Origin: Leucobacter rhizosphaerae
GTDB lineage: Bacteria > Actinomycetota > Actinomycetes > Actinomycetales > Microbacteriaceae
Reading direction: 5' to 3'
DNA: 64,000 nucleotides
NCBI RefSeq assembly: GCF_022919175.1
Contig: NZ_CP095043.1
Span: 3,038,001-3,102,000, forward strand
Part shown: positions 1-64,000 of the stretch, piece by piece
Position numbering within the stretch: the stretch's first letter is position 1
Layout of the letters: every line of letters begins with the position of its first letter
The notes under the pieces: generated by a model
What the model saw: only the letters and a program-made list of their open reading frames with translations
What the model was told of the DNA's origin: nothing
Databases searched by the model: none
Position numbers and translations under genes: made by a program

Positions 1-589
1 CGAGGATCCCCTCGGGGGCGAGCTCGTGACCGAGACACTTCACCAGGCTGATCAGGCCCGCCTTCGACGCCGCATAAGCGGAGGCGTTGGGCCAGCCGGT
101 CACGCCCCACTCGCTCACGATCACGATGATCCGACCGCCGCGGCCCTGCTCCCGCATGACACGCACCGCCTCCTGCACCAGCGCGAAGGTGCCGACCAGG
201 TTGACGTCGACGACGCGCCACCACTCCTCCGGATCCGCGTCGACGAGCGGGGACATCGACATGGCCGCGTGATTGGCCACGACAACGTCGAGGGCGCCGT
301 GGATCTCGGCGGCCGTGCGCACGAGCGCGCGGCAGGCCTCCGGGGTGCTGAGATCCTGGACGACCCCGATCGCTCCCGTCGACTCCTCGAGCCTCCGGAG
401 TCGCTCGTCTGAGGTGCGGGCGTGGGCCAGCACCTGCGCACCCGCGGTGCGGAGGACCGTGGTCTCGGCGACCCCAAGCCCTCCCGTCGCGCCGGTGACG
501 AGGGCGGTGAGCCCGTCGAGCCCGTCGAGCCCGTTGCGCCCGTCGAGCCCGTTGCGCCCGTCGAAATCGTGAGAGGAATGCTGTGCCAT
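1..589 (-). CDS. SDR family oxidoreductase (3' part outside window)
   Basis: NAD(P)-dependent short-chain dehydrogenase/reductase; about 196 residues are visible and the C-terminus lies beyond the window edge. The Rossmann nucleotide-binding motif TGATGGLG is near residue 33 and the catalytic motif appears as SAYAASKAGL near residue 175; the substrate cannot be read from this. The ATG shares one base with the TGA of the upstream dehydrogenase, so the two are translationally coupled in an operon behind the APC permease. Odd feature: residues 10-27 are a low-complexity stretch of repeated GLDGRN/GLDG units encoded by a short tandem DNA repeat, absent from ordinary SDRs. A start inside the repeat tail cannot be excluded, but there is no better start codon. 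Confidence 0.85.
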   Translation of the reverse strand, partial: MAQHSSHDFDGRNGLDGRNGLDGLDGLTALVTGATGGLGVAETTVLRTAGAQVLAHARTSDERLRRLEESTGAIGVVQDLSTPEACRALVRTAAEIHGALDVVVANHAAMSMSPLVDADPEEWWRVVDVNLVGTFALVQEAVRVMREQGRGGRIIVIVSEWGVTGWPNASAYAASKAGLISLVKCLGHELAPEGIL

Positions 590-1311
590 CAGATCACCGC
601 CCCTGAGTTGGGATTGAGGACTTCGCCCGTCATGAATCCGCCGGAACGCACGAGGAAGTCGACGCAGAGCGCGACCTCCTCCGGTTCCGCGAGCGCGCGC
701 GTCGGCAGCGTGCGCAGGTACCCGGGTTCCCGCCAGGGGGAATCCTGGGCCAGCATGGGGGTGTTCGTGGGACCGGGCGCGACCGCGTTGACCCGCACGC
801 CGGCGTCGGCGACCTCGGCGGCGAGGCTGCGCACCGCGCCGAGCACGGCGCCCTTCGCCGCGGCGTAGTGAGAATCCCTGGCGCCCCCGCCCACGGCGAG
901 TTCGCTCGCGATCGCCACGATGGATCCCTGCCCGCGAGCCAGCATGCCCGGGAGCACCGCCTGGCTGGCAGCAAAGAATCCGCCGAGGTGCACCCGGAGC
1001 ATCGTGCGCAGATCCTCGTCCGACACGTCGGTGAACGGCACGCTGCGGTAGTGGCCGGCGGTGCTCACGAGGGCGTCGATGGGCCCGAACTCGGCGATGA
1101 TCCCGTCGATCGCGGACCGCACGGCACGCTGATCCGCGACATCGAGCACCTCGGACCGGTGGCAGTCCTGCGCTGCCGCCCGGTCGAGCCCCACGACGGT
1201 CATGCCGCCGGTCGCGAGCCGTCGCGCGATGGCGCTCCCCATGCCTCCGGCGGCCCCCGTGACGATCGCGACGGGTCCGCCGGCGGGGCCGGTCGTGCGC
1301 TCCGTGCTCAT
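589..1311 (-). CDS. SDR family oxidoreductase
   Basis: Complete classical short-chain dehydrogenase of 240 residues. Visible motifs are TGAAGGMGSA for cofactor binding near residue 20, and SHYAAAKGAV carrying the catalytic Tyr and Lys near residue 147; the C-terminal GEVLNPNSGAVI replaces the usual GxxxxVDGG. The start ATG overlaps the stop of the APC permease by 4 bp (ATGA) and its own stop overlaps the next SDR start, so permease and two dehydrogenases form one coupled unit. Two consecutive dehydrogenases next to an amino-acid-type permease suggest uptake and oxidation of an amino acid, amine or hydroxy compound. That role is inference from context only. Confidence 0.88.
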   Translation of the reverse strand: MSTERTTGPAGGPVAIVTGAAGGMGSAIARRLATGGMTVVGLDRAAAQDCHRSEVLDVADQRAVRSAIDGIIAEFGPIDALVSTAGHYRSVPFTDVSDEDLRTMLRVHLGGFFAASQAVLPGMLARGQGSIVAIASELAVGGGARDSHYAAAKGAVLGAVRSLAAEVADAGVRVNAVAPGPTNTPMLAQDSPWREPGYLRTLPTRALAEPEEVALCVDFLVRSGGFMTGEVLNPNSGAVI

Positions 1312-2780
1312 CGCTCGGCTCCGTCCGACACGGGCAGGAGGATCGCACTCGAGTCGACCGGGACGATCCGGCGGCGTACCCGAGCGTAGATGAGCGCGCC
1401 GATGACGGTCAGCGCGGCCGCCCCGACGATGACCGACCAGTCCAGCCACGCGTTGCCGTTGAGCTCGCGCGGCCACGCGATGTTCACGAGTTCGAACACC
1501 ACCCAGACCAGCGCGGCGACGGCGACCACCGGGGTCCACCGGCCGATCGAGAAGGGGCCCGGGCGCCAGGCCCGTCGGAGCACCGTTGCGGCGAATGCGA
1601 CAACCGGGAAGAGGAAGCTCAGGTAGAACCCGCCCGACGTGAAGTTGACCATCATCGTGTACAGATTCTCGGCGACGTTGCTCAGCAGGAAGAGCGCGGT
1701 GCCGATCACGGTCGTGATGAGGATCGGTCCGACCGGTTGCCGCTGCACCCGGCTGAGCTTCGTGAGAGCGGTGGAGAAGGGGAGCGCGCCATCGCGGGCC
1801 TTCGCCCAGATGAGGCGGGAGGCCGAGGTCTGGAGCGCGAGGAAGCTCGCGATGAAACCGATGGCGAACAGCGCCTGCAGGGGCAGCGCGATCCCGGCGC
1901 CCAGCTGAGCGGTGAGGACCGCGTACACCGGGTCGACATCGTACCCGGGGAGCTCGCTGGCGTTCTCCGGCGTCGCGAGGATGATCGCGAGGCTCGAGAA
2001 CATCACCACCACCGCGATGAAGCTGATCGAGAAGAGCACGGCCTTCGGCAGGTTCTTGCGCGGTTCGTGCACCTCCTCGGCGATCGATCCGGCGCTCTCG
2101 AACCCGACGAAGGAGAAGCCGATGAAGACCATCGCCAGCAGGAACGGGCCGCCGACCGCGAAGTACCCCTCGGCCGCGTCGAGGCTCGCACCGCCGTCGA
2201 AGAGCACCGACAGGTCGTGCTCGCGGTGCGCGATCAGCAGCCACACACCCAGCCCGATCGATCCGACGACCTCCGCGATGATGCTCGCGAACATGAACCC
2301 CTTGAGGATCCCGCGACCCGCGAGGTTGATGAGGGTGCCGAGGGCGAGCACGACGAACGCGATGAGCGCGACCTGCGTGCCGCTCGGCTCGTGGATGCCG
2401 AGGATGTTGGCGATGAAGCCGGCGGCGCCGAGCGCGACGGTCGCCATGGCGATCGTGAGCGTCCAGATGTAGAACCACCCCGCGAACCAGCCGTAACCCG
2501 CACCGAGCATACGATTCGACCACTGGTAGATCGATCCCTCGAGCGGCCAGCGGGACACGAGCATGGCGAAGACCAGTGCGACGAGGAGCTGCCCGCCGAA
2601 GACGATGAGGAAGCCCCACCAGAACGACGGGCCGGCCGCGGTGATGGCGAGGCCGAAGATGCCGTAGAGCGCCACGATCGGTGAGATGAAGGCGAAGGAG
2701 AACGCGAAGGCCGACCCGAAGGAGAACTCGCGTTTCAGGGTCTGCGCCGACGAGGGCGCCTCGGTGGGGAGTGAGGTCAC
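1308..2780 (-). CDS. APC superfamily amino acid permease
   Basis: Integral membrane permease of 490 residues with about 12 hydrophobic segments, a typical length for the amino acid-polyamine-organocation superfamily. The N-terminus shows FSFGSAFAFSFAFISPI, followed by the first helix with GIFGLAITAAGPSFWWGF, and later EGSIYQWSNRMLGAGYGWFAGW, all characteristic of this superfamily. The GTG start was chosen because AAAGGAG lies 6 bases upstream. It is the first gene of a leftward operon with two SDR genes and is divergent from a PucR-type regulator, which probably controls it. Substrate unknown; amino acid or amine uptake is the family expectation. Confidence 0.9.
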   Translation of the reverse strand: MTSLPTEAPSSAQTLKREFSFGSAFAFSFAFISPIVALYGIFGLAITAAGPSFWWGFLIVFGGQLLVALVFAMLVSRWPLEGSIYQWSNRMLGAGYGWFAGWFYIWTLTIAMATVALGAAGFIANILGIHEPSGTQVALIAFVVLALGTLINLAGRGILKGFMFASIIAEVVGSIGLGVWLLIAHREHDLSVLFDGGASLDAAEGYFAVGGPFLLAMVFIGFSFVGFESAGSIAEEVHEPRKNLPKAVLFSISFIAVVVMFSSLAIILATPENASELPGYDVDPVYAVLTAQLGAGIALPLQALFAIGFIASFLALQTSASRLIWAKARDGALPFSTALTKLSRVQRQPVGPILITTVIGTALFLLSNVAENLYTMMVNFTSGGFYLSFLFPVVAFAATVLRRAWRPGPFSIGRWTPVVAVAALVWVVFELVNIAWPRELNGNAWLDWSVIVGAAALTVIGALIYARVRRRIVPVDSSAILLPVSDGAER

Positions 2781-2893
2781 GATGGTCTCCTTTGGCCAGA
2801 TCGAGCGTGCTCCCGCAATTATTCACTCGTCCATTCGAAATCGGGAGAATCGAGGTGTTTTCTCCAGACTTCGCGATGGTGGTTGTGTGAAGC

Positions 2894-2899
2894 TACAAT
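2894..2899 (+). promoter_or_regulatory. -10 element of leaderless pucR-type gene
   Basis: TACAAT ends 7 bases before the ATG at 2907. There is no Shine-Dalgarno sequence between them, so transcription probably starts at the start codon. No convincing -35 is visible. Confidence 0.6.
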
Positions 2900-2906
2900 T
2901 CGGGAC

Positions 2907-4223
2907 ATGGAGATCGCACGCTCGGACCGTGACGTTCTGGTCACGCTCGCCGACCTCATGGCCGATGCGTCACTGGAACTCGAACCGGCGTATGTCCCCG
3001 CGGACGCGGGGCGACGGCCGGTCTCGTGGGTCCACGCGACCGAGCAGATCGACCCCCGGCCGCACCTCCGAGCCCACGAGCTCGTGTGCACCCTGGGGAG
3101 TGCGCTCGTCGGGCCGGGGACCGCCGAGCAGTTCGCGTCGGCGGTCGCGGCAGCCGGCGTGACCGGGATCGCGCTGGGGCTCGGCGAGGTCCACCTCCAG
3201 CCGCCGCGCGAACTGGTCGACGCGTGCCGCGCGCACGAGGTGCCCCTCGTGGTCGTGCCGCACGGCGTGCCGTTTCTCACAGTCAACGATGCGGTACTGA
3301 AGCGACGGAGCGAGTTGGAGGGTGAAGCGAGGCGGAAGGAGACGGCGCTGATCTCGGAGCTGTTGGAACTGGCGCGAAACGGTGCCGCCGAGGCGGAATT
3401 GCGCCGACGCGCCTCGGCGACGCTCGAGGTGCCGGAGGCGCCGGGTCCGTCTCGAGAATTCCGGGAGCAGCTCGACAGTCTGCTCGAGTTCTCGCGCCGG
3501 GAGCGCGAGCGGGACTCCGCGGATCGGCTCGCGCAGCTCGGGCAGCTGATCGACCTGATCGCCAGCGGGCTGGCGCACCCCGCCGCGATCCTCCCCGAGG
3601 TGGAATCGCGGGGCCTCGACCGGTCGCGGCTGCGGGTGAGCTGCTGGCCGCGGGGGAGCGAGGGCGCCCTCGCCGTGCACTGGCCGGAAGCCATCGTCGG
3701 GATCTCGGCGCTGGGGACCGTGATGGTCTCGGGCCCGACGCCCGTCGCCGCATTCCGCACGCCGGGATTCGTCTGCGGGTACAGCGCCGTCGTCGATCTC
3801 CTGGATCTCCGGCGGGCGCTGAGCGAGGCGCGGTCGGCGGTGAAGCTCGCGCGGAGCCGCGGTGGGGTGGCTGGGCCGGAGCAACTGGTGTCGCTCGAGG
3901 CGCTCCTGGAGCAGCAGTCGAGCGAGCAGCTGGCGCCGTTCATCGAGCAACTGCTCGCCCCGATCCTGCAAGCGGATGACGAGGGGCGCGGCGACCTGGT
4001 CTCCACACTCACCGCCTTCATCGAGTGCGACCGGCACCTCCAAGAGACCGCCGCGCGCCTCTATGTGCACGTCAACACCGTGCGGCACCGCCTCGGGCGC
4101 GTGCACGAACTCAGTGGACGCGACCCGCTGACCCTCGCCGGGCTCACGGACCTGCGCATTGCGCTGTGGGCCGCGGAGCGGCGTCGGGCCATCGGGCACC
4201 GTCTCATTCGGCCGCTGGCGTGA
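2907..4223 (+). CDS. PucR family transcriptional regulator
   Basis: Cytoplasmic transcription factor of 438 residues. The N-terminal part has the PucR sensory-domain look (HATEQIDPRPHLRAHELVCTLG, with a second conserved block around GVTGIALGLGEVH). The C-terminus ends in a helix-turn-helix of the PucR/CdaR type: LQETAARLYVHVNTVRHRLG followed by GLTDLRIALWAA. An in-frame TTG lies upstream at 2883, but the ATG is preferred because a -10 hexamer sits 7 bases ahead of it. The gene is divergent from the APC permease operon, its most likely target. Its 3' end overlaps the convergent rmuC gene by 20 bp. Confidence 0.85.
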   Translation: MEIARSDRDVLVTLADLMADASLELEPAYVPADAGRRPVSWVHATEQIDPRPHLRAHELVCTLGSALVGPGTAEQFASAVAAAGVTGIALGLGEVHLQPPRELVDACRAHEVPLVVVPHGVPFLTVNDAVLKRRSELEGEARRKETALISELLELARNGAAEAELRRRASATLEVPEAPGPSREFREQLDSLLEFSRRERERDSADRLAQLGQLIDLIASGLAHPAAILPEVESRGLDRSRLRVSCWPRGSEGALAVHWPEAIVGISALGTVMVSGPTPVAAFRTPGFVCGYSAVVDLLDLRRALSEARSAVKLARSRGGVAGPEQLVSLEALLEQQSSEQLAPFIEQLLAPILQADDEGRGDLVSTLTAFIECDRHLQETAARLYVHVNTVRHRLGRVHELSGRDPLTLAGLTDLRIALWAAERRRAIGHRLIRPLA

Positions 4224-5523
4224 CACCGCGCGGATCGTCCTCCACCGCGACCTGCAGCTCGGGGGCCACGAGCGGGCGCACCGCGTCGTCGAGCTGGGTC
4301 GGTTCGGTGCCGATCCGCTCGCCGTTCAGCGCGCCGATCTTGCGGGCCGTCGGCAGCACCTGCCGTTCGAGCGATCCCACGAACGCGTTGTAGTCCTGCA
4401 CCCCTCGGCTCAGCGTGCGGCCGAGCTTGTCGAGGTGCCCCGCCGTGCGTCCGAGGCGGGCGTGCAGCTCGCGACTGAGGTCGAACAGCGTGCGGGCCTC
4501 GGCGGTGAGCGATTCCTGCCGCCAGCTGTGCGCCACCGACTTCAGAATCGCCCAGAGACTCACCGGGGAGGCAAGGGCCACCCGGCGCTCGAACGCGTAC
4601 TCGAGCAGGAGCGGATCCGTGTCGAGAGCACTCGAGAGGAGCGCCTCACTCGGCACGAAGGCGATGACGAACTCGGGGGAGTCGGGGAGGGCGGCAGAGT
4701 AGTCGCGTGTGCTGAGCGCGACGATGTGCTCGCGCAGCGCCTTGGCGTGTTTGCCGAGCAGCACGGCCCGGCGGGCGTCGGCTGCCGCGTCGTCGGCCTC
4801 GCTCGAGCGCGGAGCGTTGCCGAGATGCTGCGCCTCGAGATAGGCATCGAACGGCACCTTCGCGTCGATGGCGATCGACTTGCCGCCGGGGAGATGCACG
4901 ACCATGTCGGGGCGGAGCGCTCCCCGCTCGGACGCGAGGTGCTGCTGCACCTCGAAATCCACCCGCTCGAGCATGCCCGCGGCCTCGATGATGCGGCGCA
5001 GCTGCGTTTCGCCCCAGAGCCCCCGCGTGTTGTTCGAGCGGAGCGCCGCGGCGAGCCCCTCGGCCGTGCCGCGCAGCTTCTCCTCGGCGCGGGCCGCCTG
5101 GCGCAGCTGCTCCGTGAGTTCGCCGTGCTGGGCGGCCCGCTGCTGCTCCATCGTGGCGACCGTGCCCTCGAGCTTGCCGAGGGTCTCGCGGAGCGGAGCC
5201 AGCTGCTGCAGCACCCGCTGCTCCTCCCGGTCGAGCGCGGAGCGCTGCTGTGCGTGCACGTGCGCGTCGTGCAAGCGCTCTTCGAGCCCCTGCACCCGCG
5301 TCTCGGCGGCCGCGAGCTCTTCTCGGAGGAGGCGCGCGCCCGCCTCGGCGTCGAGTCGCGCCTGCTGCACGGCGAGGCCGCGATCCCGCTCCGCCGCGGC
5401 CGCGGCCTCGGTGAGCTGCTGCGCGGCGGCTCGGCCGCGCACGGCGACGCCGACGAAGGCCCCGGCCGCAGCGGCGAGTAGAGCGGTCACAGCGACGAGG
5501 AGAAACGTGAGGAGCGCGGTCAT
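4204..5523 (-). CDS. rmuC: DNA recombination protein RmuC
   Basis: RmuC-family protein of 439 residues, thought to limit recombination at inverted repeats. It has one N-terminal membrane helix (residues 3-28), a long coiled coil rich in Ala, Glu, Arg and Gln (about 35-160), then the conserved RmuC domain with GLWGETQLRRIIEAAGM, DFEVQQHLASERGALRPDMVVHL and the IDAKVPFDAYLEA motif, which resembles a restriction-endonuclease-like fold. Length is normal for the family. The ATG follows GGGAG. It lies 55 bp downstream of an exonuclease gene on the same strand and is probably co-transcribed with it. Confidence 0.93.
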   Translation of the reverse strand: MTALLTFLLVAVTALLAAAAGAFVGVAVRGRAAAQQLTEAAAAAERDRGLAVQQARLDAEAGARLLREELAAAETRVQGLEERLHDAHVHAQQRSALDREEQRVLQQLAPLRETLGKLEGTVATMEQQRAAQHGELTEQLRQAARAEEKLRGTAEGLAAALRSNNTRGLWGETQLRRIIEAAGMLERVDFEVQQHLASERGALRPDMVVHLPGGKSIAIDAKVPFDAYLEAQHLGNAPRSSEADDAAADARRAVLLGKHAKALREHIVALSTRDYSAALPDSPEFVIAFVPSEALLSSALDTDPLLLEYAFERRVALASPVSLWAILKSVAHSWRQESLTAEARTLFDLSRELHARLGRTAGHLDKLGRTLSRGVQDYNAFVGSLERQVLPTARKIGALNGERIGTEPTQLDDAVRPLVAPELQVAVEDDPRGVTPAAE

Positions 5524-5578
5524 GGCTGCATGCTCCCACGGGCCTCGGACAATGCGGGGAGTTTCGACGCGAGTGGCG

Positions 5579-6163
5579 TCAGAGCTTCAGCGGGATCGCC
5601 TTCAGCTGCTGCACTCGGAGGCCCGTCTTCTTCGCGAGGGTGAGCACGTCTCCCACCTCGTGGCGGCGGGCCGCATCGCTGATGATCGCGGCGCAGGCCT
5701 CCGCGTCGGCGAGCGCGTCGTGGTGGGCGAAGGCCCCGAAGCCCGCTGCTTCGGCCGACAGCGGGAGACGGTGCGACGGGATGTCGTAGGTCTTGCGCGA
5801 GACCTGCACGCTGCAGAGGTACTTCAAGCGGGGGGTGGGGGTGATGGTCTCCGCGCATGCCGCGCGAATGACCCCCATGTCGAAGCTGGCGTTGTGGGCG
5901 ATCGCGACGTCGTCGCCGATGAAAGCGGTGAGGTCGGCGAGCTGCTCCTCCCACCGGAGCGCATCGACCACCATGCTCGGGGTGATGCCGTGGATCTTGA
6001 TGTTGAACGGCAGGAACTGCGCGTGCCCCTCGGGCGGATGGATCAGCCAGGAGGTGCGCTCGACCACCGTGCCGTCGCGGACGCGCACCAGCCCGACCGA
6101 GCAGGCGGAGGACGGGTGGCTGTTCGCGGTCTCGAAATCGAGCGCGGTGAAATCTACGGGCAC
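5579..6163 (-). CDS. DEDD-type 3'-5' exonuclease (DnaQ/RNase T fold)
   Basis: Predicted exonuclease of 194 residues. The ExoI motif is DFTALDFETANSH near the N-terminus, the middle motif is IAHNASFDMGVI near residue 95, and the ExoIII region is FAHHDALADAEACA near residue 150, giving the DEDDh residues. This type is common as a stand-alone protein in Actinobacteria. I placed the start at the GTG that gives MPVDFTALDFETA; an upstream ATG at 6181 would add six residues but has poorer spacing. A CAGGAT/AGGA element just upstream may act as ribosome site or as the -10 of a leaderless message. It precedes rmuC, suggesting a DNA-repair pair. Confidence 0.85.
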   Translation of the reverse strand: MPVDFTALDFETANSHPSSACSVGLVRVRDGTVVERTSWLIHPPEGHAQFLPFNIKIHGITPSMVVDALRWEEQLADLTAFIGDDVAIAHNASFDMGVIRAACAETITPTPRLKYLCSVQVSRKTYDIPSHRLPLSAEAAGFGAFAHHDALADAEACAAIISDAARRHEVGDVLTLAKKTGLRVQQLKAIPLKL

Positions 6164-6266
6164 GCTTCGATCCTGGCACACGCCACTGACGTTGACGCCG
6201 ACAGGCCCGATCCCACGCGGCGGTGCACCGGCTCAGCGACGCACGTGCTCAGCGCTGCAATACTCC

Positions 6267-6295
6267 AGCGGCTCAGCGGCTCAGCGGCTCAGCGG
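6267..6295. repeat. 8-bp tandem repeat (agcggctc x3.6)
   Basis: Three perfect copies plus five bases of a fourth. The repeat contains the stop codon of the small protein gene encoded on the minus strand and extends past it. Confidence 0.8.
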
Positions 6296-6405
6296 TTCTC
6301 GTCATCGAGGCGGCGCTGCTCGGCGGCCTCCAGGCGATCCTTCTCCTTCTGGGCGCGCTCGCGCTCTTCGCGGATCTTCTCGTGTACGGCATCGTTGTCA
6401 GTCAT
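6289..6405 (-). CDS. Small charged coiled-coil protein, 38 residues
   Basis: Unrecognised small protein with an almost continuous charged amphipathic helix: it begins MTDNDAVHEKIREERERAQK and ends RRLDDENR, with 24 of 38 residues charged. No membrane segment or cysteine is present. Support for it being real comes from a -10 hexamer TAGGAT located exactly 6 bases before the ATG, the same leaderless layout as many other genes here, and from strong bias toward G/C at third positions. It stands alone between the exonuclease and a DUF1761 gene. Its last codon and stop lie in an 8-bp tandem repeat, so the C-terminus may vary between strains. Function unknown. Confidence 0.65.
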   Translation of the reverse strand: MTDNDAVHEKIREERERAQKEKDRLEAAEQRRLDDENR

Positions 6406-6411
6406 GCGGCG

Positions 6412-6417
6412 ATCCTA
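6412..6417 (-). promoter_or_regulatory. -10 element of leaderless small-protein gene
   Basis: TAGGAT on the minus strand, 6 bases before the ATG at 6405. No ribosome-binding site fits between. Confidence 0.6.
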
Positions 6418-6530
6418 TCCCCGGAGTCGACGCGGGCGACAGGGGGAATCCGCTCGGATGTCCCGTGCCGGTGGCATGATGTTCACATCGCGCGGCGCAA
6501 AGGTGCGCAGCGGAGGCAGAGGAGACACTC

Positions 6531-6959
6531 ATGATTCCCGACATCAACTACTGGGCCGTCATCGTCGCAACACTCTCGACCATGGTCGTCGGATCGATCT
6601 GGTACACCCCGAAGGTGTTCGGGAACCGCTGGATGGCACTCGCGAAGGTGACGCCGGGGGACGACCCCAAGGCCGCCGTGCGGCCGATCCTCATCACACT
6701 GGTCGTCAGCTTCATCTCCGCGTGGGTGCTGGCGGGGGCGAGCTGGATCGCCTTCGACTTCTACGGCGGATCCTTTCTCGTGGCGGCGGTGTTCACGGGG
6801 CTGATCCTGTGGGCCGGCTTCACCGCGGCGCGCTTCATCACCCACGACGCCTTCGAGGGGCGCCCGGCCGCGCTCACGGTCATGAACGTCGCGCACGAAC
6901 TCGTCACGGTGCTCGTCATGTCGGTGATCCTCGGCGTCTGGCCGCCCGCGATCGGATAG
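6531..6959 (+). CDS. DUF1761 family membrane protein
   Basis: Small integral membrane protein of 142 residues with four predicted helices. The start MIPDINYWAVIVATLSTMVVGSIWY followed by PKVFGNRWM is the signature of the DUF1761 family, whose function is unknown. The ATG is preceded by GGAGGCAGAGGAGA, a good ribosome site, so this gene is leadered unlike its neighbours. It ends 19 bp before ychF, which has its own -10 element; co-transcription is possible but not needed. Confidence 0.88.
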   Translation: MIPDINYWAVIVATLSTMVVGSIWYTPKVFGNRWMALAKVTPGDDPKAAVRPILITLVVSFISAWVLAGASWIAFDFYGGSFLVAAVFTGLILWAGFTAARFITHDAFEGRPAALTVMNVAHELVTVLVMSVILGVWPPAIG

Positions 6960-6964
6960 ACGCG

Positions 6965-6970
6965 TAGACT
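6965..6970 (+). promoter_or_regulatory. -10 element upstream of ychF
   Basis: TAGACT ends 8 bases before the GTG start at 6979, compatible with a leaderless or nearly leaderless transcript. Confidence 0.45.
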
Positions 6971-6978
6971 GATCCCTC

Positions 6979-8052
6979 GTGGCTCTTACTATCGGAATCG
7001 TCGGTCTCCCGAACGTCGGCAAGTCGACCCTCTTCAACGCGCTGACGCGCAATCAGGTGCTCGCCGCGAACTACCCGTTCGCGACGATCGAGCCGAACGT
7101 CGGCGTCGTGAACCTGCCGGATCCGCGGCTCGAGAAGCTCGCCGAGATCTTCGGCTCGGAGCGGATCCTCCCGGCGCCCGTGAGCTTCGTCGACATCGCG
7201 GGCATCGTGCGCGGTGCGAGCGAGGGCGAGGGGCTCGGCAACCAGTTCCTCGCGAACATCCGCGAGGCGGACGCGATCACCCAGGTCGTGCGCGGCTTCA
7301 CCGATCCCGACGTGATCCACGTCGACGGCGACGTGAACCCGGCGAGCGACATGGAGACGATCAACACCGAGCTGATCCTCGCCGACCTGCAGACCCTCGA
7401 GAAGGCGCTGCCGCGCTTCGAGAAGGAGCTCAAGTCGAAGAAGATCGACGCGAAGGTAGTGGAGACCGCGCAGGCCGCCCAGAAGGTGCTCAACGAGGGC
7501 ACGCTGCTCTCGACCGCCGGGCTCGACCTGGAGCCGATCCGCGAGCTCGGACTGCTCACGGCGAAGCCGTTCCTCTACGTCTTCAACGTCGACGAGGGGG
7601 TGCTGGGCGATCAGGCGCGCCTCGACGCGCTCGCCGAGCTCGTCGCTCCCGCGAAGGCGATCTTCCTGGACGCGAAGCTCGAGAGCGAGCTGATCGAGCT
7701 CGACGACGAGGACGCGGCCGAGCTGCTCGCGTCGATCGGGCAGGAGGAGAGCGGGCTGGATCAGCTCGCCCGTGTCGGCTTCGACACCCTCGGACTGCAG
7801 ACCTACCTGACCGCCGGGCCCAAAGAGACGCGCGCCTGGACGATCAAGAAGGGCTCGACGGCGCCGCAGGCGGCCGGCGCGATCCACACGGACTTCGAGA
7901 AGGGGTTCATCAAGGGCGAGATCATCTCCTTCGATGACCTCGTGGAGACCGGCTCGGTCGCCGAGGCCCGCGCGAAGGGCAAGGCGCGCATGGAGGGCAA
8001 GGACTACGTGATGCAGGACGGCGACGTCTGCGAGTGGCGCTTCAACGTCTGA
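6979..8052 (+). CDS. ychF: Redox-regulated ATPase YchF
   Basis: Obg-related P-loop ATPase of 357 residues. The P-loop is GLPNVGKSTLFNAL (residues 7-20), switch II region is FVDIAGIVRGASEGEGLGN, and the nucleotide-base motif is the NxxE form (FNVDEG) that makes YchF proteins prefer ATP over GTP. The C-terminal TGS domain ends with the typical AEARAKGKARMEGKDYVMQDGD region and a terminal CEWRFNV. Length equals that of E. coli YchF. YchF associates with ribosomes and affects stress responses. The GTG start follows a -10 hexamer rather than a Shine-Dalgarno site. The next gene begins 15 bp after its stop and is probably in the same transcript. Confidence 0.95.
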   Translation: MALTIGIVGLPNVGKSTLFNALTRNQVLAANYPFATIEPNVGVVNLPDPRLEKLAEIFGSERILPAPVSFVDIAGIVRGASEGEGLGNQFLANIREADAITQVVRGFTDPDVIHVDGDVNPASDMETINTELILADLQTLEKALPRFEKELKSKKIDAKVVETAQAAQKVLNEGTLLSTAGLDLEPIRELGLLTAKPFLYVFNVDEGVLGDQARLDALAELVAPAKAIFLDAKLESELIELDDEDAAELLASIGQEESGLDQLARVGFDTLGLQTYLTAGPKETRAWTIKKGSTAPQAAGAIHTDFEKGFIKGEIISFDDLVETGSVAEARAKGKARMEGKDYVMQDGDVCEWRFNV

Positions 8053-8067
8053 CCGAACGGGGGCCGC

Positions 8068-9324
8068 GTGGAGACCGTCGAGTTCCGGCGTGACAACGGC
8101 TGGCTGCCGCGCGTGCTGCGCGGCGTTGCCGGGTTGCGGCTCGAGGTCGTCGGTGGGGCCGACGCGCTGCACGATCCGCGGGTCTTCAGCCTGCCGATCG
8201 AGGCGGCGCACCTCGAGGCGATCCGCTCGGACCTCGCCCGCCACCTGATCCTGTGCAGTGCGCTGCTGCCGCTCTGCCGCGACGCCGGGATCGACGGGCC
8301 GCTCGACGAGGGCGCGGCTGTCGCGCTCCTCGATCCGCTGCTGCTCGGCGCGCCCGACGAGGTCGATGCCGCGCTCGCGGCCGCCCGGTGGGATCGGGGC
8401 CAGCTCGTCGCGCACGGGGCCGACCTCGCTCTGCTCGACCGCGGCAAGGTGCACGCGGCGATGCGGTCCGCGCGCGAGACCGCGGACTGGTCGCGCGCGC
8501 AGGAGGACGACGCGCATCGCCGCCGGGCGCAGCGGGGCGTGACGCTGGCGCCGCTCGACGAGGCCGTGCTGCGCTACACCGGGCAGTTCCTGCACGGCTC
8601 GACCCTGCCGCGCCGCCTGCCCGACGCCGTTGATCCGACGCGGCTACCCGATGTGCTGCGGGTGGTCGAGACCGCGGAGCGCGCGAGTGCGGGGCTCCGG
8701 ATCGCGCGGGATCCGCGCCGGGGCGCGCGGGGCACCGACAAAGCGGACTGGACCCGCATGGAAACGGCCGTCGAAGCGGCGCTGCGGCAGGAGCACCCGG
8801 GCCTCGCGCGAGATGCGGTGCGCACGGTGAGCTTCCTGCTCTGCTCGGAGGCGGCGCACGCCGCGCGGGATCTGCCGTACGACCCGGAGGGCGCCGGTGA
8901 CGCGGGGTCGCCCGTGGATTCCGGATCCGGAACCCTCGACCGCGTGCTCGCGTTCAGCGACGATGCGGGCCACGACGGATCCTGGTGGCCCGGCTCCGCC
9001 CCGTCGGCCGTCGAGGCCTTCTGGGGGTTCGTGGCAGAGCACTATGGTTCGAAGAACGAGGTCTTCACCGTTGAGGACGAGGCGGCGGGGGACGGGATCC
9101 AGCTGCTGCTGTACGCCGACGCCCTGGCGCGAGTGAGCACGATGGTGCCCGCCCGCGGGGGATCCGAGCCCGTGTACCGGGTGGAGTACGGGATGGTCGA
9201 CGACCTGGCGCAGTATCGGGCGGCGGTGCGCGGCTTCGTCGCGGGCGGATTCGACGCGCTCGACGGGCTGTGCCGGTGGTACGACGACGCCGACGCGTTC
9301 GAGGCCGCCCGCCGCACCCGCTGA
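8068..9324 (+). CDS. Uncharacterised 418-residue protein
   Basis: I do not recognise a domain. The protein appears soluble, with no signal peptide or membrane helix, and is acidic and alanine-rich. It starts METVEFRRDNGWLPRVLRG and contains a conserved-looking central region (FLHGSTLPRRLPDAVDPTRL) and a C-terminal part with aromatic residues (VEAFWGFVAEHYGSKNEVF and DGLCRWYDDADAF). The GTG start lies 15 bp after ychF with no promoter visible between, so it is likely the second gene of a ychF operon. Codon use matches its neighbours, which argues for a resident gene. Function unknown. Confidence 0.75.
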   Translation: METVEFRRDNGWLPRVLRGVAGLRLEVVGGADALHDPRVFSLPIEAAHLEAIRSDLARHLILCSALLPLCRDAGIDGPLDEGAAVALLDPLLLGAPDEVDAALAAARWDRGQLVAHGADLALLDRGKVHAAMRSARETADWSRAQEDDAHRRRAQRGVTLAPLDEAVLRYTGQFLHGSTLPRRLPDAVDPTRLPDVLRVVETAERASAGLRIARDPRRGARGTDKADWTRMETAVEAALRQEHPGLARDAVRTVSFLLCSEAAHAARDLPYDPEGAGDAGSPVDSGSGTLDRVLAFSDDAGHDGSWWPGSAPSAVEAFWGFVAEHYGSKNEVFTVEDEAAGDGIQLLLYADALARVSTMVPARGGSEPVYRVEYGMVDDLAQYRAAVRGFVAGGFDALDGLCRWYDDADAFEAARRTR

Positions 9325-9343
9325 GCGCTCGGCCCCGACGCGC

Positions 9344-9349
9344 TACGAT
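9344..9349 (+). promoter_or_regulatory. -10 element of leaderless DUF1345 gene
   Basis: TACGAT followed by 6 bases and then the ATG at 9356; no ribosome-binding site. Confidence 0.6.
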
Positions 9350-9355
9350 CCGGGT

Positions 9356-9997
9356 ATGAGTGATCTCCCGCTGCGGGCGCAGGTGCGCATGCGCTGGACC
9401 GTCGCCCTGCTCGTCGGGGTGGCGGCCGGCATCGCCGTCGCCGCCGTGCTCGGGGTCGCCGCGGGCCTGCTCGCGGGCTGGTCCGCACTCGCCATCGTGA
9501 GCGCGGCCTGGACGCTCCTGCAGGTGTGGCGGATGGACGCGGGCGAGACCCGCGCCCACGCGACCGCAGAAGACCCCGGCCACCGCGTCGCCCGCACGAT
9601 CGCGATCGTCGGGAGCGTCGTCAGCCTCGGCGCCGTCGCGGCCGTGGTGCTCCACTCGCGCCACTCCAACGGCCTCGACGCCTATCTGCTCGCGGGCGTC
9701 GCCGTGCTGAGCGTGCTCTCCTCCTGGCTGCTGATCCAGACCGACTACATGCTGCGCTACGCCAAGGAGTACTACGCGGACGACGCCGGGGGCATCGACT
9801 TCAACCAACGCGAGGACCCGGAGTACTCCGACTTCATCTACTTCGCCGTCGGGCTCGGGATCGCGTACCAGGTGGCCGACACGAACATCTCGCGCAACGC
9901 GATCCGTCGCATCGTGATCGCCCAGACCCTGCTCGGCTACCTCTTCGGCGCCGGGATCATCGCCACCACCATCAACCTCATCGCCGGCCTGGGCTGA
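9356..9997 (+). CDS. DUF1345 family membrane protein
   Basis: Membrane protein of 213 residues with about five helices. The conserved block is [41 protein letters not shown], diagnostic for DUF1345; the family has no established function. Immediately after this block a helix with [20 protein letters not shown] completes the protein. It appears to be transcribed from its own leaderless promoter, with a -10 hexamer 6 bases ahead of the ATG, and is separated from the next gene by about 100 bp that contain that gene's promoter. Confidence 0.88.
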   Translation: [213 protein letters not shown]

Positions 9998-10087
9998 GCG
10001 GCCTGGCGGAATGCGCGGCGCGCCGAGTGGGCCCCGCGCGCCACGCCGGGATCCGGATCATCTCAGGCGCTTCGTCAGCATCTTGGC

Positions 10088-10093
10088 TACGCT
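10088..10093 (+). promoter_or_regulatory. -10 element of leaderless alarmone synthetase gene
   Basis: TACGCT, 6 bases, then the ATG at 10100. Confidence 0.6.
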
Positions 10094-10099
10094 GGCGCC

Positions 10100-10816
10100 A
10101 TGAGTACTCCCGCCGTCGACGACGAGATCACCATATCCGCGAGTGCATTGCGGTCCCTCGGGGACCAGATGCAGCGCTTCCTGCTCGAATACCGATTCGC
10201 GATGCAGGAGGTCGAGACGAAACTCGCGATCCTGCAGGAGGAGTTCCTCCACATGCACGAGTACAACCCGATCGAGCACGTCTCGAGCCGGGTGAAGTCG
10301 GTCGACAGCCTGGTGGACAAGCTCAGCCGGCGCGGGGTGAGCAGCGAGTTCGACGTGATCCGTCGCGAGATCCACGACATCGCGGGCGTGCGGGTGACCT
10401 GCGCGTTCATCCGCGACGTCTACCGGCTGTTCGATCTGCTGACCCAGCAGGACGACATCACCGTGCTCGAGGTCGAGGACTTCATCGACGAGCCGAAGGC
10501 GAACGGCTACAAGAGCCTGCACACGATCATCTCGGTGCCGGTCTACCTCTCGACCGGTCGCGTGGACGTGCCGGTCGAGGTGCAGTTCCGCACGATCGCC
10601 ATGGACTTCTGGGCGACGCTCGAGCACAAGATCTACTACAAGTACGACCGCCAGGTGCCGGACGCGCTGATCCACGAGCTCAAGACCGCCGCCGACACCG
10701 CTGCGGAGCTCGACACCCGCATGGAGAGCCTGCACGTGCAGCTCCACGGCGACCCGAGTTCCCCGCGCCCCGAGATCGGCCTGCACCCGGTCGAACCGCG
10801 CATCCACTCCGTGTAG
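10100..10816 (+). CDS. Small alarmone synthetase (RelQ-type GTP pyrophosphokinase)
   Basis: Single-domain (p)ppGpp synthetase of 238 residues, lacking the hydrolase and regulatory domains of long Rel. Visible synthetase motifs are VSSRVKSVDSLVDKL (nucleotide binding), IHDIAGVRVTCAFIRDVYRL, ANGYKSLHTII and VEVQFRTIAMDFWATLEHKIYYK, which carries the catalytic Glu-Gln motif. Length and motif order match RelQ/YjbM-type enzymes rather than RelP, but I cannot separate these securely. The likely reaction is pyrophosphate transfer from ATP to GDP, GTP or GMP. The C-terminal 20 residues after LHVQLHGD are low complexity. Leaderless promoter. Confidence 0.9.
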   Translation: MSTPAVDDEITISASALRSLGDQMQRFLLEYRFAMQEVETKLAILQEEFLHMHEYNPIEHVSSRVKSVDSLVDKLSRRGVSSEFDVIRREIHDIAGVRVTCAFIRDVYRLFDLLTQQDDITVLEVEDFIDEPKANGYKSLHTIISVPVYLSTGRVDVPVEVQFRTIAMDFWATLEHKIYYKYDRQVPDALIHELKTAADTAAELDTRMESLHVQLHGDPSSPRPEIGLHPVEPRIHSV

Positions 10817-10900
10817 CGGCGACGACGTTTAGCGGCGGCGACGTGTAGCGGCGGCCGCGGCGCCGCGCACCGGGTGCGCTCCGCACCGACCGCCGTGCGG

Positions 10901-10906
10901 TAGCGT
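10901..10906 (+). promoter_or_regulatory. -10 element of leaderless phosphotransferase gene
   Basis: TAGCGT, 6 bases, then the GTG at 10913. Confidence 0.6.
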
Positions 10907-10912
10907 CGAAGC

Positions 10913-11674
10913 GTGGAAACCGAATACCTCCCGGGCGGATCCGGCGGCGTGTGGCGCGTGCGCCTGCCCGACGGCGAGACCCGCGTGCACCGCCCCACGG
11001 GCGCCTGGACCCCCGCCGTGCATGCGCTGCTCGCGCACCTCGCCGAGCGGGGCCTCGACGGGATCCCGCGCGTGATCGGGCGGGACGACGAGGACCGCGA
11101 GGTGCTGAGCTACCTGCCCGGCCGCACCCTCGATCCCGAGACCGAGCAGCCGAGCGCCCGCGCCCTCGTGCACGCCGCGGCGTGGCTCCGGAGGTTCCAC
11201 GACGCCGTGCGCGACTTCCGGCCCGGCGCCCTCGAGTGGCGCCAGGGATTGCAAGAGCTCGGGCCCGACGAGGTGATCTGTCACAACGACCCCGGGCTCT
11301 ACAACTGGGTCGTCGTCGACGACGACTTCGCGGGCATGATCGATTGGGATCGCGCCGGGCCCGGCCGCCCGCTCGACGACCTGGCGTTCCTGGTGTGGTC
11401 CGGGGTCCCTCTCCTGCGCCCCATTCCCGCGGCTGAGGCGGCGGATCGTCTCGCCGCCGTCGCGGAGGCGTACGGCGACGTCGCTCCCGCGCGGTTGCTC
11501 GACGCCGTCTCGGACCGCATGGGTCTCATCGCCGAGCGCTGGCGGGCCGGGCTCGAGCGCGGCGACCCGGGCACCATCGCGCTCCGCGACGCCGGGATCA
11601 TGGACCGCCACCTCGCCCGCGTGGCGGCCTTCGCAGACCGACGCGCGGCGATCCTCGACCACCTGCCGGCGTGA
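10913..11674 (+). CDS. Aminoglycoside phosphotransferase-fold kinase
   Basis: Phosphotransferase of 253 residues with the APH/choline-kinase fold. The catalytic loop is VICHNDPGLYNWVV (HxDxxxxN-like, with Asp as base and Asn as metal ligand) near residue 124 and the following metal-binding motif is MIDWDRAGPGRPLDDLAF, the IDW-type DxD equivalent. The N-terminal lobe is short, and the usual Lys in the nucleotide-binding strand is not obvious. The natural substrate is unknown; homologues of this short type are usually annotated only as phosphotransferase, and antibiotic resistance should not be assumed. It is monocistronic by spacing and has its own leaderless promoter. Confidence 0.82.
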   Translation: METEYLPGGSGGVWRVRLPDGETRVHRPTGAWTPAVHALLAHLAERGLDGIPRVIGRDDEDREVLSYLPGRTLDPETEQPSARALVHAAAWLRRFHDAVRDFRPGALEWRQGLQELGPDEVICHNDPGLYNWVVVDDDFAGMIDWDRAGPGRPLDDLAFLVWSGVPLLRPIPAAEAADRLAAVAEAYGDVAPARLLDAVSDRMGLIAERWRAGLERGDPGTIALRDAGIMDRHLARVAAFADRRAAILDHLPA

Positions 11675-11713
11675 CGGTGGCACGGCGACTGTGTCACACT
11701 GGCAGCGGCCGAC

Positions 11714-11758
11714 CAGTCACGCAGCATGCAGTCACGCAGCATGCAGTCACGCAGCAAG
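11714..11758. repeat. 15-bp direct repeat, three copies
   Basis: Unit cagtcacgcagcatg at 11714-11728, 11729-11743 and 11744-11758; the third ends in aag instead of atg and runs into the ribosome-binding site of the DUF4287 gene. Confidence 0.85.
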
Positions 11759-11770
11759 GGAGCAACAGCG

Positions 11771-11992
11771 ATGAGTGAGACCGTCAAGGGACCGAAGTCC
11801 TACTTCCCCTCGATCGAGGCCACGTACGGCAAATCGATCGACGAGTGGATCGAGGTGCTGCGCCCCACCGCCGGGCAGAAGCACATGGAGCAGGTGGCCT
11901 TCCTCAAGGAGCAGGGGATGGGGCACGGCCACGCCAATGCCCTCGTCGCCGTGTTCCGCGCCGAGCACGGCGGTGCCGAAGGCGCGGCATGA
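11771..11992 (+). CDS. DUF4287 domain protein
   Basis: Small soluble protein of 73 residues. The sequence KSYFPSIEATYGKSIDEWIEVL followed by HMEQVAFLKEQGMGHGHANALVA is typical of DUF4287, a family of unknown function that occurs widely in Actinobacteria and Firmicutes. The ATG at 11771 is chosen because AAGGGAGC precedes it by 8 bases; earlier in-frame ATGs lie inside a triplicated 15-bp repeat and would give an MQSRS-repeat N-terminus. The stop overlaps the homocysteine methyltransferase start by 4 bp, so the two are translationally coupled. Confidence 0.85.
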   Translation: MSETVKGPKSYFPSIEATYGKSIDEWIEVLRPTAGQKHMEQVAFLKEQGMGHGHANALVAVFRAEHGGAEGAA

Positions 11993-12915
11993 CGCGCACG
12001 TCGGCCGTCGGACTCGCGGATGGCGGGATCGAGACGTCGCTCGCCGAGGCCCTCGGACATGAGCTCCCGGAGTTCGCGGCCTTCGTGCTGCTCGATTCGG
12101 TCGAGGGACGGGACGCTCTGCGCGCCTACTTCCGGCCCTATGTCGAACTCGCGGAGGCGTCTGATCTGCCCCTCACACTCGACACCCCGACGTGGCGCGC
12201 GAACGCCGACTGGGGTGCGCTGCTCGGATACGACGCGGAGCGCCTGGCGGCGGCGAACGCGGACGCGGTCGCCCTCGTGCGGTCGTGCGACGACGCCGGT
12301 CGCGCGGTCATCAACGGCTGCGTCGGTCCGCGCTGGGACGACTACGTCGCAGACGCGCGCATGAGCGCGGAGGAGGCGACGGCGTACCACGCACCGCAGG
12401 TGACGGCACTGGCGGAAGCCGGTGCCGACCGTGTGACCTCGGTCACCACACTCGACGCGGACGAGGGGATCGGCGTCGTGCGGGCCGCGGTCGCGGTGCG
12501 CATCCCCGCCGCGGTGTCGTTCGTCGTCGGCGCGGACGGCCGGTTGGCCGACGGCAGCTCCCTCGTCGACGCCATCGCCGCCGTCGACGCCGCCACGGAC
12601 GCCGCGGCGCTGGGGTTCCTCGTGAACTGCGCGCACCCGGACGAGGTGCGGACGGGGCTCGAGGGGAGCGCGGGATCGCCCGAGCTCGACCGCCTCATCG
12701 GCTTCCGGCTGAACGCTGCGCGTCACGGCGATGACGGCCCGGGTGACGCGCCTGCGGACTTCGCGGAGGCGGAGTGGCGGCTCTCGAGCGTGGTGCCGAC
12801 CGCGGCCACCTTCGGCGGTTGCTGCGGCACCGACACGTCGCACCTCGCCGAGCTCGCGGCGCGCATCGTCGCGCACGCGGATCGTCAGGGAGACCCTCAG
12901 TCAGGAACTCGTTAG
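11989..12915 (+). CDS. Homocysteine S-methyltransferase family protein
   Basis: Zinc-dependent methyltransferase of 308 residues with the homocysteine-binding TIM-barrel domain. It begins with the DGGIETSL substrate motif, and the three zinc ligands are seen as Cys in LVNCAHPDEV and the Cys pair in FGGCCGTDTSHL near the C-terminus. The family transfers a methyl group from S-methylmethionine or betaine-like donors to homocysteine to give methionine; the donor here is not determined. Translation is coupled to the DUF4287 gene through an ATGA overlap. The stop codon TAG is part of the -10 hexamer of the next gene. Confidence 0.88.
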   Translation: MTRTSAVGLADGGIETSLAEALGHELPEFAAFVLLDSVEGRDALRAYFRPYVELAEASDLPLTLDTPTWRANADWGALLGYDAERLAAANADAVALVRSCDDAGRAVINGCVGPRWDDYVADARMSAEEATAYHAPQVTALAEAGADRVTSVTTLDADEGIGVVRAAVAVRIPAAVSFVVGADGRLADGSSLVDAIAAVDAATDAAALGFLVNCAHPDEVRTGLEGSAGSPELDRLIGFRLNAARHGDDGPGDAPADFAEAEWRLSSVVPTAATFGGCCGTDTSHLAELAARIVAHADRQGDPQSGTR

Positions 12916-12918
12916 GCT
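12913..12918 (+). promoter_or_regulatory. -10 element overlapping a stop codon
   Basis: TAGGCT starts with the stop codon of the methyltransferase gene and lies 6 bases before the GTG at 12925, giving a leaderless transcript. Confidence 0.6.
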
Positions 12919-12924
12919 GAGTGC

Positions 12925-13596
12925 GTGACTAGAGATCCGTTTGAGGAACTGTTCGGCCCGGCCGGAGAGGAGCCCCGCCCCGTTCCGGCACGCGACCGCC
13001 TCGCCTACGAGCAGGCCGAGCGGGTGCGCACGGCGCAGCTGGAGACGAAGCCGGAGTCGACGAACCGCATCGCCAAGTTCCGTCCCTGGATCATCGTCGG
13101 GGTCGTCGCGGTGCTCGCGCTCGTGGGCTCGATCGTGATGGTGAACCTCGCGCGCGGGGGAGGGGACACGACCGCGACGCCGGCGCCGACGACCACGCAG
13201 CCGACGACTGAGAACTCGCCCTCGACTCCGGCGACCACCGAGCCGACGGAGACCGACGATCCGACGCCCGACCCCGATGAGGTGCCGGCGGTCGAGGTGG
13301 GGCCGACGAACAACATGCCGATCGGGCCGTGGAACGCCACGTCCGAACTCTCGCAGAAACTGGGGTCCACGAGCTTCTCGATTCCCGACGGCTCGAACCT
13401 GGTGCTGTCCTCGGCGCTGCTCGACTCGTTCCCGAACGAGTGCGCCGACATGCGCACCGCGTGGGGGGCGACGCTGCTCGAGAACGGCACGTACGAGGTG
13501 CGGAAGCCCGCGACCCGGTGCGCCGCGGCGCCCGAGCTCTACGACGAGGTCTGGGGTCTCGTCGCGGCCTGGGTCACGACGATCAAGCCGGCGTAG
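12925..13596 (+). CDS. Hypothetical membrane-anchored protein with Thr/Pro linker
   Basis: Unrecognised protein of 223 residues. A cytoplasmic N-terminus of about 52 residues (with FEELFGPAGEEP) precedes a single membrane helix (WIIVGVVAVLALVGSIVMV), then an extracytoplasmic Thr/Pro/Glu-rich linker (about residues 77-128) and a compact C-terminal domain of about 90 residues with two cysteines (FPNECADMRTAW and TRCAAAPELYDEVW) that could form a disulfide. The layout is that of a type II anchored surface or sensor protein. Its own leaderless promoter overlaps the previous stop codon. Convergent with the CPBP protease gene. Function unknown. Confidence 0.75.
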   Translation: MTRDPFEELFGPAGEEPRPVPARDRLAYEQAERVRTAQLETKPESTNRIAKFRPWIIVGVVAVLALVGSIVMVNLARGGGDTTATPAPTTTQPTTENSPSTPATTEPTETDDPTPDPDEVPAVEVGPTNNMPIGPWNATSELSQKLGSTSFSIPDGSNLVLSSALLDSFPNECADMRTAWGATLLENGTYEVRKPATRCAAAPELYDEVWGLVAAWVTTIKPA

Positions 13597-13616
13597 CGAC
13601 TGCCACGACGCGGGGG

Positions 13617-14444
13617 TTACGCCGCGGGCGCCGCGAACAGCGCCGGAAGCAGCGCGACGGCCAGGGGATACCCGACGAAACTCACGATGTCGAGGATCCA
13701 GTGCGCCACGACGAGCGGGAGCACTCGGCCGAACCGGTGGTACGCCCAGCCGAACAGCAGCCCCATCGCCACGTTGCCGATGAACCCGCCGAAGCCCTGG
13801 TAGAGGTGGTAGCTGCCGCGCAGCAGCGCGCTCGACAGAATGATGGAGAGCGTGCCGAAGCCGAGCCGCTTGAGACGGTCGAAGAGGTAGGCAACCACGA
13901 TCAGCTCCTCGCCGAGTGCCGCGCGGAGCGCCTGGAGGATCAGGATCGGCGCGGTCCACCAGGCGGCGTCCAGTGCAGCCGGGACGACGGTCGTGTTGAT
14001 CCCGATCGTCTTCGCGAACACGTAGAACACGATCCCGGGGATCCCGACCGCCGCGGCCAGGAGGAAGCCGCCTCCCGTCTCGCGGAACCACCACAGTCGC
14101 CCTCCGTTGACGGGCCGGCCGAAGCCGAGCCGTCGCAGGTGGGGGCGGCGGTCGCTCCAGAGCAGGAAGATCACGAGCGCGACGGGCGCGAGGCCGAAGG
14201 CGAAGCCGAGCAGCTGGTAGATCAGGTCGAACGTCGGGCGCTCGGCGAGCGGCCGATTGATCGTCGCCGTCTGGGCGGAGAGCGCCGCCTCGCGCGTGAG
14301 CCGCTCGACGATGTTCACGATCGCGTAGACACCGGAGGCGCCGAACGACAGCGCGAGCACGATCCCGATCTCCCAGCGGAGTCGGGAGCGGATGCGGGTG
14401 CGGAGATCTGGGCGCGGGTGCGTGGTCGCCGTGGGGGTGGTCAC
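13617..14444 (-). CDS. CPBP family intramembrane glutamic endopeptidase
   Basis: Membrane protein of 275 residues with seven to eight helices and the CPBP (Rce1-like, formerly CAAX/abortive-infection) protease motifs: GEELIVVAYLFDRL with the catalytic Glu pair, SSALLRGSYHLYQGFGGFIGN with the conserved His, and VVAHWILDIVSF with the third motif. These enzymes cleave within or near the membrane; targets here are unknown. The GTG start (VTTPTATTHPRP) was chosen because a -10 hexamer lies 6 bases upstream; a much longer in-frame extension to 14684 has no support and unusual composition. It is divergent from the peptide-transporter operon. Confidence 0.85.
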   Translation of the reverse strand: MTTPTATTHPRPDLRTRIRSRLRWEIGIVLALSFGASGVYAIVNIVERLTREAALSAQTATINRPLAERPTFDLIYQLLGFAFGLAPVALVIFLLWSDRRPHLRRLGFGRPVNGGRLWWFRETGGGFLLAAAVGIPGIVFYVFAKTIGINTTVVPAALDAAWWTAPILILQALRAALGEELIVVAYLFDRLKRLGFGTLSIILSSALLRGSYHLYQGFGGFIGNVAMGLLFGWAYHRFGRVLPLVVAHWILDIVSFVGYPLAVALLPALFAAPAA

Positions 14445-14811
14445 GGACTCAGCGTAGCGTCGGTTCTTCGGGCGAGCGCCCGAGGGGGATCCCGGATCCG
14501 GTGCGCGAACGGGTTGTACCAGACAGCGTCTTGAGCCGCTCCAGCGGATATTCGAATACGACAATCCGCTCGTCTGAATTCGCGTGAAATTCCTCGGGAT
14601 CCACAAACTGTCGTCACGAGTCGGTTGCGAACGCGGCCTGAGTCGATGATCTTCAGACACGCCAGCTAGGGTGAGAAGCGTCAATTACGTTCCGTTCGCG
14701 CGCAGATTGAGCGGGATACGCAGCTGGAATCGCACACATTGGTGCGAGAGGCGTGCGGCATCTGGAAATCTGAATCGGCGTGCGACGCGGGGAAAGCAAA
14801 GGGGAATACCT
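14445..14811. other. Divergent intergenic region, CPBP gene / dpp operon
   Basis: 367 bases without a gene, noticeably lower in GC than its surroundings. It holds the CPBP leaderless promoter at its left end, a perfect 7-bp-arm palindrome TCGGGCG-AG-CGCCCGA at 14468-14483, and an inverted repeat AGCGGAT / ATCCGCT at 14543-14549 and 14564-14570 around a TTCGAA core. The long leader of the binding-protein gene follows, with a possible -10 TAGGGT at 14667-14672, but no clear -35 box. The two dyads are operator candidates; no regulator can be assigned. Confidence 0.5.
14451..14456 (-). promoter_or_regulatory. -10 element of leaderless CPBP gene
   Basis: TACGCT on the minus strand, 6 bases before the GTG at 14444. 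Confidence 0.55.
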
Positions 14812-16419
14812 GTGAAGCGTTCGAAGAAGGCGCTGGGCTTTATCGCTCTGGCGGCCGCAAGCGCACTTGTGTTGTCGGGCTGCTCGTCGAGCGGCGAGGG
14901 CTCGGGCGGCGGCGCAGCCGGCTCGGGGATCATCACGGTCAACAACACCGAGCCGCAGAAGGGCCTCGTGCCCGCGGACACCACCGAGGTCGGCGGCGGC
15001 AAGGTCGTCGACGCGCTCTGGGAGGGCCTCGTCTACTACGACGCTGACGGCGTCACGCAGATGGGTGTTGCGGAGTCGATCGAGTCCGACGACCAGGTGA
15101 CCTGGACCGTGAAGCTCCGCGACGACGCGGTCTTCTCGGACGGCACCCCGGTGCTCGCGAAGAACTTCGTGGACGCGTGGAACTACGCGGCCAACGTCGA
15201 CAACGCGATGGGCAACCAGTACTTCTTCAGCGTCATCGAGGGCTTCAGCGAGACCGAGCCCGTCGAGGCCATGTCGGGGCTCAAGATCGTCGACGACCAC
15301 ACCTTCACCGTCGCCGCGACCCCGGACTTCCCGGACCGCCTCGGCTACTCGGCCTACTACCCGCTCCCGGACGTCGCGTTCGAGGACATGGAGGCGTTCG
15401 GTCAGAACCCGATCGGCAACGGCCTGTACAAGCTCGATGGCGAGGACGCCTGGAAGCACAACGAGTCGATCGCGCTCGTGAAGAACGACACCTACGTGGG
15501 CCCGCGCGAGGTCGCGAACGAGGGCATCGACTTCAAGATCTACGCGTCGCTCGACGCCGCGTACACCGATCTGCTGGCGAACAACCTCGACGTGCTCGAC
15601 CAGATCCCGGACACCTCCTTCTCGGTGTTCCAGGAGGAGCTGGGCGATCGTGCGATCAACCAGGCCGGCGCGCTCACGACGACGCTCACGATCTCGGAGA
15701 ACCTCGAGCACTTCACGGGTGAAGAGGGCAAGCTCCGTCGTGCGGCGCTCTCCATGGCGCTGGATCGCGATGAGATCATCGACGTGATCTTCGAGGGCAC
15801 GAACATCCCCGCGACCGACTTCACCTCGCCGGTGGTCGACGGCTACGCCGACGATCTCGCCGGTGCCGAGGTGCTCGAGTTCAACGCCGACGAGGCGAAG
15901 AAGCTCTGGGCCGAGGCCGATGCGATCAGCCCGTTCACCGGCACCCTCGAGGTGGCGACCAACTCCGACGGCCCGCACCAGGTGTGGATCGAGGCCGTTG
16001 CGAACCAGTGGGCGAACAACCTCGGGATCACCGCGGCGCCGAAGCTCTACCCGACCTTCCAGGCGTTCCTGGACGATCGTGAAGCCGATGTCGTCGGCGG
16101 CCCGTTCCGCGCCGGCTGGCAGGGCGACTACCCGGGTGCGTACAACTACATGCAGCCGCTGTACTACACCGGCTCCAGCTCGAATCACGGCTTCTACTCC
16201 AACGAGGCCTTCGACACGCTGCTCGACGAGGCGTCGCGCGAGTCCGATCACGACGCGCGGATCGCGAAGCTGAACGAGGCGCAGGAGATCCTGCTCGCCG
16301 ACCTGCCGTCGATCCCGCTCTGGTACCAGGGCACCACGGGTGGCCACAGCGAGAGCGTCGACAACGTCGCCTTCGGGTGGAACTCCGTGCCGATCTTCAA
16401 CGAGATCACGAAGGGCTAA
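14812..16419 (+). CDS. Peptide ABC transporter substrate-binding lipoprotein
   Basis: Extracytoplasmic binding protein of 535 residues, cluster C (DppA/OppA, SBP_bac_5). It has a lipoprotein signal with positively charged MKRSKK, a hydrophobic stretch and lipobox LSGC with Cys24 as the lipidation site. The domain begins at ITVNNTEPQKGLVPADT and shows the family pattern VTWTVKLRDDAVFSDGTPVLAKNFVDAW and NPIGNGLYKL. The GTG start is preceded by AAAGGGG. It is first in an operon with two permeases and a fused ATPase. A strong hairpin lies directly after the stop, probably allowing higher expression of this gene than of the membrane components. Confidence 0.93.
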   Translation: MKRSKKALGFIALAAASALVLSGCSSSGEGSGGGAAGSGIITVNNTEPQKGLVPADTTEVGGGKVVDALWEGLVYYDADGVTQMGVAESIESDDQVTWTVKLRDDAVFSDGTPVLAKNFVDAWNYAANVDNAMGNQYFFSVIEGFSETEPVEAMSGLKIVDDHTFTVAATPDFPDRLGYSAYYPLPDVAFEDMEAFGQNPIGNGLYKLDGEDAWKHNESIALVKNDTYVGPREVANEGIDFKIYASLDAAYTDLLANNLDVLDQIPDTSFSVFQEELGDRAINQAGALTTTLTISENLEHFTGEEGKLRRAALSMALDRDEIIDVIFEGTNIPATDFTSPVVDGYADDLAGAEVLEFNADEAKKLWAEADAISPFTGTLEVATNSDGPHQVWIEAVANQWANNLGITAAPKLYPTFQAFLDDREADVVGGPFRAGWQGDYPGAYNYMQPLYYTGSSSNHGFYSNEAFDTLLDEASRESDHDARIAKLNEAQEILLADLPSIPLWYQGTTGGHSESVDNVAFGWNSVPIFNEITKG

Positions 16420-16427
16420 CCCTCTTC

Positions 16428-16462
16428 GCCGAGGCCCCGGACATCGCGTTCGGGGCCTCGGC
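16428..16462 (+). terminator. Intra-operon hairpin after binding-protein gene
   Basis: Perfect 12-bp stem GCCGAGGCCCCG / CGGGGCCTCGGC with an 11-base loop, starting 8 bases after the binding-protein stop. Such hairpins partly terminate transcription or protect the upstream message, so the binding protein outnumbers the permeases. No U-tract follows. Confidence 0.7.
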
Positions 16463-16593
16463 ATCGTTGGTCCCGGTCTTGTCCGGGGCCGATTCCCGCG
16501 AGGATCCGGACACAGCCGTCCGATCCTCGCCACATGTGAGCCACCCGAAAGACGACGCACCATGCCATCCACTTTTGAGCGGAGGAGCGGCGC

Positions 16594-17520
16594 ATGCTGA
16601 GATACATCCTCTTCCGCATCCTCCAGGTGATCCCAGTGCTGCTGGGCACCACCTTCCTGATCTACTTCATGGTCTTCGCCATGCCCGGCGACCCGGTCGC
16701 CGCGATGTTCGGCGACAAGGTCCCGAGCGATGCCGTGCTCGAGCGGCTGCGCGAGCAGTACAACCTCGACAAGCCGTTCTTCATCCAGTACCTGCTGTAC
16801 CTGCAGGGGATCTTCGTCGGCGACTTCGGCATGAGCTTCTCCGGTGAGCCCGTCTCCGAGATCCTGGCGCGCACCTTCCCGGTGACCATCCGCCTCGCGG
16901 TCATGGCGATCATCATCTCGCTGGGCCTCGCGATCGTGATCGGCCTGTTCTCGGGTCTGCGCAAGGGCAAGCTCTTCGACAACATCAACCTGATCATCGG
17001 GCTGATCTTCATGAGCATCCCGATCTTCGTGATCGCCTTCATCGCCCAGTTCGGCCTCGGCCTGAAACTCGGCTGGTTCAGCCCCACAGTCGGGGCGGGG
17101 GCGCCGATCCAGGATCTGCTGCTCCCCGCCATCGTGCTGGGCGTCAGCCTGTACGCGACGAGCATGCGCCTGACGCGCGCGTCGGTCATCGACACGCTCA
17201 ATCAGGACTTCGTGCGCACCGCGTACGCGAAGGGACTGAGCCGGGGCCGCGTGATCCCGGTGCACGTGCTCCGCAACTCGCTGATCCCGACGATCACGAA
17301 CACCGCGACCGACTTCGGCATCCTCATGGTCGGTGCCACGGTGACCGAGGGCATCTTCAACGTGCCCGGCGTCGGCAACGTGCTGTTCAACGCGATCCTG
17401 AAGGGGGAGAACACCACGGTCGTCTCCTTCGTGACCGTGATGGTGCTCATCTACCTCGGCGTCAACCTCGTCGTCGACCTCCTGTACGCCGTGCTCGATC
17501 CGAGGATCCGCTATGTCTGA
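16594..17520 (+). CDS. Peptide ABC transporter permease, DppB type
   Basis: Inner-membrane permease of 308 residues with six helices. The start MLRYILFRILQVIPVLLGTTFLIYF and the following AMPGDPVAAMFGDKVP are typical of DppB/OppB. The EAA loop that contacts the ATPase is DFVRTAYAKGLSRGRVIPVHVLRNSLIPTITN. The ATG follows GGAGGAGCGGCG. It overlaps the second permease by 8 bp, indicating coupled translation and a heterodimeric channel. Confidence 0.93.
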   Translation: MLRYILFRILQVIPVLLGTTFLIYFMVFAMPGDPVAAMFGDKVPSDAVLERLREQYNLDKPFFIQYLLYLQGIFVGDFGMSFSGEPVSEILARTFPVTIRLAVMAIIISLGLAIVIGLFSGLRKGKLFDNINLIIGLIFMSIPIFVIAFIAQFGLGLKLGWFSPTVGAGAPIQDLLLPAIVLGVSLYATSMRLTRASVIDTLNQDFVRTAYAKGLSRGRVIPVHVLRNSLIPTITNTATDFGILMVGATVTEGIFNVPGVGNVLFNAILKGENTTVVSFVTVMVLIYLGVNLVVDLLYAVLDPRIRYV

Positions 17521-18508
17521 GTCGCACTCCGCACCGCAGTCTGCTCCGCAGCAGCCCGCGCGCGGCGCGAAGCCGCCCATCGTCCACTTCGTGGCCCCGA
17601 TCGACGAGACGCCCGTCGTCGCCGTCGACGCGGTCCGGATCGCCGAGAAGAAGTCGACGCTCTGGCTCGACGCGTGGCGCGACATGCGCCGCCGCCCGAT
17701 GTTCTGGATCTCCGCCGCGATCATCCTGCTCGTGGGCCTCGTCTCGCTGCTGCCGGGTCTCTTCACGCAGGTGGATCCGCGGGCCTGCTCGCTGGCGTTC
17801 TCGAACGCGGGGCCGGAGGCCGGTCACCCGCTCGGGTTCAACAAGCAGGGCTGCGACGTCTACTCGCGCATCGTCTACGGCGCCTCGACGTCGGTCTCCG
17901 TCGGTCTGCTCGTGATCCTCATCACGTTCGTGGTGGGCACGGTCATGGGCGCGCTCGCCGGCTTCTTCGGCGGCATCATGGACACGATCCTGTCCCGTCT
18001 GGGCGACATCTTCTTCTCGATCCCCTACATCCTCGCGGCCGTCGTCGTGATGAGCGTGCTGTCGGATCACCGCAACCCGTTCGTCATCGCGCTCGCGATC
18101 GGCGGGTTCTCGTGGCCGATCACCGCGCGCATCGTGCGCAGCGAGATCCTGCGGGTGAAGAACGCGGACTTCGTGATGGCGTCGGAGTCGCTCGGGCTGT
18201 CGCGCCCCCGCACGCTGCTGCGGCACGTGCTGCCGAACTCGATCGCCCCCGCGATCGTCGTCACGACCATCTCGCTCGCGTCGGCGATCGTGGCCGAGGC
18301 GACGCTGTCGTTCCTGGGCGTCGGGCTGCCCCCCGGCGACTACATCAGCTGGGGCAATGACATCAGTGCGGCGCAGCTCTCGCTCCGCACCGATCCGATG
18401 CCGCTGATCTACCCGTCCATCGCGCTGACCGTCACCGTGCTGGGCTTCATCCTGCTGGGCGAGGTCGTTCGCGACGCGCTCGATCCGAAGGCGAGGGCTC
18501 GGCGATGA
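17513..18508 (+). CDS. Peptide ABC transporter permease, DppC type
   Basis: Second permease, 331 residues. It carries an unusually long hydrophilic N-terminus of about 65 residues (Gln/Pro/Ala-rich, SESHSAPQSAPQQPARG) before the DppC N-terminal domain (WRDMRRRPMFWISAAIILLVGL). The DppC signature GCDVYSRIVYGASTSVSVGL and the EAA loop FVMASESLGLSRPRTLLRHVLPNSI are present. Start and stop overlap both neighbours (8 bp and 4 bp), so the operon is tightly coupled. Confidence 0.93.
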   Translation: MSESHSAPQSAPQQPARGAKPPIVHFVAPIDETPVVAVDAVRIAEKKSTLWLDAWRDMRRRPMFWISAAIILLVGLVSLLPGLFTQVDPRACSLAFSNAGPEAGHPLGFNKQGCDVYSRIVYGASTSVSVGLLVILITFVVGTVMGALAGFFGGIMDTILSRLGDIFFSIPYILAAVVVMSVLSDHRNPFVIALAIGGFSWPITARIVRSEILRVKNADFVMASESLGLSRPRTLLRHVLPNSIAPAIVVTTISLASAIVAEATLSFLGVGLPPGDYISWGNDISAAQLSLRTDPMPLIYPSIALTVTVLGFILLGEVVRDALDPKARARR

Positions 18509-20226
18509 GCGAACACAACCCACAGGGGGGCGAGGCGTTCATGCAGCCGCTGCTCCGCGTGCGCGACCTGAAGGTCGCGTTCAAGGTCGATCGGGCGATG
18601 AACGAGGTGCTGCACGGCATCGATCTCGACGTCTACCCGGGCGAGACCGTCGCGATCGTCGGCGAGTCGGGTTCCGGCAAGTCGACCACGATGCACGCGG
18701 TCATGAACCTGCTTCCCGGCACGGGCCGGATCACCGAGGGCTCGGTGCTCTGGAACGGGCGCGAGCTCGTCGGGATCCACCGGCGCGACATGGAGTCGAT
18801 CCGCGGTCGCGAGATCGGTCTCGTGCCCCAGGACCCGATGTCCAACCTGAACCCGGTGTGGTCGGTCGGGTTCCAGGTCGAGGAGGCGATCCGGGCGAAC
18901 GGCGTCGCGAAGGGCCGCAAGGCGGTGCGCGAGCGCGCCGTCGAGGTGCTGCAGCAGGCCGGGCTGCAGGACGCCGAGAAGCGCATGAAGCAGTTCCCGC
19001 ACCAGTTCTCGGGAGGCATGAAGCAGCGTGCGCTCATCGGCATCGGGCTCTCCGCCGACCCGCAGCTGCTGATCGCGGACGAGCCGACCTCGGCGCTCGA
19101 CGTCACGGTGCAGCGGGTGGTCCTGGATCACCTCGCGAAGATGACGAGCGAGCTCGGCACGGCCGTGGTGTTCATCACGCACGACCTCGGCCTCGCCGCC
19201 GAGCGCGCCGAGAAGCTGATCGTGATGTACAAGGGCAACATCGTGGAGTCGGGGCCGAGCCGCGAGATCCTCGAGCGTCCGCAGCATCCGTACACGAAGC
19301 GGCTCGTCTCGGCCGCGCCCAGTCTGGCCTCGCGCCGGATCGGGAGCGATGCCGAGCTGCCCGCCGCGCCGACCGAGTCGTTCGACGTCGCCGCGCTCAC
19401 CGCGAGCGCGCGCGAGACGGTGGCGCACGGTCAGCCGATGATCGAGGTCGCGGATCTCGGCAAGGTGTACAAGATCCGGAAGGGCAACTTCAGCTCCGAG
19501 GACTTCCACGCCGTGTCCGACGCCACGTTCACCGTGAACAAGGGCGAGACACTCGCGCTCGTGGGGGAGTCCGGCTCGGGCAAGTCCACGATCGCGAAGA
19601 TGGTGCTGCAGCTCGAGAAGCCGACCTCGGGGAGCATCCGGATCGCCGGCAAGGAGACCGCCGGGCTCTCCGGCAAGGGCCTCTTCGATCTGCGGCGCAC
19701 GCTGCAGCCGGTGTTCCAGGATCCCTACGGTTCGCTCGATCCGCTCACCAACATCGGCAACACGATCATGGAGCCGCTGAAGATCCACGGCGTGGGCGAC
19801 GCTGCGAGCCGCAAGGCCCGGGTGCTCGAGCTGCTCGATCAGGTGGCGCTGCCGCGCGAGCTGGCGAGCCGGTACCCGAACGAGCTCTCGGGCGGGCAGC
19901 GGCAGCGCGTCGCGGTCGCGCGCGGGCTGGCGCTGAAGCCCGACATCCTCATCCTCGACGAGGCGGTGTCGGCCCTCGACGTGCTGGTGCAGGCGCAGAT
20001 TCTGGATCTCCTCGCGGAGCTGCAGCGCGAGCTGGGGCTGACCTACCTGTTCATCACGCACGACCTCGCGGTCGTCCGGCTCATCGCGGATCGTGTGTGC
20101 GTGATGCAGAAGGGACGGATCGTGGAGCAGGCGACGACCGAGGAGGTCTTCGAGCGCCCGCAGCAGGAGTACACGAAGAACCTGCTGGCCGCGATCCCCG
20201 GTGCACATATCGAGCTCGGGGTGTAG
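18505..20226 (+). CDS. Fused DppD-DppF peptide transporter ATPase
   Basis: Two complete ABC ATPase domains in one chain of 573 residues, replacing separate DppD and DppF. Domain 1 (residues 14-265) has Walker A GESGSGKST, signature FSGGMKQR and Walker B LLIADEPTSALD; domain 2 (residues 312-560) has GESGSGKST, LSGGQRQR and LILDEAVSALD, where the usual DEP is DEA. Each ends with the oligopeptide-family C-terminal helix (RPQHPYTKRLVSAAP and RPQQEYTKNLLAAIP). Such fusions are common in Actinobacteria. An internal ATG at 18541 is an alternative start, but the ATGA overlap with the permease favours the upstream one. It ends the operon before a long hairpin. Confidence 0.93.
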   Translation: MSEHNPQGGEAFMQPLLRVRDLKVAFKVDRAMNEVLHGIDLDVYPGETVAIVGESGSGKSTTMHAVMNLLPGTGRITEGSVLWNGRELVGIHRRDMESIRGREIGLVPQDPMSNLNPVWSVGFQVEEAIRANGVAKGRKAVRERAVEVLQQAGLQDAEKRMKQFPHQFSGGMKQRALIGIGLSADPQLLIADEPTSALDVTVQRVVLDHLAKMTSELGTAVVFITHDLGLAAERAEKLIVMYKGNIVESGPSREILERPQHPYTKRLVSAAPSLASRRIGSDAELPAAPTESFDVAALTASARETVAHGQPMIEVADLGKVYKIRKGNFSSEDFHAVSDATFTVNKGETLALVGESGSGKSTIAKMVLQLEKPTSGSIRIAGKETAGLSGKGLFDLRRTLQPVFQDPYGSLDPLTNIGNTIMEPLKIHGVGDAASRKARVLELLDQVALPRELASRYPNELSGGQRQRVAVARGLALKPDILILDEAVSALDVLVQAQILDLLAELQRELGLTYLFITHDLAVVRLIADRVCVMQKGRIVEQATTEEVFERPQQEYTKNLLAAIPGAHIELGV

Positions 20227-20253
20227 CGAGGCCATCCTCTCCCTTTTCCTCTT

Positions 20254-20309
20254 CGAGTGAACGTGAATGCCCCGTGTGGAGTCTCACACGGGGCATTCAC
20301 GTTCACTCG
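20254..20309. terminator. Bidirectional terminator, perfect 25-bp stem
   Basis: Arms 20254-20278 and 20285-20309 are perfectly complementary over 25 bp with a 6-base loop (gagtct). It lies between the peptide-transporter operon and the convergent efflux gene, so it can serve both. There is no U-tract on either side. Stem length is unusual for a terminator. Confidence 0.75.
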
Positions 20310-20380
20310 GGGTGGTGTGGGGATGGGTGGGGGCGCGTGGCGCGGCTTGGTGTGGCGCGGCGCGGCGCGGAAAGCGCGGG

Positions 20381-21577
20381 CTAGACGCGGCGGGACCGCA
20401 GAACCACGAGCACGCACACGATCGCGATGGCCGAGGTCGTCAGCATCGTGAGCGCCATCGGCAGCGCCGTGTGCTCGCCCCACGCGCCCACGATCGGGGA
20501 CACGATGCTGCCGCCCAGGAACTGGGAGGCGCCGAGGAGCGCGGATCCCGACCCGCGGGCGAAATCGGCGAGGCCCAGTGCGATCGCCGAAGTGTTCGCC
20601 ATGACGAGCGCCACCCCGCCGCTCAGCACGAACGCGCTCGGGATGAATCCCGCCGCCGTCAGCGTGCCGGTCGTCGCGAACACCGTCATCGCCACCGCGG
20701 CGAGCAGCACGAGACCACTGCCAATGAGGAGCATCCGGATCGGGCTGGCACGCCCGGCGAAGCGCGCGTTCAGCAGATTCGCAGCGACCATCGACAGGGC
20801 GCCCACCGCGAACGCGAGGGAGAACTGCGTCGGCGACATGCCGAGCATCACCTGGGCGACGAACGGCGACGCCGAGATGTAGGCGAGCAGCGTGCCGAAC
20901 GCCATGCCCACGACCACCATCAGGAGCAAGAAGTTCCGATCCCGGATCAAGCGCGCGAAGTTCGCGAGGGTGCGGCTGATGCCGCCCACGTGGCGCTGGT
21001 CCCGCGGGAGCGACTCGTGCACGAAGAGGCACGCGAGCGCGAACATCAGCACCGTCACGGCCGCGACCACCGCGAGCACACCGCGCCAGCCCCAGAACTC
21101 GCTGATCACCCCGCCGGCGAGCGGCGCGATCAGGGGCGCGATCGCCACCATCATGGCAAGCAGGCTGAACGCGCGCACCGCGGCGGAGCCCTTCTCGGTG
21201 TCGGCGATCACCGCGCGGCTCAGCACGATGCCGGCGGCGCCCGACAACCCCTGCACGGTGCGCAGGGCGATGAAGATCTCGACGTTCGGGGTGAACGTCA
21301 TCGCGATGCTCGACGCCGCGAACACCGCCAGCGCGATGATGAGCACCCCGCGCCGCCCCCAGCGGTCGGAGAGCGGGCCGAGGAAGAGCTGGCCGATCCC
21401 GAGCCCGAGCATGAACGTGGTGAGGGTGAGCTGCACCGAGGAGGGATTCGAGCCGAGGTCGGTGGCGATGTCCGTGAAGGCCGGCAGATACATGTCGGTC
21501 GCGAGCGGCCCGACCGCGGCGATCACCGCGAGCACGACGAGCAGGCCGGGGGTCAGTCGGGGCGATTCCGGCCTCAT
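20381..21577 (-). CDS. Bcr/CflA family multidrug efflux MFS transporter
   Basis: Major facilitator with 12 helices and 398 residues. The first helix and loop AVGPLATDMYLPAFTDIATDLG match the Bcr/CflA subfamily, and the motif A loop is GPLSDRWGRRGVLI. These proteins export drugs or small metabolites by proton antiport; the substrate here is unknown. The ATG is the only good start; a purine-rich AGGGAAAGG lies about 13 bases upstream, somewhat far. Convergent with the peptide-transporter operon across the long hairpin, divergent from typA. Confidence 0.88.
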   Translation of the reverse strand: MRPESPRLTPGLLVVLAVIAAVGPLATDMYLPAFTDIATDLGSNPSSVQLTLTTFMLGLGIGQLFLGPLSDRWGRRGVLIIALAVFAASSIAMTFTPNVEIFIALRTVQGLSGAAGIVLSRAVIADTEKGSAAVRAFSLLAMMVAIAPLIAPLAGGVISEFWGWRGVLAVVAAVTVLMFALACLFVHESLPRDQRHVGGISRTLANFARLIRDRNFLLLMVVVGMAFGTLLAYISASPFVAQVMLGMSPTQFSLAFAVGALSMVAANLLNARFAGRASPIRMLLIGSGLVLLAAVAMTVFATTGTLTAAGFIPSAFVLSGGVALVMANTSAIALGLADFARGSGSALLGASQFLGGSIVSPIVGAWGEHTALPMALTMLTTSAIAIVCVLVVLRSRRV

Positions 21578-21634
21578 GATCGTCGGCGTCGCCTTTCCCT
21601 GTGGTATTTTGACGCAGCGGCGCCAGGTATCCGT

Positions 21635-21640
21635 TAGAAT
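21635..21640 (+). promoter_or_regulatory. Candidate -10 of typA
   Basis: TAGAAT about 100 bases before the typA ATG. A TTGACG lies at 21609-21614, but the 20-base spacer is too long for a standard sigma-70 promoter, so the pairing is doubtful. Confidence 0.35.
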
Positions 21641-21742
21641 TGTGCGTCGGCCGTCCCTGGCATCCTGCCCAGGTTCATCTCTGGCCGTGCCCGGCAACCC
21701 GCTGTGCCGGCGATCCGTTCGTCTCGTTAGGACTCCACTTTT

Positions 21743-23647
<1,905 letters not shown>

Positions 23648-23663
23648 GGCCTTCCCGCCCGTG

Positions 23664-23711
23664 ACAGCGCGGGGTCGGACACGCAGCAACGTGTGTCCGG
23701 CCCCGCGCTGT
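23664..23711 (+). terminator. typA terminator hairpin
   Basis: 19-bp stem (23664-23682 with 23693-23711, one G-U pair) and a 10-base loop, beginning 17 bases after the typA stop; no U-tract. Confidence 0.75.
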
Positions 23712-23781
23712 GCTGTACGGGCGGGTAGGTGTCGGTGCGCGGTGTCGGTGTCGGCGTATGCGCGGTGTCGGCGGCGAGGCG

Positions 23782-23787
23782 TATGAT
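23782..23787 (+). promoter_or_regulatory. -10 element of leaderless maltokinase-cap-like gene
   Basis: TATGAT, 6 bases, then the ATG at 23794. This is the best -10 in the leaderless series. Confidence 0.65.
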
Positions 23788-23793
23788 CTGGGC

Positions 23794-24450
23794 ATGTCCG
23801 TGATCCACGCCACCACCATGCACCCGTCGAAGCTCGAACTGCTCGCGGAGTGGCTGCCGCTCCAGCCGTGGTTCTCCGGCGACATCGCGCAACTCAGCTC
23901 GCTCGGCGCATACCGCTTCGACGACCCGGAGGGCGAGGTCGGACTCGAGGGCTACCTGCTGACGGCCGGTGGCGACACCGTGTACCACGTGCCGCTCAGC
24001 TATCGCGGGGCGCTGCTCGAGGGCGGTGAGGCGTCCCTCGTCGGCACCTCCGAGCACGGGGTGCTCGGCACGCGGTGGATCAGCGACGCGACCGGGGACC
24101 CGGTGTATCGCGCCGTGCTCGCCACCGCGGTCGCCCAGGGGGGATCGGAGGCTCAGCTCGTGCTGCGGAACGCCGACGGCGCCGAGTCGGCACTCGAGCG
24201 GGCCGTGCACGTGCGGGGCTCAGGATCCGCGGGCGCGCCCGTGCCCGGGCTGTGGGACGCCGTCGCGGAGGAGCACGGCGACTGGGTGGAGCTCTCGACG
24301 CCGCTCGCGACGCTCGCCGTACGGCGGGTCGTGGATCCGGCGGTGCCGTCCCCGGCGATCCCGTCGCTGGCGGTGCCGACGACCGAGGTGCTGCGCGCCA
24401 CGTGGCCGGGGCAGCTCGAGCCGACGGTGCTCGCGGCGTTGGTGGTGTAG
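23794..24450 (+). CDS. Maltokinase N-terminal cap-like domain protein
   Basis: Soluble protein of 218 residues. The N-terminal part (WLPLQPWFSGDIAQLSSLGAYRFDDPEGEVGLEGYLLTAGGDTVYHVPLSYRG) resembles the cap domain found at the N-terminus of actinobacterial maltokinases, here without any kinase domain. Family members are usually annotated by this similarity only, and no activity is established. It lies alone between the typA terminator and tRNA-Pro with its own leaderless promoter. The upstream 60 bases are rich in gtgtcgg repeats. Confidence 0.75.
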   Translation: MSVIHATTMHPSKLELLAEWLPLQPWFSGDIAQLSSLGAYRFDDPEGEVGLEGYLLTAGGDTVYHVPLSYRGALLEGGEASLVGTSEHGVLGTRWISDATGDPVYRAVLATAVAQGGSEAQLVLRNADGAESALERAVHVRGSGSAGAPVPGLWDAVAEEHGDWVELSTPLATLAVRRVVDPAVPSPAIPSLAVPTTEVLRATWPGQLEPTVLAALVV

Positions 24451-24461
24451 CGCCGCGCTGA

Positions 24462-24497
24462 GGTGCCGTGCGGCGGTGCCGTGCGGCGGTGCCGTGC
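24462..24497. repeat. 13-bp tandem repeat
   Basis: Unit ggtgccgtgcggc repeated 2.8 times, just after the stop of the cap-domain gene. Confidence 0.75.
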
Positions 24498-24610
24498 ATC
24501 GGTGGTTCGCGGCGGTGCGTCGCGACCCGCCGTGCGGCGCTCTCCAGTGCCCGCCCGTTTTCGTTTTTTGCCGACGACCCGATAGAGTATTCCTTGCGTG
24601 AAAGCGCGAT

Positions 24611-24684
24611 CGGGATGTGGCGCAGCTTGGTAGCGCACGTCGTTCGGGACGACGGGGTCGCAGGTTCAAATCCTGTCATCCCGA
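24611..24684 (+). tRNA. tRNA-Pro (anticodon CGG)
   Basis: 74-base tRNA without encoded CCA. The acceptor stem is CGGGATG / CATCCCG with discriminator A. The anticodon stem CGTCG / CGACG encloses loop TTCGGGA, giving CGG, which reads proline codon CCG, frequent in this GC-rich genome. The T arm contains GGTTCAAATCC. It is followed by a hairpin terminator. No integrase gene or duplicated 3' end is visible nearby. Confidence 0.95.
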
Positions 24685-24687
24685 CAG

Positions 24688-24733
24688 AGAGCCCCGGAAC
24701 ACCGCTGAGATTTCAGTGGAGTTCCGGGGCTCT
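24688..24733 (+). terminator. tRNA-Pro terminator
   Basis: Stem AGAGCCCCGGAAC / GTTCCGGGGCTCT, extended inward by CCGCTGA / TCAGTGG after one A-A mismatch, about 20 bp in all with a GATT loop; begins 4 bases after the tRNA. Confidence 0.85.
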
Positions 24734-24877
24734 GTTGTTGGTGGGCTGTGGTGTTTCCGGCCCGACGTTCCGGGGTCACTTCGGGGGAGTGTCGACCGCG
24801 TCGCACCACGCCAAACTGACCCCGCAACGGGCGTGCTGCATCATCGGCCCGCCGCCGGCCCGCCGCCAGCCCGCCGC

Positions 24878-25228
24878 TCAGCCCAGCTCCGCCGCCTCCG
24901 CGTCGGTCAGCTCCAGCTCGCGGCCGTTGTCGCCCAGCCAGAAGTGATGGCGCTGGCCGGGCAACGGATCCGTGCGCATGACGAGCGTGTACGTCGCGCC
25001 ATCGAGCACCTTCACCCGCTGAGCCGCGCGCGCCTTCTTCTGCCGCTCGTCGGAGATGAGCCCGAAGGCGATTCCGATGGCCAGGCCGGCGCTCAACCAG
25101 ACCCCGACGTTGTCCGTCAGCAGGCCGATCACGAGGCCGAGCGGCAGGCCGATGCCGATACCGAGCGACAAACCGTAGTTGGGGTTCGACTGCGGTGAGC
25201 TCGACCGAGACCGTTGCGATGCGTTCAT
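24878..25228 (-). CDS. Hypothetical membrane protein with glycine-rich helices
   Basis: Unrecognised protein of 116 residues. A Ser/Gln-rich N-terminus precedes two hydrophobic glycine-zipper-like segments (YGLSLGIGIGLPLGLVIGLL and VGVWLSAGLAIGIAFGLI) separated by a short turn, then a basic stretch (DERQKKARAAQR) and a soluble C-terminal part with YTLVMRTDPLPGQRHHFWLG. Gly-x-x-x-Gly spacing suggests tight helix packing. The ATG has AGGGAGC at a good distance. Divergent from the yibE/F-type gene. Function unknown. Confidence 0.72.
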   Translation of the reverse strand: MNASQRSRSSSPQSNPNYGLSLGIGIGLPLGLVIGLLTDNVGVWLSAGLAIGIAFGLISDERQKKARAAQRVKVLDGATYTLVMRTDPLPGQRHHFWLGDNGRELELTDAEAAELG

Positions 25229-25365
25229 GGGGTGCTCCCTTCTGCGTACGTCCCATTCTCATCGCGGGCTCGGGCTCGCACTTCCCTCGGTCGGGGGATC
25301 CTCTCCGCCCCGCGGCGGATCTCGCCGCGCCCCGGTTCGGGAACGGTGGATCGATCCGCCGTTGG

Positions 25366-25371
25366 TAGATT
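25366..25371 (+). promoter_or_regulatory. -10 element of leaderless yibE/F-type gene
   Basis: TAGATT, 7 bases, then the ATG at 25379. Confidence 0.55.
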
Positions 25372-25378
25372 GAGAACC

Positions 25379-26866
25379 ATGTTCAATAGATGGGCCCGCA
25401 CCGATCGCACCGAACGCGGGACCTCGCCCGGGAGCGGATCGGGATCAGGATCCGGCAACAGGACCGGTTCGGGCCACGGGCACGGTCACTCACACGATCT
25501 GCCGAGCAGTGCCGTCGCCACGAGCCGGGTCGTCCGGATCGTGACGTTCGCCGTGCTGGCGGCCGTGGCCATCGCGACCGTGGCGGGGCTCGTGTCGCTC
25601 TGGCCGAACGGGAACCAGGTATCGGAGGTGGCGACCCAGAGCGGCACGACGGCCCAGGACGTGCGGTACGAGGAGGGAGAGATCCTCGGGATCACCGAGG
25701 AGTGCGCGACACCGGGATCACCTGAGTCGGATGCCGGCATGAGCGTGGGGGAGCGCTGCATCACGGCGAGCGTGGGCGTCCGATCCGGCCCCGACTCCGG
25801 CCGCATGCTCAGCCTGCCGGTCCGTGGCGCGCTCGCCGCAGCCGGACTGCAGACCGGCGACCGGGTCGAGCTCATCGCCTATACGGTCGCCCCGGCGGTG
25901 GCACAGGACACCCCGGGCGGCGCTGCCGCAGCGGACGACGCCGAGCCCGGCGCCGAGCCCGGCGCCGCGACCGACCCCGCGACCGACGCCGCAGCAGACG
26001 CCCCCGCCACCGAGTACGACGTCTCCGCGGCGAACTACGGCGTCTCCGGCGTCTTCCGCGGACTGCCGCTCGCCCTCCTCGCGCTGCTCTTCGTCGCGGT
26101 CGTCGTCTGGATCGGTCGAATCCGCGGATTCCTCGCGCTCGTCGCTCTCGCCGTGAGCGCCTGGGTGCTCCTCGCGTTCATCCTGCCCGCGCTCGTGACG
26201 GGGCAGCCGGGGCTCCCGGTCGCGCTCGTCGGATCGAGCGCGATCATGTTCGCGACCCTGTACTTCGTGCACGGGCCGACCATGCGCACGACCGCGGCGC
26301 TGATCGGCACCCTCTGTGGCATCCTGATCATGGCCGCCATCTCCCTCATCGCCGTGCATACCACCCGACTCAGTGGCATCGGAGACGAGGCATCCGGCGT
26401 CCTCTCCGGCGTCACCACCCAGATCGACTTCCGGGGGCTCCTCACCTGCGCCATCATCATCGCCGGGCTCGGGATCCTCAACGACGTCACCATCACCCAG
26501 GCTTCGGCGGTGTGGGAGCTGCGCGCGGCCGCCCCCGCGATGGCGCGGCGCGAGATCTACGCCCGCGCGATGCGGATCGGTCGCGACCACATCGCGTCGA
26601 CCGTCTACACCGTGTTCTTCTCCTATGTCGGCGCCGCGCTCAGCGTGCTCCTGCTGCTGTACCTCACCGATCGACCGGTGCTGTCGCTCCTGACGAAGGA
26701 GGACATCGCGGTCGAGCTCGTGCGGACGTTCTGCGGTTCCATCGGTCTGGTGCTCGCCGTGCCGATCACGACCTGGGTGGCGACGCTGTTCACCCCGCCG
26801 GGGCTCGACGAGCTGCCGGAGCGGTGGCGCTCGACGGACGCGGCCGTCGTGCCCGAGCGGTCGTGA
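25379..26866 (+). CDS. YibE/F family membrane protein
   Basis: Multi-helix membrane protein of 495 residues. After a Gly/Ser/His-rich cytoplasmic tail (residues 10-45, with GHGHGHSHDL) comes one helix, an extracytoplasmic domain with an Ala/Pro/Glu/Asp-rich insertion (GAEPGAATDPATDAAADAP), then about seven helices. The YibE/F core is recognisable in LLALLFVAVVVWIGRIRG, FRGLLTCAIIIAGLGILNDVTITQAS and GRDHIASTVYTVFFSYVGAALS. Family function is unsettled. The histidine-rich tail could bind metal, which is speculation. Starts from a leaderless promoter. Confidence 0.85.
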   Translation: MFNRWARTDRTERGTSPGSGSGSGSGNRTGSGHGHGHSHDLPSSAVATSRVVRIVTFAVLAAVAIATVAGLVSLWPNGNQVSEVATQSGTTAQDVRYEEGEILGITEECATPGSPESDAGMSVGERCITASVGVRSGPDSGRMLSLPVRGALAAAGLQTGDRVELIAYTVAPAVAQDTPGGAAAADDAEPGAEPGAATDPATDAAADAPATEYDVSAANYGVSGVFRGLPLALLALLFVAVVVWIGRIRGFLALVALAVSAWVLLAFILPALVTGQPGLPVALVGSSAIMFATLYFVHGPTMRTTAALIGTLCGILIMAAISLIAVHTTRLSGIGDEASGVLSGVTTQIDFRGLLTCAIIIAGLGILNDVTITQASAVWELRAAAPAMARREIYARAMRIGRDHIASTVYTVFFSYVGAALSVLLLLYLTDRPVLSLLTKEDIAVELVRTFCGSIGLVLAVPITTWVATLFTPPGLDELPERWRSTDAAVVPERS

Positions 26867-26924
26867 CTAGACTGGGAGGCACGGAACGGTTTCGCTGAAC
26901 GCTACAGGTGTTGGGGGCGTTGGA

Positions 26925-29282
26925 ATGTTCGATCTGCGCGATGTCGCTCGCGGCCGCGAACTGGTGATGGTGTCGAATCGACTGCCGGTCGATCGGGTGC
27001 GGCTGCCCGACGGCTCGGCCGAGTGGCGCACGTCGCCCGGCGGGCTCGTCACCGCGGTCGAGCCGATCGTGCGCGAGCTCGGCTGCCTCTGGGTGGGCTG
27101 GGCCGGCAGTACGGACGAGGAGATCGAGCCGTTCGAGATCGGGTCGATGCGCCTCGCGCCGATCCCGCTCAGCAGCGATGAGATGGCGTCCTACTACGAG
27201 GGCTTCTCGAACGGCACGCTCTGGCCGCTCTACCACGACGTGATCTCGGCGCCGGTGTACCACCGCACCTGGTGGGATTCCTACCAGCGGGTGAACCGCC
27301 GCTTCGCCGAGCGCGTCGCCGAGGAGGCCGCTGAGGGGGCCATCGTCTGGGTCCACGACTACCAGCTGCAGCTCGTGCCCGAGATGCTGCGCGAGCTCCG
27401 CCCCGACGTCACGATCGCGTTCTTCCTGCACATCCCGTTCCCGCCGCGCAGCCTGTTCGCGCAGCTGCCGTGGCGGCGGCAGATCACGCGCGGTCTGCTC
27501 GGCGCCGACGTGATCGGCTTCCAGCGCGTGCAGGACGCGGTGAACTTCCGCTTCGTCACGGAGCGCTACGCCGGTGCTCCGGCACGCGGCAACACCATCG
27601 TGATCCCGGAGGCACCGGGGCGCCCGTCGCGCTCGGTGCTGGCGCAGGAATTCCCGATCTCCATCGACGCCGGCGGCTTCGAGGCGCTCGCCGCGAGCCC
27701 CGAGGTGCGGCACCGCGCGCAGGAGATCCGGGAAGAGCTCGGCACGGATCGCACGATCCTGCTCGGGGTCGACCGATTGGACTACACGAAGGGGATCCGG
27801 CACCGCCTGAAGGCCTTCGAGGAACTGCTCGAGGACGGCGAGATCAGCGCGCAGGACACGGTGCTCGTGCAGGTCGCGAGCCCGAGTCGTGAGCAGGTCG
27901 AGGCCTATCAGCGCTTGCGCGAAGAAGTCGAGGTGACGGTCGGGCGGATCAACGGCGCCCACGGATCGATCGGGCATGCCCCGCTCGTCTACCTGCACCG
28001 GGGCTACTCGCGCGACGAGATGGCCGCGCTCTACCTCGCCGCCGACGTCGCGGTCGTCACGCCGCTGCGCGACGGCATGAACCTCGTGGCCAAGGAGTAC
28101 GTCGCCTGCCGCGCCGACGAGGGCGGCGCGCTGATCCTGAGCGAGTTCACCGGCGCCGCTGATGAACTGCGCGACGCCCTGCTCATCAACCCTCACGACA
28201 TCGAGGGGGTCAAAGCCGCGATGCTGCGTGCGATCCACCTGCCGCGAGATGAGCAGCGCCGTCGTATGCGGTCGCTGCGCCGTGCAGTGTACGACAACGA
28301 TGTCGCGCACTGGGCGAATCAGTATCTCGGATCGGTCGCGGCGGTCGCGGAGAACCGGTCCCGGGTGCTGGAACAGGCGCAGAGCCCGGAGGGGCCCGAG
28401 CCGACCGCCGCACCCGAGGTGTTCGTCTCCAGCGCGCTGCGGGCGCGCTTGCGGCGGCTCGCGACCGCCCCCACCCTCATCGTGGCCAGCGACTTCGACG
28501 GCACGCTCGCGCCGATCGTCGGCCGTCCGCAGGACGCGCGGATCCTGCCCCGAGCCCGCCAGGCGCTCGACGTGCTGCAGGAGTCGCCCGGGGTGCAGGT
28601 GATCCTGCTCACGGGGCGCTCCATCGACGGGCTCCAGGTCACGGGACTCGAGTCCGACGCCTGGATCCTGTCGGCGTCTCACGGCGCCGAGCTCACCGGG
28701 CTGGAGGCGGCGACCGGTGGCCGGGCGGGTGCCGGGACCGGGTCCGGCGCCGAGACCGAGGGCGTGGCATCGACCGCGACGGGCCCGCTCAGCGATGACG
28801 AGGAGCAGCGCCTCTCGCGCCTGTCGCGTCGCTTCGATCGGGTCTTCCGCGACGAGGACGGCGTGCGGCTCGAGCGGAAGCCGTTCGGGATCGTCGTGCA
28901 CACCCGCGAGGTGGCGGAGGCCGAGCGCGCGGACGAGCTGCTCGCGGCGGCGGTGGAGCTGGGTGCCGTGCCGGGGATCCAGATGCGCGAGGGCAAGCAG
29001 GTCCGCGAGTTCTCGGTGCGCACGAGCGACAAGGGGTCGGCGCTGCAGCAGATCCGCGCGCTGCTGCCGGCGGCGCCGGTGCTGTTCCTCGGCGACGACG
29101 TGACGGACGAGGACGTGTTCCGCGTGCTCGGCCCCGACGACCTCGGGATCAAGGTCGGGGCGGGGGACACCGCGGCGAAGGAGCGGGTGAGTGACCCCGA
29201 GGCCGCGGCGATGGTGCTCGCGCAGTTGAGCGAGCTGCGCACCGGCATCGTGATCGGCACCGACGGGATCGCGCCGCACTAA
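26925..29282 (+). CDS. Fused trehalose-6-phosphate synthase/phosphatase
   Basis: Bifunctional OtsA-OtsB enzyme of 785 residues. Residues 10-480 form the GT20 glycosyltransferase that makes trehalose-6-phosphate from UDP- or GDP-glucose and glucose-6-phosphate ([46 protein letters not shown]). Residues 510-785 form the HAD phosphatase ([10 protein letters not shown] near 523, [30 protein letters not shown]). A Gly/Thr/Glu-rich insertion at about 595-615 interrupts the cap region. Fusion in this order gives trehalose directly. Start ATG follows a G-rich site. Monocistronic by spacing, in the same direction as the next genes. Confidence 0.93.
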
Positions 29283-29432
29283 CTTATTCGCGATCTGCCG
29301 CACTAGCCAATCCGCGATCCGCCGCGCAAGCCCTTGCCGGGCCCCCGGTGCGCCGGGCAGGCTGGTGCCGGGCCCCGACAGGAGGCCCGCTGGGGACCGA
29401 GCGACGCCGGGCCCCGGAGGAAAGGACCGACG

Positions 29433-30596
29433 ATGCACGCACCCGATGAGTTGACGTTCGGCGTCGAGGAGGAGTATCTCCTGCTCGACCGCGAGACCGG
29501 CCGACCAGCCGATCGTGCGGCCGAGATCATCCGTGAGCTGCCGATCCCCGGCGACCGCGCGGATCGCGAGTTCTTTTCCAGCCAGCTCGAGACCGCGACG
29601 GCGGTCTGCACCCGCGCGGACGAGGCGGAGGCGTCGCTCACGGAGTTCCGACGCGCCGCTTCCCGGATCGCCGCCGCGCACGGCGCCGTGCTCGCGGGCA
29701 CAGGCCTCCCGCCGCTCGGCGGCGACGTCGCCGGCACCGTGACCCCGAAGTCCCGCTACCGCGAGATCCAGGCGACGGTGCGAACGGCGGCGGCGCACCA
29801 GTACGGTACGGGCACCCATGTGCACGTCGCCGTTCCGTCCCGCGACGCGGGCGTCGATGTGCTGGCCCGGCTCGCGCGGTGGAGCCCGGCGCTCCTCGCC
29901 CTCACCGCGAACTCGCCGCTGTGGTGCGGTGAACCGACGGGATTCGCGAGCTGGCGTCACATCAATGCGCTGCAGTGGCCGGTCACGGGATACCCGCCGC
30001 CGTTCGAGAGCGGCGCGGACTACACGCGCACCATCTCCGAGCTGGTCGCGAGCGACATTCTGATCGATCCCGGGCTCGTGACCTGGGTCGCCCGCCTCTC
30101 CGAGCGCTATCCGACGGTCGAGCTGCGGATCGCCGATGCTCAGCTCGCCGCGGCCGACGCGGTGGACTTCGCGCTGCTCGCCCGCGCCCTGGTGTCGGCG
30201 GCGCTGCGGGAGCACGAAGCCGGGATCCGGGCGCCGCGCCTCACACCGACGACCGTCGACGGGGCGATCTGGCTCGCCGCGCGCGATGGGCTCGAGGGGC
30301 GGCTCGTCGATCCGCTGCTGGGTGTGGCGCAGCCGGCCTTCGACCTCGTGGACCGCATGCGGGAGTCGGTCACCGCGGATCTCGACGCGGCCGGCGACCT
30401 CGGCCGGGTGACGGCGTACTTGGAGCGGCGACGACGGCTCGGGAGCCCGGCGCGGGTGCAGGAGGCTCGCTTCGCCGACGCCGGCATCGCCGGGCTGCTC
30501 GACCTGTACGCTGCGGGATCCGGGCGAGGCGCGGGCGCCGCGGAAGATCCCGGGCCCCCTGACCCTTCCGAGCGCTCCGGGCCGTCGCGTGGCTAG
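29433..30596 (+). CDS. YbdK family carboxylate-amine ligase
   Basis: Glutamate-cysteine-ligase-like enzyme of 387 residues (GCS2 family). The N-terminus LTFGVEEEYLLLDRETGRP carries the conserved Glu cluster for magnesium-ATP; GTGTHVHVAVPSRDAGVDVLARLARW, LTANSPLWCG and the SWRHINALQWP region are also typical. Members have weak glutamate-cysteine ligase activity and their physiological substrate is unknown. The ATG was chosen for GGAGGAAAGGACCG just upstream; the in-frame extension to 29334 is GC repeat. The end overlaps the topoisomerase start by 8 bp. Confidence 0.87.
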   Translation: MHAPDELTFGVEEEYLLLDRETGRPADRAAEIIRELPIPGDRADREFFSSQLETATAVCTRADEAEASLTEFRRAASRIAAAHGAVLAGTGLPPLGGDVAGTVTPKSRYREIQATVRTAAAHQYGTGTHVHVAVPSRDAGVDVLARLARWSPALLALTANSPLWCGEPTGFASWRHINALQWPVTGYPPPFESGADYTRTISELVASDILIDPGLVTWVARLSERYPTVELRIADAQLAAADAVDFALLARALVSAALREHEAGIRAPRLTPTTVDGAIWLAARDGLEGRLVDPLLGVAQPAFDLVDRMRESVTADLDAAGDLGRVTAYLERRRRLGSPARVQEARFADAGIAGLLDLYAAGSGRGAGAAEDPGPPDPSERSGPSRG

Positions 30597-31593
30597 CGCC
30601 CGCCGCCCCATCACCCGCGAGATCGTCGATGGATCACCGATCTATCGGCTCCGCGGGCGTCGCATCACGCGGGTGCGAGAGATCGAGCGCCTCAACGCCC
30701 TGGCGATCCCGCCCGCCTGGGTCGACGTCGAGATCGCGCGCTCGCCCTCCGCGAAGGTGCTCGCCCGCGGACTCGACGCCGCGGGGCGGGTGCAGGCCAT
30801 CTATCATCCGGCGTTCCGACGCAAGCAGGATCGCGCGAAGTTCACCCGCCTGATCCGTTTCGCCGACCAGCTGCCCGCGCTGCGCGCGCAGGTCGACCGC
30901 GACCTCCGCAAGCGCAGTCTCAGCCGTGAGCGTGTGGTGGCCTGCATCCTCCGCATCATCGACGAGGAGTACTTCCGCGTGGGCAACGCGGCGTATGCGC
31001 GGCGCCATCGCAGCTACGGCGCCACGACGCTGCGCACCTCCCACGCCACCGCGACGAGCACCTCGGTCACGTTCGATTTCGTCGGCAAGGGTGGCAAGCG
31101 GCACACGCGGACGATTCGGGATCGCCGGGTCGCCACGCTCATCGCGCGGCTCGAGGAGCTGCCCGGGGCGGAGCTGTTCCGGTTCCTGGACCAGGAGGAG
31201 CCCGGGGGAGAACCGATCGTGCGGAACGTCGACAGCCGGCACGTGAACGCGTACGTCAAGCGAGTGATGGGGGAGGAGTTCACCGCGAAGGACTTCCGCA
31301 CCTGGGGCGGCACGATGCTCGCCACGTCCCGCCTCCTCGAGGTGGATCCGGTGGAGTTCGAGACGCCGACGTCGACGGCCCGGGCCGTCCGCGGCGTGGT
31401 CGCGGCGGTGGCCGAGCGGCTGGGCAACACCCCGGCGGTCACCCGGTCGTCGTACATCGATCCGCGGGTGCTTGCGGCCGCCGAGGATCCCGCGCTGCTC
31501 GCGCGCCTGCGCCGATCCCGCGCGCGGCTACGCGACCGACGCCACTGGAGCGCCGACGAGCAGTGCACGGTGCGGTTGCTCCGGGGCACGTAG
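30589..31593 (+). CDS. DNA topoisomerase IB
   Basis: Poxvirus-type type IB topoisomerase of 334 residues, which relaxes supercoils by a transient 3'-phosphotyrosine. The N-terminal DNA-binding domain includes PPAWVDVEIA and HPAFRRKQDRAKF. The catalytic domain has ILRIIDEEYFRVGNAAYARRHRSYGATTLRTSHA (first Arg), GKGGKRHTR (Lys), AKDFRTWGGTML (second Arg) and the nucleophile Tyr in VTRSSYIDPRV. Length matches bacterial IB enzymes. GTG start inside the previous gene's end implies coupling to the ybdK-type gene. This enzyme is scattered among bacteria and is often seen as horizontally spread. Confidence 0.92.
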   Translation: MASARRPITREIVDGSPIYRLRGRRITRVREIERLNALAIPPAWVDVEIARSPSAKVLARGLDAAGRVQAIYHPAFRRKQDRAKFTRLIRFADQLPALRAQVDRDLRKRSLSRERVVACILRIIDEEYFRVGNAAYARRHRSYGATTLRTSHATATSTSVTFDFVGKGGKRHTRTIRDRRVATLIARLEELPGAELFRFLDQEEPGGEPIVRNVDSRHVNAYVKRVMGEEFTAKDFRTWGGTMLATSRLLEVDPVEFETPTSTARAVRGVVAAVAERLGNTPAVTRSSYIDPRVLAAAEDPALLARLRRSRARLRDRRHWSADEQCTVRLLRGT

Positions 31594-31793
31594 GCGGGTG
31601 CCGGGATCCGGGGTTCGGATGCCGGGTCCTGGGCGCTGGGCCCGGGTGCCGACTTTGGGCGCAGGCTAACCGGTCGACGGGGAGATGTCGAGGCCTCGCC
31701 GCACGCGGTCGCGCGCCCGTAGCGTGGCAGGAGAGCACCGCGCGACCGGTGCGCAAGTCATCATCCGCCCCGTATCGCCGATTGGAGACCACC

Positions 31794-32057
31794 GTGCCGA
31801 AGCACAACCCGAGCCTCAAGGATCCCGAACTCTACGAGACGCTTCGAAGCGAGGGTGCCTCCGCGGAGAAGGCCGCGCGCATCTCCAACGCTGCGGCGAA
31901 GGAGGGGCGTTCGAAGGTCGGGCGGCGCGGGGGCAACGCCGAGGACTACGAGGACCGCACCGTGCCGGAGCTGCGGGCTCGCGCCCGCGAGCTGGGGCTG
32001 TCGGGGTATTCGAAGCTCCGCAAGCAGGAGCTGATCGACCTGCTCCGCGAGCACTGA
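31794..32057 (+). CDS. Small Rho-N (SAP-like) domain protein
   Basis: Protein of 87 residues. The first half, MPKHNPSLKDPELYETLRSE followed by GASAEKAARISNAAAKEGRSKVG, is a conserved actinobacterial module rich in basic residues, and the second half, DRTVPELRARARELGLSGYSKLRKQELIDLLRE, is a Rho termination factor N-terminal/SAP-type helix-extended-loop-helix that binds nucleic acid. Likely a small DNA- or RNA-binding protein. The GTG has GGAGA 6 bases ahead. About 200 bases upstream contain only GC-rich sequence with a possible -10 TAGCGT near 31719. A two-level hairpin follows. Confidence 0.85.
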   Translation: MPKHNPSLKDPELYETLRSEGASAEKAARISNAAAKEGRSKVGRRGGNAEDYEDRTVPELRARARELGLSGYSKLRKQELIDLLREH

Positions 32058-32111
32058 GCCTGTGGCGCCGGGGTGCAGCGCCACACACCGTGGCGTGCAG
32101 CGCCGATTGCG

Positions 32112-32175
32112 GCGGAGATCTCACGTATAGCGGAGCGAATTCAGCGTTTCGCTCCGTAATTGCTGAGATCTCCGC
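32112..32175. terminator. Nested two-level inverted repeat between convergent genes
   Basis: Outer arms GCGGAGATCTCA (32112-32123) and TGAGATCTCCGC (32164-32175) are perfect over 12 bp; inner arms CGGAGCGAA (32131-32139) and TTCGCTCCG (32148-32156) are perfect over 9 bp, separated by two unpaired 7-base segments. It sits between the Rho-N gene and a convergent ATPase gene, so a bidirectional terminator is likely. Confidence 0.7.
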
Positions 32176-32250
32176 ACGCATTGACGCCTGATGGGTGCTG
32201 GTGGCCGATCCCGACCGCCATCCACGAGCCGCCGGCCATGCCGCCGCACC

Positions 32251-33801
32251 CTACGAACCGCCGAGCACCGCCTCGGTCGGCCCCGACTCGACCACGCGGC
32301 CGTCGCGCATCACCAGCACCCGGTCGGTGACCGCCCGGACCGCTGCGAGGTCGTGCGACACGAACACGAGCGTCAGCCGCCGCTCGCGCTGGAGATCCCG
32401 CAGCAGCGCCAGGATCCCCGCCTGCGTGGAGACGTCGAGGGCCGAGACGGGCTCGTCGCAGACGAGCACGTCGGGATCCGCGGCAATCGCGCGGGCGATC
32501 GCGATCCGCTGCCGCTGCCCGCCCGAGAGGGTGCTCGGGCGGCGGTGGGCGAGCTCGGGATCGAGGCCGACGCGTCGGAGCAGGTCGGCCGTGCTCGTGC
32601 CGGGGAGCCGGTTCGAAGCGGCGAGGATCCGTTCGACCCGCCACCGCGGATCGAACGTCGCGAGCGGATCCTGCGGGATCAGCCGGATCCGAAGGGCGGG
32701 ATCCGCGCGGGTGATGGTGCCGGAGTCGACGCGTTCCGCGCCGACGAGCACCCGCGCGAGGGTCGTCTTGCCGGCCCCCGATTCGCCCACGACGCCGACG
32801 GCCTCGCCCCGGGCGAGGGTGAGGTCGACGTCGACGAGGGCGGCCGTCCCGCCCTCGTGCGCCGGGAACCTGCGGTGGATGCCGCGCATTTCGAGCACGG
32901 TGCCACCCGGTGCGGGCGGCGGCCCCGGCTTCGGCCCGGCGGGCATGGAGTCGATGAGGCGTCGCGTGACCGGGTGCTGCGGGTCTGCCAGGAGCTCGGC
33001 AGTGGAGCCCGTCTCGACGATGCGGCCGCGATCCATCACGGCGATGCGATCCGCGACGCGCGCAACGCTGCCGAGGTCGTGGCTCACCAGCAGCAGCGCG
33101 GTGCCGCGGGCGGTGATCGCGCGGAACTCCTCCAGGATGATCGACGCCGTCGACGGATCGAGCGCTGTCGTCGGTTCGTCGGCGATGAGCAGTCGGGGCT
33201 CGCCGATGAGTGCGGAGGCGATGAGCGCGCGCTGGCGCATCCCGCCCGAGAGCTGGTCCGAGCGCTGGGATGCGCGCAGCTCGGCGTGCGGCAGCCCCGC
33301 GTCACGGAGGGCCTGGAGTACCCGGGTGCGTCGCGCTGTCCCGCGGATCCCGCGGATGGTGAGGGTTTCCCCGACCTCGGCCGCGATGGTGCGCAGGGGA
33401 TCGAGTGACTGGAGCGCGTCCTGCAGCACGAGCGACACCGTCGCGCCCCGCAGCGTCCGCCAGGTGCGCGGGCGCGCTCGGCGGACGTCCGTGCCCGACA
33501 GCGTGAAGGCCTCGGCGGCCACGTCCCAACCGGGTTCCGCCTGAGTGAGCCCCAGCAGGGTGCGCGTCAGCACCGACTTCCCGGCGCCGGATTCCCCCAC
33601 GATCGCGAGGCACTCTCCGGCCGCGACGGTGAGGGAGACGCCGTCGAGGATCGGCGGTCGCTGCGGATGGCGTCGGTCATGACGCGCCACGCGCAGTCCG
33701 CGCACCGCGAGCACGGGCTCGGCGGAGTCGAGCGGTGCGGCGGGGTCGACGGGCGCGACGGGATCGAGCGGTGTCGTCGGATCCAGTGGTGCAGTGCTCA
33801 T
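32251..33801 (-). CDS. Fused DppD-DppF type ATPase (second operon)
   Basis: Two ABC ATPase domains in 516 residues. Domain 1 has GESGAGKSVL, LSGGMRQR and LLIADEPTTALD; domain 2 has GESGAGKTTL, LSGGQRQR and VLVCDEPVSALD. The N-terminus is a Pro/Leu/Asp repeat (PLDPTTPLDPVAPVDPAAPLD) before the first domain. The C-terminal oligopeptide-family extension of domain 2 is short, unlike the first operon's ATPase. It is the last gene of a leftward nickel/peptide-type importer operon; the ATGA overlap with the permease shows coupling. The substrate could be peptides, nickel or other metal chelates. Confidence 0.9.
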   Translation of the reverse strand: MSTAPLDPTTPLDPVAPVDPAAPLDSAEPVLAVRGLRVARHDRRHPQRPPILDGVSLTVAAGECLAIVGESGAGKSVLTRTLLGLTQAEPGWDVAAEAFTLSGTDVRRARPRTWRTLRGATVSLVLQDALQSLDPLRTIAAEVGETLTIRGIRGTARRTRVLQALRDAGLPHAELRASQRSDQLSGGMRQRALIASALIGEPRLLIADEPTTALDPSTASIILEEFRAITARGTALLLVSHDLGSVARVADRIAVMDRGRIVETGSTAELLADPQHPVTRRLIDSMPAGPKPGPPPAPGGTVLEMRGIHRRFPAHEGGTAALVDVDLTLARGEAVGVVGESGAGKTTLARVLVGAERVDSGTITRADPALRIRLIPQDPLATFDPRWRVERILAASNRLPGTSTADLLRRVGLDPELAHRRPSTLSGGQRQRIAIARAIAADPDVLVCDEPVSALDVSTQAGILALLRDLQRERRLTLVFVSHDLAAVRAVTDRVLVMRDGRVVESGPTEAVLGGS

Positions 33802-34652
33802 CGGAGGCCTCCGCTCGCGCCGAGCCGTCGGCCGAGGGCGGTGAGCGCCGCCGCGGTCGCGACGATCGCGAGGCCCGGGAACACCGTCATCCACCACGCC
33901 GTCGCGATGTAGACCCGACCGGAGTTGAGCATGGCCCCCCACTCGGGGGAGGGCGGCAGCGCGCCGAGCCCGAGGAAGCCGAGGGCGGAGACCCAGATGA
34001 TCGCCTGCCCCACCCCGAGAGTCGCCGCCGAGGCCAGCGGCCAGAGCGAGTTCGGCGCGATGTGCCGGGTGAAGAGGCGGAGCGGACCCGTGCCGTCGAG
34101 CCTCGCCCACTCCACGTACCCGCTCTGGGAGATGCCGCGCACCCGTGCTCGCAGCATCCGCGCGTACCCGGGGATGGTCGCGAGCCCGATCGCGAGGGTC
34201 GACGTTGCGGGGCCACCGCCCATGACCGCGATGAAGAGCAGCGCCATGACCAGGGTCGGCAGGGCGAAGAGCACCTCGAATACCCGGGCGAGGAACGCGT
34301 CGAGAATCCGCGGTCCGAGCCCGGCGGCGAACCCCAGGACAGCGCCGATCCCGATCCCGATCCCGGTCGCGGCCAGCCCGATGCCGATCGAGGCGGCGGC
34401 GCCGTGCACCACCCGCGTGTAGAGGTCGCGCCCCGATTCGTCGGTGCCGAACGGGTGCGCGAGCGACGGGGGCTGCAGCGACGCGCGCGGGTCGATGGCG
34501 AGCGGATCGCCGGGCGCGAGCAGCCCCGGCGCGACCACGGTGACGGCCGTGAGCACCAGCACGACGAGCGCGGGCGCCAGGCCCCAGTCGAGCGCGGGCG
34601 GCCATCTGCGCCCCGTGTCCGCGGTCCGAGCCGCGGTCGCCGGCGCGCTCAC
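33798..34652 (-). CDS. Peptide/nickel ABC transporter permease, DppC type
   Basis: Permease of 284 residues with six helices. Core signatures: HPFGTDESGRDLYTRVVHGA and the EAA region ARMLRARVRGISQSGYVEWARLDGTGPLRLFTRHIAPNSL. The final loop SPEWGAMLNSGRVYI is typical of DppC/NikC. The GTG start overlaps the stop of the upstream permease (GTGA), and a longer upstream reading in the same frame lies wholly inside that permease gene. Confidence 0.9.
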   Translation of the reverse strand: MSAPATAARTADTGRRWPPALDWGLAPALVVLVLTAVTVVAPGLLAPGDPLAIDPRASLQPPSLAHPFGTDESGRDLYTRVVHGAAASIGIGLAATGIGIGIGAVLGFAAGLGPRILDAFLARVFEVLFALPTLVMALLFIAVMGGGPATSTLAIGLATIPGYARMLRARVRGISQSGYVEWARLDGTGPLRLFTRHIAPNSLWPLASAATLGVGQAIIWVSALGFLGLGALPPSPEWGAMLNSGRVYIATAWWMTVFPGLAIVATAAALTALGRRLGASGGLR

Positions 34653-35671
34653 GCCCCCACCGCCTCGGTCGGTGCCGGGGTGATTCCGGGCCGGGCGGAG
34701 TGCCGCGGGTCGACGAGCACCTCGATCGCGCTCGACAGCAGCAGGATGGCGACGTAGAGCAGCGCGATGACTGTCACCGCCCCGATGACCACCGGCACGT
34801 CGCGCACGGTCGCGGCCTCGAGCAGGAGCCGCCCGAGCCCCTGCCGGGCGAAGAGCGCCTCCACGACCACGGCACCGCTCAAGAGGGAGCCGTACGCCCA
34901 GCCCGAGAGGGCGATCGCGGGAAGTGCGGCGTGCCGGAGGGTGTGGGTCAGAAAGACGCGCGATTCCGAGGCCCCGCGCGAGCGAGCCGTCGTGGCGAAC
35001 GGAGCGTCGTCGACCTCGGCGAGGGAGCCGTGGAGGATGTGCGCCAGGTAGCCCGCGATCGGTACGGCGAGGGTGATGACCGGGAGGATCAGCCCCGCGG
35101 GCTGCGCACCGGAGCTGGTCGCGGGCAGGATCCCGAGCCCGGTCGAGAAGACGAGGATGAGCACGGCCCCGAGGAAGAACTGCGGGACGACACTCGCGAC
35201 GGTCTCGATCGCCGACAGGGTCGCGCGGACCAACGAGCCCGCCCGCCCGCGGCTCGTCGTAGCGATCAGGGTGCCGATCACCGCGAGCACCCAAGCGAGG
35301 GCCAGCGCCAGGGTGGCGAGCAGGATCGTCGGCGGCACGTTCTCCGCGAGGAGATCGGCGACGGGCTGCTTCCGCGCGTACGAGTCGCCGAACTGGAGCG
35401 TCGCGATGCGCCACAGCTGCGCGAGGTACTGCACGAAGACCGGCTGATCGAGCCCGTAGGCCTCCGTTGCGCGGGCGACCGCCTCCGGCCCCGCCTGCGA
35501 GCCGGGGCCGCCCATGATCGCCTCGAGCGGATCACCCGAGGCCCGCAGCGCGACGAAGACGACGGTCGCCGTGATCCAGACGACGAGCAGCGCGGAGCCG
35601 ACGCGGGCGAGCACGCCGCGGAGGAGGCGTGTCGCTCGCCCGCCCCGTCGGCCGCCCGCCCGCTCGCTCAC
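34649..35671 (-). CDS. Peptide/nickel ABC transporter permease, DppB type
   Basis: Permease of 340 residues. After an Arg/Gly-rich tail of about 20 residues comes the first helix (VGSALLVVWITATVVFVALRASGDPLEAIMGG), then the QLGxGDS-like LQFGDSYARKQPVADLL and the EAA region DAPFATTARSRGASESRVFLTHTLRHAALP. The GTG start is 9 bases after the stop of the binding-protein gene. Operon order is binding protein, DppB, DppC, fused ATPase. Confidence 0.9.
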   Translation of the reverse strand: MSERAGGRRGGRATRLLRGVLARVGSALLVVWITATVVFVALRASGDPLEAIMGGPGSQAGPEAVARATEAYGLDQPVFVQYLAQLWRIATLQFGDSYARKQPVADLLAENVPPTILLATLALALAWVLAVIGTLIATTSRGRAGSLVRATLSAIETVASVVPQFFLGAVLILVFSTGLGILPATSSGAQPAGLILPVITLAVPIAGYLAHILHGSLAEVDDAPFATTARSRGASESRVFLTHTLRHAALPAIALSGWAYGSLLSGAVVVEALFARQGLGRLLLEAATVRDVPVVIGAVTVIALLYVAILLLSSAIEVLVDPRHSARPGITPAPTEAVGA

Positions 35672-35680
35672 CCGGCCAGC

Positions 35681-37323
35681 CTACTCGGCGAGCTGCGCGT
35701 TGATGAAGGTCGGCGTGGCGACCGTGCCGAGGGTCGTGACGCCGCTCGCACCCCGCACGAGGAAGTGGTTCTGCTGGTCGTAGAGCGGCAGCACCGTGAA
35801 GCTCTCGAGGATCCGCTGCTGCGCATCGGCGTACAGCTCGGCGCGCTGGGCCTCGTCGAGCGTGGCGGAGGCCTCGTCGAGGATCGCATCGAGCTCGGGA
35901 TCGGAGAGCTGGGCGTGGTTGGCGAAGTAGCCGGAGGGCGCGGGCACGATCCCGTCGGAGTGGTACAGGATCCGGAGCACGTCCGGGCCGACCTTCGTAT
36001 AGGGCGCACTCACAGCCTCGTACTCGTTCGCGCCGAGGGCGCCGTACCACGTGCTCAGGTCGACCGGCGTGAGGATCACGTCGAAGCCGACCGCCGCGGC
36101 GTTCGCCTGGATCTGCTCGAAGAGCGACTGCTCGGCGGCGACCGACTGGTTGGTGCTGACGGGGAACCGGACGGTGAGTCGCTGGCCGTCCTTCACGCGG
36201 ATGCCGTCCTCGTCGGTGGCGCTCCAGCCCGCCTCGTCGAGGAGGCGTTCGGCGGCTGCCGGGTCGGTGTCGAAGAGCGCGGCGTCGCTGACCGCGGTCG
36301 GCTCGGTGCTCGCGAGGGGTGAGGTCGAGCGATCGGCGGTACCGAGATAGAGGGACTCGATGCCGGGTTCCGGATCCGCTGCCCGGATGAACGCCTCGCG
36401 CACACGGACGTCGTCGAACGGCGCCTGCCCGGCGTTCAGCTCGATGCGGTTCACCGAACCCGGGCGCGGGGCGTCGATGTGCTCGATGCCGGAGCCGTCC
36501 TGCTCCGCGGCGACGATCGAGTCCGGCTGGGGGTTGTCGATCACGTGCACCTCGCCGGAGGTGAGCGCGGCGTACCGGGTCGCCGCGTCCGGGATGAAGC
36601 GCCACTCGATGCGGTCGAGGTGCGCCGGACCGGTGTGGTCTGCCTCGGGCCGGAGGTGCGGTAGTCCTCGTTGCGCACGAGGGTGACCTGCTGCTGCGGC
36701 GTCCACTCCTCGACCGTGAACGGGCCGGTGCCGATGGGGGCCGCGCAGTTCTCCTCCATGCCGCGGGCGATGCCGGCGGGGGACTGGATCGCGGTCCACT
36801 GCTGGCTCATCGACTCGAGCAGCGCCGAGTCGGGGGACGACAGGTGGAACCGCACGTGCGTTGCATCGACCGGCTCGACCTCGGTGATCTTCTCGACCGC
36901 GAGATAGCCGGTGGACGACTGGGTCTCGGGATCCTGCAGGTGCTCGATGTTCGCCTTGACGGCCTCCGCGTCGAGCGGGGTGCCGTCGGTGAACGTGACG
37001 TCCTCCTGCAGCGTGAAGTCCCAGGTCAGGCCGTCCGTGCTGGTCTCCCACTCGGTCGCGAGCCACGGGGTGATCGTGCCATCGGCGGTGCGCCCGACGA
37101 GCGGCTCCAGGTACTGGGTCGAGATCAGGGCTTGCGGGTAGTTGCCGCCCACGTGGGGGTCGAGGCAGGTGGGCTCCGCGTCGCCCGTGGCGTAGACGAG
37201 CGTGCCGCCGTCGACGGCGGTGGTGGTGGCGTCCGAGGGTCCGCTGGTGCAGGCGCTCAGGGCGAGGGCGCCGACCGCGGCCGCGGCGAGCACGGCGAGC
37301 GAGCGAGGAGAGGTGCGTGGCAT
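35681..37323 (-). pseudogene. ABC transporter substrate-binding lipoprotein, frameshifted
   Basis: DppA/NikA-type binding protein split over two frames. The first frame begins with a lipoprotein signal (lipobox LSAC, Cys25) and runs to VTLVRNEDYRTS. The second continues with PEADHTGPAHLDRIEWRFIPDAATRYAAL and goes to a normal end at INAQLAE. The join is within about 36641-36665. The total of 1643 bases is one short of a whole number of codons, so one missing base restores a protein of 547 residues, the normal size. Either a recent mutation, a sequencing error in a GGCCC context, or less likely programmed -1 shifting. Both halves retain good codon bias. If real, the whole importer would lack its receptor. 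Confidence 0.85.
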
Positions 37324-37335
37324 GACGATCCCTAC

Positions 37336-37356
37336 TTGTTAGATTCGGTACAACAA
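37336..37356. promoter_or_regulatory. Candidate operator TTGTT-N11-AACAA
   Basis: Perfect 5-bp inverted arms with 11 bases between, 13 bases before the binding-protein start. A nearby TetR gene makes this a candidate operator; the arms are short, so chance is possible. Confidence 0.35.
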
Positions 37357-37404
37357 ATGAATCCTAGCGCACCCGGCATGCCGATCTGGTCACGCGCGCA
37401 CCTG

Positions 37405-37480
37405 CCGCGCGCACCCGCTGGCGTCGCTGCCGCGCGCATCCGCCGCGCGCACCCGCTGGCGTCGCTGCCGCGCGCATCCG
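37405..37480. repeat. 38-bp perfect tandem duplication
   Basis: 37405-37442 and 37443-37480 are identical, with the first bases of a third copy. Non-coding, in the divergent region between the binding-protein gene and tetR. Confidence 0.85.
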
Positions 37481-37505
37481 CCGCGCGCCGATCCCCGCCT
37501 TCTTC

Positions 37506-37585
37506 GCCGAACGCCCCTCTTGATGCCGAACGCCCCCGATCTGCGCGCTCACTTCGGAGGCGTTCGGCGCGAATGGAGGCGTTCG
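37506..37585. promoter_or_regulatory. Four CGAACGCC half-sites in inverted array
   Basis: GCCGAACGCCCC at 37506-37517 and 37525-37536, and the inverse GGCGTTCG at 37559-37566 and 37578-37585. They can form two alternative hairpins or serve as paired operators. Located 100-180 bases before tetR. Confidence 0.45.
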
Positions 37586-37672
37586 ACGTCAAAGGAGGGG
37601 CTGGACAGTACCGCAGTCAAGCGGGCACGACCACCGGCCGCGTCGACCACCGAACCCTCGGAATCGATCCTC

Positions 37673-37678
37673 TAGGCT
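37673..37678 (+). promoter_or_regulatory. -10 element of leaderless tetR-type gene
   Basis: TAGGCT, 6 bases, then the ATG at 37685. Confidence 0.6.
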
Positions 37679-37684
37679 GCTGGC

Positions 37685-38245
37685 ATGTCCTCTACGCGCG
37701 GCCGCCCGCACGCCTCCTCGCACGCGATGCTCGCGGACGCCGCCTGCGAGCTGTTCCTCGAGCAGGGCTACGAGGCGACCTCGGTCACGGAGATCACCCG
37801 GAGAACCGGGGTGAGCCGCTCGAGCTTCTTCAACTACTTCTCGAGCAAGTCGGCGATCCTCTGGTTCGTGCTCGACGCGCAGATCGACGCACTGGCCGCC
37901 GCGCTCGAGGATCCGGCTACCCCGGTCGACGACGCACTCGCGGCGTTCGGCGGGGGACCCGTGCCCGAGACCCTGGCGCTCGCGATCGTCGAGGCGCGCA
38001 CCATGCGGGTGGAGGAGGAGCTCGCACTCGGGCGCGCGGTGCGGCAGCTCCGGATCGCCGACCTTGTCGCACAGCGCCTGGAGCGCGACGGCACCGCGTC
38101 GATACGCGCCCAGATCACCGCCGGGGCGATCGCCGCCGCGCTCATCGCGTCCGTGTGGCGCTGGGCGGGACTCGGCGCGGGGCGCCACCGGTTGGAGGCG
38201 CAGGTGGCCGACGGGCTCGCGGAAGTCGCTGCGCTGCTCCGCTGA
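37685..38245 (+). CDS. TetR/AcrR family transcriptional regulator
   Basis: DNA-binding repressor of 186 residues. The N-terminal helix-turn-helix is LFLEQGYEATSVTEITRRTGVSRSSFFNYFSSKSAILW (residues about 23-60), canonical for TetR. The C-terminal ligand domain is short and alanine-rich with one hydrophobic helix (ITAGAIAAALIASVWRWAGLG). It is divergent from the second peptide/nickel operon, its most likely target, and transcribed from a leaderless promoter. The stop codon lies in a 22-bp tandem repeat. Confidence 0.88.
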   Translation: MSSTRGRPHASSHAMLADAACELFLEQGYEATSVTEITRRTGVSRSSFFNYFSSKSAILWFVLDAQIDALAAALEDPATPVDDALAAFGGGPVPETLALAIVEARTMRVEEELALGRAVRQLRIADLVAQRLERDGTASIRAQITAGAIAAALIASVWRWAGLGAGRHRLEAQVADGLAEVAALLR

Positions 38246-38277
38246 GATCGCTGCGCTGCTCCGCTGAGATCGCTGCG
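38226..38277. repeat. 22-bp tandem repeat spanning the tetR stop
   Basis: Copies at 38226-38247 and 38248-38269 and a partial third. The TGA stop is in the first copy. Confidence 0.8.
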
Positions 38278-38309
38278 TTGGCCCCGCTGACGTCCGAAGT
38301 GGCCGATCC

Positions 38310-39812
38310 TCAGCTCGCGGAACCTTCGACGAATTCCAGGCGTCGCCACGCAGTGCGGGCCAGCCAGAGCTCGGACACGTGCGCGGTCGAGCGCACGGAG
38401 CGCCCGGTGGTCTCCTCGACGCGGTGCATGCGGTGCACGAGGGTCTGCCGGTGGATGCCGAGGGCGTCGGCAGTCGCTCCCCAGCGCAGATCGTGGTCGA
38501 GCAGGCAGAACAGCGTCTCCCTCAGCGCCGTCGCACGGGGGTCCGGATCGGCGAGGCCTCGGAGCACCGACGCGATGGCGTGCCGGGCCTCGCTGTCCGA
38601 GCGGGTCAGGAGCGTCAAGGGAGCGCCGCGATACTCCCTCCACGCAGAGCCCTCCGCCTGTGCGCGCTGGAGTTCCTCGGTCGCCTGCTCCACCGCGCTC
38701 GGCAGGTCCTCGAGTCGGGTGTGCGGAGCCGATCCGCCCGCCGGATGCCCGAGCTCGGCGAGCAGTTCCCGCAGCCGCGCGATCTGCGCCGATGGAGCGG
38801 CGATCACCACGGTGTCGCGCCGAACCGAGAGACCGAGGATGGGAATCCCTGCGAGAGCAACGGCCAGAGCCACCTGATCCGGCACGCCGAGCGGCACCGC
38901 GACGACCTGGAGCGCGTCCGCGTCCGCGGCGATGTCACCGAGGTGGTGGCGGGCCGCCCGCACCGCCTCGATGCGCCCCGCGAGCACACCGTCGAGTCGA
39001 TGCGTCCAGCCCCCGATCTGATCGGACGCCGCCTGCAGGATCGCAGTGGCCTCCACGGCGAGCACCTGGGTGAGGTGGGCGAGCGTGAGGCTGTCGAGCG
39101 CGACCTCGCCGGCGATCAGCAGCCGCGTCGGCGGGCTGGACCGCAGAGACGTGGACCGCAGAGACGTGGACCGCAGGGCCGTGGATCGGGATCGACTGGA
39201 GAGCGGTGCGATGGACGGGGCGGCGGACCGGGACGCATCGAACCGGATCGTCCCGGGCCCGATCACGACGCAGCCCGTCGCCTCGTCGACGACGGTGAGA
39301 TCCGCGCCGAACAGGTCCCGGAGGTACCGCCCCGAGCGGCGACCGTCGGTGTCCTGCCGAGCGACGGCCTGGTACAGCCTGGCGAGCTGGAGCACCGACA
39401 TGGTCTGGCGATCGGCATTCGCCGCGGCGACGGTGCGGCCGATCGCGGCGAAGGGCACATCACCCCCGGTCGCGAGGACGGGGAACCCCCGCGCGTCCGC
39501 CTCCGCGAGCATGGCCTTGGTGAGCCGCGGCGCGATGCCGTCCTCGCCGATGGCGACGCCCGCGAGCCCGGCGTCGGCCAGCCGCGAGATGAACTGGCGT
39601 TGCGCGGCACTTCCGGACGGAACGCAGAGTCCGACGGTCATGAGCAGTTCGTGCGGTCCGAGCCAGCGGTCGGGCTCAGGGATCTCGCTCGCGTGCGCCC
39701 AGAGCACCGCGCGGTCGAGTCCGCCGCTCCCCGCCACGACCCGGGTGCCGAGCGTGGCATCGGCGACGAGGTCGCGCACGGTGAGTGCGGTGAGAGGCGG
39801 TGAAGGGGGCAT
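38310..39812 (-). CDS. PucR family transcriptional regulator
   Basis: Regulator of 500 residues. The N-terminal PucR sensory domain begins LTVRDLVADATLGTRVVAGSGGLDRAVLWAHASEIPEPDRWLGPHELLMTVG. A central region follows, and the C-terminal HTH reads WGATADALGIHRQTLVHRMHRVEETTG. Odd feature: residues about 211-226 are LRST repeats from a 15-bp DNA repeat. The ATG is preceded on its strand by TATACAAT nine bases away, so the leader would be nearly absent; an in-frame GTG directly after the hexamer is an alternative. Divergent from a flavin amine oxidase gene, its probable target; PucR proteins often control nitrogen-compound catabolism. Confidence 0.88.
   Translation of the reverse strand: MPPSPPLTALTVRDLVADATLGTRVVAGSGGLDRAVLWAHASEIPEPDRWLGPHELLMTVGLCVPSGSAAQRQFISRLADAGLAGVAIGEDGIAPRLTKAMLAEADARGFPVLATGGDVPFAAIGRTVAAANADRQTMSVLQLARLYQAVARQDTDGRRSGRYLRDLFGADLTVVDEATGCVVIGPGTIRFDASRSAAPSIAPLSSRSRSTALRSTSLRSTSLRSSPPTRLLIAGEVALDSLTLAHLTQVLAVEATAILQAASDQIGGWTHRLDGVLAGRIEAVRAARHHLGDIAADADALQVVAVPLGVPDQVALAVALAGIPILGLSVRRDTVVIAAPSAQIARLRELLAELGHPAGGSAPHTRLEDLPSAVEQATEELQRAQAEGSAWREYRGAPLTLLTRSDSEARHAIASVLRGLADPDPRATALRETLFCLLDHDLRWGATADALGIHRQTLVHRMHRVEETTGRSVRSTAHVSELWLARTAWRRLEFVEGSAS
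39139..39183. repeat. 15-bp in-gene tandem repeat
   Basis: gaccgcagagacgtg three times (third copy has two changes) inside the PucR gene, encoding repeated Leu-Arg-Ser-Thr units; in frame, so length variation would be tolerated. Confidence 0.75.
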
Positions 39813-39925
39813 GGTGATCACATTGTATAAAAACACGGCAAAATCCACACTTTTCACCGTGGTGGCGAACTACGGCGGCAGCCTAGCCTGACGGTACCAC
39901 CCTCGAACCGAACGGAGCTCCGCGC

Positions 39926-41164
39926 ATGTCCACTGTCACCACCCCTCCCCGGGTCGCTGTCATCGGCGCCGGGCTCGCAGGTCTCGCTGCCGCCGCGCGC
40001 CTGGTCGAAGGCGGAGCCGAGGTCGTCGTGTACGAGGCCCGGGATCGGGTCGGAGGTCGAGTTTGGAGCGAGACGCTCCAGGTGTCCGGAGTGCCGCACC
40101 CGATCGAGCGCGGCGCGGAGTTCGTGCTCGCCGGGTACGACGTGCTGCGCGGTCTATGCGCCGAGCACGGGCTCGAACTCGTCGACACGGGCATGAGCTA
40201 CTACGTGCGCACGCCCGCGGATCGCCCGAGTGTCACGACCGCCGACATGGCCGAGCTCGGCGGAGTCGCCGCTCGGGCGGCCGCCGAGGGGACCGGCGCC
40301 CGCTCCGTCGCCGACGTGCTCGACGTCATCGGTGTCGCGGGTCCGGCGCGCGAGGCCCTCGAGGCCCGCATCGAGATGTCGACGGCCGCGCGGGTGGATC
40401 AGGTCACTGCCGAGCACACGCTCGAGCACGTGGCCTCGTTCGAACCCCGGCCGAGCTGGCGGATCGGCGGCGGCAACCAGGGTCTGCCCGATGCGATGGC
40501 TGCGGCGCTCGGCAGCCGAGTGCGGCTCGGGGCCGCAGTGGAGGCGGTGGTGCAGGACGATGCGGTGGTGCGCGTGGTGTCGGGCGGCAGCGAGGACACG
40601 TACGACGCCGCCGTGATCGCCCTGCCGTTCGGGGTACTCACCGCGGGAGATGCGGTGCGCCTCGAGCTGCCCGAGTGGAAGCGCGCGGCGTTCGCCGGGG
40701 TCGTGCAGGGCAACGCCGCCAAGCTGCACCTCGCACTCGATGAGGTTCCCGAGCCGAGCGCCGTCATGAGCGTCGGCGATCGCTTCTGGACTTGGACCGC
40801 CAACGAACTCGGGGGTGGCGTGGGCCCTGTGCTGCACTGCTTCGGCGGTGAACTCGGCAAGCTCCGCGCGCTCGGGATCGAGTCGGGGAGCGCCGAGTGG
40901 GAGGCGCGGGTCCGCGCGCTGCGCTCGGACCTGGCGCTCGCCGCCTCACCCGCCGTCATGACTGCCTGGCCGCTCGATCCGCTCGCCCGCGGAGCGTACA
41001 CGGCGCACGCTCCCGGGTTCGACGCGGATGATGCGCAGGCGCTCGAGGCCCCGGTCGGGCGTCTGCACTTCGCGGGGGAGTACGTGGACCCGGAGTTCAC
41101 GGGACTGATGGAGGGCGCGCTGCGGAGCGGAGTGCGCGCTGCGAGCGCGATCCTGGCCGGCTGA
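39926..41164 (+). CDS. FAD-dependent amine oxidase
   Basis: Flavoprotein of 412 residues in the monoamine oxidase family. The FAD-binding motif is VAVIGAGLAGLAAAARLVEGGAEVVVYEARDRVGGRVW, followed by the conserved RGAEFV; the C-terminal flavin contact is RLHFAGEYVDPEFTGLMEGALRSGVRAA. The Lys and aromatic cage residues are less clear (ANELGGG, MTAWPLDPLARGAYTAH). No signal peptide, so it acts in the cytoplasm and would release aldehyde, ammonia and hydrogen peroxide from an amine. Leader of about 35 bases after a possible -10 TAGCCT near 39884. Next to a PucR regulator that likely responds to the amine. Confidence 0.88.
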   Translation: MSTVTTPPRVAVIGAGLAGLAAAARLVEGGAEVVVYEARDRVGGRVWSETLQVSGVPHPIERGAEFVLAGYDVLRGLCAEHGLELVDTGMSYYVRTPADRPSVTTADMAELGGVAARAAAEGTGARSVADVLDVIGVAGPAREALEARIEMSTAARVDQVTAEHTLEHVASFEPRPSWRIGGGNQGLPDAMAAALGSRVRLGAAVEAVVQDDAVVRVVSGGSEDTYDAAVIALPFGVLTAGDAVRLELPEWKRAAFAGVVQGNAAKLHLALDEVPEPSAVMSVGDRFWTWTANELGGGVGPVLHCFGGELGKLRALGIESGSAEWEARVRALRSDLALAASPAVMTAWPLDPLARGAYTAHAPGFDADDAQALEAPVGRLHFAGEYVDPEFTGLMEGALRSGVRAASAILAG

Positions 41165-41196
41165 CCCCGCGATCCCGACCCTCTGATCCCAGCGGG

Positions 41197-42075
41197 TCAG
41201 CGCGGGGCGCGCCCGGTGAAGCGGTCCATTGAGGAGTACACGTGGAAGATCCGTCCCGCGATGCGGTCCCACAGTCGCGTCGGGAGGACGCCACGGAGCG
41301 CCATCGCCAGTTTGACGGTCCACGGTTTCATCACGACCGGGGTCCCGCGGAGCATTCCGGTCCAGGCGGCGCGGGCCGCCACCCCCGGGCGCATGATCGG
41401 CGTGAGCAGCGGACCCCGCGCCCCGGCGAACATGCCGGTCGACACGTAGCTCGGGCAGAACGTGGTGACGGCGAGGTGAGGGGCCCCGTCGCGCTCGAGT
41501 TCGAGGCGGAGGGATTCGCTCCACCCGATGAGCGCCCACTTCGACGCCGCGTAGACGCTCATGTTGGGGTTCGCGAGGGTGCCGGCGGCGGAGGCGATGT
41601 TGAGGATCCGCTTCGGGCGGCTCGCATCGGCGCGCATCTCGGGCAGCAGCTCCCGAGTCAGCCACATCGGTGCCAGGGTGTTGACCTCCAGCGTGCCGCG
41701 GATGTCGCGCTCGGCGTCGTGCTCCCAGAACGGTCGGCCGGTGACGATGCCGGCGTTGTTCACCAGCACGTCCACCGAGCCGAGCTGCGCGCGAACCTCG
41801 GCCACTCCGCGCCGGATGTCCGTCAGCGAGGCGAGGTCGACGATGAACGCCCGAACCGTGCACTCCGGGCCGTCGAGCTCCTCCGCCACCCGGCGGGCGG
41901 CGGGCTCGTCGCGGTCCCAGATCGCGATCGCCCGTGCGCCCTGGGCCCGTGCGGCGCGAGCGTAGAGCTCGCCCATGCCGCGGGCGGCGCCGGTGATCAG
42001 CACGACCGCGCCGGGGATCACGCCGCGTGCGGTGCCCGCCGAGGTGCCGGAGCGGGGGAAAAGATGGCGCCTCAT
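41197..42075 (-). CDS. SDR family oxidoreductase
   Basis: Dehydrogenase of 292 residues, longer than classical SDRs. The cofactor motif is VVLITGAARGMGELYARAA near residue 22 and the catalytic motif SVYAASKWALIGWSESLRLEL. The C-terminal extension (VMKPWTVKLAMALRGVLPTRLWDRIAGRI) has hydrophobic and basic residues and may bind the membrane, as in SDRs acting on lipids or sterol-like substrates. The ATG overlaps the MFS stop by 4 bp, so it is coupled to that pump. Confidence 0.87.
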   Translation of the reverse strand: MRRHLFPRSGTSAGTARGVIPGAVVLITGAARGMGELYARAARAQGARAIAIWDRDEPAARRVAEELDGPECTVRAFIVDLASLTDIRRGVAEVRAQLGSVDVLVNNAGIVTGRPFWEHDAERDIRGTLEVNTLAPMWLTRELLPEMRADASRPKRILNIASAAGTLANPNMSVYAASKWALIGWSESLRLELERDGAPHLAVTTFCPSYVSTGMFAGARGPLLTPIMRPGVAARAAWTGMLRGTPVVMKPWTVKLAMALRGVLPTRLWDRIAGRIFHVYSSMDRFTGRAPR

Positions 42076-43529
42076 GGCAGCTCCGAGGCCGGCACCGGGA
42101 CGGGGGCGCCGCGATCCTGGAACGCGTGCTTCGGCACTACGAAGAGGAGGGCCGCCGCGGCCACGAACGCGGAGATGCTGCACACCAGCCACACGGTGAC
42201 GTAGCCCTCGAAGGAGCCCGCGGTGCCTCCCGTCGCCCCGCCCGACGCGCCGTGCATGAGCGCGATCCCGAACACCGCCGAGGCGATCGCCCCGCCGACG
42301 GTCTTCGTCGAGTTCGTGAGCCCGGTGGCGACCCCGGTCTGGTGGGCAGGGGCGGCTGCGGCCGCGGCTGCGGGGAGCGCGGCGACGAGCGCCCCCGATC
42401 CGAGGCCCGCGACCATGATGTTCGTCACCATCTGCGCGTAGGTGTCGTGGAGCGGCACGAAGAGCAGGTACCCGACCCCGACGAGACCGGCCGCGCCGAC
42501 GAGGGTGAGCCGGGGCGTCGCGATCCGGGCGACCCAGGGGTAGAGCAGCGCACCGATGATCATCGCGATCAGGTAGAGGCCGATGGCGAGCGAGGTCACG
42601 AAGCCCGTGGTCCCGAGGCCGTAGCCGTACACCTCGGGGTCCGTGCGGAGGAACGTCGAGAGCGGGGCCTGCGCGCCGAGGACGCTCATGCCGAAGAGCG
42701 CCGCCGTGAGGAACACCGGGGCGAGCGCGGGGGAGCGGAACAGCCGCACATCGATGAGCGGGTCGGGGTGGCGCAGCTCCCAGCGCGCGAACGGGATGAT
42801 GAGCAAGATCCCGAGCACCACGACGATCCAGGAGATCGGGTCCCCGACGCCGTTCAGCCGGAGCAGGCTGAGGCCGCCCGTGAAGGCGATGAGCGCGAGC
42901 GAGATGAGGGAGAGGCCGACGAGGTCGAGCCGGCCGCCGAGCTGGTCCGGCGACTCCTGCACGCCGAACAGGATCACGAAGAAGCAGAGGGTGACGAGGA
43001 TCCCCGGGATCAGCAGGACCACGGTGAGCGGGAGCGTGTCGACGAGTTGGCCGCCGAGCAGCGCCCCGGTGATCGCACCCGTCTCGAGCGCCGCGACGAG
43101 GATCCCCGCCGCTCGCGCCGTGACCAGCGAGCGGCCCTCCCTGCTCCGCGACCGCGACCAGATGAGTGCGATCTCGAGGGGGAGCCACACGACGTAGAAT
43201 CCCTGGAGGGTCCACGCGACGAGGAACAGGACGAAGGAGTCGGTGAAGGGCAGCGCGAGGGTCGCGAGTGCGGTGATCGCGGTCGACCACAGCAGGATCC
43301 GCTTGTGTCCGACCATGTCGCCGAGCTTGGCGAGCGCCGGGACCACGAGGGCCGCGAGCATCAGCTGCGACCCCTCGAGCCAGTTCACGTCGGCGTCATT
43401 GACGCTCAGGTGCCGCGCGATGTCGGTGAGCATGGGGGTGTAGTACCCCTGCAGAAAGCCGCTCGTCAGCTCGACGAATGCCAGGAACCCGACGACACCC
43501 GCCAGCGTTCCGAGGGTCACTCGGTGCAT
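42072..43529 (-). CDS. MFS transporter, 14-helix (DHA2-like)
   Basis: Major facilitator of 485 residues with about 14 helices. The N-terminus VGFLAFVELTSGFLQGYYTPMLTDIARHL, the motif A-type loop PALAKLGDMVGHKRILL and the mid segment LETGAITGALLGGQLVD fit drug or metabolite exporters of the DHA2 group. The ATG at 43529 has AAAGGGG five bases upstream and is preferred over the GTG at 43550. It is coupled to the downstream SDR; they may handle one compound. Substrate unknown. Confidence 0.85.
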   Translation of the reverse strand: MHRVTLGTLAGVVGFLAFVELTSGFLQGYYTPMLTDIARHLSVNDADVNWLEGSQLMLAALVVPALAKLGDMVGHKRILLWSTAITALATLALPFTDSFVLFLVAWTLQGFYVVWLPLEIALIWSRSRSREGRSLVTARAAGILVAALETGAITGALLGGQLVDTLPLTVVLLIPGILVTLCFFVILFGVQESPDQLGGRLDLVGLSLISLALIAFTGGLSLLRLNGVGDPISWIVVVLGILLIIPFARWELRHPDPLIDVRLFRSPALAPVFLTAALFGMSVLGAQAPLSTFLRTDPEVYGYGLGTTGFVTSLAIGLYLIAMIIGALLYPWVARIATPRLTLVGAAGLVGVGYLLFVPLHDTYAQMVTNIMVAGLGSGALVAALPAAAAAAAPAHQTGVATGLTNSTKTVGGAIASAVFGIALMHGASGGATGGTAGSFEGYVTVWLVCSISAFVAAAALLFVVPKHAFQDRGAPVPVPASELP

Positions 43530-43612
43530 GCTCACCCCTTTGTTCACCACCTGAGCAGATCCTAGGGCATCGGGGGCCCGGATCCGGGACCGCTGGCCCG
43601 GACCTCCAAGTC

Positions 43613-44959
43613 TCAGAGGCTCTGGAGCAGGGTGCGATGGAAGATCTCACCGCGCGCGAGCTCCGAGACCGCCACGCGCTCGTCGACGCCGTGGATCGTG
43701 GCGCGGAGCTCGGCCGACATGGCGAGCGGCGCGAATCGGTAGGTCGCGGGGGTGAAGCGGTGGAAGTGCCGCGAGTCGGTCGCGGCCATCATGACGTAGG
43801 GGACGGTACGCGCATCGGGGTGGGACCGGCCGACCGCGCGCTCGATGCACGCGAACTGCGCGTTGTCCGTCGCCGATTCGGGGGAGGGCTCGCCCGCGTC
43901 GAGCACCGTGACCTCGACCCGACGATCGCGGATCCTGCGGCGGATCCGGCGCACCGTGCTCGCGACGCTCTCGCCGAGGGCGATCCGCAGATTGATCGTG
44001 GCGCTGGCCTGCGACGGCAGGACGTTCGCCGCAGTGCCCCCGGCGAGCATGGTCGGCGCGACCGTGGTGCGGACGAGGGCCGCGGGTTCGCCGCCGAGCA
44101 GGCTGAAGACCCGAGCGGCGAGCGGCGGCGACGCCGCGAGGGTCCGGTAGAGGAGCCGGGCGGGGCCGCGGCTGCGCTCGGCGAACAGGCCGAGCATGCG
44201 CGTCACTCCGGCGGGCGTGCGCGCCGGGAACGTCGTCGGCGTGAGGCGCTGCACCGCGCGTGCGACACGACCCACCGCGGTGAGCGACGGCGGCGCCGAG
44301 GCGTGCCCGCCCTGGCCGCGGGCGCTCAGCCGCACGGTCGTCGCGCCCTTCTCGCCGACCCCCACCATCGCCGCCGTGCCCCGCACGAACGGCAGCGGCG
44401 CGTCCACCACGGCCCCGCCCTCGTCGAGCACGAGCCAGGGGGTGATGCCGCGCTCCTCGAACACCTCGGAGATCCGCAGGCCCGCGTCGCCGAAGGTTTC
44501 CTCGTTGCCACCGAACGACAGGAACACGTCGCGTGCCGGGGTGAAGCCCGCCGCCAGCAGGTTCTCCACCGCCTCGAGGACCACGAGCAGCGGGCCCTTG
44601 TCGTCCAGGGTGCCGCGGCCGTAGACGTAGCCGTCGGCGATGCGGCCCGCGAACGGCGGATGCGTCCACGCGTCGCTCTCATCGACGGGCACGACGTCGT
44701 AGTGCGCCATCAGCACGGCCGGGTCGGCGGCGGCGTCGATCCCGCGCCAGTGGAAGAGCAGCCCGAAGTCGGTGATCCGCTCGCGCTCCAGGTGCTCGTG
44801 GACGCGCGGGTACAGCTCCGCGAGCAGAACGACGAAGCGCTCGAACGGCTCGATCCCGCGCTCGTCGAGTTCCGCGGAGACCGTCGGGATCTGGATCATG
44901 CGCGACAGCCGCTCGGCAGCGCCGTCGCGCACCGTCGTCGGCTCACCCTGGTCGATCAT
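43613..44959 (-). CDS. M20 family metallopeptidase
   Basis: Zinc-dependent exopeptidase or deacylase of 448 residues. Metal-binding and catalytic residues are visible in LMAHYDVVPVD (His and Asp), GRGTLDDKGPLL (bridging Asp) and FGGNEETFGD (catalytic Glu pair, in a variant of the usual DEE). The dimerisation domain follows at ARGQGGHASAPP, and a C-terminal His lies in MMAATDSRHFHRF. It resembles carboxypeptidase S-type M20 members. No signal peptide. The ATG was chosen because a -10 TACGGT lies 6 bases upstream; the family N-terminus fits. Confidence 0.88.
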   Translation of the reverse strand: MIDQGEPTTVRDGAAERLSRMIQIPTVSAELDERGIEPFERFVVLLAELYPRVHEHLERERITDFGLLFHWRGIDAAADPAVLMAHYDVVPVDESDAWTHPPFAGRIADGYVYGRGTLDDKGPLLVVLEAVENLLAAGFTPARDVFLSFGGNEETFGDAGLRISEVFEERGITPWLVLDEGGAVVDAPLPFVRGTAAMVGVGEKGATTVRLSARGQGGHASAPPSLTAVGRVARAVQRLTPTTFPARTPAGVTRMLGLFAERSRGPARLLYRTLAASPPLAARVFSLLGGEPAALVRTTVAPTMLAGGTAANVLPSQASATINLRIALGESVASTVRRIRRRIRDRRVEVTVLDAGEPSPESATDNAQFACIERAVGRSHPDARTVPYVMMAATDSRHFHRFTPATYRFAPLAMSAELRATIHGVDERVAVSELARGEIFHRTLLQSL

Positions 44960-44965
44960 GTCACC

Positions 44966-44971
44966 ACCGTA
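44966..44971 (-). promoter_or_regulatory. -10 element of leaderless M20 gene
   Basis: TACGGT on the minus strand, 6 bases before the ATG at 44959. Confidence 0.55.
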
Positions 44972-45000
44972 TCCTGCCGTACTCCGTGGGAGCACCGCCG

Positions 45001-47265
<2,265 letters not shown>

Positions 47266-47469
47266 TTAGATCGCCTGGATGTTCGTTGCCTGCAGGCCCT
47301 TCTGGCCCTGCTCGACGTCGAACTCGACGCGCTGATCTTCGAACAGATCGCGGCGGCCGCTGCCCTGGATCGCGCTGAAGTGCGCGAAGACGTCGGCGGA
47401 ACCGTCGTCAGGAGCGATGAAGCCGAAGCCCTTTTCGGAGTTGAACCATTTCACAGTGCCCTGAGCCAT
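47266..47469 (-). CDS. cspA: Cold-shock domain protein
   Basis: Single OB-fold RNA chaperone of 67 residues: [20 protein letters not shown] with RNP1-type KGFGFIAP and RNP2-type DVFAHFSAI. Binds single-stranded RNA and DNA. The ribosome site AAGGAAT lies 4 bases before the ATG. The upstream 150 bases can hold a long leader, as usual for cold-shock mRNAs, which often fold in a temperature-dependent way. A hairpin terminator follows. Confidence 0.95.
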
Positions 47470-47620
47470 CTGTATTCCTTCGTGTTGCTGATCGCCGTGA
47501 CGATCTTTGGGTGCCACGGCGACGGTGCCGACGTGGAGACTGGTAGCGTGCCGCGAGATCGCGACAAATAAAACGTGCTTGAGGTTTCCCAACGTTCGGC
47601 ATTACTGGTCTTACGGCCTG

Positions 47621-47645
47621 AGCCTACCCCAAGACGCGCGTCTTG
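47621..47645 (-). promoter_or_regulatory. Candidate csp promoter with 16-bp palindrome
   Basis: TAGGCT at 47621-47626 (minus strand) is a possible -10 and would give a leader of about 145 bases. Directly upstream is a perfect palindrome CAAGACGCGCGTCTTG at 47630-47645, covering the spacer, so a repressor bound there would block transcription. The palindrome also lies between the C45 gene stop and csp. Confidence 0.5.
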
Positions 47646-47683
47646 TCGTGGTTTCGTGACCTTCTTGTGTCCATGGGTGACGG

Positions 47684-48799
47684 TCACGTGAAAAAGGCCG
47701 CGTAATCGAGTCGATTCCAGGTGGATTCGCACGGCGGGCCGGCGGTGTACTCGAGGGTGGCGGTCTCCGGCGTGAGGATGGTCGAGGCGATCGTTTTCCA
47801 CTGCGCTCCCTCGGGACTCGACGGGTCCGGGTGACAGCAGACGGAGTTGGGGGCCGCGACGTGATCGGTGAGTGCAACTCGGAGCGCCGCGTCCGGGTGC
47901 GGAACCGCCGTGGATCCGAGCCGGCGTTCGATGCGGCCGAAGCGCACGAAGCTATCCGACATGCCCACCGGAGCGAGATCGAAACCGTCGGGCACCCGAT
48001 CGAGGAAGTGGTTCGTGTGGAAGAGCGCCCCGTCGCGCGCCACCTGCGGCCGCACGTTCCGGGGTCCGCCCGGAGAGGTCTCCAGGTTGAGGATCGCGCC
48101 GTCCGACCCGGCGAGCAGGTAATTGCCGGATGACGCTCGGGGGAGTCGCGAGACCGTCTCGAGCGCGGCCGCGACGTGCGGGCTGTCCGCGAGCGCCCGG
48201 ATCACGCAGTGAAAGGGCACGCCGTCGGCGCGGCCGTCGAGCGACGTCACCAGCGTGTTCAGTCCGAGCGCGAGCCCGCTGGCAGTGAGGGTGATCTTGC
48301 CCAGCAGTCCCGCCTCGACCAGGGTGACGTAGTTTGGCAGGTCAGGTCGTTCGACCTCGAGGATCACGGTTCCCGGCTGCAGGAACGCGAGCCAGTCCCA
48401 GTTCTGCCCGATCACGGCCGCACCCGTGGACACCCGGTCCCCCTCGAAGGCGAAGGACGAGCACTCACCGGGGATCCGCGTCGATGTCGGCACCGACGCA
48501 ACGGTGGCCCGGTGCAGGATTTCTGTGCGGCAATTGATCGTGAGGATCTCGTCGAAGCCGAGCCCGCTTCCCGTCGCGATCCCGCGCAGTTCGGTCACGA
48601 GATCGGGCAGATGCGTCTCAATCGCGGGCAAGTACCCGCGCGCCTGCGCGGTCGCCTCCGCCCACGAGACGCCCTGCGCCGCGAACGCGCGTTCGTAGCC
48701 GTCGCGGATGATCGCGATCTGGGTCGCGGCGAGGTGGCCATACTGCTCGGAGCGCGTCGCCGAGTCGCCGCTCACTCGGATCCTCGGGAACTCGCTCAC
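47684..48799 (-). CDS. C45 family N-terminal-nucleophile acyltransferase/amidase
   Basis: Relative of penicillin acyl-CoA:isopenicillin N acyltransferase, 371 residues. These are made as proenzymes that cut themselves before a cysteine, which becomes the nucleophile; here it is Cys113 in RIPGECSSFAF, followed by the typical VIGQNWDWL. Other conserved blocks: CRTEILH, GLALGLNTL, FHCVIRALADS and FHTNHFLD. In bacteria the family hydrolyses amides or N-acyl compounds; the substrate is unknown. GTG start overlaps the deacetylase stop (GTGA), so this is the last gene of the hyuA-hyuB-deacetylase operon. It has no signal peptide. Confidence 0.88.
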   Translation of the reverse strand: MSEFPRIRVSGDSATRSEQYGHLAATQIAIIRDGYERAFAAQGVSWAEATAQARGYLPAIETHLPDLVTELRGIATGSGLGFDEILTINCRTEILHRATVASVPTSTRIPGECSSFAFEGDRVSTGAAVIGQNWDWLAFLQPGTVILEVERPDLPNYVTLVEAGLLGKITLTASGLALGLNTLVTSLDGRADGVPFHCVIRALADSPHVAAALETVSRLPRASSGNYLLAGSDGAILNLETSPGGPRNVRPQVARDGALFHTNHFLDRVPDGFDLAPVGMSDSFVRFGRIERRLGSTAVPHPDAALRVALTDHVAAPNSVCCHPDPSSPEGAQWKTIASTILTPETATLEYTAGPPCESTWNRLDYAAFFT

Positions 48800-49620
48800 C
48801 GTGCACCGCCGACGTCGAGTGTGAGGGGCCCGAACGCGCGGGTGTGCGCAACGATGTCACGGGTCGGGGCGATCCAAGCGCCGGTCTCCGCGAGGTGCTC
48901 CACGACCTGCTCGAGCATCGCGAGGCGCGATGGCCGTCCGATGAGCATGGGGTGCGTCGTCACCATCACGTGGCCGCCGACACTGGCGATACCCTCGATC
49001 TCGGGACGCCAGACATCGAGCACCTCCCGAGGCGACCGGATCGTCTTCTCCCAGGTGTCGTTGGCGAACCAGAAGTGCGGGGCGTCGTCGAGGATCCACG
49101 ACACGGGGACCTCGACGAGGTCGTGATGTTCGTGGATGTAGGGCAGGAGATGGTCGAGCAGATTGGAGCTGTACCCGAAGCCGTGCTCGACGAGTAGATC
49201 GAGTGTGTTCGGGCTGAACTCCCACGAGGGCGATCGATACCCGGTCACGTCCGCACCGAGCTCCCGCAGCACCTCGAGCCCCTGATGGAGCTCCTCTCGT
49301 TCCTCGTCGACGGTGAGCGCCGTCGGGGAGATGTGGGAGTGACCGTGATGGCCGACCTCGTGGCCCGCCGCGATGATCCGGCGCACCGCGTCGGGGTGGC
49401 GCAGGGCGTCGCGCCCGCAGATGAAGAAGGTCGCGGTGATCCCGTGCCGTTCGAGCAGGTCGAGGATCAGAGGCACACCGACGCGGGGACCGTACCGCCC
49501 CTGCGACAGCACCCCTGGCGCTGCGGCGTTGGCCGGATTTTCTCCGACCCACACCTCTTCGGCGTCGAAATCGAAGCTCAGCGTCGCGGCGTACGAATGA
49601 CCGTTCGGCCACTGAGTCAT
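48796..49620 (-). CDS. Polysaccharide deacetylase (NodB/PuuE-like) family hydrolase
   Basis: NodB-fold metal-dependent hydrolase of 274 residues. The first metal Asp is in ATLSFDFDAEEVW, the metal His pair in GHEVGHHGHSHISP, the catalytic Arg region in GYRSPSWEFSP, and a late motif in VMVTTHPML. No signal peptide or wall-binding module, so it is cytoplasmic. This and the company of hydantoinase genes favour an allantoinase/cyclic-imidase-like role (as PuuE opens the allantoin ring) over polysaccharide deacetylation. That is inference. The ATG is one base after the hyuB stop with AAGGAGG just upstream. Confidence 0.88.
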   Translation of the reverse strand: MTQWPNGHSYAATLSFDFDAEEVWVGENPANAAAPGVLSQGRYGPRVGVPLILDLLERHGITATFFICGRDALRHPDAVRRIIAAGHEVGHHGHSHISPTALTVDEEREELHQGLEVLRELGADVTGYRSPSWEFSPNTLDLLVEHGFGYSSNLLDHLLPYIHEHHDLVEVPVSWILDDAPHFWFANDTWEKTIRSPREVLDVWRPEIEGIASVGGHVMVTTHPMLIGRPSRLAMLEQVVEHLAETGAWIAPTRDIVAHTRAFGPLTLDVGGAR

Positions 49621-49621
49621 G

Positions 49622-51322
49622 TCATGCCTCCTTCGTGACGGGACCGGTCGAAGCCGGTCGGTGGTCGTCGAGGTTCGGCGCTCCCAGCCGTCCCTCGCGG
49701 GCGTCGCGACTCCGGAGCTCCGCCGAGCGGTGCGCCGGATCCCCGAACCCGCCACCGCCCGCGGTTTCGACACGGACGACGGTGCCGGGCTCGAGCACCC
49801 GCGACGTCTTCTGCGGGCGGTCGAGCACTGCGCCGTCGGGCCCGATCACGGTGATGATCGTCGGCCGGGCGGGGCCGCCCTCCCCGGCGCCCTCCGGAGC
49901 GAATCGCGCGTCGGTCTGCTCGGCGTAGAACGTCGCGTGCTGCGGGTGATCGAGGATCTCGTACTCTCGCACCAGACCCAGACCGCCGTTGAACTCTCCG
50001 AGCCCCTGGGAGCCGGGGCGGAACTCCGTCTTCCGGACGCGGATGCGGTAGTTGGTCTCGACGACCTCCGTCGGCATGATGCCGACGTTCGACATATAGG
50101 TGTCGACGCCGTCGATGCCGTCGCCGGTCGGGGTGGCGCCCGTGCCCCCGCCGACGACATCGGCCATGACGGACGGTCGATCGGTGCGCGGGTGGGTCGA
50201 ACCGACATTGAAGCTGAAGAAGGTCACCGTGCTCGAGGCGACGGCGCGATCCGGCCAGATCTCGTACATCGCTCGGATGAGCGTGTCGGCGAGACGCTGG
50301 CAGGAATTGTGCCGGATCGAGACGGCTGCCGGGTGCCGGGGATTCACGACCGAACCTTCTGGGGCGATGATGTCGAGTGCGCGCAGGAGCCCGTCGTTCG
50401 AGCCGAGGCCGGGTGCGACGACGCAGCGGACGGCGTAGACGAGCCCCGCACGCGCGCTCGCCCACGGGATGTTCATCGCTCCGGCGGTCTGGGGATCCGA
50501 TCCCGAGAGATCGATGGTGAGCCGGCTGCCCCGTTTTTCGATGCGAGCGTGGATCCGGGTGGGTGGGCCTCCGCGACCGTCGTCGTCGAGCGCTCCCTCC
50601 GCCTCGCCCACCCCGTCGGGAAGCGCGGAGAGGAGCCGCGAGACGGCGGACTCGACCGAGTCGAGCATGCGCTGCATCACCTCGCGCAGAGCCGGGGCTC
50701 CGTAGAGGGCGGCGAGCTCGTGCACGCGCTCCTCGCCGAGCCGGCAGGCCGCGCGCTGCGCGCGCAGATCGCTGAGCGTCGACAGCGGGTCGCGGATGTT
50801 CTCGGTCAGCAGGGCGACGAGGTCCTCGTTCTCCACGCCGGCGATGGAGAGCCGAACCGGAGGCATGACGACCCCCTCGCCGTAGAGCTCGGTGAGCTCG
50901 GGTCCCTCGCTCCCCGGGTTGACGCCGCCCACATCGATGTGGTGCGCCGCCGTGCCGGCCCACGCGGCCAGTGCGCCGTCGAGGAAGATGGGGATCACGA
51001 CGTTGACGTCCGGGAGATGCATGGCGCCCTGGTAGGGGTGATTGCAGATAAACGCGTCGTGCTCGGAGATCCGTCCGCGCCAGCGCTCGAGAATCGACTG
51101 CACGACGAGGGACATGGCGCCGAGCTGCGCGGGAATGTAGTCGGCCTGCGCGACCAGATCGCCGTCCGCGGTGAAGAGGGCGCAGGAGAAGTCGTCCATG
51201 TCCCGGATGATCGGACTGTAGCTGGAGCGCTTGAGGACGCTCCCCATTTCCTCGGCGGCCGACTGCAGCGCCGCGGACGCGACCTCCGCGGTCACGGCGT
51301 CGATCAGGTGCGGTGCGGTCAT
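49622..51322 (-). CDS. hyuB: Hydantoinase B/oxoprolinase family protein
   Basis: HyuB subunit of 566 residues, of the family that with HyuA forms ATP-dependent N-methylhydantoinase, 5-oxoprolinase or acetone carboxylase. Conserved blocks: SSYSPIIRDMDDFSCALF, FICNHPYQGAMHLPDV, AAHHIDVGG, RSTIDLSG-like LTIDLSGSDPQTAGAMN, and a C-terminal FRPGSQGLGEFNGGLGLVREYE and ETAGGGGFGDP. It overlaps hyuA by 4 bp and is followed at one base by the deacetylase gene. The reaction is likely ring opening of a hydantoin or lactam coupled to ATP; exact substrate unknown. Confidence 0.93.
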   Translation of the reverse strand: MTAPHLIDAVTAEVASAALQSAAEEMGSVLKRSSYSPIIRDMDDFSCALFTADGDLVAQADYIPAQLGAMSLVVQSILERWRGRISEHDAFICNHPYQGAMHLPDVNVVIPIFLDGALAAWAGTAAHHIDVGGVNPGSEGPELTELYGEGVVMPPVRLSIAGVENEDLVALLTENIRDPLSTLSDLRAQRAACRLGEERVHELAALYGAPALREVMQRMLDSVESAVSRLLSALPDGVGEAEGALDDDGRGGPPTRIHARIEKRGSRLTIDLSGSDPQTAGAMNIPWASARAGLVYAVRCVVAPGLGSNDGLLRALDIIAPEGSVVNPRHPAAVSIRHNSCQRLADTLIRAMYEIWPDRAVASSTVTFFSFNVGSTHPRTDRPSVMADVVGGGTGATPTGDGIDGVDTYMSNVGIMPTEVVETNYRIRVRKTEFRPGSQGLGEFNGGLGLVREYEILDHPQHATFYAEQTDARFAPEGAGEGGPARPTIITVIGPDGAVLDRPQKTSRVLEPGTVVRVETAGGGGFGDPAHRSAELRSRDAREGRLGAPNLDDHRPASTGPVTKEA

Positions 51323-53385
51323 CGTGCGTCCTCGTTTCGGGTCGGTTCGGTGACGACGATGTCGAGGGTGCTGGCCACCCGGCATCGTTGCCCCGGAAGG
51401 ATGATCGTGGTCGCGTCCATCTGCTGGATGATGGCCGGTCCGGTGAAGTCGGTGCCGGGGAGGAGTCGGGAGCGATCGATGACCGGGAGCTCCACGGCCC
51501 CGATCCCCGGGAGTCGCACGTCCCGTCTCGCGAGGACCGCTGCATCGTCGAGTGGCCGAGGGACGCTCTCCCGTGCATGTTCAAGGGTGCGGTCCACGTC
51601 GCCGTTCGAGGTGAGACGGGCGGTCACGATCTCGACGGGCTCCAGCACATTGCTGTGACCGTAGCGTTCGCCGTGCGCTGCATGGAAAAGCTCGGGCACG
51701 CGCTGCAGGGTCTCCGGATTCCAATCGGTGAGAGGGATGTTGAGCTCGAAGCCCTGGCCCCGGTACCGGCAATCGAGCGAGGCGGTGGTCGAGATGCGGT
51801 CGGCCGCGATGCCGTCGTGCTGGAACTGCTCCACGGCCTCGGCCGCGGCATCATCGAACCACTCGCTGAGCGACGCGGACGTCTCCGCCGAGGCATCGCT
51901 CAGCAGGGTCTGGGAGTGATCGAGTCGCAGCCCGGCGACGAGGAGACCGTCGGCGGCGAAGAGGCCCGGCCGCAGCGGGATGATCGCGGACTTGAGCGCC
52001 AGATGCCGGAGCATCATGCCGGCGTGGAGGGGACCGGCGCCGCCGAACGGGACGAGGGCGAAGTCCCGAGAATCGAGGCCGCGCTCCACGCTGACCTTGC
52101 GCACCGCCCGGACCATGTGCGCCAGTCCGATGGCGAGAATCGCTTCAGCGCCCTCCTCGACCGACATCCCGAGCGGCTCGGCGATCCGCTGCACGGCCTG
52201 CCTCGCCAGGTCACGATCGATGACGAGCCCGCCCGCGAGCGCGCCGGCGCCGAGCGTGCCGAGCACGACATGGGCGTCACTGATGGTCGGTTCGATGCCG
52301 CCGCGCCCGTAACAGGCCGGCCCGGGCACCGCCTTCGCCGAGGCCGGTCCGACCTTCAGGCTGCCGGCTTGATCGATCCATGCGATGCTGCCGCCGCCGG
52401 CGCCGATGGTGTGGATGTCCACCGTCGGGGCGAGCAGTGTGTGATCCTGCACGTGCTGCACGGTCGTGAACGGGATCCGTCCGTCGCGGAGCAGGCAGAC
52501 GTCGGTGGACGTACCGCCCATGTCGAGGCTGATCAGGTTGGGCTCGTCGAGCGATACGGCGAGGGCCGCCAGGCCCGCGACACCGCCGGCCGGGCCGGAG
52601 AGGACCAGCCGGTGCGCTTCGGCGCCGGCGCGGGCCGCGGGGACGCTGCCGCCGTTCGACTGCATGACGAGCAGCGGCGACGAGACGCCGCTGGCAGCGA
52701 GCGCTGCGCTCGCGCGGTTCAGGTATCGCTCGACGAGCGGACGCAGTGCGGCGTTGATCGCGGTCGTCGCGGTGCGCGGATACTCCCGGAACTCTCGGGC
52801 CACCTCCGACGAGAGCGTCACCGGGCGGTCGGGGAAGGCCGCTCGGAGGGCCTGGCCGACGACGCGCTCGTGCGCGTCATTGAGATAGCTGAACAGGAAC
52901 GACACCGCGATGGCCTCGGGATCCGCGGCGCGGAGGCGTTCGATCAGGTCCGTCAGTTCCGCCGGGTCGATCGGGGACAGCACCCGGCCGGCAGAGTCAA
53001 GCCGCTCGTCGAGGTCGAAGCGGAGCTCGCGGGAGATGAGCTCCGAGGGGCGTTCCGGCGTGAGGCTGTAGACGTCGGGCCGATTCTGCTGCCGAAACCC
53101 GAGCACGTCGCGGAACCCGCGGGTGGTCACGAGAGCGGCTCGACCCAGCGATCCGGTGAGCGTGGCATTGGTGGCGACGGTCGTGCCGTGGCACACGAGC
53201 GCGACCTCGGTGAGGGGCACCCCGAGCGCCTCGAGGGAGGCCACGGCATCGCGCAGTCCCTGCGACGGGTCCTGGGGCGTGGAGGCGACCTTCGCCTCGC
53301 GCACCTCGCCGTCGGAGCGGCGCGCGATGGCGTCGGTGAAGGTCCCTCCGGCGTCGATGCTGATCGTCCACTGCCGTGCGGTCAT
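51319..53385 (-). CDS. hyuA: Hydantoinase A/oxoprolinase family protein
   Basis: HyuA subunit of 688 residues with the ASKHA-type ATP-binding fold: ISIDAGGTFTDAIARR at the N-terminus, CHGTTVATNATLTG, and LISLDMGGTSTDVCLL as the second phosphate loop. It phosphorylates or activates the ring substrate together with HyuB. ATG preceded by CAGGAG. First gene of the leftward operon hyuA-hyuB-deacetylase-C45. Its promoter carries one of the four shared 16-bp elements of the island (53459-53474) and a -10 CAGACT at 53433-53438. Confidence 0.93.
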   Translation of the reverse strand: MTARQWTISIDAGGTFTDAIARRSDGEVREAKVASTPQDPSQGLRDAVASLEALGVPLTEVALVCHGTTVATNATLTGSLGRAALVTTRGFRDVLGFRQQNRPDVYSLTPERPSELISRELRFDLDERLDSAGRVLSPIDPAELTDLIERLRAADPEAIAVSFLFSYLNDAHERVVGQALRAAFPDRPVTLSSEVAREFREYPRTATTAINAALRPLVERYLNRASAALAASGVSSPLLVMQSNGGSVPAARAGAEAHRLVLSGPAGGVAGLAALAVSLDEPNLISLDMGGTSTDVCLLRDGRIPFTTVQHVQDHTLLAPTVDIHTIGAGGGSIAWIDQAGSLKVGPASAKAVPGPACYGRGGIEPTISDAHVVLGTLGAGALAGGLVIDRDLARQAVQRIAEPLGMSVEEGAEAILAIGLAHMVRAVRKVSVERGLDSRDFALVPFGGAGPLHAGMMLRHLALKSAIIPLRPGLFAADGLLVAGLRLDHSQTLLSDASAETSASLSEWFDDAAAEAVEQFQHDGIAADRISTTASLDCRYRGQGFELNIPLTDWNPETLQRVPELFHAAHGERYGHSNVLEPVEIVTARLTSNGDVDRTLEHARESVPRPLDDAAVLARRDVRLPGIGAVELPVIDRSRLLPGTDFTGPAIIQQMDATTIILPGQRCRVASTLDIVVTEPTRNEDAR

Positions 53386-53432
53386 CGGTGACTCCTGTTC
53401 GTGCCGGGCGGATCGAGGTGCCCGGTGATGCC

Positions 53433-53474
53433 AGTCTGAGCGTCTCCGGGCGCCGATACATGCGTCATTCGACG
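53433..53474 (-). promoter_or_regulatory. hyuA promoter with LuxR-type box (site A)
   Basis: Minus strand: CGTCGAATGACGCATG (53474 to 53459), 20 bases, then CAGACT (53438 to 53433). The leader to the hyuA ATG is about 41 bases with a ribosome site. The dyad CGTCG-AA-TGACG is centred at about -42.5 if transcription starts 7 bases after the -10. Confidence 0.7.
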
Positions 53475-53506
53475 TACATCCACCGTGGAGCCCCGCGGTC
53501 GACGTC

Positions 53507-53548
53507 CGTCATTTGACCGATGCCCCCGGGCGGCCCTGACGCGAGGGT
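53507..53548 (+). promoter_or_regulatory. SDR-operon promoter with LuxR-type box (site B)
   Basis: CGTCATTTGACCGATG at 53507-53522, 20 bases, then GAGGGT at 53543-53548, about 38 bases before the dehydrogenase ATG at 53593. Same geometry as the hyuA promoter, pointing the opposite way. Confidence 0.65.
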
Positions 53549-53592
53549 GGAGCCACGGCAGATCACCGCACGTCACGAGGAGGCACGGGTCC

Positions 53593-54390
53593 ATGTCAGG
53601 AGTCACCAATGACCGGGGAGCGGCGCCGCGACCCGTCGCGATCGTGACGGGCGCCGCGTCGGGGATCGGCCTGGCGGCCGCCCGCCGATTCCTCCGATCG
53701 GGGTTCGCGGTCGGCATCTGCGATCGCTCCGAGGCGCTGCACCGTCTGTTCACGGCGGAGATCCGGGACGGGCTGGCCGTGGCGGTCATCGGTGATGTGA
53801 CGGATGCCGGGGTGCGCGGTGCACTCGTAGATGCCGTGCGCTCGAGCTTCGGTCGACTCGACGTCCTCGTGAACAATGCCGCCACGGGAGGGGAGTCCGC
53901 CACGGTCGGTGCGCTCGACCTCGACGACCTCCGTCGGACCCTGGAGGTCAACGTGGTCGCCGTGATCGGACTCGTCCAGCTGGCCCTGCCGCTGCTCGTC
54001 GCATCCGGTGCGGGTCGGATCGTGAACGTGGGCTCACTGTTCGGCGACGAACCCGTGGCGGGCGGGGCGCCCTACTGCGTCAGCAAGGGTGCGATTCACA
54101 CGCTGACACGCTCCCTCGCGGTGGAGCTCGGACCGCAGAACATCGTCTGCAACACGGTTGCGCCGGGGTACATCCTCACCCCGATGCACGCCGAGGAGGT
54201 CGAGTTCCAGGCGGCGGAGCGGGGCATGACGGCCGAGGAGCGGTACGCGGAGCTCCGGTCCGAGGTGCCACTCGGTCGCCACGGTACACCCGATGACGTG
54301 GCGTCGACGATCCTCTGGCTCGCGACGCCCGAGAGCGCCTACGTCACCGGGCAGAAGATCGCGGTGAACGGAGGGGTGGCGGTCGGATGA
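53593..54390 (+). CDS. SDR family oxidoreductase (island, first)
   Basis: Classical dehydrogenase of 265 residues with intact motifs: IVTGAASGIGLAAARRF, NNAATGG, and the catalytic PYCVSKGAIHTLTRSLAVEL, plus a normal GQKIAVNGGVAVG end. The ATG has GAGGAGG 10 bases upstream, and sits 45 bases after the -10 of the shared-box promoter. It heads the operon with a second dehydrogenase and the LuxR-type fusion regulator. Probably oxidises or reduces an intermediate of the pathway fed by the island's transporter. Confidence 0.9.
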   Translation: MSGVTNDRGAAPRPVAIVTGAASGIGLAAARRFLRSGFAVGICDRSEALHRLFTAEIRDGLAVAVIGDVTDAGVRGALVDAVRSSFGRLDVLVNNAATGGESATVGALDLDDLRRTLEVNVVAVIGLVQLALPLLVASGAGRIVNVGSLFGDEPVAGGAPYCVSKGAIHTLTRSLAVELGPQNIVCNTVAPGYILTPMHAEEVEFQAAERGMTAEERYAELRSEVPLGRHGTPDDVASTILWLATPESAYVTGQKIAVNGGVAVG

Positions 54391-55121
54391 TCGAGTGCCA
54401 GGGGGCGCCGGGCCTGGTGATCGCGGGAGACGCCGGGCCGGTCGTCGGTGCGCTCATCCGGCTCGCGGTGGCGCGGGGCTGGCGCGTGGCCTGCGTGGGA
54501 CGTCACTCGGACCCCGAACTGGAACGGGCGGGCGCGGAGTGCATCCAGGTCGATTCCACGGAGTCCGAGGCGATCGAATCGGCGCTGTCGCGCCTCACCT
54601 CCTCGTGGCGGCAGCCGCCGGCGGCACTGGTCTACGCGGGAGGGATCGAGGCGCCGCTTGCGGCGGTCACCGAGTCGGTCACCCGCTGGGACCGGGTGCA
54701 GGACCGGCAATTGGGCGCCGCTTTTGTGTTCGCGCAGGCGGGCGCCAGGGAGATGCTCCGGTTGCGTGGCGGGGCTCCCGTCGACGACGGCTCGATCGTC
54801 TTTCTGGGAGAGGCCTCGGCGGCCCGCGGCATCCCGGGGTATCCGAGGGCGTCGTCCGGCGCCGCCGTCACGGGTATGACCGGGATGATGCGGCAACTGG
54901 CGGTGGAGTGGGGGCCCTACGGGATCCGGGTGAACATGCTCCAGGCCGGGCTCATCGCGGGTGGCGGCCTGCAGCCGGAGGAACTCTCCCGGAGGATCCC
55001 GCTGGGGCGCGAAGGGAGCCCCGAGGAGGTCGCGGAAGCTTGCTACTATCTGATCAGCAGGGCCTCGTCGTACGTCACGGGAGTGGCGCTCGCCGTCGAC
55101 GGAGGGTTCTTGGCCACCTGA
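54387..55121 (+). CDS. Degenerate SDR family protein
   Basis: Protein of 244 residues with the SDR fold but altered key motifs. The glycine-rich cofactor loop TGxxxGxG is replaced by IAGDAGPVVG, and the YxxxK catalytic motif reads GYPRASSGAA, with Ser where Lys is required. The end (EEVAEACYYLISRASSYVTGVALAVDGGFLAT) is a normal SDR C-terminus. Thus it is likely inactive as a dehydrogenase by itself. ATGA overlap with the intact SDR before it suggests a heteromeric partner or regulatory subunit, as known for other paired SDRs. Alternatively it binds ligand only. Confidence 0.85.
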   Translation: MIECQGAPGLVIAGDAGPVVGALIRLAVARGWRVACVGRHSDPELERAGAECIQVDSTESEAIESALSRLTSSWRQPPAALVYAGGIEAPLAAVTESVTRWDRVQDRQLGAAFVFAQAGAREMLRLRGGAPVDDGSIVFLGEASAARGIPGYPRASSGAAVTGMTGMMRQLAVEWGPYGIRVNMLQAGLIAGGGLQPEELSRRIPLGREGSPEEVAEACYYLISRASSYVTGVALAVDGGFLAT

Positions 55122-55164
55122 CCCCGGGGTCGACTGGCGGAGGACACGGACCGGGAGAAGACGC

Positions 55165-56910
55165 ATGCCGCACTGGGCGATCGAACGCACGATCACCGCA
55201 GATACGTCGGAGTCGATGCTGCCGTCGCAGGTCCCCGCAGAGATCTGGGCGTATGCGAAAGCGTTCCTCATCATCCATCGGCCGTCGCTCCGGTTTCTCT
55301 GGCGCAGCGACGACGAGTGGCTCGACGTGCAGTTCACCCGCGAGAGCAGCCGGGGGTCGCTCAGTCGGAGCCCGGATCGGATGATCGCCCGCGTCGAGCA
55401 GGTCGAGATGCCGCGCGGGATCACGGTGCGGGAGCTGGACGTGCTGACGCTTCTCGCACTCGGGCTCACGAACCTCGGCGTGGCCGAGCGCCTCGGCACC
55501 TCGGCACGCACGGTCTCGAGTCAGCTCGAGCGCCTCCTCGAGAAGCTGGATCAGAGCTCTCGCGGTGGCCTCGCCGCAATCGCGGTGGACCTCGGACTGC
55601 TGCGGATGCCGCTCCCGGGCGGCGCCCCCGAAAGCGGCGGCATCGGGGTCGCGGAACTCGAACTCGCCTTCCGGCACCGGCTCGATCGCGACCTCGAGCC
55701 GATCCGGAATCACTTCATGACCCGGGTGCCGATCCGCCTCGGGATCGTGGTGCCCGACAGCCCGGCGACGGACAGTGCACAGGCCCTCAACGGTGCGCTG
55801 CTCGCGATCGACGAGATCAACCAGCAGGGCGGCATCGGCGGGCGTATGATCGAGCCGATCCGCGAGGTCGTGCGCACCTTCGATTGGGACGACATCCGAG
55901 CCGGGCTCGGCCGCCTCTTCGACGCCGACGTGGATGCGATCATCACCACCTACGTCAGTGCCGAGCATCCGCAGTTCATGGAGGTGATCGCGGACTACGG
56001 CAAGCCGTTCCTCCACACGGCGACGTTCGAGGCCGACGTGCGCCGAGCCGAGCTCGAGCCGTGGAAGTACGGCATGATCTTCCAGACCTGCGCGTCGGAA
56101 ACCTACTACGGTCCGGGCCTCCTGCGTCTCGTCCGCAAGCTCGAGCTCGCGGAGCTCTGGAGTCCTGCGCGACGCACGATCGTGCCGATCGAGATGCCCT
56201 CCGAAAGCATGCATCTCGCCACACCCGAGTTCCTGGCCCAGGCGGCCACGCAGGGCTGGCACGTCGCCGACCCGATCCGCACCCCCGTCGGGGAGACCGA
56301 CTGGGACGACGTCATCGCGCGGGCTTCGGCGCACGACCCCAGTGTGATCCTCATCGCCAACTACATCGACAGCGAGCTGGTGGAGTTCCAGCGCGCGTTC
56401 CAGCGGGCACCGCTGCAGGCGCTGGTATACGGCATCTACTCGCCGTCGAGCCCATCCTTCATCGGGCAACTGGGCGAGCAGGCGGACGGGGTGATCTGGT
56501 CCACCACCACGGGCACCTACGACGACGATCTCGGCAGCCGCTTCCGCACGCAGTATCGTGCGAAGTACCGCGAGGACCCGGGCTGGTCGATCGCCGGGGC
56601 CGTGTACGACCAGGTTCGGATGCTGGCCGCCGCCTGGTCCTCGGTCGACGCCCGCAACACGGTCGATGTGGTGCGGTACCTGCGACGGTGGCCGTATCGC
56701 GGCGTGAACGGCGTCTACTACTTCGGCGAGACCGGCCAGGCGCCGCGGCTGTACCCCGACACCACTCCGGATGCCGCGCTCAGCCAGGCCCACCTCGTCT
56801 ACCAGATCCAGGGCGGTCACCACGTGCTGCTCGATCCCGAGCCGTTCGGATCGATCGACGACTTCGTGGTACCCCGCTGGCTCGGGCGGAGTGCAGAATC
56901 CGTCAAATGA
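55165..56910 (+). CDS. LuxR-type regulator fused to a periplasmic-binding-protein sensor domain
   Basis: One-component regulator of 581 residues. Residues 1-80 form a small unassigned region. Residues about 86-150 form a LuxR/GerE helix-turn-helix: ITVRELDVLTLLALGLTNLG, then VAERLGTSARTVSSQLERLLEKL. From about residue 198 (VPIRLGIVVPDSPATDSAQALNGALLAIDEINQQGGIGG) to the end it is a complete type I binding-protein fold of the branched-chain amino acid/urea class. It has no signal peptide or membrane helix, so the sensor is cytoplasmic. The sensor shares blocks with the transporter binding protein next door (GVIWSTT-GT, YQIQGG, YPD-T-D). Last gene of the SDR operon; the box for the transporter promoter overlaps its final codons. 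Confidence 0.9.
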   Translation: MPHWAIERTITADTSESMLPSQVPAEIWAYAKAFLIIHRPSLRFLWRSDDEWLDVQFTRESSRGSLSRSPDRMIARVEQVEMPRGITVRELDVLTLLALGLTNLGVAERLGTSARTVSSQLERLLEKLDQSSRGGLAAIAVDLGLLRMPLPGGAPESGGIGVAELELAFRHRLDRDLEPIRNHFMTRVPIRLGIVVPDSPATDSAQALNGALLAIDEINQQGGIGGRMIEPIREVVRTFDWDDIRAGLGRLFDADVDAIITTYVSAEHPQFMEVIADYGKPFLHTATFEADVRRAELEPWKYGMIFQTCASETYYGPGLLRLVRKLELAELWSPARRTIVPIEMPSESMHLATPEFLAQAATQGWHVADPIRTPVGETDWDDVIARASAHDPSVILIANYIDSELVEFQRAFQRAPLQALVYGIYSPSSPSFIGQLGEQADGVIWSTTTGTYDDDLGSRFRTQYRAKYREDPGWSIAGAVYDQVRMLAAAWSSVDARNTVDVVRYLRRWPYRGVNGVYYFGETGQAPRLYPDTTPDAALSQAHLVYQIQGGHHVLLDPEPFGSIDDFVVPRWLGRSAESVK

Positions 56911-56942
56911 CGCATGCTCCCGTGCGGGCCCTCGCCTAGCGT
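56901..56942 (+). promoter_or_regulatory. Transporter promoter with LuxR-type box (site C)
   Basis: CGTCAAATGACGCATG at 56901-56916 with perfect dyad CGTCA-AA-TGACG, 20 bases, then TAGCGT at 56937-56942. The box covers the last codons and stop of the regulator gene. Leader to the binding-protein ATG is about 65 bases. Confidence 0.75.
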
Positions 56943-57013
56943 GAGAGGCAGCACAGATCCGGCTCGATCTCTCGCCGGGGAGTCACGTGCATGCCTGTCA
57001 CGAAGGAGTGGAA

Positions 57014-58342
57014 ATGAGCGAGCACAATCCGGTCACCGGCCCCCGGAAACCGCGGGTCACGCGCAGGGACCTGATGCGGGGCATCGGGGTTGCGGGGGCG
57101 GCCGGGCTGGTGGCGGGTGGAGCGGGTGGATTCTTCCTCTCACCGCGCCGCGGGGCGACGGGTGCCTCCACGGGCGGCGGCGGAACGATCCCGTTCGGCA
57201 TCGTGGCGCCGGTGACGGGCCCGTATTCCGGCGATGGCCAGGAGATGGTGCGAGGAGCGGAGCTCGCGATCGAAGACATCAATGCCGCGGGCGGGGTGCT
57301 CGGCAACACGGTCGAGCTCGTTGTGGGCGATGTCGGCGACCAGTCGCCCGAGAACTTCATCCAGGTCGCGGAACGACTCGTCTCGCGGCAGAACGTCGCT
57401 GCGGCCTCGGGCGGATACACGACCGCCACATCCGTCGAGTTCGACACCTACGCGCAGGCGGGTGTGCCGCTCTTCCACACGAATACCCTGCAGGCCAACA
57501 CGGACTTCGTCGTCGAGCGAGGCCTGACCAACGTCTTCCAGTGCTGCCCGACCGAAATCTGGTACGCGAGCGGATTCCTGCAACTCATGCAGGGCTGGAT
57601 CGACGAGGGAGTCTGGACGCCGTCCTCGCAGACCGCGGCGGTGATCTCGAGCAACGACGCGTACTCCATCTCGATCGCCACGGTGCTGCAGGACGGGCTG
57701 CGTGAGATCGGCTGGGACATCACGATGTACGAAGAGGTCTCGGTGCCCTACGTCGACTGGGGTCCGCAGCTCTCGAAGATCCGGAACAACCCGCCCGGGC
57801 TGATCTTCGTCACCGACTACCTGGCGGGCGACCTGGCGAGTTTCGCGAAGCAGTTCGCGACCGCCCCCACACCGTCGTTGCTGTACCAGCAGTACGGCCC
57901 GAGCGTTCCGGAGTATCTCGAACTCGCGGGGGATGCCGCGAACGGCGTCATCTGGTCGACGACGATCGGCACACTCCCCGACACCATCGGCACGGACTTC
58001 CGCGCGCGCTACCTCGAGGCCTACGGTTCGGAAGCCGGGCTGAGCCAGTCGGGGGCGCAGTACGACATCGTCCGACTGTGGGCGCAGGCCGCATCGCGCG
58101 CGGGCGACGCCTACGACTTCGAGCGCGTCGCCGAGGCCGTGCGACAGTCGACGTTCCGCGGGGTCGTCGGCACCTACCACTTCGATCCGACCGAGCGCAC
58201 GGCCATCCCGTACCCGGATGCCACGAACGACCCCAGCCTCGGGATGCCCCACCTCACCTACCAGATTCAGGGCGGCGAGCAGCAGTTGATCTCGCCATCG
58301 CCTTATGAGACCGGGGAATTCCAGCTCCCCCCGTGGCTGTGA
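57014..58342 (+). CDS. Tat-exported branched-chain-amino-acid/urea-type binding protein
   Basis: Substrate-binding protein of 442 residues (type I fold, Peripla_BP_6). The N-terminus has a twin-arginine signal (TRRDLMRG at residues 16-23, then a Gly/Ala hydrophobic stretch) without a lipobox Cys. The mature domain starts IPFGIVAPVTGPYSGDGQEMVRGAELAIEDINAAGG. The C-terminal half resembles the sensor part of the upstream regulator. No membrane anchor is seen, so how it is retained is unclear. AAGGAG lies 6 bases before the ATG. First gene of a five-gene importer operon. Family ligands include branched amino acids, amides and urea. Confidence 0.92.
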   Translation: MSEHNPVTGPRKPRVTRRDLMRGIGVAGAAGLVAGGAGGFFLSPRRGATGASTGGGGTIPFGIVAPVTGPYSGDGQEMVRGAELAIEDINAAGGVLGNTVELVVGDVGDQSPENFIQVAERLVSRQNVAAASGGYTTATSVEFDTYAQAGVPLFHTNTLQANTDFVVERGLTNVFQCCPTEIWYASGFLQLMQGWIDEGVWTPSSQTAAVISSNDAYSISIATVLQDGLREIGWDITMYEEVSVPYVDWGPQLSKIRNNPPGLIFVTDYLAGDLASFAKQFATAPTPSLLYQQYGPSVPEYLELAGDAANGVIWSTTIGTLPDTIGTDFRARYLEAYGSEAGLSQSGAQYDIVRLWAQAASRAGDAYDFERVAEAVRQSTFRGVVGTYHFDPTERTAIPYPDATNDPSLGMPHLTYQIQGGEQQLISPSPYETGEFQLPPWL

Positions 58343-58350
58343 GCGGCATC

Positions 58351-59148
58351 ATGGGCGACGTGATGCTCGAGGTCCGACAGGCGACCAAGCGCTACGGCGG
58401 GCTCACCGCCGTCGACCAGGTGAGTTTCGAGGTGCACGAGGGCGAGATCTTCGGCATCGCCGGACCGAACGGCGCGGGGAAGACCACCCTGTTCGACGTC
58501 GTCACCGGCATGGTGCGCGCGACGAGCGGCGAGGTCCGGTTCCGAGGAACGCCGATCCATCGCGCCTCGATCCACGAGATCTGCCACCTCGGAATCACCC
58601 GCACGTTCCAGAAGCCATCGGTCTTCGACAGCGAGACCGTGATGGGCAACGCCGTGGTCGGTGCGCACTTCGGTTCGGGCGCCCCGTGGTGGCGGGGACT
58701 GTCGCGGAACGCCGATGCGTGGGATCGCGCCGCCGCGGCACTCGATTTCGTCGGACTGGGGGAGCAGGCCGGCGAGCTCTCCGGACCGCTCCCGGTGTAC
58801 GACAAAAAACGACTCATGATCGCTTCGGCGCTGGCGAGCTCGCCGCGCATGCTCTTCCTGGATGAGCCGTTCGGTGGCCTCAGCGACGAGGAGATCGACG
58901 CGCTGTTGGTGCTGCTGGAACGGATCAATGGCGACGGGGTGACCATCGTGCTGATCGAGCACGTGATGCGGGCGCTCATGTCGCTCTCCGATCGGGTGCT
59001 CATCATGAACCAGGGCAGGACGCTCCGGCAGGGGCAACCGGGCGAGGTCATGAGCGATCCGGAGGTCGTGCGGGTGTATCTCGGCTCCTCCGCCGACGAA
59101 GCCGCGTCGACCGCGGCGCATCGAGTCGTACGGAAAGGCGGCGCGTGA
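58351..59148 (+). CDS. LivG-type ABC transporter ATPase with variant signature
   Basis: ATPase of 265 residues of the branched-chain amino acid class. Walker A is GPNGAGKTTL, the Q-loop region ITRTFQKPSVF, Walker B MLFLDEPFGGL with the class-typical H-loop IEHVM. Unusual: the ABC signature, normally LPYGxQRxLEIARAL in LivG, reads LPVYDKKRLMIASAL, so the signature glycine is missing. In a two-ATPase system one site can be degenerate. Start choice is uncertain: in-frame GTG codons at 58333 and 58339 overlap the previous stop; ATG 58351 gives the family N-terminus (MLEVRQATKRYGG) most closely. Confidence 0.9.
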   Translation: MGDVMLEVRQATKRYGGLTAVDQVSFEVHEGEIFGIAGPNGAGKTTLFDVVTGMVRATSGEVRFRGTPIHRASIHEICHLGITRTFQKPSVFDSETVMGNAVVGAHFGSGAPWWRGLSRNADAWDRAAAALDFVGLGEQAGELSGPLPVYDKKRLMIASALASSPRMLFLDEPFGGLSDEEIDALLVLLERINGDGVTIVLIEHVMRALMSLSDRVLIMNQGRTLRQGQPGEVMSDPEVVRVYLGSSADEAASTAAHRVVRKGGA

Positions 59149-59858
59149 TGCTTGAGGTGACGGACCTGGTCGCAGGCTACGGGTCGACGACGATCGTGCA
59201 GGGGATCTCTCTCGAAGTGGATGCCGGGGAATGCGCTGCGCTCATCGGACCCAACGGGCACGGCAAGACGACCCTGCTTCGCGCGATCAGCGGGCTCATC
59301 AAGATCCGGTCGGGCACGGTGAGATTCGACGGTGTCGACCTCACGCGTGAGCGCGCCGAGAAGATCGTGGAGCGCGGCATCATCCACATGCCGCAGGGTG
59401 ATCTGGTGTTCCCCGACATGTCGGTCGAGGAAAACCTCGTGCTGGGCGCGTTCACCTCTGCTGCGTCGAAGCGGGCACGGCAGCGGATGGAGGAGGTCTA
59501 CGAGATCTTCCCGCGGCTCCTGGAACGGCGCACGCAGCGCGCCCGCACCCTCTCGGGTGGTGAGCGGCGCATGCTCGCCATCGGGAGGGGGCTCATGGGA
59601 GATGCCCGCCTCATCATGGTCGACGAGCCGAGCCTCGGGTTGGCCCCGGTGATCGTCGATGAGGTGTACGAGCAGCTGCGACGGATCGTCGACAGCGGCA
59701 TGACCGTCCTGCTCGTGGAGGAGAACGTCAACCGCGCGCAGAGCCTGGCGTCCCGCCTGCACCTCGTCGAGAACGGCGAGATCGTGCGTTCGGGCAGCGG
59801 CGCGGAGGTGCTCGACGAGCGCGCGATCCGCGAGACCTACCTGGGGGTGACCGAATGA
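59148..59858 (+). CDS. LivF-type ABC transporter ATPase
   Basis: Partner ATPase of 236 residues with all canonical motifs: Walker A GPNGHGKTTLLRA, Q-loop GIIHMPQGDLVFPDMSVEENL, signature LSGGERRMLAIGRGLM and Walker B LIMVDEPSLGLAP. The ATG shares bases with the LivG stop; a GTG one codon earlier is equally possible. GGAAAGG is 9 bases upstream. With LivG it forms the motor of the importer. Confidence 0.92.
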   Translation: MLEVTDLVAGYGSTTIVQGISLEVDAGECAALIGPNGHGKTTLLRAISGLIKIRSGTVRFDGVDLTRERAEKIVERGIIHMPQGDLVFPDMSVEENLVLGAFTSAASKRARQRMEEVYEIFPRLLERRTQRARTLSGGERRMLAIGRGLMGDARLIMVDEPSLGLAPVIVDEVYEQLRRIVDSGMTVLLVEENVNRAQSLASRLHLVENGEIVRSGSGAEVLDERAIRETYLGVTE

Positions 59859-60742
59859 ACCTCGTCCTGCAGACCCTCGTGAGCACGCTCGTGCAGGGAT
59901 CGATGCTGGCGCTCATCACGATCGGCATGAGCCTCGTCTACGGAACGCTCCGCGTGCTGAACATGGCGCAGGGGGTGATGGTGATGGTCGGCGGCATCGC
60001 GGCCTGGACGTTCGTCGCCGGCACGGGGCTCTCGCCCTGGATCGCCATGATCTTCGCGGTGATCGTCACGTTCGCGCTCGGCATGCTGAGCTACGGCGTC
60101 GGCATCAGTCGGCTCATCGGCCGCGCCGGGGTCGACTTCGAGATGACCGCGTTCATCTCCACGTTCGCGATCGCCTCGATCGTGCAGAGCGTCGTGCAAC
60201 TCGTCTACGGTCCGCGGCAGAAGGACTTCCCGTCGCTCGTGGAAGGCCGGATCCAGCTCACGGACGGGGTATCGATCACGTGGCAGCAGATCCTGACCGC
60301 GGGGATCGCAATTCTGGCCCTTGTCGCGCTCGGGCTCTTCCTCAGCCGGTCGCGATACGGACTGGCGATCGTCGCGGTCGCGCAGAATCTCGACGCCGCT
60401 CGCCTGATGGGCATCCCTGCGCGCAGGGCGTACGTGCTCACGATGGGCCTCGCCGCGGGACTCGCCGGCCTGGCCGGCGTGCTGCTCGCCCCGGTCTACT
60501 TCGTGTCGCCGACGATGGGCGAGCTGCCCATGCTGCAGGCCCTCATCGTGGCGATTTTCGCGGGGTTGGGGAGTACCAAGGGCACCATCATCGCCGCGTA
60601 CATCATCGGATTCGTGCAGGCCGCGGTCTCCATCTTCTGGAGCTCCACGTACGCCATGCCCGTGCTGTACGCGTTGATCGTCGTCGTGCTCATCGCACGA
60701 CCCTTCGGAATCGCCGGGAAGCCCCAGGAGGCCAGGCTATGA
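59855..60742 (+). CDS. LivH-type ABC transporter permease
   Basis: Permease of 295 residues with eight helices. Family blocks: ITIGMSLVYGTLRVLNMAQGVMVMVGGIAAW, the ATPase-contact loop SRYGLAIVAVAQNLDAARLMGIPARRAYVLTMGLAAGLAGLAG and IFAGLGSTKGTIIAAYIIGFVQA. Overlaps both LivF and LivM by 4 bp (ATGA), indicating coupled synthesis. Confidence 0.92.
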   Translation: MNLVLQTLVSTLVQGSMLALITIGMSLVYGTLRVLNMAQGVMVMVGGIAAWTFVAGTGLSPWIAMIFAVIVTFALGMLSYGVGISRLIGRAGVDFEMTAFISTFAIASIVQSVVQLVYGPRQKDFPSLVEGRIQLTDGVSITWQQILTAGIAILALVALGLFLSRSRYGLAIVAVAQNLDAARLMGIPARRAYVLTMGLAAGLAGLAGVLLAPVYFVSPTMGELPMLQALIVAIFAGLGSTKGTIIAAYIIGFVQAAVSIFWSSTYAMPVLYALIVVVLIARPFGIAGKPQEARL

Positions 60743-61860
60743 GCGCACCCACGTCCGTCTCGGATCCGCGCGCGGTCGCACTGCCGCGCTGGAACGCAAA
60801 GGTGATGGGGTGGCCGCAACCACGGCCGCTCCCCATCACCGTGGCCCTCGTCGTCGGGATCCTCTTCCCGTTCCTCGCCCCAGATCGTAGCTGGCTCACC
60901 GTGGCCACGCTCGCCATGATCACGCTGACGCTCGCCCAGAGCTGGAACCTCGTGCTCGGGTACGGTGGCGTCTGGAACTTCGGCCAACTCGCCTTCTACG
61001 CGCTCGGGGCCTATTCCGCAGCGCTGGTCACCATGTACCTCCCGATCCCGGCATGGCTCTCGATCCCGATCGCCGGGCTCGTCTCCGGGGGCATCGCGCT
61101 GCTGCTCTCGATCCCGATCCTGCGACTGCGGGGGATCTACGTCTCTCTGCTCACCTTCGGGTTCGCGGAGGTGGTGCGGCTGCTGATCATCGCCGATCAA
61201 TCCGGTGTGACCGGGGGCGCCTATGGGCTTTCCGGCTTCGGCGGATTCGGGTTCACGGGCCCCGGCGCCGCCAATGTGAACTACTGGATCGGGCTCGCGG
61301 CCGCGGTGGTGACCTGCCTCATCGTGCTGATCCTCGTGCGCTCGCCGCTGGGAAACGGCATGATCGCGATGCGCGACAACCCGACGCTCGCCTCGGCGCG
61401 CGGGATCAGCCAGCGGACCTACCAGATGCTCGTGTTCGCGGTGTCGGGGTTCCTCGCCGGCGTCGCGGGATCGCTCTACGCGCATGTCTTCGAAGTCGCC
61501 TCGCCGACACTCATGGGCCTGGGGCCGATGACCCTCGTGGTCACCATGCTCGTCGTGGGCGGCCTCGGGACGGTCACCGGACCGATCATCGGAACGCTGA
61601 TCCTCTCCTTCGTGCAGATGCAGCTCCAGGACGTTCCGGAGATCCGGCTCGCGGCACTCGGCGCGGTGCTCCTCATCGTCATCCTCTTGATGCCGCGCGG
61701 GCTCGTGCCGTTCTTCAGCGCCGTCTGGGCCCGCTTCCAGGCCTGGATGGACGAGGACGAATACGACGAGGACGAGGACGTCGAGGATGGGGCATCCGTG
61801 GAATCGTCCTCTGAATCGCCCGCGGCGGCGGCACGGGAGGGCGCCGAGCGGGGTCTATGA
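60739..61860 (+). CDS. LivM-type ABC transporter permease with acidic tail
   Basis: Second permease of 373 residues. Typical LivM blocks: LVLGYGGVWNFGQLAFYALGAYSAAL, IPILRLRGIYVSLLTFGFAEVVRLL, and contact loop SPLGNGMIAMRDNPTLASARGISQRTYQML, ending with MPRGLVPF. A cytoplasmic C-terminal tail of about 45 residues is strongly acidic (DEDEYDEDEDVEDG) then Ser/Ala-rich; it is not part of the standard family. Its end overlaps the convergent SDR gene by 6 bp. Confidence 0.91.
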   Translation: MSAPTSVSDPRAVALPRWNAKVMGWPQPRPLPITVALVVGILFPFLAPDRSWLTVATLAMITLTLAQSWNLVLGYGGVWNFGQLAFYALGAYSAALVTMYLPIPAWLSIPIAGLVSGGIALLLSIPILRLRGIYVSLLTFGFAEVVRLLIIADQSGVTGGAYGLSGFGGFGFTGPGAANVNYWIGLAAAVVTCLIVLILVRSPLGNGMIAMRDNPTLASARGISQRTYQMLVFAVSGFLAGVAGSLYAHVFEVASPTLMGLGPMTLVVTMLVVGGLGTVTGPIIGTLILSFVQMQLQDVPEIRLAALGAVLLIVILLMPRGLVPFFSAVWARFQAWMDEDEYDEDEDVEDGASVESSSESPAAAAREGAERGL

Positions 61861-62583
61861 GATGAGATACCCGCCGTCGACGGGGATGGTCGCCCCGGTG
61901 ATGTAGGAGGAGGCTTCGCTGATCAGGAAGAGGCACGCCGCAGCGACGTCGGCGGGTTCGCCGAGCCGCTGCACGGGGAGCCGCTCCGTGAGGGCCGCGA
62001 CCGCACCCGGGGTGTCGCCCAGCGTCAGCATCGGCGTGTCGATCATGCCGGGGGCCACGGCGTTCACGCGGATTCCGCGAGGGCCCAGTTCTACGGCGAG
62101 TTGCTGCGTGAGGCTGACGATGGCCCCCTTGCTCGCGGAGTAGGCGACGCACGGCTCAGCGGCGTCGCCGCGGCCGTACGCGACGGAGGAGAGCAGAACG
62201 ATTGCGCCGCGGGTCATCACGCGCGCCGCGGCCTGGGCAACGAGGAACGAGCCGGTGCCGTTGATGCGCATCACCCGGTCCCACTCGGCGACAGTCATCT
62301 CGGAAATCGGCCTCCACCGGTAGACGCCCGCGCAGTGGACTACGGCATCGGGCGGTCCGGTGAGTGCAGACTCCGCATCGTCGAACGCGGCGGCGGTTGC
62401 GGCTGGATCGGTGAGGTCCGCGGTGCGGGAGACGAGACCGTCCCGCGGCACGGCCGGTGCGCGGAGGTCGAGACCGTAAACGCGACCGCCGGAGTCGATC
62501 ACGGCGTCGCCGACGGCGCGGCCGATCCCGGATGACGCGCCGGTGACGATGACGCGGCGGGGCAGCGTGGCATTCAGATCCAT
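61855..62583 (-). CDS. SDR family oxidoreductase (island, third)
   Basis: Classical dehydrogenase of 242 residues with intact motifs: VIVTGASSGIGRAVGDAV, HCAGVYRW, LLSSVAYGRGD, catalytic VAYSASKGAIVSL, and VDGGYLIS end. ATG has CAGGAG 8 bases upstream. The promoter region carries the fourth shared box (62656-62671), so it probably belongs to the same regulon although it faces the transporter operon tail to tail. Confidence 0.9.
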   Translation of the reverse strand: MDLNATLPRRVIVTGASSGIGRAVGDAVIDSGGRVYGLDLRAPAVPRDGLVSRTADLTDPAATAAAFDDAESALTGPPDAVVHCAGVYRWRPISEMTVAEWDRVMRINGTGSFLVAQAAARVMTRGAIVLLSSVAYGRGDAAEPCVAYSASKGAIVSLTQQLAVELGPRGIRVNAVAPGMIDTPMLTLGDTPGAVAALTERLPVQRLGEPADVAAACLFLISEASSYITGATIPVDGGYLIS

Positions 62584-62629
62584 TCGAGACTCCTGAGGTG
62601 AGAGGCGATGTATTCGCCCGATCGAGTCC

Positions 62630-62671
62630 ATCGCACCACAGCGACCGAGTAGCGGCATCCGGCATGTGACG
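62630..62671 (-). promoter_or_regulatory. SDR promoter with LuxR-type box (site D)
   Basis: Minus strand CGTCACATGCCGGATG (62671 to 62656), 20 bases, then TGCGAT (62635 to 62630). The box matches site C at 13 of 16 positions and keeps the exact distance to the -10, which is itself weak. Confidence 0.55.
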
Positions 62672-62709
62672 GAGACGCTGTGCCCGAGCTCAGCGTTCCG
62701 CTCCCGTCT

Positions 62710-62737
62710 TTGACATTCCCGCGCCGAGGCGTATGCT
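62710..62737 (+). promoter_or_regulatory. nrtR-nadA promoter
   Basis: -35 TTGACA (62710-62715), 16-base spacer, -10 TATGCT (62732-62737). The best sigma-70-like promoter in the window. Transcription would start near 62744, inside the operator. Confidence 0.7.
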
Positions 62738-62739
62738 GG

Positions 62740-62762
62740 CTTATGGTCAAGGTGACCATAAG
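62740..62762 (+). promoter_or_regulatory. NrtR operator, perfect inverted repeat
   Basis: Arms CTTATGGTCA (62740-62749) and TGACCATAAG (62753-62762) with spacer agg. It overlaps the predicted transcription start, so bound NrtR would repress its own operon. Palindromes at NAD-biosynthesis promoters are the known targets of this regulator family. Confidence 0.8.
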
Positions 62763-62786
62763 TTGGTGCGAGGCGAGGAGGCTGAC

Positions 62787-63653
62787 GTGTTCTACGAGAA
62801 CGCCAGCGTGAGTGAGCGTCTCACGATGCCGCCCGCCGTCGCCGTGTCCACGGTCGCCTTTGCGCTGACCCCGCCCGAGGACGCGACCGTCGACCCGTCG
62901 GCACCCGCCGGTGCCGGGCAGACGACCCTCTGGATCCCGCTCGTGCGGCGAACCCGGGCGCCGTTCCTCGACCGGTGGGCGCTCCCAGGCGGCCCCACGC
63001 ATTGGAACGAGACCCTGACTGATACCGCGCTCCGCACGCTGCAGGACGCAGCGCTGCGGGCCCCGGGGTATCTCGAGCAGCTGTACTCCTTCGGCGGTGT
63101 CGAGCGCTCCGCCCAAGCGCAGCGTCTCGTCACGATCGCCTACTGGGCGCTCTTCGGTGAGCGCGACCTCACCGCCCCCGCCGTGCCGGTGAGCACGTCC
63201 GGCGCCCCGTCGGGCGGCGCGCGCTGGGACGATGTCGTCCCGCCCAGGTCTCCGCGTATCGACGAAGGGAACGACCCGTCTTCGGGCACCGATCGCAACG
63301 TCGCCTGGTTCTCCGCGGACCGGCTCCCGGATCTCGCGTTCGACCACGGAGACATCGTCGATACGGCGCTCGCGCGGCTCCGCTCGAAGACCGAATACTC
63401 GGCGGTCGCGCACCGATTCCTCGGCCCCGAGTTCACGCTCGGCCAGTTGCGCGCCGTGCACGAGGCCGTGCGTGGACAGGCGGTGGATCCCGCCAACTTC
63501 CGACGGCAGGCGCTCGCGCAGGGCAACCTCGTCGATACCGGCCGGTGCGAGACGGGCACCCGGCATCGTCCGGCGAGGCTGTACCGCTTCGCGTCCGATC
63601 CCGCACTCGAACCCACCACCCCAGACCCATCATCCACAGGGAGCAAGCCATGA
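62787..63653 (+). CDS. nrtR: NrtR-type Nudix-related NAD regulator
   Basis: Transcription factor of 288 residues with a Nudix-like ligand domain and winged helix. The Nudix box region LPGGPTHWNETLTDTALRTLQDAAL has lost the REUxEE catalytic residues, as in true NrtR repressors that sense ADP-ribose or related NAD metabolites. The C-terminal module is FLGPEFTLGQLRAVHEAVRG, then FRRQALAQGNLVDTG and RPARLYRF, the NrtR DNA-binding signature. A variable Pro/Ser/Gly-rich insert sits at about 135-160. The GTG start has GAGGAGG 6 bases upstream. ATGA overlap with nadA; a perfect operator lies at the promoter, implying autoregulation. Confidence 0.9.
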   Translation: MFYENASVSERLTMPPAVAVSTVAFALTPPEDATVDPSAPAGAGQTTLWIPLVRRTRAPFLDRWALPGGPTHWNETLTDTALRTLQDAALRAPGYLEQLYSFGGVERSAQAQRLVTIAYWALFGERDLTAPAVPVSTSGAPSGGARWDDVVPPRSPRIDEGNDPSSGTDRNVAWFSADRLPDLAFDHGDIVDTALARLRSKTEYSAVAHRFLGPEFTLGQLRAVHEAVRGQAVDPANFRRQALAQGNLVDTGRCETGTRHRPARLYRFASDPALEPTTPDPSSTGSKP

Positions 63654-64000
63654 CGAGCGTGCACGAACTCATTCGCGGTGCCGCCGAGCGAGAGGCCGCC
63701 GGCCGCCCGAGCGCCGCCCCGCATCGGAAGCCGATCGTGCTCCGTGCCACGGGGGCCTCGAGCTGCGACTCCGGCCTCGTGAAGGATCCGTGGGCGATCG
63801 ACCGCGATCCCGGGTACGGTCCGGGCGCGTCGCTCGCGGACGAGATCCCGCGCAGCGCGCCGCGACAGGGACCCCTGCCCGCGCGGTACACCGACGCCGG
63901 CGACGACGAGCTCCGGCAGTGGATCGTCGATGCCAAGGCGGCGCTCGGCGACCGCGTGCAGATCCTCGGGCACTTCTACCAGCGCGACGAGATCATCGAG
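63650..64000 (+). CDS. nadA: Quinolinate synthase NadA (5' part)
   Basis: First 117 residues of quinolinate synthase, a 4Fe-4S enzyme that condenses iminoaspartate and dihydroxyacetone phosphate in NAD biosynthesis; the gene continues beyond the window. The visible end LGDRVQILGHFYQRDEIIE is the highly conserved NadA substrate-binding start (GHFYQRDE). The first 95 residues form an actinobacterial-style N-terminal extension. The ATG overlaps the nrtR stop (ATGA), so both are controlled by the operator upstream of nrtR. Confidence 0.93.
   Translation, partial: MTSVHELIRGAAEREAAGRPSAAPHRKPIVLRATGASSCDSGLVKDPWAIDRDPGYGPGASLADEIPRSAPRQGPLPARYTDAGDDELRQWIVDAKAALGDRVQILGHFYQRDEIIE

Follow-up and report, generated by a model that had tools for sequence, protein, structure and literature searches.

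LuxR/TraR-type class-II activators work at a lux-type box centred at -42.5. Proteins of the LacI family are one-component regulators in which an HTH is combined with a type-I binding-protein-like sensor. In Pseudomonas aeruginosa, amides are sensed by a stand-alone protein, AmiC, which restrains AmiR, an RNA-binding ANTAR antiterminator, and NasS-NasT is comparable. We analyzed a 64,000-nucleotide stretch of Leucobacter rhizosphaerae DNA (the window), which encodes a fusion regulator of 581 amino acids (55165 to 56910, plus strand). This system resembles LuxR/TraR in its LuxR-type HTH (PF00196), a palindrome of about 20 bp, a box adjoining the -35 region and a near-fixed distance to the -10 element. 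It differs from LuxR/TraR in that the HTH lies in the N-terminal quarter, the presumed sensor has a solute-binding-protein fold, and the presumed target is a catabolic and transport island. Whereas AmiC is separate from AmiR, the sensor fold here is fused to a DNA-binding HTH and is accompanied by promoter boxes. The one-component arrangement is that of the LacI family, but the HTH is of the LuxR type, the sensor is Peripla_BP_6 and the geometry is activator-like. Literature searches over titles and the beginnings of abstracts, mostly of non-subscription papers, gave no paper on a binding-protein/LuxR fusion among the matches listed. In the main text of a 2012 census of Actinobacteria LuxR proteins (PMC3466318), as far as it was accessible, the words "periplasmic" and "Peripla" are absent.

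The regulator is made up of an N-terminal alpha/beta part (residues 1 to 80), the LuxR-type HTH (85 to 143) and a type-I solute-binding-protein domain (about 187 to 575). The HTH is thus not C-terminal, and the binding-protein domain comes after it. HTH_LuxR scored 36.6 bits, compared with a curated cutoff of 23.5, and PF00196 was matched in all 50 A1 members at an E value of 1e-5. The protein also scored as Peripla_BP_6 (type-I ABC solute-binding protein) by both fold and family, with the listed fold matches covering residues 186 to 564 and leaving out the N-terminal part (1 to 80). No Pfam match to an autoinducer-binding domain was found in the regulator (E value of 0.001) or in the 50 A1 members (1e-5), and no ANTAR match was listed for the regulator or its 50 relatives. 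Judged by hydropathy, no export signal was apparent: the highest mean over 19 residues was 1.29, starting at residue 93 within the HTH, and the neighboring transporter binding protein reached 1.7 at residue 24. Seven of 99 homologues had values above 1.6; therefore, a membrane form is possible for some of them. The regulators and their cognate transporter binding proteins split at one branch and have 59 of 74 conserved positions in common. Where a source names them, family members mostly carry the names of transporter substrate-binding proteins, and because of this naming, the regulatory role of the family has been hidden.

The island around the regulator has two arms. On the minus strand lie hyuA (hydantoinase/oxoprolinase A, 51319 to 53385), hyuB (hydantoinase/oxoprolinase B, 49622 to 51385), a gene for a polysaccharide-deacetylase-family enzyme (48796 to 49773; NCBIfam matches, including PuuE, all below the cutoff) and a gene for a C45 family autoproteolytic acyltransferase/hydrolase (47684 to 48799; above the cutoff). 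The real start of the deacetylase-family gene may be internal to its frame. As in CapAB, 5-oxoprolinase and hydantoinase operons, the predicted targets include HyuA/HyuB-type subunits of ATP-dependent lactam hydrolases, but the window proteins score below the caprolactamase cutoffs: the best NCBIfam models were the equivalogs CapA for HyuA and CapB for HyuB, at 462.4 and 218.3 bits, respectively, against cutoffs of 1000. The accessible part of PMC8453981 mentions no regulator or box. On the plus strand, the short-chain dehydrogenase genes sdr1 (53593 to 54390) and sdr2 (54387 to 55121) precede the regulator gene, with sdr1 heading the operon. They are followed by sbp, encoding the transporter solute-binding protein (57014 to 58342), with an N terminus that looks by eye like a twin-arginine signal, and by genes for an ABC transporter ATPase (58333 to 59148 as the longest frame, with an alternative start at 58351), a LivF/UrtE-type ATPase (59145 to 59858) and a UrtB/LivH-type permease (59855 to 60742), the last two below the cutoffs. 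An open frame for a second permease (60739 to 61860) had its start placed by eye and no family scan of its own. A third short-chain dehydrogenase gene, sdr3 (61855 to 62583), lies on the minus strand.

A sequence-only reading had described a 16-bp box, separated by 20 bases from the -10-like hexamers CAGACT, GAGGGT, TAGCGT and TGCGAT, at the hyuA, sdr1, sbp and sdr3 promoters. All four boxes were located, at 53459 to 53474 (minus strand), 53507 to 53522 (plus), 56901 to 56916 (plus) and 62656 to 62671 (minus), and the gap was exactly 20 bases in each case. The sites are real, but the full unit is a 20-bp palindrome, CATSCGTCA-NN-TGACGSATG. At hyuA, the 20-mer is TGTACGTCGAATGACGCATG (53459 to 53478, minus strand) and the hexamer CAGACT occupies 53433 to 53438 on the same strand; relatives have CACAAT (L017, L018, and L023) or CAGAAT (L020 and L022) there. 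The sdr1 box, CGTCCGTCATTTGACCGATG (53503 to 53522, plus), is followed by GAGGGT (53543 to 53548, plus). The sbp box, AATCCGTCAAATGACGCATG (56897 to 56916, plus), overlaps the 3' end of the regulator gene and is followed by TAGCGT (56937 to 56942, plus). The sdr3 box, TCTCCGTCACATGCCGGATG (62656 to 62675, minus), is the weakest of the four; its hexamer TGCGAT (62630 to 62635, minus) recurs in L018 at an offset of 21 and in L019 at an offset of 20. Only sbp combines a perfect box with TANNNT in the window, and the remaining three hexamers are poor. A consensus scan of 53380 to 62800 found no sigma-70-like promoter at any of the four, where weak or absent -35 elements had been proposed. The TTGACC or TTGACG found within some boxes was rejected as a -35 element, since by an eye count it lies 24 bases from the -10.

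The single sigma-70-like promoter in the scanned interval (0.7 expected from shuffles) belongs to the neighboring nrtR, a gene for an NrtR-type protein (62733 to 63653) divergent from sdr3. Its own likely operator, CTTATGGTCA-N3-TGACCATAAG (62740 to 62762), also has a GTCA...TGAC core. The similar core letters and the position of nrtR could suggest that the boxes serve a different regulator, such as this one, which we consider very improbable. The half-sites are separated by N3 in the NrtR operator versus N2 in the boxes; among the listed box-bearing loci, the window, L018 and L019 were the only ones with a detected NrtR relative, and boxes exist in loci without nrtR, some of which have the fusion regulator and hyuAB with no sbp match (L033 and L082). 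Half-site spacing and distribution thus speak against NrtR as the box binder, and the likely binder is the fusion protein.

At up to three mismatches, the box was not in excess in the whole window (30 found versus 41.7 expected, with 30 or more in 98 of 100 shuffles). At up to one mismatch, the 3.34-Mb genome contained eight matches, compared with one for the reversed control pattern. Six of the eight were within a 9.2-kb stretch of the island (3091459 to 3100671), two of them being both strands of the sbp box. Another, inside sdr1 (window positions 53787 to 53802), was left as chance, and relatives list no site at that place. Both matches outside the island fall inside open frames that are longer than 220 codons and extend beyond the fetched stretch. 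One (L112) has TCTCGT at an offset of 20, with two of the three -10 letters, and the other has no -10-like hexamer at the expected position.

We compared the promoters with those of relatives. Promoters of orthologous genes carry the palindrome in Leucobacter, Mycolicibacterium, Agrococcus, Arthrobacter and uncultured actinobacteria, and the boxes form conserved blocks amid otherwise diverged intergenic DNA. Conservation upstream of orthologous genes, the refutation test named by the sequence-only reading, was found for hyuA, sdr1 and sbp and more weakly for sdr3, the site of which fell below the detection threshold in L017 and L020, though both have sdr3. A -10-like hexamer, defined as two of the three letters of TANNNT, was present 20 or 21 bases past the box in 63 of 66 promoters, compared with a mean of 8 and a maximum of 25 for other pairs of offsets. 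The spacing claimed as fixed at 20 bases therefore stands in the window, while in relatives it is 20 or 21. Among 398 Microbacteriaceae genomes, the exact box was found in all 4 with a close (clade-A) regulator, in none of the 3 whose regulator is distant and in 24 of 391 without the regulator. Because most compared loci were gathered via the regulator gene, its presence beside most of them is by construction. In the reverse test, 16 of 20 loci fetched with the shorter pattern had no adjoining regulator, and with the full palindrome this was the case at one of three places (L114). Such conservation could have another cause, namely, the coding end of the regulator, chance or recent common ancestry. 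In the window, the last codons of the regulator run into the sbp box, and the compared loci are related by descent. Such a cause is extremely unlikely, as the box stays put while the regulator stop codon shifts relative to it, from -20 to +48, boxes precede genes of five types in several arrangements, and the DNA flanking them has diverged. Given the sliding stop codon, we rejected coding constraint as the reason for the sbp box.

Thus, by computation, the palindrome and a -10-like element 20 to 21 bases downstream are conserved, together with the regulator gene, in several actinobacterial groups. The conserved boxes at orthologous promoters and the kept -10 distance support the proposal of one LuxR-type regulon, as far as sequence comparison goes; probably, all four boxes act as operators within a single regulon, with predicted class-II activation by the fusion protein. 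A ligand-released repressor acting at the same boxes appears unlikely. The box adjoins and partly covers the -35 position, a place repressors also use, and TTGACA was matched at 4 or 5 of 6 letters at the possible -35 place in 18 of 66 promoters, counted as the best of three spacers without a shuffled control. However, a near-fixed distance to the -10 is a need of activators and not of repressors, and the same holds for the lack of a sigma-70-like promoter at the four sites. NarL/FixJ-type HTH proteins at such positions usually activate.

In the activation model, a dimer of the fusion protein would bind the palindrome through its LuxR-type HTH. The sensor, which would be a cytosolic version of the transporter solute-binding protein, may close on an amide-/lactam-like compound, or an early breakdown product, that enters through the neighboring ABC transporter. 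We infer this ligand class from the neighboring enzymes, which vary between clades. Ligand binding would switch the dimer to recruit RNA polymerase from a position whose centre lies near -42.5, a value that fits if transcription starts 7 bases past the hexamer, and the activator would substitute for the missing -35 contact. This would switch on the hydrolase operon (hyuA-hyuB-deacetylase-C45 hydrolase), the transporter operon, sdr3 and the sdr1-sdr2-regulator operon, through which the regulator would amplify itself. We see an even chance for a broader reading: an undescribed one-component regulator family in Actinomycetota and Pseudomonadota, derived from a single event that fused a transporter binding protein with a LuxR-type HTH, senses in the cell the same amide-/lactam-like compound that its sister protein binds extracellularly, and box and promoter geometry were kept while the pathways under control changed (lactam hydrolases, C45 hydrolases, and ethanolamine-ammonia-lyase-type clusters). 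The regulator family thereby acquires an operator, a promoter geometry and a regulon that can be tested. If the binding protein has been reused as an intracellular sensor of the same compound, the transporter could reveal ligand specificity, and members of the family would lend themselves to use as biosensors for amides and lactams, polymer monomers among them.

The box regulon extends beyond this island type. The strict composite pattern was absent from 55 of 80 loci, and no convincing box was found in several distant subfamilies. For the distant clades, a de novo search for exact palindromes gave mostly positions without a promoter tie, and a degenerate scan was more useful. A weaker, degenerate box adjoins some more distant regulator homologues, from other actinobacterial groups and from some Alphaproteobacteria. 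The homologue next to one such degenerate box, in L077, is divergently arranged with an AraC-type regulator, and this AraC-type regulator could be the binder of that box.

We examined the promoters of hyuA (hydantoinase/oxoprolinase A), the short-chain dehydrogenase genes sdr1 and sdr3, and the solute-binding-protein gene sbp. All four boxes were found where the sequence-only reading had placed them, each followed, after exactly 20 bases, by the proposed -10-like hexamer. Scanned loosely, with up to 3 mismatches allowed, the window held no excess of the box over chance (30 sites found versus 41.7 expected). The host genome is a single contig of 3.34 Mb, in which the window spans positions 3038001-3102000. 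When it was scanned tightly (at most 1 mismatch), 8 matches were obtained versus 1 for a control pattern. Six of the 8 fell within 3091459-3100671; the sbp box accounts for two of these, one per strand, and another lies within sdr1. The two matches outside the island were covered by long open frames, and one of them had two of the three -10 letters at a distance of 20 bases. The box-like site inside sdr1 is at window positions 53787-53802; none was listed at that place in relatives.

The regulator (55165..56910, plus strand, 581 residues) is a LuxR-type helix-turn-helix (HTH) joined to a type-I solute-binding-protein domain, and its closest named relatives are from Leucobacter species. A profile from 50 homologues led to 74 loci in public genomes. 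With Microbacteriaceae loci added and ten short loci dropped, 80 loci plus the window were annotated using the window's own proteins. The perfect core CGTCA-NN-TGACG was present in 18 of the 18 loci compared from clade A, the close relatives of the window regulator; these belong to Leucobacter, Mycolicibacterium, Agrococcus, Arthrobacter and uncultured actinobacteria. Over all 24 clade-A rows of the tree, the core was found in 23 and was missing from a locus on a very long branch (L073). Outside clade A, it occurred in 6 of 49 loci, all from a single additional group of uncultured actinobacteria (8 loci). The genes downstream of the boxes were hyuA, sbp, sdr1, sdr3, a deacetylase-like gene and the regulator gene itself. 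The sdr3 box, the weakest in the window, had counterparts in L018, L019 and L023; none was listed for L017 or L020, though both have sdr3.

The related loci also showed that the 16-bp box, although present as described, is part of a longer unit, the 20-bp palindrome CATSCGTCA-NN-TGACGSATG, as would be expected for a dimer. In one of the two site tables behind this unit, each site had been entered on both strands, and the symmetry of that table is by construction. When intergenic regions from Leucobacter and its kin were aligned, what stayed conserved, judged by eye from the conservation line, was the boxes together with the ribosome-binding site and portions of the -10. Since the sbp box overlaps the last regulator codons in the window, coding constraint was considered as the cause of its conservation. 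The regulator gene lies upstream in the same orientation in 15 of 25 sbp promoters, and its stop codon there ends at positions ranging from 48 bases ahead of the box start to 20 bases past it. Therefore, the sbp box is not explained by coding constraint.

The spacing was then counted in 66 promoters (the nearest box per gene and locus, from 103 rows, including three misses and a doubtful one, L026 6367), which are not independent trials because the sites are akin by descent. A -10-like element, matching T-A-N-N-N-T in two or all of its three fixed letters, was found 20 or 21 bases from the box in 63 of them. Other adjacent pairs of distances had a mean of 8.4 and a maximum of 25 promoters, and the best adjacent pair in 2000 shuffles summed to at most 23 versus the 63 observed. 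A spacing of exactly 20 holds for the window's four promoters and widens to 20 or 21 in relatives. No common -35 was evident: with spacers of 16 to 18, the best match to TTGACA was at most 3 of 6 in 48 of the 66 promoters and 4 or 5 of 6 in 18 (a raw count). The -35 boxes were weak or absent in the window as well, where a search of 53380-62800 turned up a single sigma-70-like promoter, that of nrtR (TTGACA-16-TATGCT, within 62710-62762).

Because most loci had been collected with the regulator protein itself, a fair test of co-occurrence must start elsewhere. Among 398 Microbacteriaceae genomes, 7 had a regulator relative at an E value of 1e-40 (4 of clade A by tree) and 28 had the exact 16-base box. 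The exact box was present in 4/4 genomes with a clade-A regulator, 0/3 with a distant one and 24/391 with none; with the window's genome, the source of the pattern, left out, the comparison was 3/3 versus 24/394. The regulator adjoined only 4 of 20 loci fetched from exact-box matches, and most single matches of such a short pattern are therefore chance. A scan of 394 genomes from the class gave three with the full palindrome. Besides the window's own, one was L115 (G642, from another family), where it lies at about 1500, between a divergent binding-protein gene and an HTH frame with 33% identity to the regulator over residues 44-146; the other was L114, with none of the window's proteins alongside. 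A protein search at 1e-60 found the regulator in 5 of the 394 genomes, and that of L115 was outside those 5. One of the other four (G688, locus L116) had a diverged box on the hyuA side, and no box was seen within the short stretches fetched for L117-L119. NrtR (62733-63653) was rejected as the box reader: among the loci printed, its relatives were detected in three box-bearing loci only, and its own palindrome has a gap of 3 bases. That perfect palindrome, CTTATGGTCA-N3-TGACCATAAG, just after the nrtR promoter within 62710-62762, is likely nrtR's own operator; similar letters occur upstream of nrtR in L018.

Beyond clade A, we scanned 80 loci (the window counted, a few duplicated) for a degenerate form of the box, TNCGTN6ACGNA followed 20 or 21 bases later by TANNNT. 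This form occurred in 25 loci without mismatch and in 32 with one mismatch, versus 0-1 and 0-4 loci for nine controls (eight were different palindromes with the same layout; the ninth was another pattern). The zero-mismatch matches included loci of Rhodococcus, Nocardioides and Actinomycetospora; alphaproteobacterial loci had the box only with one mismatch or a partial -10. The strict composite form was absent from 55 of the 80 loci, and no convincing box was found for several distant regulator subfamilies. The degenerate box of L077 is flanked on one side by the regulator homologue and on the other by an AraC-type regulator. Distant homologues lie near ABC transporter genes, SDRs and ethanolamine-ammonia-lyase genes in L077 (11593-13888; EutB and EutC) and L053 (7556-9115; EutB). 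The record of L075, a long-branch homologue, is named Bibersteinia trehalosi (Pasteurellaceae) and has an A+T-rich box-like site, then TATAAT at 15406. L088 is titled Rhodococcus, yet is Cyanobacteriota in the tree taxonomy, probably a labelling error.

The conserved palindrome, its near-fixed distance to the -10, the lack of a common -35, the domain make-up of the fusion protein and the co-occurrence were shown computationally. An HTH dimer of the fusion protein would bind the box and exert class-II activation from about -42.5, for which LuxR/TraR is the comparison, with the ligand presumably sensed in the cytosol by the same protein. The regulator may also activate its own expression, because in the window the sdr1 box precedes an operon in which the regulator gene comes third, and in other gene orders the box separates the regulator from a divergently oriented target.

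Binding domains from 79 regulators and 24 transporters were placed in one tree, whose root was not fixed; a single branch with 100% SH-aLRT support split the two kinds, which fits one fusion. Of 74 regulator positions conserved at 85% or more, 59 have the same residue in 70% or more of the cognate transporter proteins, as would fit a related ligand for both. The putative regulon targets point to amides or lactams. The best models for HyuA and HyuB were caprolactamase, with scores far under the cut-offs; the deacetylase-family enzyme resembled PuuE and the transporter was of the branched-chain/urea type, both under their cut-offs, and a C45 hydrolase was above its own. In other clades, the neighbors included ethanolamine ammonia-lyase, a carbon-nitrogen hydrolase, D-glutamate cyclase, or HyuAB with an MFS transporter; since these enzymes vary, different clades may sense different compounds. 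No paper on such an HTH/binding-protein fusion was among the listed part of the literature matches. Where the 99 homologues (P0001-P0099) are named, they mostly have names of transporter substrate-binding proteins, so that the HTH is hidden by the label.
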